Translations under genes and position numbers: made by a program
Shown: positions 1 through 64,000 of the stretch, one piece after another
Layout of the letters: every line of letters starts with the position of its first letter
How positions within the stretch are numbered: the stretch's first letter is position 1
Assembly: GCA_020284085.1 (NCBI GenBank)
Contig: JACEVL010000080.1
Coordinates: 814,001 to 878,000, forward strand
Direction of reading: 5' to 3'
Source of the DNA: Aporrectodea caliginosa
Lineage: Eukaryota > Annelida > Clitellata > Crassiclitellata > Lumbricidae
DNA length: 64,000 nt
Notes under the pieces: model-generated
Told to the model about the DNA's origin: nothing
Databases searched by the model: none
The model's input: the letters and a program-made list of their open reading frames with translations, nothing else

Positions 1-91
1 TGTGAATCGGTAGCAACTGTCTAATTTTAGGTGCTCAAGAGAGATTAAAAACCGAATTAGCGAATTAGACACGTACGCATACAGCCTCGTG

Positions 92-398
92 CAGGCCCGC
101 CGAGAGGGGGGACAGAGTGGGCAAAGACCCAGCGACTTTTTGGGGCCCGGGCTAGAGCCATCAATAAACGTATGAAAAATATTATAATCAGTTATACAAA
201 GTTTATGATTTATGCCTTTTAAAATATAATATTACTGACACTTAACTACAATAGTTGCATAGACCTAAATAGTATTTTGTAGGGTTGTACCCGCACTATT
301 ATTATTTCATTTTTTTTAAATTTCTCATAAAGTCTAAGGATAGTTAGGGGCCCGTGACTACTCTGCCTTGGGTCCCGGAATTTCTGTCGGCAGCCCTG
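92..398. mobile_element. hAT-type MITE with 8-bp target duplication
   Basis: The element starts CAGGCCCGCCGAGAGG and ends (reverse complement) CAGGGCTGCCGACAGAAATT, so both ends carry a CAG-type imperfect inverted terminus as in hAT elements. It is flanked by GCCTCGTG (84-91) and GCCTCATG (399-406), an 8-bp target duplication with one mismatch. No coding capacity is seen in 307 bp, so it is a non-autonomous copy. The 8-bp duplication and CAG ends are known for hAT; the assignment is otherwise inference. Confidence 0.7.
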
Positions 399-517
399 GC
401 CTCATGGATATATTTTATTTAAATTCGTAACTTGATTTTTGATTTAATGCAACGGCGATAAACTAAAATTACATCTAAGAAATTAGATCGACATTTCAAA
501 TACGTTTCTGATTGTAG

Positions 518-900
518 GAGTAATAAAGGTCCAAGTGCAGAATCGAGTTTCAAAATATACCGCGACCATCGACACAAAGCTACTTCATCAGAAAATAGAA
601 GACTTTCGAAACAGAACCGCACCATGGTCACACCAAACTGATAAAGTGATCAGTCAACTGAGGGATGAAGGCATAGAAATCCTCAACTCTCAACTGGACA
701 GACAGACTGTGGTCGTTTGGATCTGGTGTCATTCTCAAGCAGCAATTGAACATATTCAGAAGCTGTACAAATCGAATGAACTGATAGACATGTTCCTTCG
801 TTTTGCAAATATTCGACTCTCTGCTTCTGAAAACATCCAACCGAGAGTGATCAACATTGATTGGAATCAAATCAAGAAACCATTTGGCAAGTTGTTATGA
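518..900 (+). CDS. Terminal exon, TRADD-N-like alpha/beta domain (copy 1)
   Basis: This open frame starts after a clear 3' splice site (pyrimidine-rich tract ending TAG at 515-517) and ends at a TGA (898-900). The acceptor is phase 1. The protein has a helix (QKIEDFRNRT), a strand-rich core (QTVVVWIWCHSQ) and a second helix (AIEHIQKLYKSNELIDMF), an alpha-beta-alpha pattern with 'V-V-x-I-x-C...LE.L...Y.S..L'. I recall this pattern from metazoan proteins with TRADD-N-like domains coupled to death-fold domains; that identification is an inference. It is closely related to 50177-50565 and more distantly to 39164-39435, which sit downstream of CARD exons. The CARD expected upstream of this copy would lie outside the window. 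The nearest AATAAA is at 1536-1541, rather far from the stop. Confidence 0.6.
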
Positions 901-2431
901 ACGCTTTTATCATAAAGGAAATTGAAAACATATTTTCAACATAATTATGCAGATTAGGTGAATGAAATGGCTAAGATAGCCCTTGTAAAAATCAAAAGGA
1001 TTTTTGAAACGGTCAAGAAAAGGTCGTTTATACAATGACAGGAAATGAAACACAGGCTTTATCGTTGCAGATGAACATAGGTCTGTTATAGACAGAGAAA
1101 CATTTTCCACTTACATAGATTATGAGAAGGCTTTGTAGTATCATTATTAAGTAACTTAAATAGTGCTTACGAAGCCTAGCATTGGTGAGACTACAGCATG
1201 AGAGAAGAAACCATTTTTATAAGGTGGATTAGAAGACACTACCTATACAGCGGGATTAAAGCGATAGAGACAGAGCGAAACGAAATGGAAGGTGTAGTTT
1301 AGGGAAATGATAACACTTTGGCACACAGAGCAGTAGATCAGCGCGGACGCGGGATCGCTTTCCGCTACCCTTCAAAAGGTCGACTCAGTCTTTAATTCGC
1401 GCAGGTAAAATGAGCAGTAGAACGTGATGGCGCCTTGCATGGCTGCCAAACAGTTAAATTAGACTTTTGTAATAACTTGTGATCGTCCGTTCATACTACG
1501 AATTGTAATTATACTGCGATGTATCAGTTTGAAATAATAAACGAAGATTTAATCAAACACAGTGAGATCAAAACTATGAGAAAGGCGAAAAATAAATTAA
1601 CGAGAGTGACGGGTAGTCACACGAAAAGCTTGTAATAATGAGCAGTAAAAGTCAAATAATTAGAAAGTGAGTGGTATGCAGTTATGCTATGGAAGCAGCG
1701 AAAAGCATAAGTGGACCTAAATTGAATGAGAGACAGACAATTATAGAGACAAATTTATTGGCCGCTAGAAAGGAACACACGAAGAATACTGCTGTCAAGC
1801 ACAGAACAGTATCAATTCACAAGCAAGACATTTCAAAACGAGACAAATATCAGAAGAACAACATCGAAATGACTGATTCAAGCGAACAGTAACTGAGTTG
1901 AGCAGTCATGAATAGCAAGTTAGGCGAATCTAATCTGGTGAGTTCTATGGCACCGTTATCATTATGTACAAGGCCTCAATCGTTTATCACTTAAAGTGAG
2001 ACTATAGTCGAATTCATATTTCATTAAACAGCAGTGACAGATATACAGCGATTAACATGAACAACTGAACAGCTATAGCAAGTGAGATTATCAGGCAGTC
2101 GCAGATGACCATCAATTTGCACATAAATAAATAGTATTAAGATATACAGATTGAATTGCGTTCATTACTGTTTCTTACAACATGATAGAAACAATAATAA
2201 AAGAATAAATAACTGTAATTAATATAATTATTAATAATTTTGTTTTAAATTAGTCGCAGTGAGGGAGCAAACAGATGATAATTATGTTATTAAATAAAAT
2301 CTACAAACATTAATAAACGTATAAATGAATAATTGAAAATTAAGCTAAGTTACCAGTATCTATAAATAAGAAATAAGTAAGATGCTTGCAATCAACTGCT
2401 AGCATAATAATGACAGTTTATTTGATTTTAG
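901..2431 (+). other. Intergenic or intronic stretch, homologous to 50566-51958
   Basis: No convincing gene is present; short open frames here are low-complexity and unsupported. The stretch is rich in GAGA/CAGA purine runs. It aligns patchily with the equivalent interval of the second copy (for example the GCGAATCTAATCT-like stretch near 1923 against 51377), showing that the whole terminal-exon pair was duplicated, not just its exons. Confidence 0.5.
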
Positions 2432-3318
2432 TCGTGAGTTCAATTTTCGTCAACTTCACTAAGAGTATCGCCAACGAAAGCGCGCTTGGGATAACTAAAC
2501 TGCGAAATGAAATCTACGTCGCTTGTCGGTCAGAGTCCTTTGATCCTCATGTAATTCGTGTCTATGAGGACCGAAATCCATTTCTCCCTAAGAGGGAAAT
2601 AATAAAAGAAGAGATTGGATTTCCTTGGGGCATTGGATCCAGTGAGAAGGACAATTGCCTCTACGTCTCTGACTACTTCAAGAAGTGCATCTGGAAGATA
2701 ACAAGAGAAGCACATGACGAACACAAAATCATCAAATGGCTGACCACTGATTATCAGCCATATACCCTGTCAGTGTCAAGTAATGGACATTTATTGCTTA
2801 GAGACGGCTCCATTCTAATGATCTACGGATCAGACGCAGAACTTGTTCGATCCATTCAGTTAACAAGAGAGATCGTGGATCCAATTCATGCAGTGGAAAC
2901 ATCCATCGGAAACTTCGTCATCCTACACACTTTGAAAGAAGAAGAGGACGAAAGAGAGTATGGTTCTAGTTGGAGAAATAGAGGGGTTAGATGGCTCGTA
3001 AGTGAATTGTCGAGTGATGGACAGATGGTCGTCCGTCGTTTTATTCCTTCTGATGAAACACAAGAACTGAAATATCCTACTTATCTCTCACTCGATTCAG
3101 ACGATCAAGTGTTTGTAGCTGAAACATGGAATGGGAGAGTGATTCTCTTGGATTCCGATCTTAAATGGAATCGAATTCTTTGTCCAACAGAAGAAGAAGA
3201 AGAAGAAACAAGTATCGAAAGTCCAGAGACGTTTTATTACGACGAAGAAAATAAACAACTAATCGTTGGAGGAGATGACTCAGGAGGAATTAATGTTTAC
3301 TCTTTTAGTCGAAAATAA
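2432..3318 (+). CDS. NHL-type beta-propeller terminal exon (copy 1)
   Basis: About 295 residues of repeating propeller blades: each blade has a strand followed by 'LYVSDY...C.W.I', 'LSVSSNGHLLL', 'AVETSIGNFVIL', 'LSLDSDDQVFVAET..GRVILLDS' and 'YYDEENKQLIVGG..GGINVYS', as in NHL/six-bladed propellers used for protein or ligand binding. No enzyme motif is visible. The start is uncertain. An in-frame ATG at 2410 gives a hydrophobic, signal-like N-terminus (MTVYLILVVSS). A 3' splice site TTGATTTTAG ends at 2431, is phase 1, and is conserved at the same place in copy 2. I favour the splice acceptor. The sequence is about 60% identical by eye to 51959-53289 outside the acidic insert. AATAAA overlaps the stop codon. 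Confidence 0.72.
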
Positions 3319-3319
3319 A
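3314..3319 (+). terminator. AATAAA overlapping the propeller stop codon
   Basis: The hexamer AATAAA contains the TAA stop (3316-3318). The same overlap occurs at 53285-53290 in copy 2. A further AATAAA lies near 3421. Overlap of stop and poly(A) signal would give a very short 3' UTR, if this hexamer is the one used. Confidence 0.4.
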
Positions 3320-3429
3320 CTCTCCTTTCATCCAGAGATTCTGACAAACAAAGAACTCTTGCAATCTATTCTGATTGCTCTTAACAGTATACATGTACAA
3401 AGCTTACATGTATAGCCTATAAATAAACA

Positions 3430-4058
3430 AATAATTAGATAGCCTTTATTACTACATTAGCAAACGCACAGTGTGTCACAATAATTTAATGATAATAATA
3501 ACTCATAGAAATAATAATGATGCATAGTAACATTTTGTATTACAATATACTGCCGTAAAAACCAAGAAGACAGTAACTCAAAAAAGATGAATCTGAGTAA
3601 AAAGGAAAAGAAGAAATCTGTTTAATTCAACCAGAAATTAAATTACAATGTTTCTGAATTTTTGCATACAGATATATTTAAATGAGTGAAATTTTTATCT
3701 AAAGTTACTTTTTGTTATATTTACGTAAAAATTATATAAAAATGAGATACTGTGTTTTTGCTTAGTAGGCTATATAATAATTATTATTTGAAATCGGTTT
3801 GCTGCTAAGCATGAAAGCAGTAACTAGAAATGCTATGCTAATTATTATAAGACTCAAAGTGTATTATTAATAAGACTTTGCAGCGTTATAATTTTCTGAT
3901 TTTTGTTATATACTCAACGCCATAATTTTTATTTTTTTACACAATCGATAGCAGGGAACATGTTTGCATTAATTTTCCCAACAAGAAATTAATATGGACG
4001 TTTGCTTCTGTTAACAATTTTCGGAAATTTGTCCGGCAATGCTATAGTATAAAAAAAG
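3430..4058. other. AT-rich non-coding stretch with a dispersed repeat
   Basis: No gene is seen. Positions about 3945-4035 (CGATAGCAGGGAACATGTTT ... GCTTCTGTTAACAATTTTC) recur in reverse orientation at about 38272-38368, so a dispersed repeat of unknown class lies here. Confidence 0.5.
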
Positions 4059-4368
4059 ATTTACAACTCCGTGACTGTATTGAAACTGACTGCCTGGCCT
4101 CTATAAACTAATTATTTTTTGTATCTTAACTCGTCCGGTGAGCATGGAGACCTAATTATTAATATTTTACAACTCCGTTACTACCAATCCGTTGCATTAT
4201 TTTTCTATTAAAATGAATTTATTTAATGGTACATGTAGATAATTTGTCGTTAAAATAATTTAGGTTGCTGTGTAATAATTTAATGTGCGCTTAATACTAA
4301 TTAATCACTAATGACAAACAGTGGCTGTATTTTGTATTGTGTATTTATTAAGTAACGGAGTTGTAAAT
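4059..4368. mobile_element. Small inverted-repeat element (MITE-like)
   Basis: The left end ATTTACAACTCCGTGAC (4059-4075) is repeated in reverse complement at 4352-4368 with one mismatch. A third copy of the same motif lies inside at about 4164-4180. It is 310 bp, AT-rich and non-coding. I see no convincing target duplication, so the superfamily is unknown. Confidence 0.5.
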
Positions 4369-4540
4369 ATTTAGGAATCAAAGTTGTGTGTGTTTCACAT
4401 TGTAAAAAACTAAAATAACAAATTAGGCCAAATCTGTCAAATTTAAGCTCTGCTCAATACTAAGTATGCTTCAGCACTGCTAGTAAAATATTTGTGTAAG
4501 AAGTTTTTTTATTTTGCATGACTTTCTTTTTGTCTTGTTC

Positions 4541-4574
<34 letters not shown>
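4541..4574 (+). repeat. Interstitial telomere-type repeat (TTAGGG)n
   Basis: Five GGGTTA units, one with an extra T. The motif is the usual metazoan telomere repeat; at this internal position it is an interstitial array. Similar single units occur near 21660-21745 inside a foldback element. Confidence 0.85.
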
Positions 4575-4810
4575 CATCCAAATCTCTCGAAGTCTGTAGC
4601 AGGCTACTGGTGCCCATTAATCATAGAGTAAAACCGCATACGAAGTGTAATCTATAATAGAAAAAGATAATGGGACATACCTTCGACTGAGTTGTTCGTT
4701 TTTGGGATGTCATCTGTTACTTGCGCGTGACTGTGTGTTGGACTGTGTGTATGTATGTTTGAGTGTGCGCACTTGTAGTAAAATCGTCGGAATTCTCTTA
4801 AACATGCTTC

Positions 4811-4945
4811 ATTTTGAATGTCGATCTGTTGATCGTTCGACTTTTGATCGTTCGATGTTTTCATCGTCGACCAAAATGATTTCGACCAAATGATTTCGAC
4901 CAAATGATTTCGACCAAATGACTTTCGACCAAATGATAGGATACC
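4811..4945. repeat. Short tandem motifs: GATCGTTCGA, then ATTTCGACCAAATG
   Basis: Two motifs follow each other. GATCGTTCGA(C/T)TTTT repeats at 4830-4862, then TTTCGACCAAATGA repeats four to five times to about 4940. The second motif resembles the arm motifs of the foldback elements in this window, but I do not find its inverted partner nearby. It may be a single surviving arm. Confidence 0.55.
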
Positions 4946-6320
4946 CTATAGTATAGACCTACTTAGTTGCAATTGGTAGGCTACTTACTCTTACTTTCGA
5001 ACAGCCGCTTGAGCGCCGCTAAAATTCTTGTGAGTCTCTCGGTTCGTCAAGAATTTGGCAACAAACTTGAAGGATCTTTTTCTCATTTTTGGAAAGAGCT
5101 TGTCCTCTTGACTTGTCATCAAAGTCATTGCATCTTTCTTGAGATGTCAAATAGTTAATTTGAATCGACCTTAAACTGTCCCTCTTTCAGTCGGCATAAA
5201 TTTTGAATTTAAGTCTATTCTTCTTCAGCAGGCTGTAACCGTCATACGACTTCCGGAGCTAGCTAACACCAGAATCACTCATTTTGGTGATGAAACATAG
5301 CCCCATTTGTTGGTAGTCCAGACCCAAGAATGTCCTTGTTAGGCATCTCTAACAGCCAAAATTGTGGAGAACCTGGTTGATGCCATGATAGCTGCTGTTT
5401 TTGCTACATATAAGCGTTTATTATACCAAGAGAAAAGGCATGGGTTGTATTATTTTCACAGTTAAGGAGTGCTTCACAAATAGAAAAAATAGTTTAATCA
5501 TGTAAAGTTAGCGGCATGAGGAACAACAGTGAACAATCCAATTGTAAATTAAGCGAATTGTTATAAAAACTTTAAATCTATAAGTTAGCATGCAAAATTT
5601 AAAGATTACGTCTAATTCAGCAAACATTGAACTTGAAAACAAGTTTTTTTTATTTGTAGGTAAGCTTATTATTCTTTAATTTACTGAAATGCAGTTGACA
5701 TCTAGATTATAATTTAGAAAGAAGGTGCTTGGTGTTCATGGTGTTAATCCTAATTTATAATGTAGCTATTGAAACGCTACGCGGTTTTTGCGATTTCTAC
5801 AAAAAAGTGTCAAAACGGCGCGACCTCTAAACATGTTCAAATGTCTTACATTTTTTCACCACATAGTCTTCTTGTCAAGTGGAACAAGGGCAGCCTTGTG
5901 GAGCAGCATGTTTCAACAGCAAAAATTTCCCGTGTAAGTTTATATATATATATATCAGTGTATGTATTTGGGTTTTCGTGAGCCTTTCATGGAAATTGTA
6001 TTATTGGATATCTAACAGATTAGAGTAGGCGCTAATTAAGTTGCGTATGCAGAAAATAAATTCTACTAAGTGCTGTCAATGTTAAATCTAGAGTAAAATA
6101 AATATCGGGTGCGTGTAAGCTGTATAGGGCCTATGCGCACACATATTTATTTTGGATTTTAGGAAATTTAAAAAAAACCTTGATGTGGCTATTTTTGCAG
6201 ATTGAAAAGGTGCGGCTTAAATAGCTAAGCTGTCAAAAGGTGTTTACAGCTGCTTCTTACAATAAAAAGTCCCGTAATCCGTGTACGTTTATTACATGAA
6301 AATAAGGTTAAGGGCACTTT
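4946..6320. other. No gene recognised
   Basis: Only short unsupported open frames are seen. A (TA)n run lies at 5939-5954. The reverse strand of 5160-5400 has a faint coding look broken by stops; I could not assign it. Confidence 0.4.
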
Positions 6321-6324
6321 ACTA

Positions 6325-6490
<166 letters not shown>

Positions 6491-6925
6491 TGAGGTGCCT
6501 GTAGAACGTAGATGAATTATCCCTAGCAACAGGCGTATCTCCAACGGGAGACCATTCCAGATAGAAGGACATACAACTGAGAAAGCACGACGCTGACAGG
6601 TTGAGGTTCTAGCACGAAGGACCAAAAGCTCCCCGACTCTAGCTTTACAGGAATGTGATGTGGATTTTGGTTATTGTGGCGCCCGGGTGGTTTCCCCGGG
6701 TTGGCCCTCTTGTGGTGTCTTTCCCCCCGCCGGTGGCGCTCTCTGGGTTGTGTGGTGTGACCTCCTTCTTCCCCCCCCGCCCCACCGGTAGCGCTAGAAG
6801 CAGAGCGAAGGGCTCTGCGAGCCAGCACATCAGATACAGGACGACAGAGCTCACTAGATAGGTTGGAGCATAGACAAGGAGGCAGCGTATCTAACTGAGA
6901 GTGCGCCAAAGAGGACAAACTCATG
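6491..6925 (-). mobile_element. LINE 3' end relic split by a GC-rich unit
   Basis: On the minus strand 6523-6625 reads RARTSTCQRRAFSVVCPSIW, the typical C-terminus of CR1/L2-like reverse transcriptases (…R.R.AFS..GP..WN.LP). Upstream, 6790-6924 continues with a LINE-like string (CSNLSSELCRPVSDVLARRA). Between them lies the GC-rich unit of 6635-6785, so the LINE was interrupted or duplicated. Confidence 0.55.
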
Positions 6926-7088
6926 AGGTGGACTCTAGCTTTACAGGAATGTGATGTGGATTTTGGTTATTGTGGCGCCCGGGTGGTTTCCCCGGGTTGG
7001 CCCTCTTGTGGTGTCTTTCCCCCCGCCGGTGGCGCTCTCTGGGTTGTGTGGTGTGACCTCCTTCTTCCCCCCCCCCCGCCCCGCCGGT
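6635..7088. repeat. Direct duplication of a GC-rich about 150-bp unit
   Basis: The unit beginning GACTCTAGCTTTACAGGAAT occurs at 6635-6785 and again at 6931-7088, almost identical apart from the length of a C run. Each ends in a CCCCCCC tract and CCG(C/A)CGGTAGCGC. The composition is very unlike the AT-rich surroundings. Confidence 0.85.
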
Positions 7089-7096
7089 AGCGCGTT

Positions 7097-7365
7097 TTGG
7101 CCTCTCTAGCCTTGGCCTCTGTAGGCTTGGCCTCTCTAGCTTGGCCTCTTTTAGGCTTGGCCTCTCCTAGCCTTGGCCTCTCTAGCTTGGCCTCTTTTAG
7201 GCTTGGCCTCTTTTAGGCTTGGCCTCTTCTAGGCTTGGCCTCTCTAGCTTGGCCTCATTTAAGCTCCGCCCCCTTAAGCTTGGCCTCTTAGGCTTGGCCT
7301 CTTCTAGGCTTGGCCTCTCTAGCTTGGCCTCTTTTAGGCTCCGCCTCCTTAGGCTTGGCCTCTTT
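7097..7365. repeat. TTGGCCTCTNTAGGC minisatellite
   Basis: About 18 units of a 13-16-bp motif based on (AGGC)TTGGCCTCTTTT, with variants reading CTCCGCC. It directly follows the GC-rich duplication. Confidence 0.9.
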
Positions 7366-7379
7366 GGAGGGCTCCGCTG

Positions 7380-7860
7380 ATTGGCTGGGTTATCTATAAA
7401 TAGAAGCGTTCTTATATAGTTAAGGCTGGTTCGGCTTGTTCGGTTGAGATAGTAGTTGATTGTAGTGACGTAGTTGATTGTTGGACGGTTGATAAAGACC
7501 TATCGTGTGATTTGAATAAACGATCGTTATTTTAACTTCCTGGTGTTGATCCTTCGGTGTTTGACATTGCTTGCGACGGCTCATCGACTGGCAGACGGAA
7601 ACCCTTCGATAAACGACGGAGGTCCTACTTACGCTCCCATCCTGAGCGACACGCGCCTTTCCCTCGCCATCCTGAGAGAAGCGGAAACGGCTGACTGCCC
7701 CCGCAGTTTCTTCACATTGGTCCCATACGTGGGGTCAATTCGGACGCCAAAACCCAGACCCAGTGTTTCTTTACAGTGGTCCCATGATTGGGGTTTTGTC
7801 AGACGAAGGCACACCACCGTTCTCTACATTATTATGATGGGAAGATGAAAATTGCTGCTG
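7380..7860 (+). mobile_element. Possible LTR-like remnant with primer-site-like sequence
   Basis: In order I see TATAAATAGAAG (7395-7406), a poly(A)-type signal GAATAAACGATCG near 7516, and then the string TTGGTCCCATACGTGGGG (7719-7736) repeated as GTGGTCCCATGATTGGGG at 7778. This order resembles the R/U5 end and leader of an LTR retroelement. No gag/pol frame follows, because a MULE starts at 7902. Low confidence; it could also be a decayed host promoter. Confidence 0.25.
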
Positions 7861-8345
7861 ATACACTAACCCGGATGGAGCCAGATTAGCCAGTGGCCGG
7901 GTGCTACATTTTTTTTCACGCGCTGGTTCAGGCCCATCATAAATATTCATGAGAAGTTATGACGTTCTTAGCTTAAACGACTCTCATGAATATTAATGTA
8001 AAAGTTTGCGAGGGTGAACTGAGCTTTCAAGGTAGGGTTGTAAAAAGTGAGCATGCAAGTAAGTAAGATTTTACCGCTTGCAATCAATCACTCAATCAAT
8101 TTTCGTTTACCTTGCACTATGACTAAGAATGTAGCGAAACGCGCTTTCGTGCAAGACTTGTCTTGTTAAAGCGCGCTATAAATTTTAATTTGTATTGTAT
8201 TGTAAGTACGCAAATTATTACATAGATAAAATAAAAATGACAATAGAAGTTTTAAGATTAGAATAAGGCAATGTTTAGATAGAAATTAAAACTATAGGCA
8301 TGTTATACATAATGGACCATTAGTATTATAATTGAGGGAAGATAA

Positions 8346-8640
8346 TCAATACATATTTTTAAATAGCACTCTAGATACAAAATTACAATCATCCTTGTTT
8401 GGAAGGGAAAAACCATGAGGACGGGGTCGAAGCGAGTATCTGTCTGATCTGATAGGACGAATCGGAGGGAACAATGGGTAGAGAACATGATGTTGGTTGA
8501 AGGAAATGGCTCTAAGCAAACGACTGTCTGTCTCTAGAGCTAGTTCAGATGCGCTCTTTGCCTGGGGGTGCAGAAATCCTCTACGTTTCAGGCGTCTGAT
8601 TAGCTGCTCAATTCGGTTTCGCCCTTCCAATTTAGTATAA
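8346..8640 (-). pseudogene. LINE reverse-transcriptase C-terminal fragment
   Basis: The minus-strand frame reads RRLKRRGFLHP, SELALETDSRLLRAI, NQHHVLYPLFPP and YSLRPRPHGFSLP, the end of a CR1/L2-like ORF2. The same family end occurs at 23227-23568. It is truncated at its 5' side and lies inside the MULE. Confidence 0.7.
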
Positions 8641-8760
8641 CCCCACCAAGCTCATAACGAGCTCCAGTGTAATACATTTAAACAACTGTCATAGGTTATA
8701 GCGATAGAGCAATGAACATATAAACGTATATAATGTATTGCCGCCAGTATAGTATTATAA

Positions 8761-9663
8761 CACTGGACAACAATTTTAACCTTTTTTTTGCTGCCTAAAA
8801 AACTTTAGCTGTTCTATATAGATTTTGGCACGCTGAATCCAGTGGTGTTCTCAGAATTTTTGTATCACGTCAGGTTTTTGAGAAAAATGGTTTGCAAGAT
8901 TTTAAAAGAAATGCCCAGAAAGTTACTTAGTGCATAGATTTCACTGGACAACAAATTTTAACTTTTCTTTGCTTCCTAAATAACTTTAGCTGTTCTATAT
9001 AGATTTTGGCACGCTGAATCCAGTGGTGTTCTCGGAATATTTTTACCACGTAAGGTTTTTGAGAAAAATAGTTTGCAAGATTTTAAAAGAAATGCCCAGA
9101 AATTTACTTTTAGTGCATAGATTTCACTGGACAACAAATTTTAACTTTTTTGCTTCCTAAAAAACTTTAGCTGTTCTATATAGATTTTGGCACGCTGAAT
9201 CCAGTGGTGTTCTCAGAATTTTTGTATCACGTCAGGTTTTTGAGAAAAATGGTTTGCAAGATTTTAAAAGAAATGCTTAGAAAGTTACTTAGTGCATAGA
9301 TTTCACTGGACAACAAATTTTAACTTTTTTTGCTTCCTAAAAACTTTAGCTGTTCTATATAGATTTTGGCACGCTGAATCCAGTGGTGTTCTCGGAATAT
9401 TTTTACTACGTAAGGTTTTTGAGAAAAATAGTTTGCAAGATTTTAAAAGAAATGCCCAGAAATTTACTTTTAGTGCATAGATTTCACTGGACAACAAATT
9501 TTAACTTTTTTTGCTTCCTAAAAACTTTAGCTGTTCTATATAGATTTTGGCACGCTGAATCCAGTGGTGTTCTCAGAATTTTTGTATCACGTCAGGTTTT
9601 TGAGAAAAATGGTTTGCAAGATTTTAAAAGAAATGCCGAGAAATTTACTTAGTGCATAGATTT
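8761..9663. repeat. 180-bp satellite, five units in A-B-A-B-A order
   Basis: The unit begins at CACTGGACAACAAATTTTAA and recurs at 8761, 8941, 9125, 9305 and 9485. Units 1, 3 and 5 carry CTCAGAATTTTTGTATCACG; units 2 and 4 carry CTCGGAATATTTTTACYACG and an extra TTT before AGTGCATAG. The repeat therefore has a two-unit higher-order period of about 364 bp. It ends right next to the stop codon of the MULE transposase. Confidence 0.93.
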
Positions 9664-9674
9664 ACAATGTACTG

Positions 9675-10738
9675 TTATTTACTTTTTGGACATTTTAAAA
9701 CTGAACAACCGCTGATTTGCGTTTGTATATATTGAATTTCGGATGCGATTGGTGAGAATCTAGACATGCGCAAGTTATCGAGACGGTTGTTCGCAACGTC
9801 CTGCAGACGGCGCTGGTAGTGTTCATCAAAGCGGGTGACGATGAAGTCAACTAGCTTCGGGACATTGAACGCTTTTGTGCGGTGCAGAACACTGTCTTTC
9901 AGCACTCGCATAGCTCGTTCACAGTAGTTGTTTGTATTGTTGTGTCGCGTTGGGAGATCTGTTCGACAACAGAGTGCCCATTCGGCACGCCTAGCGAACA
10001 GTGCCTGGAGTCGTCTGCTTACCGCTGAGTGAGCCACAACCAATTCGTCAGTCATTGCCTCTTCATATATGCTCTTCAAGGAGACCTCACTGTCAGCATA
10101 TACCATTGATTTGACAATGCCAAATAGATATGGACGATTACTTTTATGCACTATAGAATGTGCATCCCACAAGAAACGCCAAAATGCCTGAAGAACATGG
10201 AAAATGCATAGCAGGCGAGTTGATTCTGGATATACATTTTCCAGTGCAGATCGTTCAGCAGTTGAGTCATCGGTCATGAAAAGCATGGGTCCAGCAAGCC
10301 CACGGCGATAGAAGCACGAGCTGTCCAGTAGCTTGTTGTAGAGCTGCAGCGCTCGTGTAATTGTTGTAGCCTGCTCATTTGTAGTGATGAGGACTCCAAG
10401 TGGAAGACCACCAGCCACAGAGAAGGTCATCAACAGAAAGACGCGCATGTTGTGTCTGTCCATGCTGCCACCGGCATCCACAAAAACTATTTCTGCACTG
10501 TGTTTTATGTAGCGATGAATACGCTTCATCAACGGAGTGCAAATCGCTACAATTACATCATCTCCGTCCACATCCATCTCTATGTATTTTTCATTTGCAG
10601 TATGGAATGGGTCTGATGCTTTCCGACTGCAGAGCTCATCAACAGATGTTGCACTTCAGAACGAGATCCTGCAGTTTTGCGATTTCCAGAGTGCCTGAAG
10701 AGGGTCCATATTCTTTTTCAAAGAGCTGGTAGTAGAGC
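9675..10738 (-). CDS. MULE transposase, catalytic exon
   Basis: The main frame (10577-9675) reads IVFVDAGGSMDRHNMRVFLL, ITTNEQATTITRALQLY, GPMLFMTDDSTAERSAL, RLLCIFHVLQAFWRFLW and DLPTRHNNTNNYCERAMRVL. These are the hallmarks of MULE transposases: first D in the FVDAG block, second D in MTDD, the C-x2-H 'CIFHVLQAFWR' block, and a final acidic residue after the NNxxE motif. A good 3' splice site (CTTGTTGTGTGCTCTGTGCAG on the minus strand, ending at 10739) opens the exon. The first residues there (LYYQLFEKEYGP) are in another frame, so one frameshift lies near 10640-10670. The function is cut-and-paste transposition of the 7902-13659 element. Confidence 0.85.
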
Positions 10739-10835
10739 CTGCACAGAGCACACAACAAGAGAATAAGAAAATTACCTCTGATTTAGAACTAAGTGAAACG
10801 CAATATAGTAATTGCCATGGTTAACGACATATTGT

Positions 10836-11070
10836 GGGGCGTGGTGGCGCAGTGGTACGTTCGGTGCCTTGTGACCGGAGGGTCGCAGGTTCGAATCCCA
10901 CTCTAGCCGCTGCGTAGGGACCTTGGGCAAGTCCTTCACTCGCAATTGCCTGCTGTAATTCGGCGTGTTAACTCTGACACAGTGTCATCAATGTTGTCGG
11001 GGGCGCCTCTGAGTAGTAGTGGACTTGAAGAGGTGCTATAGAAATATCCGATTAAATAAAGAAATGAATA
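10836..11070 (+). mobile_element. tRNA-derived SINE with L2-type tail
   Basis: The head has a Pol III box A (GTGGCGCAGTGG) and box B (GGTTCGAATCC), then the body motif CTTGGGCAAGTCCTT shared by many animal SINEs. The tail GAAGAGGTGCTATAGAAATA matches the 3' ends of the CR1/L2-like LINEs here, which would let LINE machinery mobilise it. It lies within an intron of the MULE transposase (10739-11480). A second tail-only copy follows at about 11112-11190. Confidence 0.85.
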
Positions 11071-11480
11071 TTATGCGAAAAAATAATAACAATAATAACG
11101 ATACAACGCTTTTGGTTGGGTTGGGAGCGCTTCCGAGTTGTTCCCTTGAAGAGGTGCTATATAAAACTTCTTTGAATGACTGAATGAATTTAAGTCTCTG
11201 AGGGATCCTGTATACGTAAATACATGCAGATACATATATACGTAATGTACATACATGCATGATATATATATATATGCATACATACAAACTAAATAACTAA
11301 AAACTTATGCCCACACATAAAGGATACATACACATATACATGGCTGTGCACATGTGTTCCTAACGGTTTATTTAAACAAAATGCTCACCTAAATACATCA
11401 ACGTAAGTGTAACAAAAGTCAATTCGAAGCTGATACACTAAGTTTCATAGAGGAGTGGTAATGCTTAGTTATGTATTTAC

Positions 11481-11747
11481 CGATAGCACCACTGAGGATC
11501 TGGACAATGATATCGGTCGCCAGCATAAACAATGTAGTCGTCAGGATGCTCAATCTGTAGATCATACTTCAGCATGTCTAGGGCTGCTGATGGAGAGTGG
11601 TTCATCTGCAGCAGATGGGTTATCTTTTCACATGCCTCTGGACCGACATCACGATGGCGAAGCGCATCCCCGGCAACAATTGGGTGATTGTGCTTGCAGT
11701 TAAGAACAACCCGAAACGGGTGACTTGGCAAGTGAGGATTTGAGGAG
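11481..11747 (-). CDS. MULE transposase, middle exon
   Basis: The minus-strand frame reads SNPHLPSHPFRVVLNCKHNH, then GDALRHRDVGPEA and LQIEHPDDYIVYAGDRYHCP. The C-x-H-N-H arrangement and the following helix-rich part are the N-terminal DNA-binding portion usual before a MULE catalytic core. It is bounded by a 3' splice site (TTAATTGCAG ending at 11748) and a donor GTAAAT at 11480-11475. The intron to the catalytic exon is 742 bp and holds the SINE. Confidence 0.65.
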
Positions 11748-12025
11748 CTGCAATTAAACACACCAGTAAGTTAGGCAATTCAATAAATATTCCACGCAAT
11801 TGAATTGGTTTATTCGCCCCAGTAGAGTGAATTGGCAAAAGAAAGCTGCTTGAACAGCTATGTACTCTGTACCAATGCTTTCCAATGCCGGTGCTGCAAT
11901 GTGAGGGAAAGAAACAAGCGATGATGCTTTCAGTAGACATAGAGGGTGCATGTCATTTAAATGGATTTTATATTCCTCTTCCAAAGCGGGTACCTATATG
12001 AGATGCATTGGCAAGTAGGCCATCC

Positions 12026-12073
12026 TCATCCTCATCATCATCATCATCATCATCCTCATCATCATCCTCCTCC

Positions 12074-12130
<57 letters not shown>
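12026..12130. repeat. (CAT)n/(CCT)n microsatellite
   Basis: CATCATCAT with interspersed CCTCATC and CCTCCTCC. It lies within the MULE interior. Confidence 0.95.
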
Positions 12131-12131
<1 letters not shown>

Positions 12132-12359
12132 TTATTGTTCCCAATTCAAATATGACATAGCCTCATACAAGACCACAGTAAGATAGGTATGGTGAAATCA
12201 ATTAGTAGTATAAGTTTAGTAAGAGATGTTGAGACAGTACATAACCGAATATGATACATTAGTATGCTTTTCTAAATTTAAAAAGGTAGATGAAATACAT
12301 GCCAGTCGATATAAACAACAAGAGATTTACATGAGCTCACTTGGAGAATGTTCTGTTTG

Positions 12360-12565
12360 TCAATACATATCTTGAAGTTGGTCTTGCTTATATTCTGGTT
12401 TAACCAACCGCGATTTACGAACATCTCCACGACTTCTACGATGACATGCTGTCTTCTTAAGGAGCAGTTTCATGGCAGCTGTGCATCCAGTATTTCTGGA
12501 TGAAAGCTTTGTCTGTGCTGTGTCAGTGCTCCTCGTCTTGTGCATGCATCTGTAGTGACACTGGT
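12360..12565 (-). CDS. MULE transposase, upstream zinc-finger-like exon
   Basis: The minus-strand frame reads CHYRCMHKTRSTDTAQTKLS, SSRNTGCTAAMKLLLKK and SRGDVRKSRLVKPEY. The spacing C-x2-Y-x-C…C-x-A and the 'NTGC(P/T)A…L.LK' string match the FLYWCH/FAR1-like start of MULE proteins, and it is in the right order before the 11481-11747 exon. The 5' end is not certain; a likely acceptor is near 12562. A hAT MITE (12598-12723) sits just upstream. Confidence 0.5.
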
Positions 12566-12597
12566 TTAGCAATAAAAACACACGAACAGTTGACAAG

Positions 12598-12723
12598 CAG
12601 TGTTGTATCAATTACTTTGCAAATGTAATTCAATTATAATTGCAATTACATGCTACAAATTACAGAATAAGTAATTCAATTACGTAATTCAATTACATGT
12701 ATTTCAATTACTGAACAACACTG
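12598..12723. mobile_element. 126-bp hAT MITE with exact 8-bp duplication
   Basis: The ends are CAGTGTTGT and ACAACACTG. Both sides carry TTGACAAG (12590-12597 and 12724-12731), an exact 8-bp target duplication. The interior is an AT-rich near-palindrome of GTAATTCAATTAC units. Confidence 0.88.
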
Positions 12724-13659
12724 TTGACAAGCACATCACTAAGAAAGCATATAAATACTACACTAATCTTATAATACCACTCTGTTTCCTATTCCTTTCA
12801 AACGTGCCAGTTATTGTACCACACCCATCAGCGTTTAAAGATTCACTGATTGAAACAAATGTTGAAAGAGGCTAAATGCTGAACGATGAGGGAGGTTATT
12901 TCCAAAATGAAATTATTGCAGAAAAAGAACTGTGGGCAGCAATCAACGTATGGCTTTACTGAGTAGGCTACATATACAAACAATGCTAACATTGAACAGG
13001 TTTTCCTTTGGATTTGTACCCAAACGATTGAGAAATATACTTTCGTGTGACAAAACTAAATAATTTCTGGGCTACCCATAACGATAAGGTAAACCGTTTG
13101 CACACCAAAGATAATTTATTGTCTCAGTGCTCCCTATCATTTACGCTGCATACAGCCAAATTCTATTTTCAGTTTTAGTAGGCCTACGTATATTTTCATC
13201 GATAATCCAGCTTGCTCTTTAACTTTTATTATCTAGGTAAAATAAACGAAAAAATACCTCCACAAAATTACAGAAAGTAAAACGAGCAGACGTTGGTATC
13301 AACAGTGCTAAAGGTCTTAGACCTTAATAAGTCTTAATACTGTGGCGGACGTGTTTCAATACACGGCGGACGCCACAATACGAAGACATAGACTAGAGCT
13401 TTTGGTCTAAAGACTTTCAAAAAGGGACGTAAGAATGAAATTGCCTACTATTAAAGTGTCGCTCATGAAAATACGTGCATTATTCGCAGAACAGAACGGA
13501 CAAACATTGACCGAAGACGCTGACATCTTGCCGTTCGTCATCGCAGATCTTAATATGCAAACATTAATATTCATCACAGTCGATTAGGCTAAATAACGTC
13601 ATAACTTCTCATGAATATTTATGATGGGCCTGAACCAGCGCGTGAAAACAAATGTAGCA

Positions 13660-14150
13660 GCCGGGGCTTATCACTTGTGTAATGGCCGACGGACCTTCAG
13701 TGTTACTATAGGTTTTATCTATTGTCTCCTGGCAACCGGAGTTAGCCGGGTTGTATCCAATGTTCCCTGTAATTGTTTTTCCTCGTGCGCTTTATCCTGC
13801 CGCGTGACCAGTAACATAAGTGACCTATGCTAAATATATTGTACGTTCAAGATTGTACATCTGTGCAATTGCTCTGCTCCGGGCAGGTTCTAACTTCGAA
13901 TGGCGAAATGCAATGCCATTGTCAGAATAGGACTACTCGGGAAGTCTAGAGAGGTGGTTTACCGTTGCGTTCCATTCGGTGTCAGTCTATACATTCATCC
14001 AAAAAACTCTCAACATAGTTTATTGTGAAATGTTTATAAAGTACCTCAATTGAGCGTTTGTTTCAGTTTAGTTTACAGTTATCTAAAACACTAAAATTAC
14101 TATCAATTTCGCGAAGGTATTCAAGAATGTCATATTTGCCCTTAGTTGGA
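13660..14150. other. No gene recognised
   Basis: The open frame at 13621-13833 starts within the MULE end and has no recognisable domain. Nothing else is supported. Confidence 0.4.
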
Positions 14151-14155
14151 GTAGT

Positions 14156-14545
14156 CTACGAGTTTACAGCGGTCGGTTTAGTCGAACGTGCTTCGCCTTC
14201 GTAACCTCCAGATCCCTGGACAAAACGCACGATATCTATTTTGACACTATCATGTTCATTCCGAAAATGGTCGATGAGTTTGTACACCGGTGGGCTTACA
14301 ACTATAGATTGCCATAATTTGCTGACATGCTCAAAGCAATGACGCTTCGACGAAGTTATTGGTGCGAGGTAAACCTCCACTGTTCGCTCTCGGACGTTCC
14401 AAAGACGAATGGCGAATCGGGGATCTGCTCTTTGTTGCCTCTTTGTTGTGTAATAATAGAGTTGTCTTCCCAATACTCGACGATATCGTTCATACGCGGG
14501 GAGCCAGCAGATACGCGGCGCATTGTGTCTTTAACTTAAAATCCT
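14156..14545 (-). pseudogene. Second MULE-family transposase relic
   Basis: The minus strand reads QQRADPRFAIRLWNVRERTV followed, in a shifted frame, by GLPRTNNFVEA, then in the first frame VYKLIDHFRNEHDSVKIDI. This is the C-terminal 'F...LWN......(p)RTNN.vE' region of FLYWCH-type MULE transposases and not the family at 9675-12565. At least two frameshifts mark it as dead. Confidence 0.6.
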
Positions 14546-14939
14546 TCCTATCGGCGTCTCTTTTTAGATACCGACCCTGGTTTTTGAGTGGATCTGTCCC
14601 TGGAGTTGGTGAGGCCGTTCCGATTTTTTTAACCTATATCAATAGCCTAGATCTAAATGCTGATATTTTCCCCTCAGTCTCAATTCTTTGTTTTTTTCAA
14701 ATCCCTGCCACTGCACCGCCATTACTTTCATCCGACCAATCATCTTCATCCGCCGCATCCAATGTACGCATCAACGCTCCTCTTTCTCCTCTCCTTCCGC
14801 TGTCTCACATTCCATACAGCCCGCAAAAATCCAGAAATCAACAAACACATCTAAAAACACAGCCATTGGTACAGTTGAGTCTATTAATTTTACTGCATAC
14901 TAATTTTGCTTATCTTCGTGAGTTTCTTCTATACATCTC
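14546..14939. other. Non-coding flank of a foldback insertion
   Basis: Open frames on the + strand (14359-15000) run through the MULE relic and into a transposon end and have no domain content. I see no gene here. Confidence 0.35.
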
Positions 14940-15365
14940 GGCAAAACTGGGAACGGCGGTCCCAAATTATGAAATGAAAGATGTCTACAAATTTATTTGA
15001 TATTGTTACTTTAAAATGGAAGCTGGATTGATGAAAAACTGTTTCCCTAAATGGAAGCTGGATTGATGAAAAAAACCTGTTTCCATAAATGAAAGTGGGA
15101 TTGATGAAAACATACCTGTGTGGAAATAGAAATAGAAGCTGGATTGATCGAAATAATTTTTCCAGTAAATAGAAGCTGGATACCAAGCTGGTTGCATGGA
15201 TGAAACTAAGTTTCCATTCAATAGAAGCTGGATGAAAATAATGCTTTCAGTAATTAGAAGCTGGATTCCTGAGAATATATAGCACGTTTTAGCAAAACTA
15301 TAAGAAAGCGGCCTCTGTTGATTTCTTTCATTTCATAATTTGGGACCGCCGTTCCCAGTTTTGCC
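14940..15365. mobile_element. Foldback element A: perfect 41-bp inverted ends, satellite core
   Basis: GGCAAAACTGGGAACGGCGG… (14940-14980) is repeated exactly in reverse complement at 15325-15365. An exact 8-bp duplication TACATCTC flanks it (14932-14939, 15366-15373). The interior is six to seven units of AATAGAAGCTGGATTGATGA spaced 35-60 bp, ending in GCGGCCTCTGTTG. This interior matches element B (61622-62110) in reverse orientation although the ends are unrelated. It is non-coding. Confidence 0.9.
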
Positions 15366-15373
15366 TACATCTC

Positions 15374-16159
15374 TTTCTATCCCTTTCTGCAGCGCAGACT
15401 TCTTTGTAAAAATGTAGGTGGATGGTGAGATGATTGAGTAGATTAGTCGTGTTTTACCGGCTATGAGCCGGTCACATATTATAACTTCTCATGAACACCA
15501 ACGCCTCTGAATTTCTGATGATACATGGACTTTTATTTGTGACTGATTCGTGCTTGAAATGAATCCAGACACCATTCGAACAATTGCGGCCGCTCATGGT
15601 CTTTAGAGATATTTTGACTACAAGATTAGGGCTTACTACGATTGCTAATTATGTGAATTTGCACTATTTAACTTGTGTCGCAATCGGTAAAGAAACGTTT
15701 ACAATATAGCTACGTTTAATCAAATGCGGCACTACTTCTGGGATAATTGACAAATCCAAACTCCGGGGCGAACATAGACTATTAGTCTGGGCGCATTTTC
15801 ACGTTCTCATGTGTGCCGATATCGCACTCATAATTTTGTGCATTAACGAAATTAACAATGAATTTTCTTTAGTATTATTTTCGTTATTGTTATAGTTAAT
15901 GATAATTTTTAGTTATAGTTATAGTTATCGTTAACGAAATCATTTTAGTTGCGTTAACGAACATTGTTGTTACCATTATCGTTAATGCTGTTGATTCGAT
16001 GTCGATTCGTCGTTAATCAGAAGTTACTGTTGGACTGTGTTGATGTCTTCTAATCATCGCACATCTTCAGTCGATCATCGGTCGGATTCAGTGGACATTT
16101 CAGTCCACTGAATCCGGCCTTCCCGACACCACCGATGAAAGGAGGATCCCCAACTCGCC
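15374..16159. other. Non-coding, with a relic of the GTTATAG-rich hAT MITE
   Basis: No gene. About 15835-15990 repeats the TTAGTTATAGTTATAGTTAT and GTTAACGAAATCATTTT strings of the hAT MITE at 22290-22794, but the ends are lost. About 16075-16120 is a short near-palindrome around AGTGGACATTTCAGTCCACT. Confidence 0.5.
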
Positions 16160-16602
16160 ATAAAAGGTATCAGAAACAAATAGAGGATCCCTGTCGAACT
16201 ACCAACCGGTGGTTTACCACAATACATCACAAATTAATTAACACTCCGACTCGAGAATTTCAGTCTGGAAACGTCAACTGTCTATTTGTTTATAATTCTT
16301 TTCCTTCTTTTTGATGCCCAACACATTTTGGAAAGCGAATTTATCACTTTGTAAATTAGTTATCATCGAGCTAAAGCTATAAAAGGTATCAGAAACAAAT
16401 AGAGGCAGATCCCTGTTGAACTACCAACCGGTGGTTTACCACAATACATCACAAATTAATTAACACTCCGACTCGAGAATTTCAGTCTGGAAACGTCAAC
16501 TGTCTATTTGTTTATAATTCTGTTCCTTCTTTTTGGTGCCCAACACATTTTGGAAAGCGAATTTATCACTTTGTAAATTAGTTATCATCGAGCTAAAGCT
16601 AT
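16160..16602. repeat. Tandem duplication of a 219-bp promoter-proximal unit
   Basis: Unit 1 (16160-16378) and unit 2 (16379-16602) both start ATAAAAGGTATCAGAAACAA and end ATCGAGCTAAAGCTAT. They differ by a few bases and a short insertion. The array ends about 40 bp before the TATA box of CARD exon 1, so it may carry doubled upstream regulatory sequence. Confidence 0.92.
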
Positions 16603-16644
16603 TGTGGACCGAGTTACTCATGTTACACACAAAGCCACACCCTC

Positions 16645-16654
16645 TATAAATAGG
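16645..16654 (+). promoter_or_regulatory. TATA box (TATAAATAGG) before CARD exon 1
   Basis: A strong TATAAATAGG lies 184 bp upstream of the proposed ATG (16829). The leader would contain an upstream ATG (16741) whose short frame ends at 16815. No other TATA-like site of this quality lies next to a host exon in the window. Confidence 0.5.
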
Positions 16655-16828
16655 GCTACTTTCTATCACAACCCCACTTTTTGCATTTTACAAACTTCAA
16701 ATTATATCTTATACGTTTGATTTTATACGCTAAAAGAGGCATGAGAGTGTTTACAGATACGATTTTTACTGTACTGTGCAGGGGCTTCGCGCAGAACACA
16801 AGTGCAGTCAGCAAGTAAACCAGAAGTG

Positions 16829-17108
16829 ATGGAAATATCAGACCAAACTTCTACAAATGTGATTCAGCAGCATAGAGAATTTCTAGAGGAACGCATGGAT
16901 CCGGATTTCGGACTATTGGACAAACTGTTTGCCAATGGAACGATTTCACCAAGAGAAGCTTCTTGTGTTAAGGATAAAAGTCCTTTTCAAGAAAGAAACT
17001 CTCAACTATTGGATTACATTGTGCAGAATCTTCAACAGGATCGCTTATTTGAGGCTCTCAGAAATTCAGGACAGACACATATCGTAAATTATTTGAAAGC
17101 GAATGGAG
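16829..17108 (+). CDS. CARD exon 1 (first coding exon)
   Basis: About 93 residues from ATG 16829 to a consensus donor GAG|GTAAGA (17109). The helices follow the CARD pattern: VIQQHREFLEERMDPDFGLL, DKLFANGTISPREASCVKD, QERNSQLLDYIVQNLQQDR and LFEALRNSGQTHIVNYLK. CARDs are death-fold domains that pair with like domains in apoptosis and innate-immune signalling. The donor is phase 1, like the other CARD exons. An alternative is an internal exon starting at 16782, after a possible acceptor GTACTGTGCAG, with the TATA box then being fortuitous. The downstream partner exon is not identified; the nearest phase-1 acceptor exon on this strand is CARD exon 2 at 35564. Confidence 0.8.
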
Positions 17109-17178
17109 GTAAGAATTGAAGTAAAAAGTATTGTTGCACATCTTAAAGAATAAGCCTACATTTCTTACAACAAGCTTA

Positions 17179-17640
17179 GGGGCCGTCCATAAATGACGTC
17201 ACGCACCTAGGGGGAAGGGGGGTCGGCAATTTGTGACGATGTGTGACATGGGGAGGGGGTCAGCGAAGTGTGACGTCACATCAGGTCTGTGTAATAAAAT
17301 TTAACCATTAAACTTGACTTTAAAATAACAGCACTAATTTTGAGTACAAAAAATTTCATAATTTTTTGATTATTTTAATGTATACGGGCACAATTATTAA
17401 TAATTTTCTAATTATTTAAATATATGTCTCCATCAGATTTTTAAATACTTATTACAATGACAATAAATGGGATTTGAAACATGTTTTATTATCAAGTGGA
17501 AATTTGGTTTTAGGGGGGGGGGTCAGAGCTTTGTGACGTAATTTTTCAGGGGGTGTTACTTTTTGTGACGAAGTGTGACAGGGGTGAGGGGGGGGTCAAA
17601 AATCGGCCAATATAGCGTGACGTCATTTATGGACGGCCCC
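17179..17640. mobile_element. MITE with GGGGCCGTCCATAAATGACG ends and TTA duplication
   Basis: The ends are near-perfect inverted repeats of GGGGCCGTCCATAAATGACG, flanked by TTA (17176-17178 and 17641-17643). A 3-bp TTA duplication is typical of PIF/Harbinger. The interior holds G-rich runs with TGTGACGTCA strings next to each end. It is inserted 70 bp after the CARD exon 1 donor, inside the intron. Confidence 0.8.
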
Positions 17641-18290
17641 TTACTGCTCGCAAAAAATGGTTAAACTTTAGGTGTAGTTGATTGTACTAACAGAAAATGC
17701 CGTCTGTGTGCCTTTTCTAGAACGAACGCTACAAATCAGCGAGACTACGTAGGCCTACAATTCTAAACTAGATCTATTCAAAATTTTGGAAGGTCACTGA
17801 CTAGCTCATTCTTTCTTTCAATTCCTGTACGGCTTATTATATAAAAAATTAATATGTCGCAAAGCGAATTCATGAATCTCACAGAAAAGGTCTGAAATAC
17901 ATTTTCTGCATGTTTCCGGTCGCTCTTTAACTTTCTTCTGGGTTCAGTTTGAGTGAAAGTTATAGTATGGAAATGTGCAACTATGTACGGGTTCCTTGAT
18001 GGATAATGATGAGACTAATACTGTGGTTGGCCAGAATTCAATGTTTTCTAAACCGTTAGTCCCAATTTGAAAGAAATCTGTTGTTGGAAGGAAGCCAATG
18101 CAAACATTTAAAGTAAGCACCGGTTATATTTTACATATTTAGACGTAGGCCTACTGGTTGTTGATTTAACCAAAAATGTCTCAACTTCTTGAAGATAATC
18201 AGCGTTTTTAATACTGACACCAACAAGAAACGAGTCACACAATCAATACGACTGGGAAGCCAGCGTTTACCACAGATATTCTTAATAATC
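17641..18290. other. Intron or intergenic, no gene recognised
   Basis: No supported coding frame. The positions 18292 onwards begin the 3' tail of a minus-strand LINE. Confidence 0.4.
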
Positions 18291-18291
18291 G

Positions 18292-18700
18292 TATCGTATC
18301 GTATCTGGGCATTCTTAAAGCTCCTCTATTAGTGATAACTATTCAGAGGGGCTCCCGGCATAAGAACTCCGAGGAGGCAGAATAGATTTTAAAACAAAGG
18401 AACGCAGTGGATAGACCGCCTTCCAAAATCAAATCTATCTTTAGTGCGAAGGGACCTGAGAGAGACAGAAGAGACCGGGTTACAGAGGAAATCGCAAAGG
18501 TAAGCTACTTTGGAGCCTGGCCAAGGTGAGCTCTGGGTACCATAATTATGGTGTATCTTAAATTGGATACGCGCCTCAATGGGTTGCCAATGTAATTGGT
18601 TCAAGTTGTTCAGTCGATAGTGTAATTTCGTTATCAATTTAAGAAGTTGTGCATCCTCCAATTGGCTGTGGGTCTGATCTTCTGAATATTGAACTGATCA
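18292..18700 (-). pseudogene. LINE (CR1/L2-like) 3' fragment
   Basis: The tail CGTATCGTATCTG…AAAGCTCCTC (reverse of a GAGG.GCTTTA-type L2 tail) begins at 18292. The minus frame at 18389-18661 includes LNQLHWQPIEARIQFK, the 'L.WLP...RI.FK' block of the LINE C-terminus. It is decayed by frameshifts. Confidence 0.6.
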
Positions 18701-18836
18701 TAGTCTGGTTTGATGTGCCATCGCTTGATTCCTTATGCATTAGATAACGGCGCGAAAAACTTACTAAATAACAACAATTTCAATACTTCAAATTTCTCAA
18801 GTTACAGTAATTGAGTCAGAGAATGGCATCTCTGGC

Positions 18837-20620
18837 GTGCGAACCCTGACTAGCCACGGCTTCGTTTTTAGCAGTAGTTTCTCTGTTTTGTTTATCTTTT
18901 TGCGAGTTTGTGATCTACTAATAATGCTAAGGGGTCTTCTGACTCTGTTTTTGCTATACTGCTGTTACATCGACTCGACGAGTTGTCCGTGGATTATTCT
19001 TGGATTATTGAAGAGTATACAAGGACGTGTTTACGCTGATCTGATCTCGATCGCTTAGCACGTTTGCGTCGTCACTTCGTTCTACTTTGGCCTTTGGCGC
19101 TCGTATCGGCTACTGCCTTGGTTCACCCACCAGTCTCCTCCTCATTCCTCGTCATCTTTACAACCTACTCCATCTCCACCTCCGCCGCCTCAATCCATCT
19201 TCACTCTCCATATTGCTACACTCAGCGTCTGCTCGCTGAGGAAGAAGTGTATAACGTTTGCAGATCTAATCTCGGCTAACAATCTGGATGTCCTCGTCGT
19301 AACATAATCTTGGCACGTCTCCTCAGCGGACGTATGTGTCCCCAGCACTGCCGCTGCTGGCTTCTCATCCCTAGACCGCCCTAGATCTTATGCTCAGGGA
19401 GTGGCCATGCGGGGAGGAGGCGTGATTGTCTACCACACGGACGGCCTGGGAGTTAAGAGTATCAAGTTGGCCCAAACCCTAACGACCTTTGAAGCTCTGA
19501 GCTTCTATAATTATCACCAAAACTCTTCTTGCTATCTACCGACCCCGTTCTTCTCGTCCTTCTTCCACGTTTTCAGTGAGCTGCCCACCCTATTGGAGCA
19601 ATAATTTGCATTAATAATACTCAGTTATTCCTTACAGCGGATCTAAGCCTACACCCGGAGGATCACCTGTTCGCATAATCCAATGACTTATATGGCATTG
19701 TGATTCTCGAGCAATTTGACCTAAGGCAGAATGCCACTATGCCTACCCACCGCCTGGGTGGCTGGCTCGACGCTATTGTGACCAGCGATGACTGCCAGGC
19801 GATAGATTATTATTCCTCCTTTTATCCTCTCTGACCATTGTCTTGTGGTCGCCTCATCCATTCATCCATGACCTCCATTCCTCATCACTAGACCGAAGAA
19901 AAATCTGGCCGCTGTGCCATCGGGACAGCTTTTCAGAATCACACTCTCTTCAGAGATGCAGAAGCAATCTCCACGCAGTCTGCCTCTGAGCTGTTTAGTT
20001 CTTATGAAACAGCGATATATGAACTTATAAACACTTTAATCCAGATGCGCTCTCAGACTGCGTCTTCGACTTTGTTTCTCGTACCAGAGCTCGATGATGA
20101 CTTACTTCCGTTTCTCGTTGTACTATCATAACCGGTCGATTCATGAAGGGCGCCTGCCAACCTCTCAAAAGCAATCTATTTTGCTACCAGTTCTCAGGCG
20201 AGATGGTTTAGAACGCATTGTTGCTTAGCAGTTAGTCGCTTATTTAAATATGAATGAATTGCTCCCCACTCAGCAATCGGGTTCCGTAGGAACCATTTTA
20301 CGGAGACTCTTCTGGTTGGTCTCCTGTCGCACGTGAGTGGCGCAAGAACTGTGAGCAGCTCTCTCTCTCTCTCTCTCTCTTAGTCTTTTTTATGTAGTTC
20401 TGCCTTCGACTCTGTTGATCATTCCATCTTTCTTAAGCGCCTGCTACTTTTGGGTTGGCAAATGCATCATTAGAAATGGCTACTTTGAAGTACGTTCTAT
20501 TTGAGCGCTCAAATTACGTCATCATTGGCTCCTCATCAATGCTGCCTTTCGTCTGATCGCCCGAGCAAGATACCAAAAGTAGTCGATTCCGGTAAGCCTT
20601 TTGAACTGGACTATAAAGAG
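18837..20620 (+). pseudogene. Degenerate LINE: endonuclease and reverse transcriptase
   Basis: Pieces appear in order in several frames. Near 19400 MRGGGVIVYHTDGLGVKSIK is the endonuclease 'RGGG..V' block. Near 20105-20340 LPTSQKQSILLPVLRRDGL, RIVA.QLVAYLN and LLPT.QSG are the start of the reverse transcriptase. Near 20390 VLFDVSSAFDSVDHSILLKR is RT motif A. Stops and frameshifts are frequent. A (CT)n run at 20360-20380 interrupts it. Confidence 0.7.
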
Positions 20621-21291
20621 TCAAGCAATTCAAAATGTGTTCAACAGGTTCTGTTGCCAAGAATATAGCGGATTCAGTCTTTCGAACACATTTACTCGAA
20701 TAGGTTAAACTATGAGAATGGTCAGGTGTAATTTATGCAGACATAAGTGATCATTTGCCTATCTTTGTTATTCTGAATTGCAAACTGGACCATATAAAAA
20801 AAAACTTAATTATGTATCATATCGCTCATGTAATGATCAGGCGTTTAATGATTTTCAGTCTCTTATCGGGGAGGAAACCTAGGATGACTTTTGTGCACTT
20901 GGTGACCCAGATGAAATTGCCAACCTATTAAATAATAAACTGAATGGATTATACGACTCCTGCTTCCAACTCCGATTACGAAAGACTAGATTATATAGTG
21001 CCAAAACCAAGCCTTGGATTACTAATCATTTGCTGAAATCCTGTAAGAAGAAGAAAATTTTATATAGGAAATATTTTAAATTCAATACCACTGATGCCCA
21101 TTTAAGATATAAAACCTATTAAACAGATTAACACCAATTTTGCGGAAATATCAAAAACAATATTGTACTACTAAAATAATTAGAATCACACTGCGGCAAT
21201 CTAAAGGAAATGGACATTGACAGAAGCCCTGCACCAAAATGGTCCAAAACAAAATAGCCATACGGTAGTCTAAGAATTAATGATCAAATTG
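20621..21291 (+). pseudogene. Second LINE fragment, endonuclease end and linker
   Basis: Across frames I read ISDHLPIFVIL (the SDH motif ending the endonuclease domain), then TKPWITNHLLKSCKKKKILY and RKYFKFNTTDAHLRYKTY, the linker before the reverse transcriptase in CR1/Jockey-like LINEs. It resumes after 22183 (KIETDPAIIAESL) and again after 22794. It was therefore split by two later insertions. Confidence 0.65.
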
Positions 21292-22183
21292 GGTATGCGG
21301 ACATTTCTCTCCCGGACATATCCCCCGGACATTCTCCAGGACATTTTGTCCGGACATTTCCTCCCCAGGACCATTCCCTCTGGACATACCCCCCCTTTTT
21401 GATCACTTACCCGGCATGAATATTGATGAGAAAGTGCATTTTTTGGCTGTACTAGGAAGCTGTGTTTATTATCAAGCAATTATCAAGGTGAATTAATATT
21501 TCGAGTTTTTTATACACGCATATAAGATGCGTAATGGATGGTTAGCACGTTAGCGGAATCCCAGTACTACATTCACGCCCGTCACGTTATTGGCTAAAGC
21601 ATGTCACGTGAACTTGCTCACTTTCCTTGGAATTTTGAAATGGCGGTCATCTTGAGGGTGGGTTAGGGTCAGGTTGGGCATCGTGAGGATCGTTTAGGGT
21701 CAGGTTTGCGTCGTAATGGTCGGCTTGGGTCAGCGTTAGGGTTAGTGACATCGCTAGAAAACATGCTGAACAATCTTCCACCGCATTCGTTATTTTTTAT
21801 TGGTCGGCGCCTTTCACGTGCACAAAATCATGTGACACGAGACCTGTGTACAGGCTCACGTCGGGCATGACTGTATCCAAAAACTGGTTAATGGACGGAA
21901 CTTTTGCTGTCGTGTCAGAGCTATATAAATTATAAATAATTAATTGAAATAGCCACTAAAATGCACTTTCTCATAAATATTTATGCTGGGTCTAAAATGC
22001 ACTTTCTCATAAATAATTATGCTGGGTAAGTCATTTCCCCTTATGATCATTTGGGGGACATGTCCGGGGGAATTGTCCTTTAGGGGGAATATCCGGAGGG
22101 GGAAGTGACGGGGAAAATGTCGGGGGAAATGCCGCAGGAAATGTCCGGAGGGAAAATGTCCACGGGGAAATGTCCTAGAACCG
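21292..22183. mobile_element. Foldback element E: arms of GGACATTTCCCC-type repeats
   Basis: TCAAATTG flanks both ends exactly (21284-21291, 22184-22191). The left arm (21297-21410) is a string of 13-18-bp GGACAT-based units; the right arm (22045-22178) carries the same motif in reverse complement. The ends read GGTATGCGGACATTT and, reversed, CGGTTCTAGGACATTT. Inside, GAATATTGATGAGAAAGTGC near 21418 recurs twice in reverse near 21960-22020. No transposase is present. Confidence 0.85.
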
Positions 22184-22289
22184 TCAAATTGAGACGGATC
22201 CAGCCATAATTGCCGAATCTTTAAAATAATTACTTTTCTACTAATAGAACTCACGTTGAAATAAAAAAAATTCACCAACCACTAGCACT

Positions 22290-22794
22290 CAGTGTGATTC
22301 TCCTTACAGAATTTATTTTAGTTATAGCTACAGTTATAGTTAATGGTTTTTTAATTTTAGTTATAGTTATAGTTAATGGATTTTTATTTTAGTTAATTTT
22401 AGTTACTACTTAGTTACAATAATTAAGGCTATAAGTAAAATTGTGCGTATTAACACGCTGTTTCACAATTTGCTGAGAGATTTTAAAGCCTTTGAAGCGT
22501 GGGTGCCTTCAGCTTCATGAATACACGAGTTTCCAAAGTAACCGACAAATTGCATAATAAAAATATCGCATTTTTTCGTTCTCATTTATGTCGAATCATC
22601 CATATTGCACTTCCTATTTTTTGTTTTTGTATTAACGAAAATAAAGATGAGTTTTCGTTATTGTTATTTTCGTTATAGTTATAGTTATAGTTAATGATAT
22701 TTTTTAGTTATAGTTATAGTTATCGTTAACGAAATCATTTTATTTTCGTTAACCAACATTTTCGTTATCGTTATCGTTAACGAGAATCACACTG
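22290..22794. mobile_element. hAT MITE with exact 8-bp duplication
   Basis: The ends are CAGTGTGATTCTC and GAGAATCACACTG (perfect 13-bp inverted ends), flanked by CTAGCACT (22282-22289, 22795-22802). The interior near both ends is a run of GTTATAGTTATAG or GTTATCGTTATCG units. It interrupts the LINE frame that continues from 22803. A partial relative is at about 15835-15990. Confidence 0.92.
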
Positions 22795-23226
22795 CTAGCA
22801 CTCTCTTTAGATATATAAAGGAACAAAACACTAATTCAATTCCTTACCACTACATGGATAATTCCGTCAAAGTTTTGGATTTCGGGTGTAGCAAATGTGC
22901 AAAAATAAAATGTAGCCTATATAATTGCATAAAACCAAATCATTTTTTGATCTACGATGCATTTTAGAATATTTATATATGAGTTTCCCTGCACGGTGTT
23001 TTGCGTCAACCTTTTTACAGTGTGATTTATACAACATATATGGAAATGTTATCACACCTGTTTGGGCAGCTGATATCTCATGATTTTATAATCAGAAACT
23101 AAATATTACATCATGTAATATTTGAATTCTGAATATGGGATATTTTGCTTACTTAGTAATCTGAAAGCTTAGTAATCTGAAAGTTTACGGTAAATTTAAA
23201 TATTGAACCTATATTAAGTCACATGA

Positions 23227-23568
23227 TTGTATGCCCTCCGCGTTCTAACAGCACATGGGTTAAAAGGCCAATCTCTGTGTGATGTAACAAATGCTACCAC
23301 AGTGTCGCGGATGCTCTATGCGGCCCCGGCGTGGTGGGGCTTTGTGGGGGTAGAGGAACGCACTCGTCTTCAGGCAACTATACGGCGACTGGTCCGGTCT
23401 CGTTATCTACCGGAATCCTACCAAAGTTTCGAGCAACTTTGCCGAAAAGCAGACTCTAACCTCTTTTCTACCATCATCAGCAACCCTGCACATGTATTAC
23501 ATCAACTACTGCCTCCCGTGAAAACTGTTTCATACTCGCTGCGCCCAGAACCACACAATAATACCTAA
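23227..23568 (+). pseudogene. LINE ORF2 C-terminal fragment
   Basis: The frame reads ALRVLTAHGLKG, SRMLYAAPAWWGFVGVEERT, LQATIRRLVRSRYL and HVLHQLLPPVKTVSYSLRPE. This is the C-terminal part of a CR1/L2-like ORF2, the same family as 8346-8640. It is 5'-truncated. Confidence 0.8.
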
Positions 23569-23739
23569 GGCAAACTCTCTATCTCGTAAAACATTTGTCA
23601 CACGGATGTTTTATACTTAAGTTGGGTTTTTTTTTTTATATATTTGATGATCATTGTACACCAAAATGCGGTTAGCAAGTGTTCAATTTTTTGCAATAAA
23701 GGATATACTTACTTACTTACTTTTTTACAATCAATAAAT

Positions 23740-24075
23740 CAATCAATCAATCAATCAATCATAGAATTTAGATAGCGCCTCTTCAAGGACTCTACTCAGA
23801 GGTGCTCCCATACATTCATACAGAAAAGTCTTCAATTGGGCGTAGAAGGAAGCCGAGTGAATTGCGAGGAGATAACCGAAGGAAAGATGGCAAGGCGTTC
23901 CACGCTGTTGGACCAAAAACAGAGAATGCTCGGCGCTGCATGGTAGCAGTTCGGGCATGTGGAATCAAGAAGTCACTCCGAGAAGGGGAACGGAGGGCTG
24001 AGCGACCCTTACAGGAAGAAGAGAGATAATTATGTAGGTGTAACGATTCCCTTAGTATTACAACAAACATTCACA
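23740..24075 (-). pseudogene. LINE 3' end with (TCAA)n tail
   Basis: The minus frame reads RSDFLIPHARTATMQRRAFS and VFGPTAWNALP. The 3' part contains the GAGGCGCTATCTAAATTCTA-like L2 tail, and the simple repeat (TGAT)n at 23728-23762 forms its end. Confidence 0.8.
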
Positions 24076-24588
24076 TCTATTCATATATAAATATGTAGGT
24101 TTTTATAGGTACAGTAGAAGATTGTATCGTTAATGATTAATTATAGCATTCATTGTGTTAAACTTTAATCAATCAATCAGTATAGATTAACTGGCGCAAT
24201 ACAGGGGTATAAGGCAATTAATAGTCTTTATTGTCTGAACGTCATGGATACATTGCTACGATGAAACTATGTCAGTGGACAAATTCAAATGATGTCACGG
24301 TTGATCAACAGAAATTGACCGAGCATGCGTATTAGAAGAAGGAGGCGGTGTGCAAAGGACCGCTAACAGTTCTTCGTCCGATGCTGGAGAAGGATGGTTA
24401 CTGCTTGACGTTTCTAATTGCAATTTGAGGCATTAGAGCGTTAAAAGTTCCTCTTATTCGTAAATCGATAAGGTTACGATAAGAACTATACTCAAGAAGT
24501 ATAAGAGCAGTGCTGCGAAGTAAGATTCAGTCGAAGGAATCTTAATCGAACGGAGTTAGACGTCGTGAAATACCGAGAAATCGAACTT
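24076..24588. other. No gene recognised
   Basis: Non-coding; nothing beyond a second TCAATCAATCAG tail fragment at about 24168. Confidence 0.4.
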
Positions 24589-26174
24589 CCTAGAAGCACC
24601 AAGGGGGTAATTTTGACCCCACATAATTTATAATGCAAAGTCAATTGCAAATTCAATTAACTTCAATTAAATTGACTATAAACTTTATTAACATAAATTA
24701 CATAAGCATAAACAAGTGTAATAAGTAAGTTGGAATGGAATAATAGGAGAACCTCTCCTCTCACCAGATCTCCTATCCTCTCACCAGATCTCCTCCGTTC
24801 TCGTAAAATCTACTATCCACTCACCACTCACCCTTCTAGTGTTAAATTGTCGTCATTATTATTCATCCTGTCACCAGATTTCCTATCGTCTCACCAGATC
24901 TCACCATATCTTCTCTCCAAATCTCATATCCTCTCACCAGATTTCTTATCCTCTCACAAGACCTCACACTATCTTCTCACCAAATCTCCTATCCTTTCAC
25001 CAGATCTTCTCTACTCTCGCCAGATATTCTATCTTCTCACCAGATCTCCTCTCCTTTCAACAGTTCTTCTATCTTTTCACCAGATCTCCTATCCTCTGAC
25101 CAGATCTCCTCTCCTCTCACCAGATATTCTTCCCTCTCACCAGAACTTCTCTCCTCTCTCCAAATATCGTCTTCTCTCACCAGATCTATCTCCTCTCACC
25201 AGATCTCCTCTCCTCTCACCAGATCTCTCTCCACTCACCAGATCTCCTCTCACCAGATCTCCTCTCACCAGATTTCCTCTCACCAAGACATCCTTTTTCT
25301 CGCCAGATCTCCTATCCTCTCACTTGATCTCCTCTCCTCTCACCAGATCTACAACCCTCTCACCTGATCTCCTATCCTCTAACCAGATATCTGCTCCGAC
25401 CAGATCTTCTTTCTCCAACTAGATATCCTCTCCTGTCACCAGATATCATCTTCTCTCACCAGATCTGTTCTTTTCGCACCAGATCTCCTCTCACAAGATC
25501 TCCTTTCCTCTAACCAGATATCTGCTCCTCTCATCAAATAATCCTTCTTGCCAGATATCCTGCCCTCTCACTTGATCTCCACTCCTCTCGCCAGATCTTC
25601 TTTCCCATCGCCAAATGTCCTCTCCTCTCGCCAGATCTCTAATTCACTTGCCAGATCTCCTATCCTCTCACCTGATCTCCTCTTCTCTCACCAGATCTCA
25701 TCTCCTCTCGCCAGATCTCCTATCCTCTCACCATATCTCCTATCTCCTATCCTCTCATCTGATCTTCTCTCCTCTGACCAGATCTTCTTTCCTTTCACCA
25801 GATCGCCTCTCCTATCACCAGATATCCTCTTCTTTCACCAGATCTCCTCTCGTCTCACCAGATCTCCTCTCACCAGATATCCTATCTTCTCACATTTGAT
25901 TACGTAATTAGCTTTGATCTATAATATTATTGAATAGAAAACAAGAAATGCGTAGCCTGACATGCAAGTACTAATTGACTCCTCGGTGCTTAAAGGTAGA
26001 ACAGCAAAAATCTCAGAAATTGTGAATCCCCCCGAGTTCAAATTTTGGCAGAGGTTATACCCTACGAAGTTAGGAGAAGTCATGAAATTACAGGACCCGG
26101 GCTATATCTGGGGCCAAGGTGCGTTCCGCTAAAAACCAAAAGGGGTCAGATTGACCCCTTCGGTGCTTCTAGCG
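24589..26174. mobile_element. TTAA-type element carrying a satellite
   Basis: CTAGAAGCACCAAGGGGGTA (24589) is matched in reverse at the right end (CGCTAGAAGCACCGAAGGGG, ending at 26174), which is followed by TTAA (26175-26178). The left TTAA is not preserved. Next to each end is a short hairpin of the GGGGTC…GACCCC type, as in the other TTAA elements here. The interior is the CACCAGATCTCCT satellite. A piggyBac-like assignment is inference. Confidence 0.55.
24749..25890 (+). repeat. Minisatellite CTCTCACCAGATCTCCTATC
   Basis: About 55-60 units of 17-20 bp built on TCTCACCAGATCTCCT(C/A), imperfect, over 1.1 kb. Long open frames here translate to SPDLLSSHQIS repeats and are satellite artefacts. 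BglII-like AGATCT occurs in most units. Confidence 0.95.
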
Positions 26175-26349
26175 TTAAATCTACGTACGTGGTTCAGTTC
26201 GTCGGAACTTCCTTGAACTGGACGAGTGGATTAACGTCAATAGTGTAGTGAATACAAGAGAGAAGAGGTACTTACAAGTCATCCATATCCTACATCATTC
26301 TAAGAAGATGCAATACTATGTGGATTCTACGCTTTACAGAAGAAACTCA

Positions 26350-26931
26350 GTTCACTGTAGAACGACGACGATGATGACGATCATGTCTTTCGTTGAAGTG
26401 AAGACTGAATTTCTGTTACTTAGCACTCCACAGCAACTTAAGAAATTTGATGGGCTTAAGTCATTGAAACTGGGTGACTCAATTGTTGAGCTGGCCGATG
26501 CTGCACGCAACTTAGGTGTTGTTTTTAATTCTACCATGTCTCTCACTGGCCATGTAAACAGTATTTGTAAGTCATCCTATATGTTCATTCGTGATATACG
26601 CAGAATTAGGCGTTATGTGCCCAAGTCTGCAAGAATATCTCTGGCAAATGCATTGGTTTCCAGTCGCCTACACTATTGTAACTCACTTCTTACTGGTATC
26701 AATAAATCAAACATACTGAAGCTGCAGAGGGTTCAGAACTCTTTGGCTAGAGCCATAACTAATACATCAAATATGAACATATAACCCATCTGCTTAAATC
26801 TCTGCATTGGCTTCCTGTTCAGCAAAGAATTCGTTTCAAACTGGGGCTCATAGTTTATAAAACTTTGAACTCTAGCCAACCACAATATTTAAAATCTGTT
26901 CTTATTCCTGTGACTTATCATTGTTCAATGA
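26350..26931 (+). pseudogene. CR1/L2-like LINE, 5' part of an interrupted copy
   Basis: The frame reads KLGDSIVELADAARNLGVVF, MSLTGHVNSICKSSYMFIRD, RIRRYVPKSARISLANALVS and LQRVQNSLARAITNTS, then (shifted) LLKSLHWLPVQQRIRFKLG. It breaks at TCAATGA (26925-26931), where another LINE is inserted, and continues at 30027. The same family recurs at 40985-41240 and 61120-62300. Confidence 0.85.
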
Positions 26932-29900
26932 ACACTTTATTACGCCACAGGGGCAGAACAATAACTAAACGATACAAAAATGAGAAAAACAAAAGCAACA
27001 TCTAGCATTAATTATAGTCCAGAAAGCATCAATTATAGACCACAAACGCTCAGCTCTGTGTACACAAGTCATCAAACTTATTATACAATTGTGTAATGGC
27101 ATCATGTATCTTCATGAATACTAAGGCAAGGCAATCATCATTATGGAAATTGTCTAATAGGAATGTCCAAAACAGATTATAAAGGGCAACATTTTCAGAA
27201 TAGATTAAATGGAAATACAGTTTAAAACGGCGTAATTTCGCCAGGAAAATGAAATTCAGCCTACCCAGTCCATTAATGAAACTTTTAACACTTTCCCATT
27301 TATTAAACCCAAATATAAGACGATACACAGAATTCCAGCATACATTTAATTCATTAGATTGTCTTGCTGACAAAGTCAAGGCAGGGAGAGCATAGGTCAA
27401 AAGGGGCAAGGAGTAGGTCTCTTGTAAGTGGAGATGTAAAATTTCATCTAAATTGGAGGCATGAGATGCAATACAATTACATGCCCGGTAGAACGATCGC
27501 TTCAAAGGATCAATGTCAAACATTACATTTCTACGGCCACCCATAAAATGTACACCCAAATACTTAAGGGAATCAACCCAGGAGATTGAGTTATCACCCA
27601 AAGACATCATGTCAATTGACTTGGAGCACCCTTTACCAAATTGTATGCAGTAAGATTTAGAACAGTTAAACTTAAGCAAAAGGGCACTGCTGGTGCTGTT
27701 GCAAACATTCAGCATGACTTGGAGACCATTTACTGAAGGGGAAAGTAAAATAATGTCATCAGCATATAGAAAACAACCATAGAAGTGATTCTTAATATGA
27801 CAACCCATGTCAGTGCGCCTCAAATTCAAAACAAATACATGCATCAAAAGATTAAATAGTGTAGGGGACAAAGTGCTGCCCTGTCTAACACCACTGCCAA
27901 CATGAAACTGAGAGGAAAAACTACCATTCCATCTAGCCGTAACAAAAACTTACCATACCAATTGCAAATAATGTCAACAATGGGTACAGGTATATTGTAA
28001 TTAAGTAACTCCTTAAATAATTTATAATGATTCACACTATCAAAGGCTTTTCTGAGATCCAACGCAGCAGCATACACGCAACTACCTCTAGAGTTGAAAT
28101 AGTTAATGGATGACTTCAAGGCAAAAATAGCATCAGTGCAACCCAGCCCAGGCTTGAAGCCAAACTGCAAGTCATCAATCGGCAAATATGTTTGACATAT
28201 ATTAAGCAGCAAAGATTCAAAGAGCTTAGAAATTACAGGAATCAAAGTAATGGGTCTGTAATTCTCAGTGTCATTCAGATTCCCAGTTTTATCTTTAATT
28301 AAAGGTACTATAATTCCAGCACCAAAGCTGTCAGGTACAAATCCATGGGTAAAAATGCTTGAAAACAATAACTTAAGATGAACAATAAGGCTAGGATGGG
28401 CATACAACAAGTGCTCTGCCGATAGATCGTCTGGACCACAGGCCTTCCCAGTATGCAAGGCTTTAACACAGCTGCTTATTGCTTCCACCGAAACATCAGG
28501 TTTGGAAAAGAGTTGTGTGTGCTGAGCATGATTACGTGCCTTTTCAAAGTCATGTACAGCCTCTGCGTTCTGGTCAGACATATGGAAGTTCTTACTAAAC
28601 TGAGTGGCAAATTTATTTGCAACATCCAAGTTAGAACAGCATCCAGGAAAATTAATCGGCGAATTGATATTTTTTCTAAATTTCCTATGCCAAGCTTTCC
28701 AAAACTCATCTGGTCTTTTATTAAGGAAGTTGGACACAATCGCATCGTCGTGCATACTTTCAAAATGAACGCAAGCATCCCTGACAGCAACCTTCAATTT
28801 TCATTTTGCACCTAGCTTTAATCGCATGTAGATACCCAGATGAAGGGCGTCCAGCACTTGACCAAACATTATGCCAGAAGCAAGTATCAGCTTTAAGACG
28901 ATCAAGCTCATCATTCCAGAAGGGTTTCAGCAAACCCGACTTAGTTCTAAAGACAGAAAGTTCAGCCGCACTATGGAGAGCATGAACAATAGCACCATAA
29001 TAACTACTGATAACCTGTCGATGATGTTCATTGCTACAGGACTTTGAACATTCAAAACATAAGGGAGGGTTAATTAGCTCCAGCTTCTGTTTTGTGGCCA
29101 TGTAGTACTTTGACAAGTCAGACTTGTCCCATCTCCATGACCAAGATATTGGAGCGTTACTTACGCGACCCAAACCTTCACAATGACCAACTAACTCAGA
29201 AGAAAGACCCTTGGTAGACAGACTCTTAAAAAGGAACCTACCCACAAGAGGCCTATGGTCACTAAGGTTAGCACCAGAGTCAACAATGGAAATGTCCTGC
29301 ACAGCGGGACGTAAAGAACTCGTTACAAAGAAATGGTCAATAAACGACGACTGATTAAGACTACTATTAAAATAGGTAACTCTATCAACAGAACTGCACA
29401 AATCATCGCAATGAGATAAGGTGTAACTTTGAAAAACATTATGACAAACATTAAAGCCTATATGGCTATCATTACAAACAAAATTCATGTCACCAGCAAT
29501 GATAATATCATCCCCAGGATTAGCAACGCTTTCAATATAGCCAAGGCAACGACATAAATCATTAGTATATTCAGCACTGGATTCAAAACATGGAAAATAA
29601 ACATTAAACAATTTAATACTATGCATCTCATCAATTTGCAATGACATACCAAGAACACGACTATCCAAATCGCTACCAATAATTCGGACCCTATCACGAA
29701 TATCTTTACGCCACAAGAAGGCCACACCACCAAAAGGTCTACCAACATAAATACTGGTACTAAGCCTGTTGGCCATGGCAGAAACACCATATGCTAAAAA
29801 ATCTGGGTGAATATCATTAAGAAGATGCATGTTCTTAGGAGTCAGCCAGTGTTCTTGTACAGCAATGATAAAAGTGTTCGGATCATTACATAAATCAGTT

Positions 29901-30026
29901 AAAAGGCAACGTCCAGAATTAAAACCTCTTAAATTATAAGATACTACATTGATACAAAAATCAATGTAAGAGCAGTTACTTGGTGGATCCATTGTTGCTG
30001 TAAAAAACCCAGTCTCTCAAATCTCT
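26932..30026 (-). mobile_element. Nearly full-length APE-type LINE inserted in another LINE
   Basis: The insertion is flanked by TCAATGA on both sides (26925-26931, 30027-30033), the expected target duplication. Removing it restores the host LINE reading order (…TYHCS|M.SSD…). The inserted LINE encodes one ORF2-type protein on the minus strand. Its 5' end lies within about 35 bp of the first ATG, so there is little or no 5' UTR. Confidence 0.88.
27050..29992 (-). pseudogene. LINE ORF2: endonuclease, reverse transcriptase, C-terminal domain
   Basis: The endonuclease (29992-28760) shows NVVSYNLRGFNSGRCL, VQEHWL, IIIAGDMNFVC and LSDHRPLVGRFL, the metal and catalytic blocks of APE-like endonucleases. 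The reverse transcriptase (28797-27844) shows NYRPITLIPVISKLFESLL, FGFKPGLGCTDAI and AALDLRKAFDSVNH (motif A). A third frame (27871-27050) gives the end of the RT with YADD (CFLYADDIILLSP) and a C-terminal region with WNSVYRLIFGFNKWESVK. Two frameshifts, near 28780 and 27860, separate the three frames; each is a single junction with overlapping frames, so the copy is young but inactive. About 980 codons in all, normal for this class. I cannot fix the clade. Confidence 0.9.
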
Positions 30027-30345
30027 CAATGAGGTCATCTGATTGTCTTTGTCTGGTCATACCTAAATCAAGAACTGTTCTCGGTGAACGAGCTTTTTCG
30101 GTTGCTGGGCCTGCCTTTTGGAACTCTCTTCCTGTATCTGTGCGCTGTGCTCAGTCGCTTGTGTCGTTTCGTTCCCGCTGAAAACTTACCTCTTTCAAAT
30201 TGCTTATCCACCTTAGGCTGCCTCTCTGTCTCTTACGGACTGATCTTCTGGATGTTGACCTGATTACGGATTGTTTTGATGCGCCATCGGTTGATGCCTT
30301 GTGCATTAGACACCGGCGCAATAGAAGTTGCTAGTTACATTACAT
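30027..30345 (+). pseudogene. CR1/L2-like LINE, 3' part of the interrupted copy
   Basis: It reads DCLCLVIPKSRTVLGERAFS, VAGPAFWNSLPVSVRCAQSL and SFRSRLKTYLF, the exact continuation of 26350-26931. The 3' end TGCATTAGACACCGGCGCAA is followed by a (TTACA)n tail at 30335-30352. Confidence 0.88.
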
Positions 30346-30637
30346 TACATTGTTAACTTTTTATTATGTTTATGTATTCATTTGTTTAATTCAATATCTC
30401 ACATGCATGTTAAAATTTAGAGTGGTGGTAACCATGCGTTTGGTCCAAACTGTAGAGTGCCCTTTTAGATTAAAGGTTGGTAGCTGTATTGGCCTGATGT
30501 GGTAAACTCAGGTATAATAATTATGACAGAGGTGCGTGAATGCTAGGTGGCGTCGTTTGGTTTTAAAACGAGGGTGTTTTCAAAGCCTCATATGGTATTA
30601 TACTACAGTAACGAGAAAAAGAACTAATACTGTCATT

Positions 30638-32365
30638 TCGTATCGTATCGTATTTAAGCATTTGTAAAGCGCCTCTCGTATGGTGAACCGTTCAGAAGCG
30701 CTCCCAGTGTGCTAAACCCCGCGAAAAGAAAAAGGTTTTGAGAAAAGTGAAGGAAGAAGAGAGACTGCCAGAGAGAATTTTAGAGCGAACAGAAGGAGAA
30801 AGAGCATTCTAAAGAGAGGGACCAATAATTTGAAGCAAGGAACGAGGCTGAGCCATAGCAGTTCTACTACGGGGAACCAAGAGGTCAAGTCTATTGCAGG
30901 AACGAAGTGGACGGTGGAAGGGAGCTAAATGAGGTCGAAGTATTACGCCAACCAGATATTTCGGGGCAAGACCCCACCGAGCCTTGAAGATCAGAGTGAA
31001 GATTTTAAATTGTATGCGGGCATGCAAAGGGAGCCAATGAAGTTCGTCAAACATAAAGGTAGAGATATGACAGTACCGAGGAAGGCGGGCTATCAGTCTA
31101 GCAGCTGTGTTGAGGACGGACTGAAGAGGAGAGAGACGAACCTTAGGAAGACCAACAAGATGGGAATTGCAGTAGCCGATCCGAGAAAATACAAAAGCAT
31201 CAACTAAAGTAGTGAAGATGGAGGAGGAGACAGAACGACGGATGACCATGAGACGCCTCAAGTGAAAATAGGAGGAGCGTGTGAGATTAGAGATGTGCTC
31301 AGTAAAGGTAAGTGAACTATCAAGGGTAACACCCAGATCCCGAACACTTGACGAGAAAGAGAAGAGTGGGAACTTTTCAGAGAGGAGAACAAAATCAAGT
31401 TTATGGAGCTGCTGAGGGCACCACACCAGATGAATTAAGTCTTAGAAGCATTAAGGGAGAGGCGATTAGAAGACATCAATGAGTGGAGATGATTAGAGAG
31501 AGATTGAATACTCCCGACAAAAAGCAACTGCGATGAAGGAGGACCATGGACAAATGCTTGCACATCAACAGCAAAGAGATGACCAGCAGCACCACAGATC
31601 GGAAAAAGAGAAGCGATGTCAGCCGTATATAGAATAAACAAGAGAGGACTGAAAACGGAACCTTGAGGTACACCCAGTTTAACGTGGACCCATTTGGTTC
31701 TGGAGTCACCAGTAACAATCATTTGGGTTCGTTCAGATAAGTATGACCGAAGCCAACAAAGGGGAGGCCCTTAAGCCCATAAGAGGTCTCAAGACGCTGG
31801 AGAAGAATCTCATGATCAACCATATCGAAAGCTGCTGAGACATCATAGAGAGCCAGAAAAGTAAGTTCAGACCTATCAACAGCATAATAGATTTAAGAAA
31901 GTAGGGAAAGGAGGGCAGTCTCAGTGGAATGGTTAGCCCTAAAGCAGGAATTAGACCAGATTGCTCAAGATAAGGGAGAAACTGGAGAGAGACAAGACGT
32001 TCTAGAGTCTTAGAAAGAAAGGATAGATTTGAGATAGGCCGTTAGTTATTCCAAAGGTTGGTGTCAAGGTTAGGCTTTTTGAGCGAAGGAAAGACAAGAG
32101 CCCGCTTCTGCGAGGGAGGAATGCAGCCTTCAGAGAGCGACCTATTAAACAGATATACCAAGACAGGGGCAAGATCATCGAAAATGTCATTAATGATAAA
32201 ATCGGGTAGTGGATCTAGTTCACATGATTTTAAGTTAACAGACGATAAAACTGAACGAAGGTCCGACTCAGAGATAGGTCGAAAACCATCGAAGACAGCT
32301 GACGTTGAGGTAAACGCTGGAGGAGGAGCGTCAGCGGTTGAAGCACGAAGACGGTCGATCTTGTA
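30638..32365 (-). pseudogene. CR1/L2-like LINE, minus strand, decayed
   Basis: The L2-type tail (minus: AGAGGCGCTTTACAAATGCT) lies at 30650-30680. Frames 31426-30809 and 31722-31435 give MIVTGDSRTKWVHVKLGVPQ, GSVFSPLLFILYTADIA (the Q-G-S RT block), RDLGVTLDSSLTFTEH and FDELHWLPLHARIQFKI. The YADD motif has changed to FAVDVQAF. It is the same family as 48025-49507. The upstream part reads into 32365 with several stops. Confidence 0.85.
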
Positions 32366-32564
32366 ATCTTACGTAAGAAAAATTGATAGTTAACGACAGT
32401 AATTACAGTAAAAATTGCTTGTCGCCGGGCTCAATAGGGTCGCAGCTTTCTTGGCATCAGTACTTGCATGTTAAGCATTGAATCCACGTTTCTTCGTGTT
32501 GGTCGCTTTAAACTGTAAAGCTCTCTGCAGAAAGAACAGTGGAAGCTGGTGTCACTCTCCACTT

Positions 32565-32765
32565 TAGGAGACTCTGCTGCTGCTAGTTCTGTTTCTTCTG
32601 CTTGTGTTTTCTCTGCTTCTGTTTCTTCTGTTGCTTGTTCTACTTCTGATTTTTCTGGTTCTGGTTCTTCTGCTTCTAGTTCTTCTGCTGCTGGTTCTGC
32701 TTCTGGTTCTTCCGCTCCTAGCGCCTCTGCTTCTGGTTCTTATGCTTCTGGTTTGTTTGCTTTTT
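32565..32765 (+). repeat. TTCTGCTTCTGGT minisatellite
   Basis: Imperfect tandem copies of TTCTGCTTCTGGT/TTCTAGT. All three forward frames stay open (Ser/Ala-, Leu/Val-rich), which is a property of the repeat and not evidence for a gene. Confidence 0.8.
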
Positions 32766-33335
32766 TGCATCCAAAGCAACTCGTTCTACGCACCAACAAT
32801 CAAAGGAGAGTGCCGTCAAGCGATCAAGGCCCCATTGACATTGACTTAGTACCTCAGTAGCTATAATAATAACAACTGTAATTAATAATTTTAATCACTA
32901 ATTAATCAGTGTAATCACTAGTAATCAGGCATGCAATAATGTCATTGCGTTGTAATCTGGACCTACTACAAGTGGTTGAATTTATTCCTGGTTTAAGTAT
33001 TCATTGTTGATTACAACTATTATGCTTACTGTTCGAATGATCGCATATCGATATATGGTAAAACTTTGATGGTGTTGTGGCAGTCCTAAATATTAATATT
33101 TTTCTTACAACTTTTTGTGTGATGATTCTGGATGGAATGGAACCAAATGGAACCTTGGAGAACAGTAGATTCAAACTTTTATTCTTAAGGACCACCCTAA
33201 TATAATAAATTATTAATATATATATAGTCGGGAGCGCCTCTGAATGGGAAATCTGGTAGGGGCGCTATAACAAGTGTTCAAATACAATACAATACAATAT
33301 ATATATATATATATATATAATGCATACCTACATAC
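32766..33335. other. No gene; SINE/LINE tail and (TA)n
   Basis: GGGAGCGCCTCTGAATGGGA...GGGGCGCTATAACAAGTGTT (33229-33280) is an isolated L2-type tail with a TACAA repeat, followed by (TA)n at 33297-33320. Confidence 0.6.
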
Positions 33336-33595
33336 ATGGGACCTTCATGCGTCTATTCAGTCCCTCCAAATAAAGGACAAGCAGATGAACTTTTTGATGT
33401 GGATGGACATCTCATATCCAATTCTGAACCACCCGTAGGCACAGTACCTATAGACAGAAGTCAGAATGGTTCCCATGAGAAGGTTGTTATCAATGTTCCG
33501 TCACGGGTGAAGGAATACAAGAAATATATGGGAGGATTTGATCTGGAAGACCAGCGCAAATCACATTATGGAATAGATATTCGGTGCCAATATAA
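33336..33595 (+). pseudogene. piggyBac-like transposase fragment
   Basis: The frame reads NKGQADELFDVDGHLIS, VVINVPSRVKEYKKYMGG and FDLEDQRKSHYGI. 'V..Y...MGG.D..DQ...Y' is the signature around the last catalytic Asp of piggyBac transposases. It is cut at 33596 by foldback element D. Only about 85 residues survive. Confidence 0.6.
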
Positions 33596-34250
33596 GGTAT
33601 CCGGACGATTGGTCATAGGACGATTGGTCATAGGACGATTGGTCATAGGACGATTGGTCATAGGACGATTGGTCATAGGACGATTGGCCATAGGACGATT
33701 GGTCATAGGACGATTGGTCATACGGACGATTGGTCATAGGGCCTATTGGTCATAGGACTATTGGTCATATGCCGCTAATAAACCGACATAATTGGTTGTA
33801 GTCGTTAGTTATGGACATTCTTAGTTTTAAGCTTAACGCACCGAACGAAAAATAAACAGCAATTAGGGACATTCATCGTTTTTAGACAAATACAATTAGT
33901 ACCAATCAAGAAACTTATTAAGATAATTACATGCAGGCATCAACTCACTTCAAAGAACTTAACATTCACTAGATAAACATTCACGTAGTGAAAAATCTGT
34001 TGACGTTCTAGACTTTTACGTATTGTTCGTATTTTGTATTACGTATTTCACAGTAAAATGATCCAGTAAATGGTTTTCATGTTTTAAAAACTTCTCTGTT
34101 TTAGCCGTCGATAGCGTTCGATAGTCCCATCGCCGATAGGACCTATGTCCGGTAGGCCCTATGACCAATAGTCCTATGACCAATAGTCCCTATGACCAAT
34201 CGTCCGTATGACCATTGACCAATCGTCCTATGACCAATCGTCCTAGAACC
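33596..34250. mobile_element. Foldback element D: arms of 15-bp GGACGATTGGTCATA units
   Basis: The left arm (33603-33775) has eleven tandem units of GGACGATTGGTCATA; the right arm (34135-34245) has about six in reverse complement. The middle, about 360 bp, is unique and non-coding. The ends read GGTATCCGGACGATTGG and, reversed, GGGTTCTAGGACGATTGG, much like element E. The flanks CAATATAA and CAATAATA agree at 6 of 8 positions. It inserted into a piggyBac transposase relic. Confidence 0.87.
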
Positions 34251-35340
34251 CAATAATATTATATTATAGGTATTATCTGAAATTGAATGTTTACTCCTTC
34301 TTTCTCTGTTGATGCTTTGAGCGTGGTCCGTTTTGTGGAGAATCCACCCTCAGATCAAAGAGGGTGAGAAGGATCAAATCGATGGCTTGCGTGAAATTTC
34401 TGCACTCATATCTTGATAAGGGTATGTTTCAAGTTGCTTCGGAATGAACAGGTCACTCCTTGCTGCTTTGGAAGCCAGAACGGTTTCAAGACACTCTTGA
34501 AACAGTTTCCAGACGAAGACTTCTAGGCCTCATACGTACTCTGAAGATGGCAGCCAATATAAGTTCCGTGATATGGTATCGACAGCCAAAGTACTGAAGC
34601 TCAGCTGATCGAGACAAACGCAGACCCTGATAGTCGGCCAGTGTTAAAGATGGTTGTGTCAAAGCGCATTCTGGCCCCTTTCTGGTATGGAATTTTGCAC
34701 AAATTCTGATCATAGCGCTCCTGGAGATCTAGACGCTTAAGAGACAGTAATTGAGGTGGCCGCATCATTTCGTTTTTTTCTAGTATCGTATGGTATCTAG
34801 TATTTTATAAAGCGCCTCTCTCAGAATAACTAGTTAATCCACCATTACTTCCCTGCAGTAATTTATATACAGCCACTCCATAATAATAGGAGGTGCTCTC
34901 TCTTCTACACATATCGATTTTAAAAGTAATTAAGAATACAAATGCCATGAGTTGCAAAACAGTATTGACCAGTTACGACAGCCAATTTGTCAGGAATTAT
35001 AGAAATACCATCATTACTAAATACAGTGCACAACAAACTAGAAGAATCGCCAGTGGCGTGACCACGCACACACGTGTAGCCCAACCAACGGATTTCTATC
35101 CATAGTTGACCGAAGTCCAGAAGCTTTACCTATGTTGGACCCACCAGCTGGAATCGCCTTTCTCGAGAACTGCGGTGCGAGCTCCTCAGCAGTCAGTCCC
35201 TTCCCCAGTTTCGAAAAAAACGACTAAGGTCTGAATTATTTGACGGTGATTTCACTGGTTCGGGTCGAGAGCTCCACTTATGAGTCTTTTTTGTAAAGTG
35301 GCGCTTTATAAATATCAGATTACAATTATTACAAGATACC
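34251..35340. other. No host gene recognised; LINE/SINE tails
   Basis: Reverse frames at 34486-34713 look weakly like a transposon C-terminus but have no definite motif. Isolated L2-type tails lie at 34795-34825 (minus) and 35297-35335 (plus, GTGGCGCTTTATAAATATCA). Confidence 0.4.
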
Positions 35341-35462
35341 TACACACATGCACACATACTTGCATGTGTATATATATACCTAAATACATACCTAAATGCA
35401 TATTATGTACAATTAAATACATACATATATACGTACGTATATAAATAAATACATACATACAT
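35341..35462. repeat. TACATA/CACACA simple repeat
   Basis: Degenerate (ACAT)n with TATA runs. It abuts the region of CARD exon 2 about 100 bp upstream of the exon. Confidence 0.85.
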
Positions 35463-35563
35463 AGTGTTCTCTAGCTTTTCTAACGGTGTAAATTTTGAAA
35501 TGCGTAAAGTAGCTGTTTGTGCAAACTACTATGATGCTCAGAAATCTTGTGCACTGTTTTCAG

Positions 35564-35873
35564 AAGATAACGGTGAATATGGCGAAGACTGGCCTTTACG
35601 AGATAGCGAAATTTCAATACTTACTACTAATCAGGAAAGTTTGGTTGATCTTCTGGAGTTGATCGATCTACTTAGTCTTCTGTATTCTTCGAATGTCATT
35701 AACAAATTAAAGGCAAATGGATTCAATTTCCTCAAAGCAAACTTCGCACGCCAAGAACGATGAACTGCTGAACAATTTGCGAAGACGAAGCCTACGTGAT
35801 TACAATATCACAATAAAACACCTTTATCACACAAAGCAAAGTCACATTGCCAAACTATTCGCACACGGTGGAG
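35564..35873 (+). pseudogene. CARD exon 2, with a single-base frameshift
   Basis: The acceptor CTTGTGCACTGTTTTCAG ends at 35563 (phase 1) and the donor GAG|GTAGGA is at 35874 (phase 1). The CARD helices are clear: QESLVDLLELIDLLSLLYSS, VINKLKANGFNFLKANFA, then after a one-base frame change DELLNNLRRRSLRDYN and HIAKLFAHGG. The shift lies at about 35752-35761 (…CGCCAAGAACGATGAAC…), where one base is missing relative to the expected frame. Either this exon is dead, or the assembly has an error there. The flanking splice sites are intact, which points to a recent event. Its likely 3' partner is the terminal exon at 39164. Confidence 0.72.
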
Positions 35874-37341
35874 GTAGGAATTGTACCTTGAACTCATAGG
35901 CTACATCGTAATGCGTGCAGGTTTTAGTAAAATGGTGTCTTCGTTGCAACTCTCATTTAAAATTTAGCTAGTTAATGAAATTGCAGAAATTACTAATAAG
36001 TTCAATTATATGCACTAAACGGATTATATTTGGCATTTATATTATCTCTATTCTCTATGTATAATAATTTGCGACACATTGTACTATAGCGCATTTTAGG
36101 TACTTCTCAGACGTCAATTATATTCAGGACCGTCTCCGTGTACTGTCCCATCAAAGCCAAAGTGCGGGTTCAGCATGAAGTCGATTGCTTCTAAATTGTG
36201 TAGCATTCACCTAACAACATTTTTCTAGAAGATGAGTCATTTTCCGGTTACTGCATAAATTCATATTTCAGTTGTCACCAGTCATATCTCGAAAAGCAAT
36301 ACCTAGTCCGATTATGCTAAGTGTTGATATTGAATCGTTATTGATAGGTCAACAATGATATCCGTTTGATTAAGTTGACTGTCTTTTCCAAAAGTAGCCT
36401 ACAGTTTCATCTGGATCGAATTAGCTAACGTCCATTCAATAGCAATGCACTTTTCAGTAAGCAGGGGCGGTTCATACAAAATCACCTAGGAGCCCCTTCT
36501 CAGCGCCTCGCCTCGTTTCATAGGCTAATCTAAGCGCCTAAAGAACCGCTTTCTTTTCGCTCGCTTTTCCACCAATCATTGTGCAGTATCGCAAGCGCCC
36601 TTTTTCCCGCGTAAATTTCCACCAATCACAACAGTTCGCTCTATTTGGCTTCTGCGTTCATTTCGGTCTATGCCAGATTTATTTTTATTTAAGTTTGTTA
36701 CATTTATTTCATTTATGATAGATATTCAATATCAAGTGATTGGTAATTAAATCGTTCCTTTCCGTCTCGAAATTTGTCCCTCTTTTGAGTTGCTCCCTGT
36801 GCCATGGCACCGCTGGCACACCTTCGCTACGACCATGTATCGTATAGTGTGAATCAATAACGTTTCAATATCAACGCTTAGCATACATGTAATCAGACTA
36901 GGTATTGTTTTTCGAAATGACCGGGGACAGCTGAATTATGAAACCAATGCAGCTGACCGAGCAGAGTCAATAATCTTAAATAAGAAGATGCACGCAGAAC
37001 TACGCTACCCAGAGAATGTTTGATGTGTTAAAACCTGCTGACTTCAAAACCAGATATACCGCAAACATAAAGTTGTCATAATCTGTCAGTGTTTGATAGC
37101 AGAACAACAGTTCCAATTATGAACTACGTGAACGTGATTTCTTGAATCTGACAGGTTCTTCTGCCTCATGATGGACTAAGCATTTTATATTCAAAGTCCA
37201 GATTGCAACTCAGCAAACAAAGATGCAAAATAGATTTTGCCACTGGGTGTTTCCATCCTTTGTTTCTTTGCAAATCAACCACCCATTCCTTACAACCTTT
37301 CCACAAGTAAAGCTGCATGACAGCGTGTCATTCTTTATTAA
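35874..37341. other. Intron, no gene recognised
   Basis: Non-coding. Short inverted string CAGGGGCGGTTCATAC near 36463 might be a hAT-type end, but I could not find its partner. Confidence 0.4.
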
Positions 37342-37582
37342 CCCTCGGGCTACCAAGGGGGGGGGGGTGGTTGCCACCCCCCTAGGTTTTTATGCATAAA
37401 AAATTTTTCCGTGTGGAATAAAATTTTTGCAAATTAAGTAGCTGTAGCAGATTCATTGGTGCACATTTTGAGGTAAACATTATGGTGGTAGCCCACGCCA
37501 TTCAAAAGTTATACCCAATAAAAACGAGGCACCAGGGGGGGGGTGGATACCACCACCCCTAGATTTTCAACTATATCTTATC
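37342..37582. mobile_element. Possible TTAA-type terminus with G/C hairpins
   Basis: TTAA (37338-37341) is followed by CCCTCGGGCTACCAAGG and a perfect hairpin GGGGGTGGTTGCCACCCCC (37362-37380). A similar hairpin GGGGTGGATACCACCACCCC follows at 37540. The TTAA-CCCT start plus subterminal GC hairpin parallels the elements at 46141 and 58428. I found no matching right end. Confidence 0.35.
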
Positions 37583-37597
37583 CCTCATTTAATATTA

Positions 37598-38265
37598 AGA
37601 GACACAAATTATACCATTCTATAGAGGGAATGTGGGGCTTCATTTGCATACTTAAATATTTTTCTTTTGAAAACCGGAAGTGATCAAAATAAATAATAAT
37701 ACCCGTAATATGCGTGAAAAATGGCCGAATGGAAGGACTCCCCCGTAGTTTTATATCTGTAGCGTATTCAGTTTTCTTCCCAGAAGAGAAACAAATATAC
37801 CATTCTTTAGATGGAATGTAGGGATTCATTTGCATACTTAAATGTTTGTCTTTTGAAGTGATCAAAATAAATATTAATACGCGTAATCTGTGTGAAAACG
37901 GCTGAATGCAGCATTGTAATGTATGCATGCATACATGTACATGTATATATGTATGGATGCATATTTATACGTATATAAACATGTGTAGGTATGTATATAC
38001 GTATAAATATGCATCCATACATATATACATGTACATGTATGCATGCATACATGTACAATGCTGTATTCAGCCATTTTCACACAGATTACGCGTATTATTA
38101 TTTATTTTGATCACTTCCGGTATTCAAAAGACAAAGATGTTGGTATGCAAATGAAGCCCTACATTCCCTCTAAAGAATGGTATCTTTGTTTCTCTTCCAG
38201 GAAGACAAATGAATACGCTACAGACAAAAAACTAAGGGGGGAGTGCTTCCATTCAGCCATTTTTA
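37598..38265. repeat. Large palindrome (arms about 260 bp, short loop)
   Basis: Arm 37722-37978 is matched in reverse complement by 37990-38262, with a spacer of about 12 bp near 37984. The inner 100 bp (GTATGCATGCATACATGTAC… and the mirror) is nearly perfect. The outer part carries TAGCGTATTCAG, CATTTGCATACTTAAAT and TTTTGATCACTTC strings on both sides. The left arm is also partly duplicated in direct orientation at 37598-37720. A hairpin or cruciform could form. Confidence 0.9.
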
Positions 38266-38271
38266 CCGGAT

Positions 38272-38368
38272 AAATTTTAGAAAATTGTCAACAGAAGCAA
38301 ACATCTATATTGATTTCTTTTTGGTAAAATCAATGCAGAAGTGTTCCCTGCTATCGAAGATGTCAATT
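38272..38368 (-). repeat. Dispersed repeat shared with 3945-4035
   Basis: The reverse complement contains CGATAGCAGGGAACACTTCT and GTTTGCTTCTGTTGACAATT, matching the stretch near 3945-4035 with about 80% identity by eye. Class unknown. Confidence 0.6.
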
Positions 38369-39163
38369 CAAAAAAAATTAGTTCATGAGTAAGTTAATAA
38401 AAATCATATAGAGCAATGGATATATGTTAGTTAATGATTTAAAATTTATAAAACATCAGTACAGCGCTTCAACTGTTACCCTAACGTAACATTGAATTGA
38501 CGCTCCATTGGAAAGGACAATGCAATTTCGGGTTAAAATTGGACTTTATAATTTTTTATCTCACACTAATTATCTAAATAATATAACAGAAATAATTTTT
38601 AAAACTAATTTATGTCCAATGATGTATTTAAAAATTATAAATTATAATTTTACACTTTGTGTAAGCCGCCGAAAGGAGAAGACGGAAATTTATCTAATTT
38701 GCCTCCGGTTGTGAAATATACCCATATAATACCGGGATACACCGCAGTTGATGATGATAATAATTAAGTGAACGGTCAACAAGCGGATTAGCATGCAGAG
38801 TGAAGGGAGAGGACCAGGTGCCGAGTGTAATGATAACAACACAGATCAACGATTCAACATTTCCACTTCTGTGTAAATTCTTTTATGTGGACAGACTTGG
38901 AAGGATCGTGCAAGGAGTGAAAAGAACAGTGACAACTCAGCCTGTCGGCTACAACCTTCAGTCACGTTGAATAAGTCATTCCCAGCCATTGAGCCAGATT
39001 TTACGGTAAATTTGCCCTGTAAATGCTCTCCTGTTAATGTGTTGTGTTTATCATTATTTATTGTATAGCGTCTCCTAAGAACATGGGCGCTTTCAGCATA
39101 AGCGCCCAGAGGAAATTTATTCTCGCGCAGTTATTGGCTTAACCTGTTTGTGATTAATTATAG
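38369..39163. other. Intron, no gene recognised
   Basis: AT-rich and non-coding up to the acceptor at 39162-39163. Confidence 0.4.
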
Positions 39164-39435
39164 TTGTTGTAAGAGTTCATGCTAATCTGGATGAGGAGAA
39201 CGTCGACGAGGCTGATAAAGAAATTGCGACAATGATGGCAGACATTCTCATCGAAAAGTCAGTTGAACGAAGAAATAGAATCCTTGGACTTGTTCCAAAT
39301 TTAATTGCCGCTAAGAAAGGTCAAAGCATCGTTCTCTATATCTACTGTAAGACCATCGAAGAACTACAAGAACTACACGAGTCGCTGACCACAGGACGAC
39401 TCAAGGATTCCGTTGAACTGTGCTTCAAGGCCTAA
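39164..39435 (+). CDS. Terminal exon, TRADD-N-like domain (copy 2)
   Basis: The exon opens after an acceptor (GTGATTAATTATAG, ending 39163) in phase 1, matching the phase-1 donor of CARD exon 2, and closes with TAA at 39433-39435. The protein shows DEADKEIATMMADILIEKSV, RNRILGLVPNLIAAKKGQSI and VLYIYCKTIEELQELHESLT, then GRLKDSVELCF. The pattern 'G-S-I-V-L-x-I-x-C-x-T-x-E-E-L-x-E-L…S-G-x-L' is clearer here than in the other two copies and resembles metazoan TRADD-N-like domains (inference). About 90 residues. It would be the C-terminus of a CARD-TRADD-N protein; an upstream frameshift in its CARD makes function doubtful. Confidence 0.68.
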
Positions 39436-39449
39436 GACTAAAACCGCTT

Positions 39450-39530
39450 AACAATCGAATACGAATTATATATATATATCAACCTAAGGAACACCTGTGC
39501 TCATTATATATGCAAAACATTTGTTCACAG

Positions 39531-39565
<35 letters not shown>

Positions 39566-40394
39566 TGTATGTATGTATGTATGTATGTATGTATGTACGT
39601 ACGTATGCATGCATGCATGTATATATTTGTATATGATGTGTGCATATGCATGTATGCATGTACTTGTATAATTATGTAGGGATGTATACTAGTATGTATA
39701 TATATGTGTGCATTTGTGTATGCCTGTACATATGGATGGATGGATGTACGCATGCATGTATGTATGTATGTACGTATGCATGCATGTATATACTTGCATG
39801 TATGTGTGTATATACATTTACGCATGTACATGTATATATGCATGGATGTATATTGGTATGTATTTATATGTGTGTATATATATTTTTGTATGCATGTATG
39901 AGTGTATGTATGTATGTATGAATGCATTCAAGTTTATATTTTTATGTGTGCATATGCATGTATTCATGTACATGTAGCCTATATATGTAGGATGTATATT
40001 TGTATGTATGTAGATGTGTGTGCAATGCACTGTGCATTGATGGATGTATATAGATATGTATGTATGCTTGTATGTATGTATGTATATATGTATGCATGTG
40101 TGTGTGTATGTATGTATGACATGTGTGTATTTGTGTATATAGCGTATGTCATAGTCAATGTTACAGCCTGGGGTCTGATTGACCCCAGGTGTGCTAAACA
40201 TGCCCCGAGTGTCATTCTTATTTTTTTATCATTGAACCTAGAATTGTAAACTCTTAGAATTTTTCTACATTATGTAGAGGGATGAATTGCTGAGGAATTT
40301 GAATTATTTCAGATTTTTACTATTTGTATCAAAGCAGCTATTCAAGGAAGTTCCATCGATGGAGTCTAATTGACCCTAGGTTTGCGTCAAATGG
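39450..40394 (-). mobile_element. TTAA-type element (inverted copy) with TATG microsatellite
   Basis: The right end, CCATTTGACGCAAACCTAGG in reverse complement, is a diverged version of the ends at 46141 and 58428, followed by TTAA (40395-40398). Inside, in the same order but reversed, are GGAACTTCCTTGAATAGCT, AGTAAAAATCTGAAATAATT and the hairpin TGGGGTCTGATTGACCCCA (40171-40189). A (TATG)n array (39535-40130) fills the rest. The left end is not clear. It lies between the TRADD-N-like exon 2 and the SH3 exon. Confidence 0.7.
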
Positions 40395-40470
40395 TTAACT
40401 TAAATATGGCACTAGTCGGAAATGATTGTGTTTAGCATAATGTCTCTAATGATGCGAATGTTTCTTCCAG

Positions 40471-40651
40471 AAAAACTTAAGCTGCGCGCAATTCATGACT
40501 TTTACCCAGATCAGATGACTATAAAAGAGGCAAAGGAACTCCAGAATATACTCGACAGAGGAAGAGTACCAAGGCAGAACAGAGCATACACGGTGGCGCG
40601 TAAATTTAAGAGAGGAGAAAAAATGGAGGCAATTTCGTCCACAAACATCGG
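40471..40651 (+). CDS. SH3-domain exon, N-terminal part
   Basis: The acceptor GCGAATGTTTCTTCCAG ends at 40470 (phase 1) and the donor GG|GTAATT at 40652 is phase 2. The protein reads KLKLRAIHDFYPDQMTIKEA, then AYTVARKFKRGEKMEAISST. 'F.+GE.+E.I' is the RT-loop to n-Src part of an SH3 fold. The second half lies in the next exon. SH3 domains bind proline-rich peptides and assemble signalling complexes. The ALYDY motif is replaced by AYTVARKF, so this is a divergent member. The first 35 residues before it are of unknown fold. Confidence 0.72.
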
Positions 40652-40984
40652 GTAATTATATATTATGCGAGACAATTTAGAACATGAAACATATTAGAAT
40701 ATTCTTCTCCAACTGTCTTTCACTATAAGAAGCGGCCGTGCAATGGATAAATTGCTGATGTTGTGCTTAGCTACATCAAAATATGGCCATATAATCTTTG
40801 ACTAGCGATGGATTACTTAAGATAGGCACTTATATAACACCAGAACTTTAATCTGTACATGGCTTTCTCTAAGCAAATAATCTCTTTTTAATTTAAGCTC
40901 ACAGGTTACGAGGGAATGAACTGTGTAACCATCCACAGTATTAAGAACTATTCCTTCATTCATCAGTCATATAACTAATCACAC

Positions 40985-41240
40985 AGGTGATCTGATTGCC
41001 TTTCTCTGGATATTCCTGAAACTAGAACGGTTGTTGGTTAACGAGTTTTTTCGGTTGCTGGACCTGGATATTGGAATCCCCTCTCTGTATTTGTTCGCTA
41101 TATTTAATCATTTGTGTAGCCTAGTTACCATAATCTCTGGCTAACACTGATCTCCGGATTGTTTACCTGATTGCGGCTAGGTTACGTTGTTGCATAGATT
41201 GATTCTTTGTGCACTATATACCGGCTCTATTTAAGTAACT
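40985..41240 (+). pseudogene. CR1/L2-like LINE 3' fragment in the SH3 intron
   Basis: GATCTGATTGCCTTTCTCTGG…ACGAGTTTTTTCGGTTGCTG encodes the same SDCL.L...RT...ERVFSVAGP.. end as 30027-30345. It is about 250 bp, decayed, between the two SH3 exons. Confidence 0.75.
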
Positions 41241-41277
41241 TATTAACAATGCTAATTAAATTTCACGGCTTTTGCAG

Positions 41278-41357
41278 TGAGACGGACGGGTGGTGGAAGG
41301 TGAGGCATTTGGACAGTGGAAAGATCGGATTCATACCAAAAGATCGCGTTGTAATCG
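41278..41357 (+). CDS. SH3-domain exon, C-terminal part
   Basis: The acceptor TTCACGGCTTTTGCAG ends at 41277 (phase 2) and fits the phase-2 donor of 40651, making a Gly codon at the joint. The exon reads ETDGWWKVRHLDSGKIGFIP and KDRVVI. DGWW and GFIP.DRV are the diagnostic SH3 blocks (the WW pair, the 3-10 helix Pro and the final strand). The donor ATCG|GTAGGC at 41358 is phase 1. This is the most secure domain call in the window. Confidence 0.88.
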
Positions 41358-41765
41358 GTAGGCCTAAGTGTCAAAGGTGTCGCTATCATAGATTTGGAAC
41401 TTAAGAATATTCTTTGGTTGACCAGTGTAAGATGAATGTTTGCTGGTAGGTTGCTAAACTAGGTTTGAAAAAATAGCCTGCTCTTTGTAAGTAGATAATC
41501 GGATAAAATATGTTAAGCATGCAAATACTCGATGCCAGAAAGTTTAGTGTTGGATTGTTGTTGGCTGCTGTTGTTCAGGTTATTTTTTGGAATACCGTAC
41601 CAATTTCTATATCAGAAACCAATATTGTTTACCTTTTGCATCGACTAAAACCTCTAATGTAATTAAGATGATTACTGGAAATTGTATTATTTATAAAGTT
41701 AATACACAGTATATTTTACAAATAACATTCCATAAAATATCTTCCCATTGGTTTATTTTAAACAG

Positions 41766-41794
41766 AAACCGATCATCCGCCTTCTAAGACAACG
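41766..41794 (+). CDS. 29-nt linker exon
   Basis: A good acceptor (TTTATTTTAAACAG, ending 41765) and a consensus donor ACG|GTGAGT (41795) bound 29 nt. In phase 1 it gives ETDHPPSKTT and ends in phase 0, which is the phase of the next exon. A PP-containing hinge is a reasonable link between domains. It is a prediction from splice sites and phase alone. Confidence 0.5.
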
Positions 41795-43051
41795 GTGAGT
41801 TGTAATACTGCTTTATATAACTGATTCATTGCAAATATAAGGCCTTTGTAAACGACTTCGAAAAATGCCCTCTTTTGTATTTAAAATATTTTCGTATATC
41901 AGCCTCACTTTGAGACATGAAGCAACAGATTTGATTAGGTTTTGAAGCCAGGCTGATAAAATAAATCTATTCAATTGTATCTCATCAAGCGCCGAAAAAT
42001 CATCTAGTCTCTCTAGGTATAGTTTAGAATACACTAGTCTTGCAATGTTATATTTATGGCATTTACTCTAGAAACGATGCGTTGTGAAAATCGATTAATA
42101 AAAATCGGGTTATACGATAAATCGTTTTCTTAATATTTTATTTACAATGTGTATTTATCTATTTTTATCGTGTACTTTCATGTTGTGACACCTGCAGCGT
42201 GAGCTAATATTATGACAAAAGCTCTTATTTTATCTGGTAGCATAATTTTAATATATCGTCAACCCACGCTCTCAGATTGCAAAAAACGTTTAAAGAGGTA
42301 AATTGTGTCTACTTCAATGCGTTTTGACCGCGTCTCCTAAACTTGGTTAATAAGCTTTCAGGACCAACAGATTCACTGACGACCCTGACTTTTCTGTTTG
42401 GTTCTTGTCTGGAAAGCTTTACTATTAAATCTGATAATTGTGGTTTGGGAAGCGACTCAGTGCTAGCTAGGTCTTTTGCTTTTCTTATACCAATGTCAGA
42501 GCTGATACAGAGTTGAAGAAAGCCATAACTTTGTCTCACGCCTAGATTTGAAGTCTTGCCAAAACGGCAGTCTCTATAAAAACTTATCAGATGTACGGCT
42601 TCAAAGTCAAGTGATTAGCCTATTAATGCGAGGCAAATAAATGCAACAATAAATCTTTAAGTTAAGCTGAGGCAAAATTCTACGACTTCGTTAGTAATTT
42701 GCCTTTGTCCTGTTCGCCGCTGAAACCGCGACAGGCCTAAAAATCCTATTCCCTATGCGTGACAAGTGACCCAATTTATCGAGCCATTTGACTAAATTCG
42801 TAAGGTTCCAGGTTGACAGAATGTTCCTAACAATTATTGTAATAACGAATCAAGGCCCAATGAGGTATGATGCTGAGAAACGCGCGAAATAAATGAGACC
42901 TCTAAATCCTTAATGCTTTAGTATTATTAAAGTTTAAGCAACCTGCAGATGGCTTTTTTTAGTACTGTCACTGTAAACACGTGTAGAATTCTCTCCCAGT
43001 TATTGCGCATTTTAATGTTTTAGCGTGCACAATTTATTATTAATTAATTTT

Positions 43052-43340
43052 TTATTAGGTCTGCTCAACGATTAAAATTTTTAATGGCGATTAATTTTGT
43101 GATTAAATATATTAATGAGTAACAATGCAGATAGAAAATCCTGACATTGTTTTCAGTTTGTTCAATTTTGAATGAAATAATTTATATTAAGAATTATCAG
43201 GTTCATCCAATGTTTGTTTTTTGCAAGTCCTAAGACTTTTGGCTTCGACATTACCTGGCGTATTGCAATGTTCAGTAGTTTAATCGCGATTAAATATTTT
43301 AATCCTGTTAATCGTCCAGAAATATATAGATGGCTCTGAA
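43052..43340. mobile_element. Probable hAT-type relic (GATTAATCGCG inverted strings)
   Basis: Left: TCTGCTCAACGATTAAAATT; right, reversed: AGCCATCTATATATTTCTGG followed by ACGATTAACAGGATTAAAAT. The inverted similarity spans about 50 bp but is imperfect, and I see no clear target duplication. Confidence 0.35.
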
Positions 43341-43756
43341 CAATTTCGATGGAAGGATTTGCTCAATGTAGCCTATCTACACATTGACCGACGTATTAGA
43401 TGGCGATCGGTCAAACTAATCTGCGACCGTGATCCACACTCGAGCACTCGAATTTGACGATTAGCTTTTAAACATTCGAAATTCGAAATGGTCTTATGCA
43501 TGCACTGTTATTCAGTTTATTACCGGTAATGTTTAAGAACAACTCCTCATTATGTGTCAAAATATAATTGTGACAAGAGAAAAAATTATTTGCAATACGA
43601 TTGCACTTTAACTTACTTTCACCGAAAATTTCGGTCTTGTAAATGCGAGACGATAATATTCTTTATTGAAACAATCCGGTTGACAGACCGCAACCGGTTA
43701 CAATGTACAGTTATGCAATTGAAACAATTCAAAAGAACACAATTGACAGAAGACAA

Positions 43757-43870
43757 AAATCTTAACTACTAACAGAACAGACAGCCTGCAATACATGGCG
43801 CTAAAAGAATGTCCGCCAACGGAGCTCGATTTTGGTACCTCTCGCTCTCTATGCCAATGCGCTACCGGGC
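43757..43870 (-). mobile_element. tRNA-derived SINE, minus strand
   Basis: Reverse-strand box A/box B-like strings (TAGCGCATTGGCATAGAG and GGTACCAAAATCGAGCTC) and the body CAGGCTGTCTGTTCTGTTAG match the SINE at 54842-55035. Box B is more damaged in this copy. Confidence 0.65.
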
Positions 43871-44083
43871 TTCCCGTTATATGCTTTGCACATTGTTACT
43901 TGACTTTTAATGAATAATTCTATCAATGTTTTCACCTTTTGGTCAGTGATGACTTTCTGAAAGTCATCCATGACTCGATTTGAAAAAGTTTCTTCTGGGA
44001 CGAATTAGTAGAATTAGTAAATCACTTAATTAATTAGAGTCACTAAATCGATAAAGATTGCATTCAGGTTTTTTTATTGTTAG

Positions 44084-44270
44084 TTGAATGAACTTCCATT
44101 AGAGCTGTTGGACGTCGTCTTAGAAAAGTCGTTTCTGTATTGGATACTGAATCCTTTATGCCACCAAAGAGACGAAGATGTCATCAGTTCTTTGGCATCA
44201 GTAGACTTCTGTTGGTTTCAACGAATAACAAGACCAAGATTTAAGAAAAGAATTTGGCGTCGACTCAAAG
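44084..44270 (+). CDS. F-box-like exon
   Basis: The acceptor TTTTTATTGTTAG ends at 44083 in phase 0, matching the linker exon. The protein begins LNELPLELLDVVLEKSFLYW and ends SLASVDFCWFQRITRPRFKK, RIWRRLK. 'LP.E.L..il…L.sv…W' is the F-box pattern, a helical module that recruits SKP1-cullin ubiquitin ligases; this sequence has an unusual insert (NPLCHQRDEDVI) between the helices. I call it F-box-like only. A donor AAAG|GTTCAT at 44271 gives phase 1, which fits CARD exon 3. If unspliced there, a stop follows five codons later (44285). Confidence 0.5.
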
Positions 44271-45131
44271 GTTCATTGCTTCTATAGTACATTGATAACC
44301 ATAGCCACTATGCTTATAGAATAGTCACGATTACTGGTCATACAGCAAGAGATTATGAGTTATGAGTAAATTTTTTCTGATGTTAGAAATTTAGCATTTT
44401 ATCAGTCACATAATATTTCGAATCTCAGAGCCGGATTATGGGTTCTTGAGACCCCTAAGCACAATTTAGTATGGACCCTCCCCTTCCTCACCCCAATGTC
44501 GTAGGGGCTCTAGTTGCGTGTTGAGCATCCATATGGAGTGCAGGAGGAAGTCCAAGCCGCCAACGCTTTTCCTCCCAGTCATCTCCTAATATAGAGCTCA
44601 TTGGATGCCAAATCTTAATGTAAACGGACAAAACATCTACTAAAGAGACGCTTCGTCGGATAGATTCATTAATGCTGAGAAGCCCTTATACAACTGCTTA
44701 TGCGTCAGTCCGGGTCTGCTGAAACTGTAGAACTGTGCAAATAGCGCATTTATTGTTCCTCGTCACTTGAGTGCAAAACACAACAGAGCTTTGCTATTGA
44801 TTGCATCGATCTAACCGCGATTTAAATGTCGTAGTAGGCTATATAATTTTACATTCGCATCTTTTCACCCAATGTGTATGAATATTGACGAGGTTTTTTC
44901 TCTTGCATGAATCTTAAAAATATTTTGATAACAAGAAATATAGACATTAGCCTTACAGGTGTATTATTATGTATTTTTAGATATGAATCGACTTCATTAT
45001 CTTTATACAATCAAAATCCAGCAGGCAACGAAGTTTATATTTATTTCGTTCAGAATGTTTCCCTAGTAGCCTAATAACATTATAACAAAGCTGCGGTGTC
45101 ATTCAAAAGCAATTTTAGTTTTGATTTTTAG
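44271..45131. other. Intron, no gene recognised
   Basis: Non-coding between the F-box-like and CARD exons. Confidence 0.45.
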
Positions 45132-45476
45132 ATTTCTATGGAAAAACCAGAAAAGGTTCTGCAATCGTTAGAAACAATCGAAATTATCTCTTGGACAATA
45201 TTCAATCGAATTACAAGTTAGTTGCTTCGATGTTGTCTTTCAATTGCATAACGGAAAAGCAAAGAAACTTTATACAACGACAACGCTCAAATTGCAACGA
45301 TAACAAAAAGAAAGAACAAAGTCACTTCATTCAACGATTACGTTCAAAACAAGATAAGAACTCCGAGATTTTACACCAGATGAGGTCTTTCGACGAGACA
45401 ATGTATTCCAATTTCGTCAAATGTATTCGGCAAACGAACCAGAAGACTGTTGCAAGGATCATGGAAAACGGAGGAG
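45132..45476 (+). CDS. CARD exon 3
   Basis: The acceptor TTTTGATTTTTAG ends at 45131 (phase 1) and the donor GAG|GTTAGC at 45477 is phase 1. The helices read IVRNNRNYLLDNIQSNYKLV, ASMLSFNCITEKQRNFIQ, SEILHQMRSFDETMYSNFVK and TVARIMENGG. The order and spacing match CARD exons 1 and 2, including the N-G-G before the donor. The middle of the exon (RQRSNCNDNKKKEQSH) is longer and more basic than in a standard CARD and looks like a partial internal repeat (F-I-Q-R-x-R-S twice). The likely 3' partners are 50177-50565 or 51959-53289. Confidence 0.75.
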
Positions 45477-46140
45477 GTTAGCAATCTAAGCTTTATCTAA
45501 AGGACAATGCGTTAACAAAATTTGAATATTAGAATACTACCTTAACATTTATATCGAATTAGGCCTACATCAAGAACATTCCTAGACATTTTATAAATAA
45601 TTCCGTATTTTATAATCAATTATGTCCTATCCTGTTGGGTAGCCTACTTATCAATGCAAAATTAATTATCACGAAAACACGTTAAAAAGTCTTATGATAT
45701 CGGTATTATGTGGATCTAGAGCCTCATGTAAAAGGTCATACATGTAACGGTATACATTTAGGGCGACCTTGAATTGTGAGGAAAAGTTAAAGAAGCATTC
45801 TGGCCACAATGTGGAAAGTGAGCTCCGATGGAAGTGGAAGCAACAGTCAACAGGCGTGCATTTGGCTAAATAAGGAAATTATTTAGATGCTTCTCTGCGC
45901 CTTTAAATAATATATAAGTTTTAAGTATTATTTTAAACCTGAAACTGCAACACTGGTCCATGGTGTTTCGTGGCCTAACATCGTGTTCCTTTTTTGACTT
46001 CTACTTTCATGTCATCTACAGTTCATTATGCCAGGTCAAATATTTATGATCAGCTTAATCTTTTCAGCCCTTTGTTCCAAATCCAAAGAGAGCGTAATTT
46101 TAGTGCTATTAGTTTTAAGTGTCCTTAATCTTAATCTTAA
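45477..46140. other. Intron, no gene recognised
   Basis: Non-coding up to the TTAA target of the piggyBac-like element. Confidence 0.45.
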
Positions 46141-46439
46141 CCCTATGACGCACACCTGGGGTCCATTGGACGCCATTAATGAAACTTCCTTGAATAGCTA
46201 CGTCGATACAAATAGTAAAAATCTGAAATAATTCAAATTCCTCAGCAATTCATCCCTCTACATTTATGAATTAATTGGAAAAGTTTAGTATTCTTGGTTC
46301 AATTATAAAAAAATAAGAAAGACACCTAGGGCATATTTAGCACACCTGGGGTCCAACAGACCCCAGGCTTTAACATTGATAGGCCCATCGACTATCACAT
46401 ATTCCAGGCTATGTTACATAGAAAGATACACACATACTT

Positions 46440-47016
46440 ACATACAAACACATGCATACATGCATACATAGTACATACATACATACATACATACATACAT
46501 ACATACATACATACATACGTACATACATACATACATACATACATACATACAAACAAGCATACACACATACAAACATCCATTTATAAACACATATATATAT
46601 ATACATCAAAAATATATCCATACATGTATACATGTACATGCATACATTCACATGCACACATACAAATATATACATGCATAAATACATACATACATAGATA
46701 CACACATACATAATAATATTCAGACATGCATGCATACACACATATATATATACGCATATATATATATATATATATATACAAACTAATATGTACATGCATA
46801 AATGCATATGCATTAAGCACACATACAAATACATACATACATACATACATACACACATTCATTTAGACATATCTTCATACATGCATTCATCCATAAATGC
46901 ATACACACATACAATAATTACATACATACAGACATACATACATACATGCATGCATATATACATAGATACATAAATACATACATACATACATACATACATA
47001 CATACATACATACATA
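46440..47016. repeat. (ACAT)n microsatellite, left block
   Basis: Imperfect ACAT/TACA repeat with TATA and TGCA interruptions. The same repeat resumes at 49508-49800. Open frames of YIHTYIHT or VCMYVCMY type are artefacts. Confidence 0.97.
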
Positions 47017-48022
47017 CCGGGTGGGCCATTAAAAATGAGAACATCGCGTTCAATCGTGTTTAATACAATATCAGATTGTGTTTTGAGTAAATCTTTAACA
47101 CGTAAATTATTCTATGATGTCCCTACTTACCAAATCAAGCCAGTTCGACGTATTTTGAAGAAAGATTTACAACTTAAAGCGTACAATCGTGTGATGGGGT
47201 AGGTGATAACGAAGGCTGTAAATTAAACGCCTGCAACGAAGTCAGCAGCTCCCGGTATTTGAAATGTTTCCTAACAAGAGAATTAAGAGCACGAAGCATT
47301 TGGTTAACAGAAGAAAAGACATTTACAGTTGCCACACCAGTCAATATTATTTTCAAAGTGATCATGTTTATTCCGAGTAAGAAAGAAAGCAAATTCCAGC
47401 AACAAGACTCGTATGCGAACGTGTACATTTCAGTCATCATGGTTTCGGATGTCGACGACTCCAAGATCCTTGGTTTCGGTCGGTGTGCCTCGGATGGAAA
47501 AAACCAATGTAGTGTTTGTTGGACCCGAAGTCAAAGTAAGCAGTACATACTATTGTGATCACGTTCTAGAAAGAGGTTTACTTCCTGAGCAAGATGTAAT
47601 CGTCACAATTGGACGTTGCAGCAGGGCGGAGCTCCTTCAGACCAGCCAGATCAAAGCACTCAACTTCCATCATCAGGAGAACCTTCATCGAATTAGACGT
47701 GTGGCCTCCAAATAGCCTAGACCTAAAACCCGGTAGACTATGCTGTTTGGGGTGCCCCGTAAACAAAAGTCTACCTTCGTCGTAAATTCACAACAAACTG
47801 AAGTTGAGGAATGCCGAAAAATGTCCCAGAGATTTATAGACATGAGCATCATTATAACGATCGCGTGGCACAACGTTTAGAAGAAATTGTTGAAAACCGA
47901 GGCAGACACATAGAATATAAAATTTTGCAACAAATTACTTGCATTTTGAAAAGAAAAAAGAAATTAATTATATAAATAATTAAGCTTGAACGTGATGTTC
48001 TCATTTTTAATGGCCCACCCTG
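47017..48022 (+). pseudogene. Mariner-like element with decayed transposase
   Basis: Inverted ends C(C/A)GGGTGGGCCATTAAAAAT… of about 36 bp with two mismatches, flanked by TA (47015-47016, 48023-48024). In pieces on the + strand I read RSIWLTEEKTFTVATPVN (the first catalytic block, with Glu where Asp is normal), VSVGVPRMEKTNVVFVGPEV and TYYCDHVLERGLLPEQDV, then HYNDRVAQRLEEIVENRGRH near the C-terminus. These are the Tc1/mariner DDE landmarks. Frameshifts and stops have killed it. At 1.0 kb it is shorter than a full element. Confidence 0.85.
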
Positions 48023-48024
48023 TA

Positions 48025-49507
48025 CATTGCCTTTCCTTCGCTCAAAAAGCCTAACCTTGACACTAACCTTTGTAATAACTATCGGCCTATCTCAAATCTA
48101 TCATTTCTTTCTAAGACTCTGGAACGTCTTGTCTCTCTCCAGTTTCTTCCTTATCTTGAGCAATCTGGTCTACTTCCTGCTAACCAGTCTGGCTTTAGGG
48201 CTAACCATTCCACCGAGACTGCCCTCCTTTCCCTACTTTCTGAAATCTATTCTGCTGTTGATAGGTCTGAACTGACTCTTCTGGCTCTCTATGATGTCTC
48301 AGCAGCTTTCGATATGGTTGATCATGAGATTCTTCTCCAGCGTCTTGAGACCTCTTATGGGCTTAAGGGCCTCCCCCTTTGTTGGTTTCGGTCATACCTA
48401 TCTGAACAAACCCAAATGATTATTACTGGTGACTCCAGAACCCAATGGGTCCACGTTAAACTGGGTGTCCCTCAAGGCTCCGTTCTTGGTCCTCTCTTAT
48501 TTATTTTATATACGGCTGACATCTCCTCTCTTTTTCCGATCTGTGGTGCTGCTGGTCATCTCTACGCTGATGATGTGCAAGCATTTGTCCATGGTCCCCC
48601 GTCATCGCAGTTGCTTTTGGTCGAGAGTATTCAATCTCTCTCTAATCATCTCCACTCTTGGATGTCATCTAATCGCCTCTGCCTTAATGCTTCTAAGACT
48701 CAATTCATCTGGTTTGGTACCCCTCAGCAGCTCCATAAACTTGATTTTGCTCTCCTCTCTGAAAAGTTTCCCCTCTTCTCTTTCTCGTCAAGTGTACGCG
48801 ATCTGGGTGTTACCCTTGATAGTTCACTTACCTTTACTGATCACATCTCTAATCTCACACGCTCCTCCTGTTTTCACTTAAGGCGTCTCAGGGTCATTCG
48901 TCGTTCTATCCCCCTCTATCTTCACAACTTTAGTTCATGCTTTTGTTTTTCTCGGATTGACTACTGCAATTCCCTTCTTGTTGGTCTTCCTAAGGTTCGT
49001 CTCTCTCCTCTTCAGTCGGTCCTCAACACAGCTGCTAGACTGATAGCCCGCCTTCCCCGGTACTCTCACATCTCTACCTTTATGTTTCACGAACTTCATT
49101 GGCTCCCTCTGCATGCTCGCATACAATTTAAAATCCTCTCTCTGATCTTCAAGGCTCAGAGGGGTCTTGCCCCGAAATATCTGGTTGGCGTCCTACTTCG
49201 GCCTCTTTCAGCTTCCTCCCATCGTCCACTTCGCTCCTGCAATAGACTTGACCTCTTGGTTCCCCGCAGTAGAACTGCTATGGCTCAGGCTCATTCCTTT
49301 ACTTCAATTGGTCCCTCTCTTTGGAATGCTCTTTATCCTTCTGTTCGCTCTAAAATTCTCTCTGGCAGTCTCTCTTTTTTCTTCGCTTTTCTCAAAACCT
49401 GTTTATTTTCGCGGGGCTTAACGCACTGGGAGCGCTTCTGAACGGTTCACCCTACGAGAGGCGCTTTATAAATATTTAAATACGATACGAAAAAAATACG
49501 ATACGAT
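48025..49507 (+). pseudogene. CR1/L2-like LINE, 5'-truncated, RT and 3' end
   Basis: The long frame (48314-49441) reads MVDHEILLQRLETSYGLKGL, RTQWVHVKLGVPQGSVLGPL, GHLYADDVQAFVHG (YADD active site), RDLGVTLDSSLTFTDHISNL, FHELHWLPLHARIQFKI and SRTAMAQAHSFTSIGPSLWN. The upstream RT part (48027-48310) is one frame off (motif A: LYDVSAAFDMVD). It ends with GGCGCTTTATAAATATTTAA and (ATACG)n. The YADD site is intact but the endonuclease is missing, so it cannot move by itself. It is very close to the minus-strand copy at 30638-32365. Confidence 0.93.
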
Positions 49508-49625
49508 ACATACATACAGACATACATACATACATGCATGCATATATACATAGATACATAAATACATACATACATACATACATACATAAATACATACTTA
49601 CATACATACATACATACATACATAG

Positions 49626-49673
<48 letters not shown>

Positions 49674-49800
49674 CATACATACATATATACATACATACAT
49701 ACATACATTGATGCATATATAGATACATATATACATACATACATACATACATACATACATACATACATGTATATATACACAGATACATACACATGTACAT
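49508..49800. repeat. (ACAT)n microsatellite, right block
   Basis: Continuation of the array at 46440-47016. The first 60 bp (49509-49568) repeat 46921-46980 exactly, see findings. Confidence 0.97.
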
Positions 49801-50176
49801 ACTATTATTCCCGTGTTATCGGCGGGGTCTATTAGACCCCAGGTGTGCTAAATGTGTTGGCCAGGAAGGTGTGCGTCATAGGGTTAACGAGACAGTCTAC
49901 CTTAGCGCTTAGAAAATACCTGGTCAATTTCTCTGAAAATCATACTCATGTTTGTAATGAAAAGTTCAATTGCATATTCTGCGAATCGATATCAAATATC
50001 TAATTTTAGACATTATATGAGAATAAAAACCGAATTGGTCATGTAGGCTATCTACAAAATAAATTTTTTTTTATCTTAGTTCGTAACCCAATTTTATTTG
50101 ATTAAATTCAAGAACAGTTGACTGGATTTTCGTCTAAGAAATTAGTTTTATATTTGAAATACGTTTTTGCCTGTAG

Positions 50177-50565
50177 AAGTAACGAAAGTTGAAGTGCATT
50201 ATCGGAGTGTGAAGTGTACAACATCCAGGGAAAAACAACTACTTTTTCATAAAAATATCGAAGGCCTTCGAAACCGAACCAAACCGTGGTCATATCAAAC
50301 TGATAAACTCATTAGTCAACTGAAGGAGGAAGGCAACGAAATTCTTAACTCTCAACTGGACAGACAGACTGTGGTCGTTTGGATCTGGTGTCATTCACAA
50401 GCAGGCCTTGATCATTTTCGGAGAGTGTTCGAATCGAATCAGCTGAGAGATGTCTTATTTGGTGTTGCAAATATTCCTGAAATTGACCAGTCGAAAGTGA
50501 TCAACATTGATAGCAATCAATTCAAGAAAGCAGTTGGCAAGTTCTTAAAAACACACTCGTTATAA
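50177..50565 (+). CDS. Terminal exon, TRADD-N-like domain (copy 3)
   Basis: The acceptor ACGTTTTTGCCTGTAG ends at 50176 in phase 1 and the frame stops with TAA (50563-50565). It reads HKNIEGLRNRTKPWSYQTDK, LISQLKEEGNEILNSQLDRQ, TVVVWIWCHSQAGLDHFRRV and FESNQLRDVLFGVANI. It matches 518-900 nearly residue for residue through LNSQLDRQTVVVWIWCHSQA. AATAAA at 50687-50692 would close the transcript. In context this is the C-terminal module of the SH3/F-box-like/CARD chain. The TRADD-N-like label is an inference from its strand-helix pattern and its death-fold partner. Confidence 0.7.
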
Positions 50566-51958
50566 AGGAAAACTTAAAACATGAATTTTCCTACATGTAT
50601 AGTGAAATGTCTAACAATGCGCTATTATTAAAATCAGCAGGATACTCAAACTGACGATAAAAGCCGTCATTTTCGATTAATTATAGAATAAATTAAATTA
50701 GAGACTCGGCCGATAGAGAGAAAGACTCTCAGAGGGCGCTGTATTAATGTAAAACTACTTGACTTCAAGTAGCCTACTATTGATAAAGTGAGACTAAGGC
50801 AGCAGAAGAAATCAGAACTAAAACACTGAAGTTAAGAGTAAAAATGCAGAGAAGCAATAAAGAGGCATACACTGAAATCGAGAATAAGTTAGAAAGACGG
50901 AGAGTGAAAGAATGAAAAGATACAGACATGAAAAACATTGACAGGATGATAATAATATTGGACATTAACAAATTCAAGCTATTCGCCAGATGGTAAACCA
51001 AGCGAGGAAAGAGAATGGATGGAAACTAATTGGACAGTTTGATTAACAATAGAGAGAATTGTATGATTATTAGCAGGTTGGCCGTGCAAACCAGCAGTAA
51101 ACAGAGTCAGAACGAGACAAAGATAGCGAGAGAGACTAGAAAAATACAAGAGTCAAGTCAAATGTAGAATGATTCAGCCAATCATGGAATCGGAATCAGT
51201 TATGAAGCAAGAGAGTTCATCATGATACAAAGCTTAGAGTAAAATCCCAGAAATGATTATGACTTATAAGATTGTAATAAGACTGAAGCATAATTATGGC
51301 AGCTTAAATTAATTGCGTTTAACAGACAGATGAAGAGCGATTGAGCTGATGAGGCAGTTACAAAGAGAGAGTTAGACGAATCTAATCTAAAGACTTCTAT
51401 AGCGCCTTTATATTAATACACATGGCAACGATTGATGACGTCTTCAAGGACGAATGTAGTCCAAGTAAAAGTCCATTAGAAGACAGATACAAACAGAGAG
51501 TAACAGGTGAACAACGGAGGAGATCGAAAGGCAGTTAGAGACAAACAACGAATCAGGTCAGCAGATAAACAGCAACAAATGAAAAATTAATTACAGACAA
51601 AAATAAATAAATATAAACAAACATACAGCAATTTTTTTAATGCTCCTAATTCTACTTATAGTATGATAGAAACAATTATAAATAAACAGCTATTAATATA
51701 ATTTTGTTTTTATTTTAGTCTTAAATTGAAGTAATTGAATGGGCAAAGATTTGTCAGATACTAAGTAGATAATTAAAGTAAAAGCTACAAAAAATAATGA
51801 GAACGAAGAAATAAATAATTGACAATTAACCAAAAATTATTGCAATTTTTATTAATATGGTATTATATAAATAAACTAACATTCACTGTCCATTATTAAG
51901 TCAATTGTCTGTATCATAACAGGTTATCAATATCGTAATAATTTTGTTTTTATTTCAG
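50566..51958 (+). other. Intergenic or intronic, homologous to 901-2431
   Basis: Non-coding, purine-rich, with AATAAA at 50687-50692. It parallels the interval in copy 1 in length (1393 against 1531 bp) and in scattered sequence. Confidence 0.5.
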
Positions 51959-53289
51959 TCATGCGTCCGATTTCCATCAACTTCATTCAGGCAATCGACA
52001 TCGGAAGAGATAGTGATGCGTGGGGACTTACTAAACTGCGAAATGAAATCTACGTTTTCTGCCATCTGTATTCCTCTGGTCCAAATGTAATTCGTGTCTT
52101 TGAGGATCGAAATCCATTTAATCTTCAGAAGATAATCAAAATAAAAGGGATTAAAGGTCCCGTTGACATTGGATCCAGTGAGAAGGAAAATTGTCTCTAC
52201 GTCTGCGACTATAATGAGAAATGCGTCTGGAAGATGACAAGAGATGACGAACAGAAAATCATCAAATGGCTGATCCTTGATTTTAAGCCAACTACTCTGT
52301 CAGTGTCCACTGATGGTCGGTTGTTATTAGTCAATATATCATCGTCCTCTCTTATGATCTACGGATCCGACGCAGAACTTATTCGATCCATTCAGTTACC
52401 AGGAGACATCACGAACCTTTATCGCGCAGTGGAAACATCCATCGGGAATTTCATCATCAGTTACGTAGAGAAGTTGGAGGAGGAGGTGGAAGAGGTCGAG
52501 GAGGGGGACAACGAGGAGGAGGAAGAGGAGGAGGAAGAGGACAAGAAGGAGCGGGAGGAGGAAGAGAAGGAGGAGCAGATGAAAGAGGAGGTGAAGGAGG
52601 GGGAAAAGGACGAAAAGCAGGAGAAAGAAAAAGGGGGAGACAGTTGGTCACGTGGAAGAAATTCAATCAATGTGGAGAAAGAGGAAGAGGAGGAGGCAAC
52701 AGAGGGAGAGGTGGAAGAAGGGGAGAAAGAACATATGGAGGAGAAGAGGGAGGAGAAGGAGGACGAAGAGTTGGGGGAAGAAATAGAGGGAGAGAGTGGG
52801 TCAAATGGGAGAAATTCGATCAAAGCGGAGAAAGAGGAGAAGGATGAAGATGAGAAGGAAGATGGGAAGGTGGAAGAGGGAGGAAAGAGGGATCGAGTGG
52901 AAAAGAAAGATAAGAAGAGTGGGTCAAGTGGGAGAAAGAAGAAGATACATTATGACACATTCGCCGTAAGTGAATTTACCAGAGATGGACAGATGATTAT
53001 TCGTCGTTTTGTTCCTTCAAATGAAACCAGAAAACTGAATTCTGTTTCGTATCTCTCACTCGAATCAGACGATCGAGTGTTTGTGGCTGACTATGGCAAT
53101 TATGACAGCAGAGTGATTCTCTTGGATTCCGATCTTAAATGGAATCGAATTCTTTGCCCAACAAAAAAAGAAACAGAAGAAACGAAGATCCAAATGCCAC
53201 ATAGATTATGTTACGACGAAGAAAAGAAACAACTGATCGTCGGAGATGTATACTGTGGAGTTAATGTCTACACTTTGAGTCGAAAATAA
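51959..53289 (+). CDS. NHL-type beta-propeller terminal exon (copy 2) with an acidic insert
   Basis: The acceptor TTTTGTTTTTATTTCAG ends at 51958 (phase 1); the first ATG is 51961. Blades match copy 1: LTKLRNEIYVFCH, NVIRVFEDRNPFN, IGSSEKENCLYVCDYNEKCV, LMIYGSDAELIRSIQL, LSLESDDRVFVADYG and LILDSDLKWNRILCP-type strings, ending NVYTLSRK. Between blades, residues about 163-325 are a Glu/Lys-rich insert absent from copy 1. It contains three related units with S.GRNSI..EKEE. Such a charged loop would extend from the propeller side. Either this exon is spliced to an upstream phase-1 donor such as CARD exon 3, or it is a separate gene starting at 51961. Confidence 0.72.
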
Positions 53290-53290
53290 A
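53285..53290 (+). terminator. AATAAA overlapping the propeller stop codon (copy 2)
   Basis: The TAA stop (53287-53289) lies inside AATAAA, as in copy 1. A second AATAAA is at about 53386. Confidence 0.4.
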
Positions 53291-53478
53291 CTCACTTTTC
53301 ATCCACAGTTTCTTACAAACTAATATCCGTATTATTTCGATATATCCGATCACTCTATAGTAATATCCATTAATATTTTAAACAAAATAAACAACAGCTG
53401 CAATAAGAACTACATGCATTTGGATTGTCGCTACTTTCGAATTTTTTAAGAGTCACAGACAATGATACGAATAGAGCA

Positions 53479-53480
<2 letters not shown>

Positions 53481-53539
<59 letters not shown>

Positions 53540-53745
53540 CAGACAGACAGACAGACACAGACAGAAAGACAAAGACAGAGACATGCAGAGACATGCAGAG
53601 ACAGGGACAGACAGAGACAGGTACAGACAGAGACAGACAGACAGTTGCGGAGACGGAGAGACAGAGACACAGAGAGAGACAGACAGAGAAAGAGAGACAA
53701 AGACAGAGAGAGACAGACAGAGAGACAGACAGAGAATGTGAACTG
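53481..53745. repeat. (TG)n then (ACAG/AGAG)n
   Basis: (TG)n at 53481-53529 followed by imperfect GACAGACAGA repeats to 53740. Open frames here are artefacts. Confidence 0.97.
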
Positions 53746-54698
53746 CTGTGAAGTAGTTATTCTTCGCTGCCTTGAAGGCGTCTAAAGAATGCGTCTGTAG
53801 GCCTGATCTCATATCTAATCTCAGAGCATGGTAATCCTTGGGGAGGTCATGACTGAACATATCGTATTTGAAATGCATATAAGACGCATCTGTGTCCTTG
53901 CTAGACAGTCGATGTATGCCCTGCGCATCATGACGACACATGGCCTTGGAAGACCAGTGCTGCATGATGTTGTGCACGATCAATCGCGGTAAGATAAACA
54001 CGTTTCATTTTGGCGAGTGCTAGAATGTAAAATATTTTCAATGCAGTGACAATGCTCCTGATCAGCTGGCCCTTATTCAGCCTGGGATGAGGACTCCGAA
54101 TGACGTTGGGACAGTTGCTCATGTGACATTGTACAGTTGTCTGGTGGTGTAGCAAAATTTGTCCAACGCCTTCAACGCTCTCGAAGGGATTTGATTATGG
54201 AGGCATTACCTATTACAGCCAACCGATGCTGATGTATTGTCAATAAACGATAGGTGGAGGGAATCGAACAAGGCGATTCTTTTATCCTCTAGGGTCCGCC
54301 CGATTGTGACCAGTTGAAGTTGGATCTATTAGTGTGGGCCAATAGCTGGATGACGTGACGTTTGGTGTAGCAAGGATACAGTGACCGCAGAATAATTATA
54401 GGAATTGTACTGATTCTCAGTCAATGCGAGATTGCCTGCCGCATTATCCAAATCTGACCGACTTACTGCCTGAAGTGATTAAGTGACTGAATGATTAACC
54501 AATGACTGATTGACTGAGACAATGAAATCGAGTCAGTGACAATGGGCCAACCTAGGTCCAACCAGCTGACTAGTTCTAACGTTCCATGTGTTGTATGTCT
54601 CTGTGTCCTGGTAAAGTATATCGCCCAGCTAATGACGTCACAGTGTACGGCACTTTCTATTAATAGCGATTTTACATATTTTACATGTTACTAATACT
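53746..54698. other. Mostly non-coding; possible LINE-like minus frames
   Basis: Minus frames 54001-53770 ([20 protein letters not shown]) and 54155-53928 ([20 protein letters not shown]) look like decayed protein sequence of a mobile element, but no diagnostic motif is left. The rest holds nothing I recognise. Confidence 0.35.
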
Positions 54699-54835
<137 letters not shown>

Positions 54836-54841
54836 TTTTTC

Positions 54842-55035
54842 TTTAATAAGCGCCTGACAAACGCACTGCGCTGTACATTTACATGTTATGCAATTTAAAT
54901 CTTAACTACTAACAGAACAGACAGCCTGCAATACAACAGCCTAATAGCACAAAGCATATCCGCCCAACGGGGCTCGAACTCGGTACCTCTCGGTCTCTGT
55001 GCCAGATGTTATCCAATGCGCCACGGGCCCTCCCC
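54842..55035 (-). mobile_element. tRNA-derived SINE, minus strand
   Basis: On the minus strand: GGCCCGTGGCGCATTGGATA (box A region) and CCGAGTTCGAGCCCCGTTGG (box B region), then a body with GTTAGTAGTTAAGATTT and the tail GCGCTTATTAAAG. A decayed copy is at 43757-43870. Confidence 0.82.
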
Positions 55036-55039
55036 GCTG

Positions 55040-55890
55040 CAACAGTACATATAGCATTCATTCTTCTACTGGTTCTGGTTCTCAGCCACCTAGGCAGGTT
55101 CAAATGTCCGACGTCGCCATTCCACTCGATCGCTGTTGGACCTTTTTGATCTTTCCGTATCCATCTGCTATAGGCTAATCCAATCCAGCTTCATCTGTCT
55201 TAGTCTTCCTTTTGTTCGGCTCCCATCCAATCTTCCGTATATAGATGACCGTTCTTAGTAGTGAGTCTCCTCTCAGTGTGTTTCCGATCCATTTCCTCTG
55301 TAAGTTTTTATCTCTTATTGTGTGAGTCAAGACTTTCTTCTCCAATCATTCTGATCACTTCGTCATTTTGTTTCATGCTCTCTCCAGCTGATTTTCTCCA
55401 TTATTCTCCATGTCTACATTTTGAAAGCCGCCAATCATTTCATTACCTCTTTTCTCATGGGCGATGTCTCTGATCAGTACAGCACCACACTTCATATCAG
55501 TGTCTTTATCATCCGTTTCTTCTGGCAAAACTCTATGCAATTGTTTGGTTTGGTAGATATTGGGGATAGTTTTTAGGGAATTTTTTTTGGAAATTTCTGC
55601 GGACGACGGGTAATAGAAATATAAGCACGGAAATTCTTGTCCCTAAAGAGGGACGGTGGACACTACCGGTCATGTATTTTCTTAAGTAAAAGTATTTTAA
55701 ATATAACCGACACTACTGCAGTGACGTCGTTAGGTTCAAGATGTTCATGATGTTGAGGTAAAAAAAATATATATGAAAATTAACATAATAATCGGATTAG
55801 CAGTAACATAATAAATGTCAAAACCAGCGGTTAACACATCTCTCCAAATTTAACTATGAAAATGGCAGATAGCTAGCAAAAGTCAATACT
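55040..55890. other. No gene recognised
   Basis: Short forward frames (55261-55473) have no domain. Nothing else is supported. Confidence 0.4.
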
Positions 55891-55891
55891 G

Positions 55892-56608
55892 TTACACCGG
55901 AATGAGTTTATTTAGGTAATTTTTGTTTGTATGAAAACCAGCAAAACAGTCAAGGTGTAGGCCAACACAGCATTTTGCACATTTTCGATATACTTTTATA
56001 TTGCACTCGGCACATCTCATTTGTGTTGAATTTCGCTCAATGAAATGCTCTTGGCCATCGAACCTGACTTTAGTCGGACAGCGACGCGCAAGGACAGTCC
56101 GGTTGTTTTTGGAAGCCTGCAGCGGAACGTTAACTGGTGACATGGAATACTTAACGTAATACACAGCACACACTGCTCTTATAAACTGCAGGTGGGATAA
56201 AGGGTGCTCAGTTGCACGTAACAATAACCAGGCGTTGTGCATGGAGACTTGAAACAAGTAGGCGATTTTAGGCTAGTACCAATTACGGATGCCTATCAGT
56301 TCTATACTGTTCAGTGTTTTGATCAAGACGATCAACGCCTCCGTCAATTGATTGTATTGTGGTATTGTGATATTCGGAAAGGCTGGTCTAATGGTCTATC
56401 GCAATTCTGGCATTTATGCATTAGACCCAATTGCTTTGGCAATGGGATAGACCCCGTTGCGGTTGGATGCCAAGGTAGCTGTCCCTTCAACACACAAACC
56501 CAATGTGACTATGTCTTCATATTTGTAGTCGTACAATGTATGTCCCACGAGCAAATTTGAACAAATTAGCGAAAGCAAGTTTAACAAACGAACTGTTTCT
56601 GGTTTCAC
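55892..56608 (-). pseudogene. piggyBac transposase relic, C-terminal half
   Basis: On the minus strand: GHTLYDYKYEDIVTLGLCVE, ASNRNGVYPIAKAIGSN, then (frame change) DGGVDRLDQNTEQYRTD, the block with the last catalytic Asp; then (third frame) QVSMHNAWLLLRATEHPLSH and TQMRCAECNIKVYRKCAKC…LHLDCFAGFHT, the cysteine-rich zinc-binding tail typical of piggyBac. At least two frameshifts break it. The TTAA-flanked elements in the window would need a transposase of this kind. Confidence 0.8.
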
Positions 56609-56839
56609 TTAGTGATTTTCAACTATAGCTTTACTAAAATCATATTTCAATATGTCACACAGCCTCCGAAATCTTCACAATCAGTGGCAATGTTGCAAAG
56701 CATTTCTTCCAAGCATTCACTTGGAAATGTCATCGCAGATGCAACACAAGACACAATAGGCTACAGTTCCCAGTTAAGTCCGAAATCGTTTTTGCTGGAT
56801 ATTAATACGAAATAAAATAAGAAAAGCAGTTCCAAAGAG
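56609..56839 (+). other. Flank of the zinc-finger relic
   Basis: A short frame (56612-56815) has no recognisable domain. It may be decayed 5' sequence of the zinc-finger gene. Confidence 0.25.
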
Positions 56840-58015
56840 GAAACATTCGAATGTTATGTAAGCAAATATTTAAGTTCGCTTGGACCTGAAAAGTCACTCG
56901 AGTTCATACTGGAGATAAACCATAACAGTGTGAGAGGTGTCCAAAAGCGTTTGTATTCCAACCTGACCTTGAGATTCACACGAAAACACATACAGGAGAG
57001 AAACCTTTCCAGTGCCAAGTATGTCAAAAGCGTTACTTCCAACATTCCAATCTAAAACGTCATGCAAGAATTCACACTGAAGAGAAGCCAGTCATGTGAC
57101 TTTAAAACAAAATATAAAAGAGCCATAGAAGAAAAAATACTGGAGAGAAACCATACTCGCATTACGAATTCAGTCAGAACCCATACAGGTATGTCAGAAA
57201 GCATTCTCAAGCGCTTCAGCCGTGAGAAGTCATGAAAAATTCCACCCTGGACAGAGTCCATTTCTGTGTCAGATGAGCCAAAAACAGTTTCCAACAGCTT
57301 TCGCATTACAAATCCATGTCAGAATCCATACAGGGGAGAATCCTTTCCAGTGCCAGATGTGTAAGAAAACTTTTCCCAACAATTAGAATCTAGCAAATCA
57401 TGTTAGAATTCATTCTGGAGAGAAACCATTTCAGTGCGAGCTATGCCAAAAAAATTTCGTCATTATAGCAGTCTGCAGTTCCATGTTAGACTCCATACCG
57501 GAGAAAAGAGTTACCAATGCCAGGTATGTAAAAAATGGTTTATAGATTCTTCCAGTCTACAAACACATATAAGATTTCATTCTGGAGAAAAACCATACAA
57601 ATGCCAGTTATGTATGTATGTATGTATGTATGTATCTGGACATTTATAAAGCGCCTCTAGCAGTAATGACTATTCAGAGGCGCTTCCAGCGTGAGCACTC
57701 CGAGGAAACAGAAAGGTTTTCAAGCAACGGACAGAGGTGGAAAAACCACCTGCCAAAATCTCAGCCCGAATTTTTTGGGGAAGGTTGTTCCACAAATAAG
57801 GATCCACAGTTGCAAAGGCGCGGCGTTGAGCAATGGCTGTCCTGGTCCGGGTTATGTCTAAAAGTTATGCCTAAAAGTATTTGCACAAAGATGAAATATA
57901 GTAGTTCACAAGAGAACACATACTGGGGATAAACCCTACCTTTGCCAGGCATGTCAGAAAACATTCGCATTCTCTCCAGTTCTGAAACATCATGAAACAA
58001 CTCACTTTCTATAGA
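56840..58015 (+). pseudogene. C2H2 zinc-finger array, decayed
   Basis: At least eight finger remnants on the + strand, such as [91 protein letters not shown] and (after an insertion) CQACQKTFAFSPVLKHHETT. TGEKP-type linkers join them, as in DNA-binding KLF/ZNF-type arrays. In-frame stops (for example near 56915 and 57100) and frameshifts show it is not functional. A LINE 3' end is inserted at 57611-57890. Whether this was a host gene or a zinc-finger carried by a transposon cannot be told. Confidence 0.82.
57611..57890 (-). mobile_element. LINE 3' end inserted in the zinc-finger array
   Basis: The + strand runs (TATG)n, then CATTTATAAAGCGCCTCTAG, an L2-type tail read in reverse. The minus frame has PDQDSHCSTPRLCNCGSLFV-like remains of the AFS..GP..WN.LP C-terminus. 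It splits a finger after CQLC. Confidence 0.7.
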
Positions 58016-58427
58016 AACCATTGCATCAGGTTTGTAGAAAAACCTTTACCAACTCCTCCAAAGTAAAAATCATGTTCGAATTCTTCTTCTCAGAGAAAAA
58101 AGCCATCCTATAAAACATTGTCAGGCAATTCTGTTTTGTATTATAGAAAGGAACCATATGATACTCCACGTGTGAAATAATCTTTGTTTTCTCGACTAAA
58201 CTGTTCATTTGTTAGAATTAATATTTGTGCGATATCCCATCAATGCCAGATATTTCGGAAATTATGATAGGAAATATTGTGATCTCAAAACTTACGTGTG
58301 ACTCAATCCTACAATGAAGTGTACACGTAACCGTTCTCACACTTTCTGATTTCACGACTAATGTCATAAATATTTAGGACTTGCTGGTTATATTTTAAAC
58401 GTCTAAGGACCATTTTAAGTTAATTAA
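58016..58427. other. No gene recognised
   Basis: Non-coding; short decayed zinc-finger-like words up to about 58080 (KKTFTNSSKVKIMFE). Confidence 0.4.
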
Positions 58428-59801
58428 CCCTATGACGCACACCTGGGGTCCATTGGACCCCATCGATGAAACTTCCTTGAATAGCTACGTTGATACAAAG
58501 TAAAAATCTGAAATAATTAAAATTCCTCAGCAATTCATCCCTCTACATTTATGAATTAATTGGAAAAATTTAGTATTCAATTATAAAAAAATAAGAAAGA
58601 CACCTAGGGCATATTTAGCACACCTGGGGTCCAACAGACCCCAGGCTTTAACATTGATAGGCCCATCGACTATCACATATTCCAGGCTGTGTTACATAAA
58701 AAGATACACACATACTTACATACAAACACATGCATACATACATACATACATACAAACACATGCATACATACATACATACATACATACATACATACATACA
58801 TACATACATACATACATACAAGCATACACACATACATACATACATACATACATACATCCATTTATACACACACATATATATACATTCAAAAATATATCCA
58901 TACATATATACATGGACATGCATACATTCACATGCACACATACAAATATATATATGCATAAATACATACATACATAGATACATACATACATAATAATATC
59001 CAGACATGCATGCATACACACATACATATACGCATATACATATATACATACATACCAATATGTACATGCATAAATGCATATGCGTTACGCACACATACAA
59101 ATACATACATACATACATACATACATACATACATGCATACATACATACACACATACATTTAGACATATATTCATACATGCATTCATCCATAAATGCATAC
59201 ACACATACATACACAAACATATATATTATAAAATTATAAACACATGCCAATATAAATCCATGCATATATATATATATATACATGTACACAGTACTAAACA
59301 CACATACATACAAGTGAATACATGCATACATGCATACATATCCATACATACACACATATATACATACAGATATTCAACCATGCATATATGCATGAGCACA
59401 TACAAGTACATTCAAGCATACACACATACATATATCCATTCATCTATACATACATGCATGCATACTTACATACATACATACATGCATACATAGCCTACAT
59501 GCACATATTTACATAAAAATCTACATCCATACATATATGCATATATATGCATTCACCCATGCACATACATACAAATACATGCATGAATACATGCATGCGT
59601 ACGTACATCCATACATAGATCCATCACTGCATGCATAAGTACATACGTACATACATACATACATACAGACATACATACACACATGCACATATACATAGAT
59701 ACACACATACATACATACATACATACATACATACATGCACACACATACATACATACATACATACATAAATTTATACATACATACATGCATACATACATAC
59801 A

Positions 59802-59835
<34 letters not shown>

Positions 59836-60030
59836 CATACATACGTAACATACATACATACATTGATGCATATATAGATACATATATACATACATACATA
59901 CATACATACATACATGCATTTATACACAGATACATACATATGTACATACTATTATTCCCGTGTTATCGGCGGGGTCTATTAGACCCCAGGTGTGCTAAAT
60001 GTGTTGGCCAGGAAGGTGTGCGTCATAGGG
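58428..60030. mobile_element. TTAA-flanked piggyBac-like element, uninterrupted copy
   Basis: TTAA (58424-58427 and 60031-60034) flanks CCCTATGACGCACACC inverted ends. The first 250 bp and the last 90 bp are nearly identical to those of 46141-49883, and the body is again (ACAT)n (about 58700-59945). There is no nested LINE or mariner, so this is the 'empty' form of the family, 1.6 kb long. It has no coding capacity. Confidence 0.92.
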
Positions 60031-60149
60031 TTAAGCAAGACATGTGTCTAAGTCGGCACCTTACTATGATAAGTAATTTTATTTACAGTGATGATCTACT
60101 TAGCATTAAAAACCGGTGTTTTGTTGCTTTCTTGTTTTTCGCTCTTATA

Positions 60150-60946
60150 CAGGGTGGGCCAGCATATATGAACCGACTTTGCATGCATATAACTCCGCCA
60201 ATTTTTATAAGTTATTAAAGATTGATACGTGAAATTAAAGATATTTCACTCTAGTATTAGCCTTGAAAAAGTCGAACTGGTACTATTTCAAATTTTAAGG
60301 AAATCTTTGGAACAGCGCTAGCTACCATATTTTGTTGTCATTAGTGACGAAATATGGCGCCGTTGACAGACGATGATCTACTTTTCATCAGAATTTTGCT
60401 AACTGATAAGGGATTTGATGCGTTTCAAATTATTAAAGAGTTTCCTAACAAAGGATAAAATAAAAATACGTTGAATCGTCTGATACAAAAAATTGATTCA
60501 ACAGGAGCTTGCCATGGCGTCGTAAACCACGCGGATCGGTACGCGCAGCGCGCACAACCGCTAAGCTTTGCTCATGTGTCCCTGTTGCAGCACGAGGTAG
60601 ACATATTGAATATTCATTTGATTAGAAAATACTGCAACAGACTATCTCCTAATTAATAATTAATTTGCTGTGGTGTAAAAAATTTCTGGATATGGTTTAT
60701 TTTTGGTGTGCAGTTACTGTAAAAATTGTCATGAATTTTGTTGTTAGCCTATAGTTACTGCAAAAACGATGACTGTTGTTATGTCACGATCTACATCATG
60801 TAGGCTAAAGTTACAATAACAAATATGTTTGAATCTTAATACTAAAATGAAATATCTTTAATATAACGCATTAAGTATAAATAACTTACAAAATTTTACG
60901 GAGTTATATGCATCCAAAGTTGGTTCATTTATGCTGGCCCACCCTG
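60150..60946 (+). mobile_element. Mariner-like MITE with transposase N-terminus relic
   Basis: Inverted ends CAGGGTGGGCCAGCATATAT…, flanked by TA (60148-60149 and 60947-60948). From ATG 60354 the + strand reads MAPLTDDDLLFIRILLTDKG, FDAFQIIKEFPNKG, then a stop in place of the usual Trp, and NKNTLNRLIQKIDSTG, the helix-turn-helix DNA-binding start of a mariner-type transposase. The catalytic part is gone. It is a different subfamily from 47017-48022. Confidence 0.87.
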
Positions 60947-61119
60947 TACAATTATAAATAGAGCAATCTGACTACTTCAGTTTTCAACTAGCTATTATAG
61001 CAACTAGCTTTCTGTTTTCCATGCAATATTTGATACACAGTTAATAGGTCGTCCTGATATGACTTATTGTATGACCTAACACGATGCCATATAAAAAATC
61101 TAACAATTTTAATACATTA
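60947..61119. other. No feature
   Basis: Short AT-rich spacer between mobile elements. Confidence 0.4.
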
Positions 61120-61851
61120 TTGTTATTAGTAATTTCTATTGCGCCGGTGTCTAATGCACAAGACATCAACCGATGGAACACCAAAACCAAGCGGTAATCA
61201 GGTCAACATCCAGAACATCAGTCCTTAAGACAGACAGAGAGAGGCAGCTTATGGTAATAAGCAAGTTGAAAGAGGAAAGTGTTCAGTTGAGAGTTAAATT
61301 ACACATGCGACTGAGCACAGCGCACAGACACAGGCAGAGACTTCCAAAGAGTAGGACCAGCAAATGAGAAAGCTCGTTCACCAGAAATAGTTCTTGGTTT
61401 AGATAAGACTAGACAAAGATAATCAGATGACCTCATTGAATAAATATAAGTATTGGGAATAAGCAATGATTTTAAACATTGTGGTTGGCAAGAGTTCACA
61501 GTTTTATAAACTAAAAGGCCTAGTTTGAAAGGAATTCTTTGCTGAACAGGAACCTAATGTAAATTATTCAGCACAGGGTTTATACTTTGATACTGGTATT
61601 TGGATGATATTAGTTATGGCTGGTTCCGCGACAGCTCGTCTACAGACTTTTCGTTTTCGTCTACCGACATTTCGTCTACAAGTGTATCTGTATCCATTAC
61701 GGCTAATAAACAGAGGCCGCTTTCTTATAGTTTCGCTAAAACGTTCTAAATCTTCTCAGTAATTTGAAGCTGGATTCAAGAGAAGATTATTTTAATCAGT
61801 CCAGATTCTATTGAATGGAAACATTGTTTCATCCATGCATCTAGCTTGGTG

Positions 61852-61882
<31 letters not shown>

Positions 61883-62300
61883 TTATATAGCGCAAGATCC
61901 CTACTCAGAGGGTATCCAGCTTCTATTTACCGGAAAAATTATTTCGATCAATCCAGCTTCTATTTCAACACAGGAATGTTTTCATTAATCCCACTTCCAT
62001 TTCGGGAAACGGTTTTTTCATCATTCCAGCTTCCATTTTAAAATGACAATATCAAATAACTTTGTAGACGAAATGTCGGTAGACGAAATGTCTGTATATG
62101 GATGTAGCTGTAGCCAAAGAGTCTGTACCATCTGCAGCATGTTTGACTTATTGATACCAGTAAAAAGCGAGTTGCAGTAATCTAGACGAATAGAAAACAA
62201 TGCATTTGTCAGAGATAGGCCTACCCTGCTTACGTGGCCAGTCAGAGACATGGTAGAATTGAAAGCAACGCCTAAGTTTCGAGCAGTACCTGCCAGCTCA
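61120..62300 (-). pseudogene. CR1/L2-like LINE, interrupted by foldback element B
   Basis: The minus strand carries IVELAGTARNLGVAFNSTMS, LDYCNSLFTGINKSNM (62300-62111), then, after the insertion, VNSCQPQCLKSLLIP, RSSDYLCLVLSKPRTI and AFSFAGPTLWKSLPVSVRCA (61620-61299). It is the same family as 26350-30345. Its end TTGCGCCGGTGTCTAATGCA lies at 61140-61160. Confidence 0.83.
61622..62110. mobile_element. Foldback element B: arms of GTAGACGAAATGTCG, satellite core
   Basis: Left arm 61636-61682 (CGTCTACCGACATTTCGTCT) and right arm 62063-62093 (TAGACGAAATGTCGGTAGAC) are inverted copies of a 15-16-bp unit. The interior carries GAAGCTGGATT units and CAGAGGCCGCTTTCTTATAG, matching element A in reverse. 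A (TCAA)n-tailed L2-type fragment is inserted at 61854-61915. The host LINE breaks at TTATGGCT | TAGCCAAAG, where an intact copy has GGCTCTAGCC. Confidence 0.85.
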
Positions 62301-62560
62301 ACGATGGAGGGACGGAAGAGGGAGTGGGAGGTGGAGGGAATGGGGAGCAGAGGAGGAGGAAAGTGGAAGGTAGGGAGGGGACGGTGAGTGAGTGAAGGGG
62401 AGTATGAGGGAGAGGAGGGGATGGGTGGGAAAGGGTAGGGAGTGGGAGGGAATAGGAATCGAAAAGGAGGGATAAGGCAGGGGAAAGGCGCAGGGGAGGG
62501 AAGTCGAAGTGGAGGGAATGTATGGAAAAGGGAGGGGAGGGTAGTATTGGAAAGGACAGG
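62301..62560. repeat. Purine-rich GGAGGG/GGGAGT tract
   Basis: About 260 bp with GGAGGGAA- and GGGGAGGG-type words and almost no pyrimidines on the + strand. It starts right where the LINE frame stops. Long frames in it are artefacts. Confidence 0.85.
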
Positions 62561-62689
62561 GAACACTTATTTTAAGTGTCCCGCCCGTGCTTGCTAAACT
62601 TTACCGTCTTAGGACGGGAAACATCTGGCTATCAAATGTTGAACTGGTTCCCTTCTTATACGGAAGGTGAATAGTTTCCCCAAAGCCCA

Positions 62690-63482
62690 AAAGTAGTCTA
62701 TTTAGCGGACAATTGGGAGCTGGGCAATTGGGAGCGGCCATTTCGCAGCAGATATTTCGGAGCGGAAATTCGGTGCAGGGCAATTCGGAGGAAACTCGGA
62801 GTGGACAGTTCCAGTTCCGAGCTGGGCATTTGGGAGCGGAAATTTCGGAGCGGATAATTCGGAGCAAATTGAAGATTGTGTGAACGTACGGGACTGTTAC
62901 GGCGAACAGACATTAATTTAATATTTTTATAATGGCACCAAACAAATCGTCCTCTGATCTTCCAGACTTTGTTAAATAGCATCTTACCGCGTGAATGGAA
63001 GGTCCTGTGAACTTAAAATTTAAATAGAATCGAAGTGTCGGCAATTTATCGTTTGGCGCTCTAAATTATTCACCCATCATAATTCTTCCTTAAATAGAAG
63101 CTGGATCGATTAAATTTGGTGTGCATTATGAAGTATATAATCACGAATAAATCTACCTAATAATTAATGTTTTGCGTGCCAGATTGGATTGCAGCTGGAT
63201 TGAAGAAAATAATTCTTGCTTAAATAGAAGTTGGATGGATGAAAATAATTCGTGATCTTATAGAAGTTGGATTGATGAAAATAGATTTTCTTAAATAGAA
63301 GTTAGATTGATGTAAATAAGTGTTGCTTAAATAGCAATTCACTTGATGAAAATAAATCTTTCTTAAATAGAAGTCGGATTGATGCGAATAATTCTTGGCC
63401 GCTTCGAATAATTCGGCTCCCATGCAATTGCCCGGCTCCGAATTTTCCGCTCCGAATTGTCCGGCTACGACTTGCCCTAGAA
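62690..63482. mobile_element. Foldback element C: arms of GGAGCGGAAATTCGG, satellite core
   Basis: The left arm (62704-62868) is a run of units such as GGACAATTGGGAGC and GGAGCGGAAATTTC; the right arm (63400-63470) holds GGCTCCGAATTTTCCGCTCC and similar in reverse. The core (63090-63400) carries seven units of CTTAAATAGAAG(C/T)(T/C)GGATTGATG, the same satellite as in elements A and B. The right end reversed reads GATTCTAGGGCAAGTC, resembling the GGGTTCTAGGAC end of element D. Exact boundaries and a target duplication are not clear. Confidence 0.75.
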
Positions 63483-63829
63483 TCGCTGTATGCACAGGTA
63501 TTGGAATTTAGGCTATATATATATATACTTACCTGCATCTAATTTAGCATTAATTAAACTATAGAACAACACACAACCACTGATGTCAATATCAAATAAA
63601 TTGTACAGCAAACTCGTAGTCCTGCACTATTTTAAGTTTTTTAACTCTAAATTTGCGGCATAAGGAACTAGAATTGTTTAATACAATTCCATAAAAATAC
63701 AATAGGTCTGTTTATGGTTCTTTATTATACACGGTGTTTTAACTCTTTCATAGGGCTCATAAATAAGCGAAAGCGAAATAAAACTTAGACCTATATGCAA
63801 TAAATGTATACAAGAGTTGATTTTATTAG
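63483..63829. other. No gene recognised
   Basis: AT-rich, with (TA)n at 63515-63528. Confidence 0.4.
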
Positions 63830-63997
63830 GACCAACGCGGATGACAAATATTTCGACCTTTCACTATGTCGTGGGCAATTAACCGTCAATCTCCGTCCTC
63901 AGCTGAGCATGGATGCCATGTTACCAACAGTCGTTACTAGTTTACTAAGACAAATAAAGATCGAAGAAACTTCATTTGCTAAGACATTTCAACAGTA
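63830..63997 (+). CDS. Unidentified exon-like frame at the right edge
   Basis: A frame of about 55 residues (DDKYFDLSLCRGQLTVNLRP, LPTVVTSLLRQIKIEE) follows a plausible acceptor (GTTGATTTTATTAG, ending 63829) and stops with TAG. The composition looks protein-like, but I recognise no domain. It could be another terminal exon of the same cluster or a transposon remnant. Confidence 0.25.
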
Positions 63998-64000
63998 GCA

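Follow-up and report, generated by a model that had tools for sequence, protein, structure and literature searches.

A massively expanded gene family of Aporrectodea caliginosa that probably joins SH3, F-box-like, CARD-like and TRADD-N-like modules to an NHL propeller

Lineage-specific expansions of proteins combining Death-like and TRADD-N domains (the NCOA6 clade) were described by Kaur et al. 2021 in Amphimedon, Crassostrea and Branchiostoma, with 357 such proteins reported for Amphimedon (PMC8195603). According to this source, a death-fold domain precedes TRADD-N in these proteins, and a fast-evolving, variable C-terminus comes last, in some of them a beta-propeller. Expanded families of CARD sensors of the NLRC type have been described in the sponge Dysidea avara (PMC12909245). 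Here we analysed a window of 64,000 nucleotides (the whole stretch of DNA under study) from Aporrectodea caliginosa. We consider it probable that positions 40471-53289 are one protein-coding gene of a massively expanded family and that its product is a putative cytosolic immune sensor or adaptor, a role that we infer for the protein. Scans of the window for tRNA genes and Rfam families returned no matches.

The chain consists of seven exons on the forward strand. The first half of the SH3 module, with an internal insert, is located at 40471-40651 (donor CGG|gtaatt, phase 2) and the second half at 41278-41357 (phase 2/1). They are followed by a micro-exon of 29 nt at 41766-41794 (phase 1/0), an F-box-like exon at 44084-44270 (phase 0/1) with a set of invariant residues, a CARD-like exon at 45132-45476 (phase 1/1), a TRADD-N-like exon at 50177-50536 (phase 1/1), which ends in the donor of a GC-AG intron (G|GCAAGT at 50536/50537), and a terminal NHL beta-propeller exon at 51959-53289, with its TAA stop codon at 53287-53289. 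A long acidic linker of low complexity (52474-52944) divides the propeller. The preliminary description had proposed seven exons with fitting borders and phases, and this was verified: AG precedes all seven exons in the window sequence, GT follows each of the five internal donors that it named, and the exons joined from the first SH3 half to the NHL exon, TRADD-N-like exon included, form an open chain of 836 residues. The ATG at 40458 is in frame and occurs in the C369 copy too; the gene may start there, or the chain may lack a 5' exon.

The same description had let the chain begin at 35564, and we rejected one gene from this position. Neither the exon at 35564 nor that at 39154-39435 has a counterpart in the 40 kb examined around each of the C369 and C31 copies, and because of this we set them apart from the chain; they look like a separate CARD and TRADD-like gene. 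An upstream tandem copy of the chain is also present on the forward strand, with a TRADD-N-like exon at 518-886 that ends in G|GCAAGT and an NHL propeller exon at 2432-3318 that has a short acidic linker. The CARD exon of this copy lies outside the window, at C79:808356.

The preliminary description had named five modules, of which two were recognised outright. We regard the identity of the NHL propeller as firm on the sequence comparisons: Pfam NHL scored 26.4 bits in the chain and 28.1 bits in the second window copy (cut-off 20), and the NHL profile matched solved propellers in the PDB, namely the designed Pizza propellers (5e-22), PknD (2.3e-12), Brat (about 2e-7) and TRIM2/3/71 (4e-7 to 3e-5). 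The SH3 module was likewise recognised, the joined window halves scoring 25.2 bits with Pfam SH3_1, above the cut-off of 22.9; the C369 copy scored 20.3, below it. For the CARD module, CARD was the top Pfam match in each of 5 copies, with one match spanning profile positions 3-83 of 85; the match in the upstream copy is nearly full-length, at 21.5 bits. However, the scores (21.4 bits in the window, 21.5-23.1 in four further copies) all fall just under the cut-off of 23.9, and the CARD profile found no CARD in the PDB, the 13 matches at E up to 1 being all DNA gyrase (best 0.39).

The other two names go back to resemblance. The F-box label is a motif match only. With an E limit of 5, although the HMMER filters drop most matches above 0.1, none of 14 members matched a Pfam F-box or F-box-like model, and the best other Pfam match was DUF6895 in 4/14 members (0.014). 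The profile of these 14 members found no F-box in the PDB, with coumarate ligase (0.63) as the one match; an earlier profile of 8 members had given a match to Crov588 (0.0014), weak and broken into scattered segments, that was absent with 14 members. In a profile-profile comparison with F-box references the score was 16.3 versus a shuffle maximum of 16.1 (reached in 0/60 shuffles), but over just 12 columns and with a probability of 5%. The TRADD-N label also rests on motif resemblance and is unproven. Pfam TRADD-like_N was found in none of 49 members, a PDB comparison did not recognise the exon as TRADD-N, and PF20694 had 0 matches in the genome and likewise 0 in control genomes, so that its result is no proof of absence. 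The commonest weak Pfam matches in the 49 members were to Sigma70_r1_1 (17 members) and Anoctamin_N, an alpha-beta plait model (11 members). A segment of 33 columns aligns with the TRADD N-terminal domain, but 16/60 shuffles reach an equally high score. Searches of the protein database, inspected by eye, found no second domain of the chain in 11 matches to the NHL part (all of them on that part), in 18 inspected of 73 matches to the TRADD-N-like exon, or in the 1 match to the F-box-like exon.

The full cassette recurs at C369:42544-53100 with seven exons in order; the six longer exons are 69-96% identical in protein (69% for the first SH3 exon at C369:42544, the second being at C369:45623) and the micro-exon aligns. 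The micro-exon, F-box, CARD, TRADD and NHL exons are also present at C31 and C79:912246, and the 29 nt of the micro-exon with its AG and GT are retained in 4/4 aligned copies. In the 1.1-Gb genome, the first SH3 exon has at least 20 further matches, the F-box-like exon at least 150 (best 150 of 402 candidates scored), the CARD-like exon at least 263 (best 150 of 521 scored), the TRADD-N-like exon at least 150 (best 150 of 404 scored) and the NHL exon at least 150 (best 150 of 1621 scored). Where a neighbour was found, order and strand were nearly always those of the window. This holds for 18/18 pairs of SH3 halves (21 first halves listed; two second-half matches are each shared by two first-half matches), 67/69 pairs of F-box and CARD (150 F-box matches listed), 80/80 pairs of CARD and TRADD (126 CARD exons listed, after second pieces of exons already listed were left out) and 75/76 pairs of TRADD and NHL (150 TRADD matches listed). 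These copies share ancestry, and their counts are not independent. In the plus-strand loci, the borders of the F-box, CARD and TRADD exons retain AG and donor; one partial extra F-box match in L016 does not represent a border. The family, as judged from these matches, is very large and repeatedly duplicated, with copies both clustered and scattered. By sequence comparison, the two SH3 exons and the micro-exon, F-box-like, CARD-like, TRADD-N-like and NHL exons constitute one ordered cassette. The preliminary description had proposed a single transcript with alternative endings. Order, strand, splice sites, phases and constraint across the copies give good support to one transcript unit carrying the SH3, F-box-like, CARD-like and NHL modules, but the alternative endings were not supported.

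According to that proposal, the TRADD-N-like exon (as 50177-50565) and the NHL exon would be alternative last exons of one gene, which we consider very unlikely. The proposal missed the GC donor at 50537, and the stop codon at 50563-50565 sits past this donor, where the copies do not hold frame. We compared the end of the exon across 25 copies. All 25 copies have an in-frame stop no more than 29 codons past the donor, 12 of them at codon 15, one frame past the donor is common to 14/25, and GC donors are reported to be enriched among alternatively spliced genes (PMC2490688); all of this would suit a terminal exon. However, the stop occurs at eight distinct distances, and the donor hexamer is the least variable part, with a pairwise difference of 0.039 versus 0.136 before it and 0.201 after it. 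One copy has a plain GTAAGT at the donor position. Because the donor is retained in 25/25 copies (24 GC, 1 GT), all length differences before it are multiples of three and those after it include frame-breaking ones (11/25 copies are out of frame versus the commonest length and 20/25 versus the window), we take the exon to be internal. The copy comparison supports TRADD-N-like and NHL modules in series in one protein, joined through the GC-AG intron, and alternative 3' ends were rejected. Retrocopies were also considered as proof of splicing and dropped: among the best 150 of 537 candidates no processed copy over the TRADD-NHL junction was recognised, most matches ending near the junction and few, among them C916:863582 (59%) and C1341:15787 (55%), weakly spanning it.

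A division into two or more adjoining genes with their own starts that were duplicated together, for example SH3-F-box(-CARD) and TRADD-N-NHL, seems quite unlikely to us. It would account for the two copies, C31 and C79:912246, upstream of which no SH3 exons were found, and for the 75 of 150 listed NHL exons for which the TRADD listing shows no partner within 8 kb (each listing gives the best 150 matches). However, the CARD, TRADD and NHL exons are preceded by AG acceptors and their borders agree in phase 1, and the NHL exon has no kept start codon at its head because the ATG found there in the window reads GTG in the C369 and upstream copies. It is also unlikely, if somewhat less so, that the family is non-immune and reflects fast near-neutral amplification, with decaying copies and a propeller without ligand recognition. 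The early stop in the C31 NHL exon and the upstream CARD/TRADD-like gene, which is out of frame compared to its relative, point in this direction, as does an NHL dN/dS near 1 in close pairs and, with only 4 copies, not clearly above it. On the other hand, the median dN/dS was 0.30 for the F-box (16 copies) and 0.30 for the CARD (21 copies), and stops occur within just 4 of 150 listed NHL matches in a search that favours intact copies. Medians for TRADD and NHL were 0.46 (17 copies) and 0.77 (4 copies), and values below 1 were obtained for 116/119 F-box, 210/210 CARD and 132/136 TRADD pairs. These comparisons used copies that cover at least 80% of the exon and pairs whose dS lies within 0.02-2; L009 (the window itself) and L010-L012 (within longer stretches) were left out. 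For the closest three pairs dN/dS was 0.72-1.07 in NHL versus 0.11-0.22 in CARD; in the three pairs that involve the upstream copy, which is more distant, the contrast was small (CARD 0.49-0.72, NHL 0.64-0.80). In the closest copies, comparison of the sequences shows the F-box-like and CARD-like exons to be more constrained than the propeller.

If the gene does encode an immune sensor or adaptor, binding of a ligand or target would fall to the variable NHL propeller and relay of the signal, through homotypic assembly, to the CARD-like and TRADD-N-like domains, while the SH3 and F-box-like parts would recruit partners, possibly SKP1-CUL1 and hence ubiquitin. As a speculation, the weak GC donor might permit intron retention and a short form without propeller. 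A bolder and rather doubtful possibility is that the lineage has built its own receptors, encoded by well over a hundred genes. One chain would then connect a diversifying NHL propeller to a CARD-like and an F-box part, recognition would set off an SCF ubiquitin ligase as well as a death-fold scaffold, and the conserved weak GC donor would act as a propeller-dropping switch. The family would be an example of a death-fold immune family whose variable part is an NHL propeller, and it might tie CARD signalling directly to ubiquitin ligation. With its one conserved architecture in many copies, it would provide a natural experiment on the diversification of innate sensors, and the conserved GC donor poses a precise splicing question. 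The locus also illustrates that exon phase alone can mislead as to alternative ends.

A search of literature lying mostly outside the subscription journals found no description of the SH3/F-box/CARD/TRADD-N/NHL domain set. Like the Death-like and TRADD-N expansions, the family has a putative death-fold part, a TRADD-N-like part and a fast-evolving C-terminus in many copies per genome; order and copy number agree with those expansions, and domain names agree by resemblance only. Unlike in those expansions, no model used recognised the domain after the CARD-like part as TRADD-N, the propeller is of the NHL type, and an SH3 and F-box-like part stands in front; the terms F-box and NHL are absent from the main text of the source (PMC8195603). 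With the NLRC-type sensors of Dysidea avara the family shares an expanded set of copies with a CARD or CARD-like part, but no NACHT or LRR was found among the exons scanned, and the terms TRADD, NHL and F-box are absent from the main text in question (PMC12909245). TRIM-NHL proteins (Brat, TRIM2/3/71) also have a C-terminal NHL propeller, and a link to ubiquitin ligases would be shared if the F-box-like part works. Unlike them, the present chain has CARD-like and TRADD-N-like exons and a propeller split by an acidic linker, and no RING or B-box was found among the exons scanned. FBXW7 is an F-box and WD40 propeller protein without CARD. As in FBXW7, an F-box-like part precedes a propeller in one chain, whereas here the propeller is NHL and not WD40, a CARD-like part is present, and the F-box, matched by motif only, has additional sequence between its parts. 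Compared to these systems, the locus most likely represents a lineage-specific family of putative immune sensors, related in kind to the TRADD-N expansions in marine invertebrates and with a new domain set.

The preliminary description had proposed a phase-compatible exon chain, and all seven of its stretches are open in the frames assigned to them, each is preceded by AG, and the donors named for the internal exons are GT. These exons, all on the forward strand, are SH3a (40471-40651), SH3b (41278-41357), a micro-exon (41766-41794), an F-box-like exon (44084-44270), a CARD-like exon (45132-45476), a TRADD-like exon (50177-50536) and an NHL terminal exon (51959-53289). Joined with the TRADD-like exon ending at 50536, the chain gives 836 residues, with the stop at 53287-53289. 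Its introns measure 408-4700 bases, and the longest, between the CARD and TRADD exons, contains a LINE-type reverse transcriptase frame (48011-49438, forward strand). The exon chain is real and very probably constitutes one gene, and any function given to its protein is putative.

The start once assigned to the chain, at 35564, does not appear to belong to it. A CARD-like piece (35564-35899) and a TRADD-like piece (39154-39435), both forward, look like a separate gene of similar make-up, with a relative at 902705-904642 of the same contig (C79); Pfam recognised neither piece. By eye, the CARD piece differs in length from that relative by four bases, so the frame of the window copy looks broken. 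An additional CARD-like exon at 16832-17116 (forward; 23.1 bits, cut-off 23.9) has relatives at C79:894625 and C31:900434 that are 61-63% identical.

The TRADD-like and NHL exons had been read as two alternative last exons. We compared 25 copies of the TRADD-like exon, whose end reads G/GCAAGT in 22, G/GCAAGC in two and G/GTAAGT in one (slash at the exon end). Relative to the window, the length before this donor differs by 0 in 20 copies, +12 in two and -3 in three. Past the donor the frame differs from that of the window in 20 of the 25; with the commonest length as reference, 14 copies share its frame and 11 are out of frame. Pairwise differences average 0.136 over the 60 columns preceding the donor, 0.039 over the first six bases past it and 0.201 over the next 60. 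Across the copies, the open frame first meets a stop at one of eight distances, which is codon 15 in 12 of them. Together, these data give the pattern of a GC-AG intron after the TRADD-like exon, which, with phase 1 on both sides, would join the NHL exon. A separate start codon is then not required in the NHL exon; the ATG of the window NHL exon is GTG in the copy on contig C369 and in the upstream tandem copy. By this comparison, the two modules stand in series and the TRADD-like exon is internal. The sole copy with a plain GTAAGT donor lies at C238:347144-347444.

The domain names are of unequal firmness. That of the NHL-type propeller holds, with Pfam over cut-off and a profile match to solved NHL propellers. 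SH3 is over cut-off in the window copy but under it in the C369 copy, and CARD is the best match in five copies but under cut-off in all five; the CARD-exon profile found no CARD among its PDB matches. The proposed F-box has no domain-model match, and the conserved pattern of this exon resembles that of an F-box whose first loop is extended. No model matched TRADD-N in the exon after CARD, and 16 of 60 shuffles scored as high as its comparison with TRADD, which leaves the resemblance as no more than a lead.

The window covers positions 814001-878000 of contig C79, and searches of the 1.098-Gb assembly place the gene, by its matches, in a very large family. Counted as match rows, which are not numbers of genes, and as lower bounds except for SH3, there are at least 263 for the CARD exon (150 of 521 candidates scored), at least 150 each for the TRADD-like (150 of 404), F-box-like (150 of 402) and NHL exons (150 of 1621), and, with 135 of 135 candidates scored, 63 for SH3. 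Within the window, the last two exons recur at 518-886 and 2432-3318, and the CARD exon of this upstream copy sits just beyond the window. Neighbours were taken as the nearest match within 8 kb among the matches listed. From F-box to CARD, 67 of 69 such neighbours were downstream and on the same strand (81 of 150 exons lacked one); the counts were 80 of 80 from CARD to TRADD (46 of 126 lacked one) and 75 of 76 from TRADD to NHL (74 of 150 lacked one). From SH3a to SH3b, among the rows listed, the figure was 18 of 18 (3 of 21 lacked a neighbour). Of 41 SH3b rows, 17 had their nearest F-box among the matches listed within 12 kb on the downstream side and six on the upstream side, while 18 had none in that range; in no row did it lie on the opposite strand. 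All seven exons occur at C369:42544-53100. In the copies at C31 and C79:912246, a search of the upstream sequence found no SH3 exons, which suggests that these exons are missing from some members or lie further off.

Median dN/dS was 0.30 for F-box (16 copies) and for CARD (21 copies), 0.46 for TRADD (17 copies) and 0.77 for NHL (four copies); one SH3a pair gave 0.88. Among the three closest complete copies, the values were 0.11-0.22 for CARD, 0.18-0.27 for F-box, 0.58-0.83 for TRADD and 0.72-1.07 for NHL. When the upstream copy, which is more distant, was one member of the pair, three pairs gave 0.49-0.72 for CARD, 0.42-0.48 for TRADD and 0.64-0.80 for NHL, so the contrast is small there. A conserved front with a variable propeller would be compatible with a sensor diversifying at its ligand end, but four NHL copies are too few to tell positive selection from relaxed selection. 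An early stop interrupts the NHL exon in the C31 copy (C31:916787), so decay appears to have set in for at least one member of the family. Within the propeller exon, an acidic E/K-rich linker (52474-52944, forward) varies strongly in length between copies.

The window also holds, on the reverse strand, an antisense relative of the intronic reverse transcriptase frame (30812-32368, LINE type), a further LINE-type reverse transcriptase frame plus an endonuclease frame (27053-30016) and a MULE transposase frame (9678-10655; 32.6 bits, cut-off 27.6). C2H2 zinc fingers lie at 57129-57383 on the forward strand (zf-H2C2_2, 49.3 bits, cut-off 40). ACAT/ATGT-type tetranucleotide tracts occur at 39536-39595, 46472-46551, 46974-47017, 49628-49766 and 58763-59831; one of them precedes the SH3 exon by about 0.9 kb and another precedes the TRADD exon by about 0.4 kb.

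In the literature searched, we found no description of SH3, F-box-like, CARD-like and NHL modules in combination. Kaur et al. (2021, PMC8195603) describe families with Death-like and TRADD-N domains and variable C-termini, propellers among them, which have expanded in marine animals that are sessile or aggregate and number 357 proteins in Amphimedon. Should the exon that follows CARD prove to be TRADD-N, the present family would be of the same kind as those.
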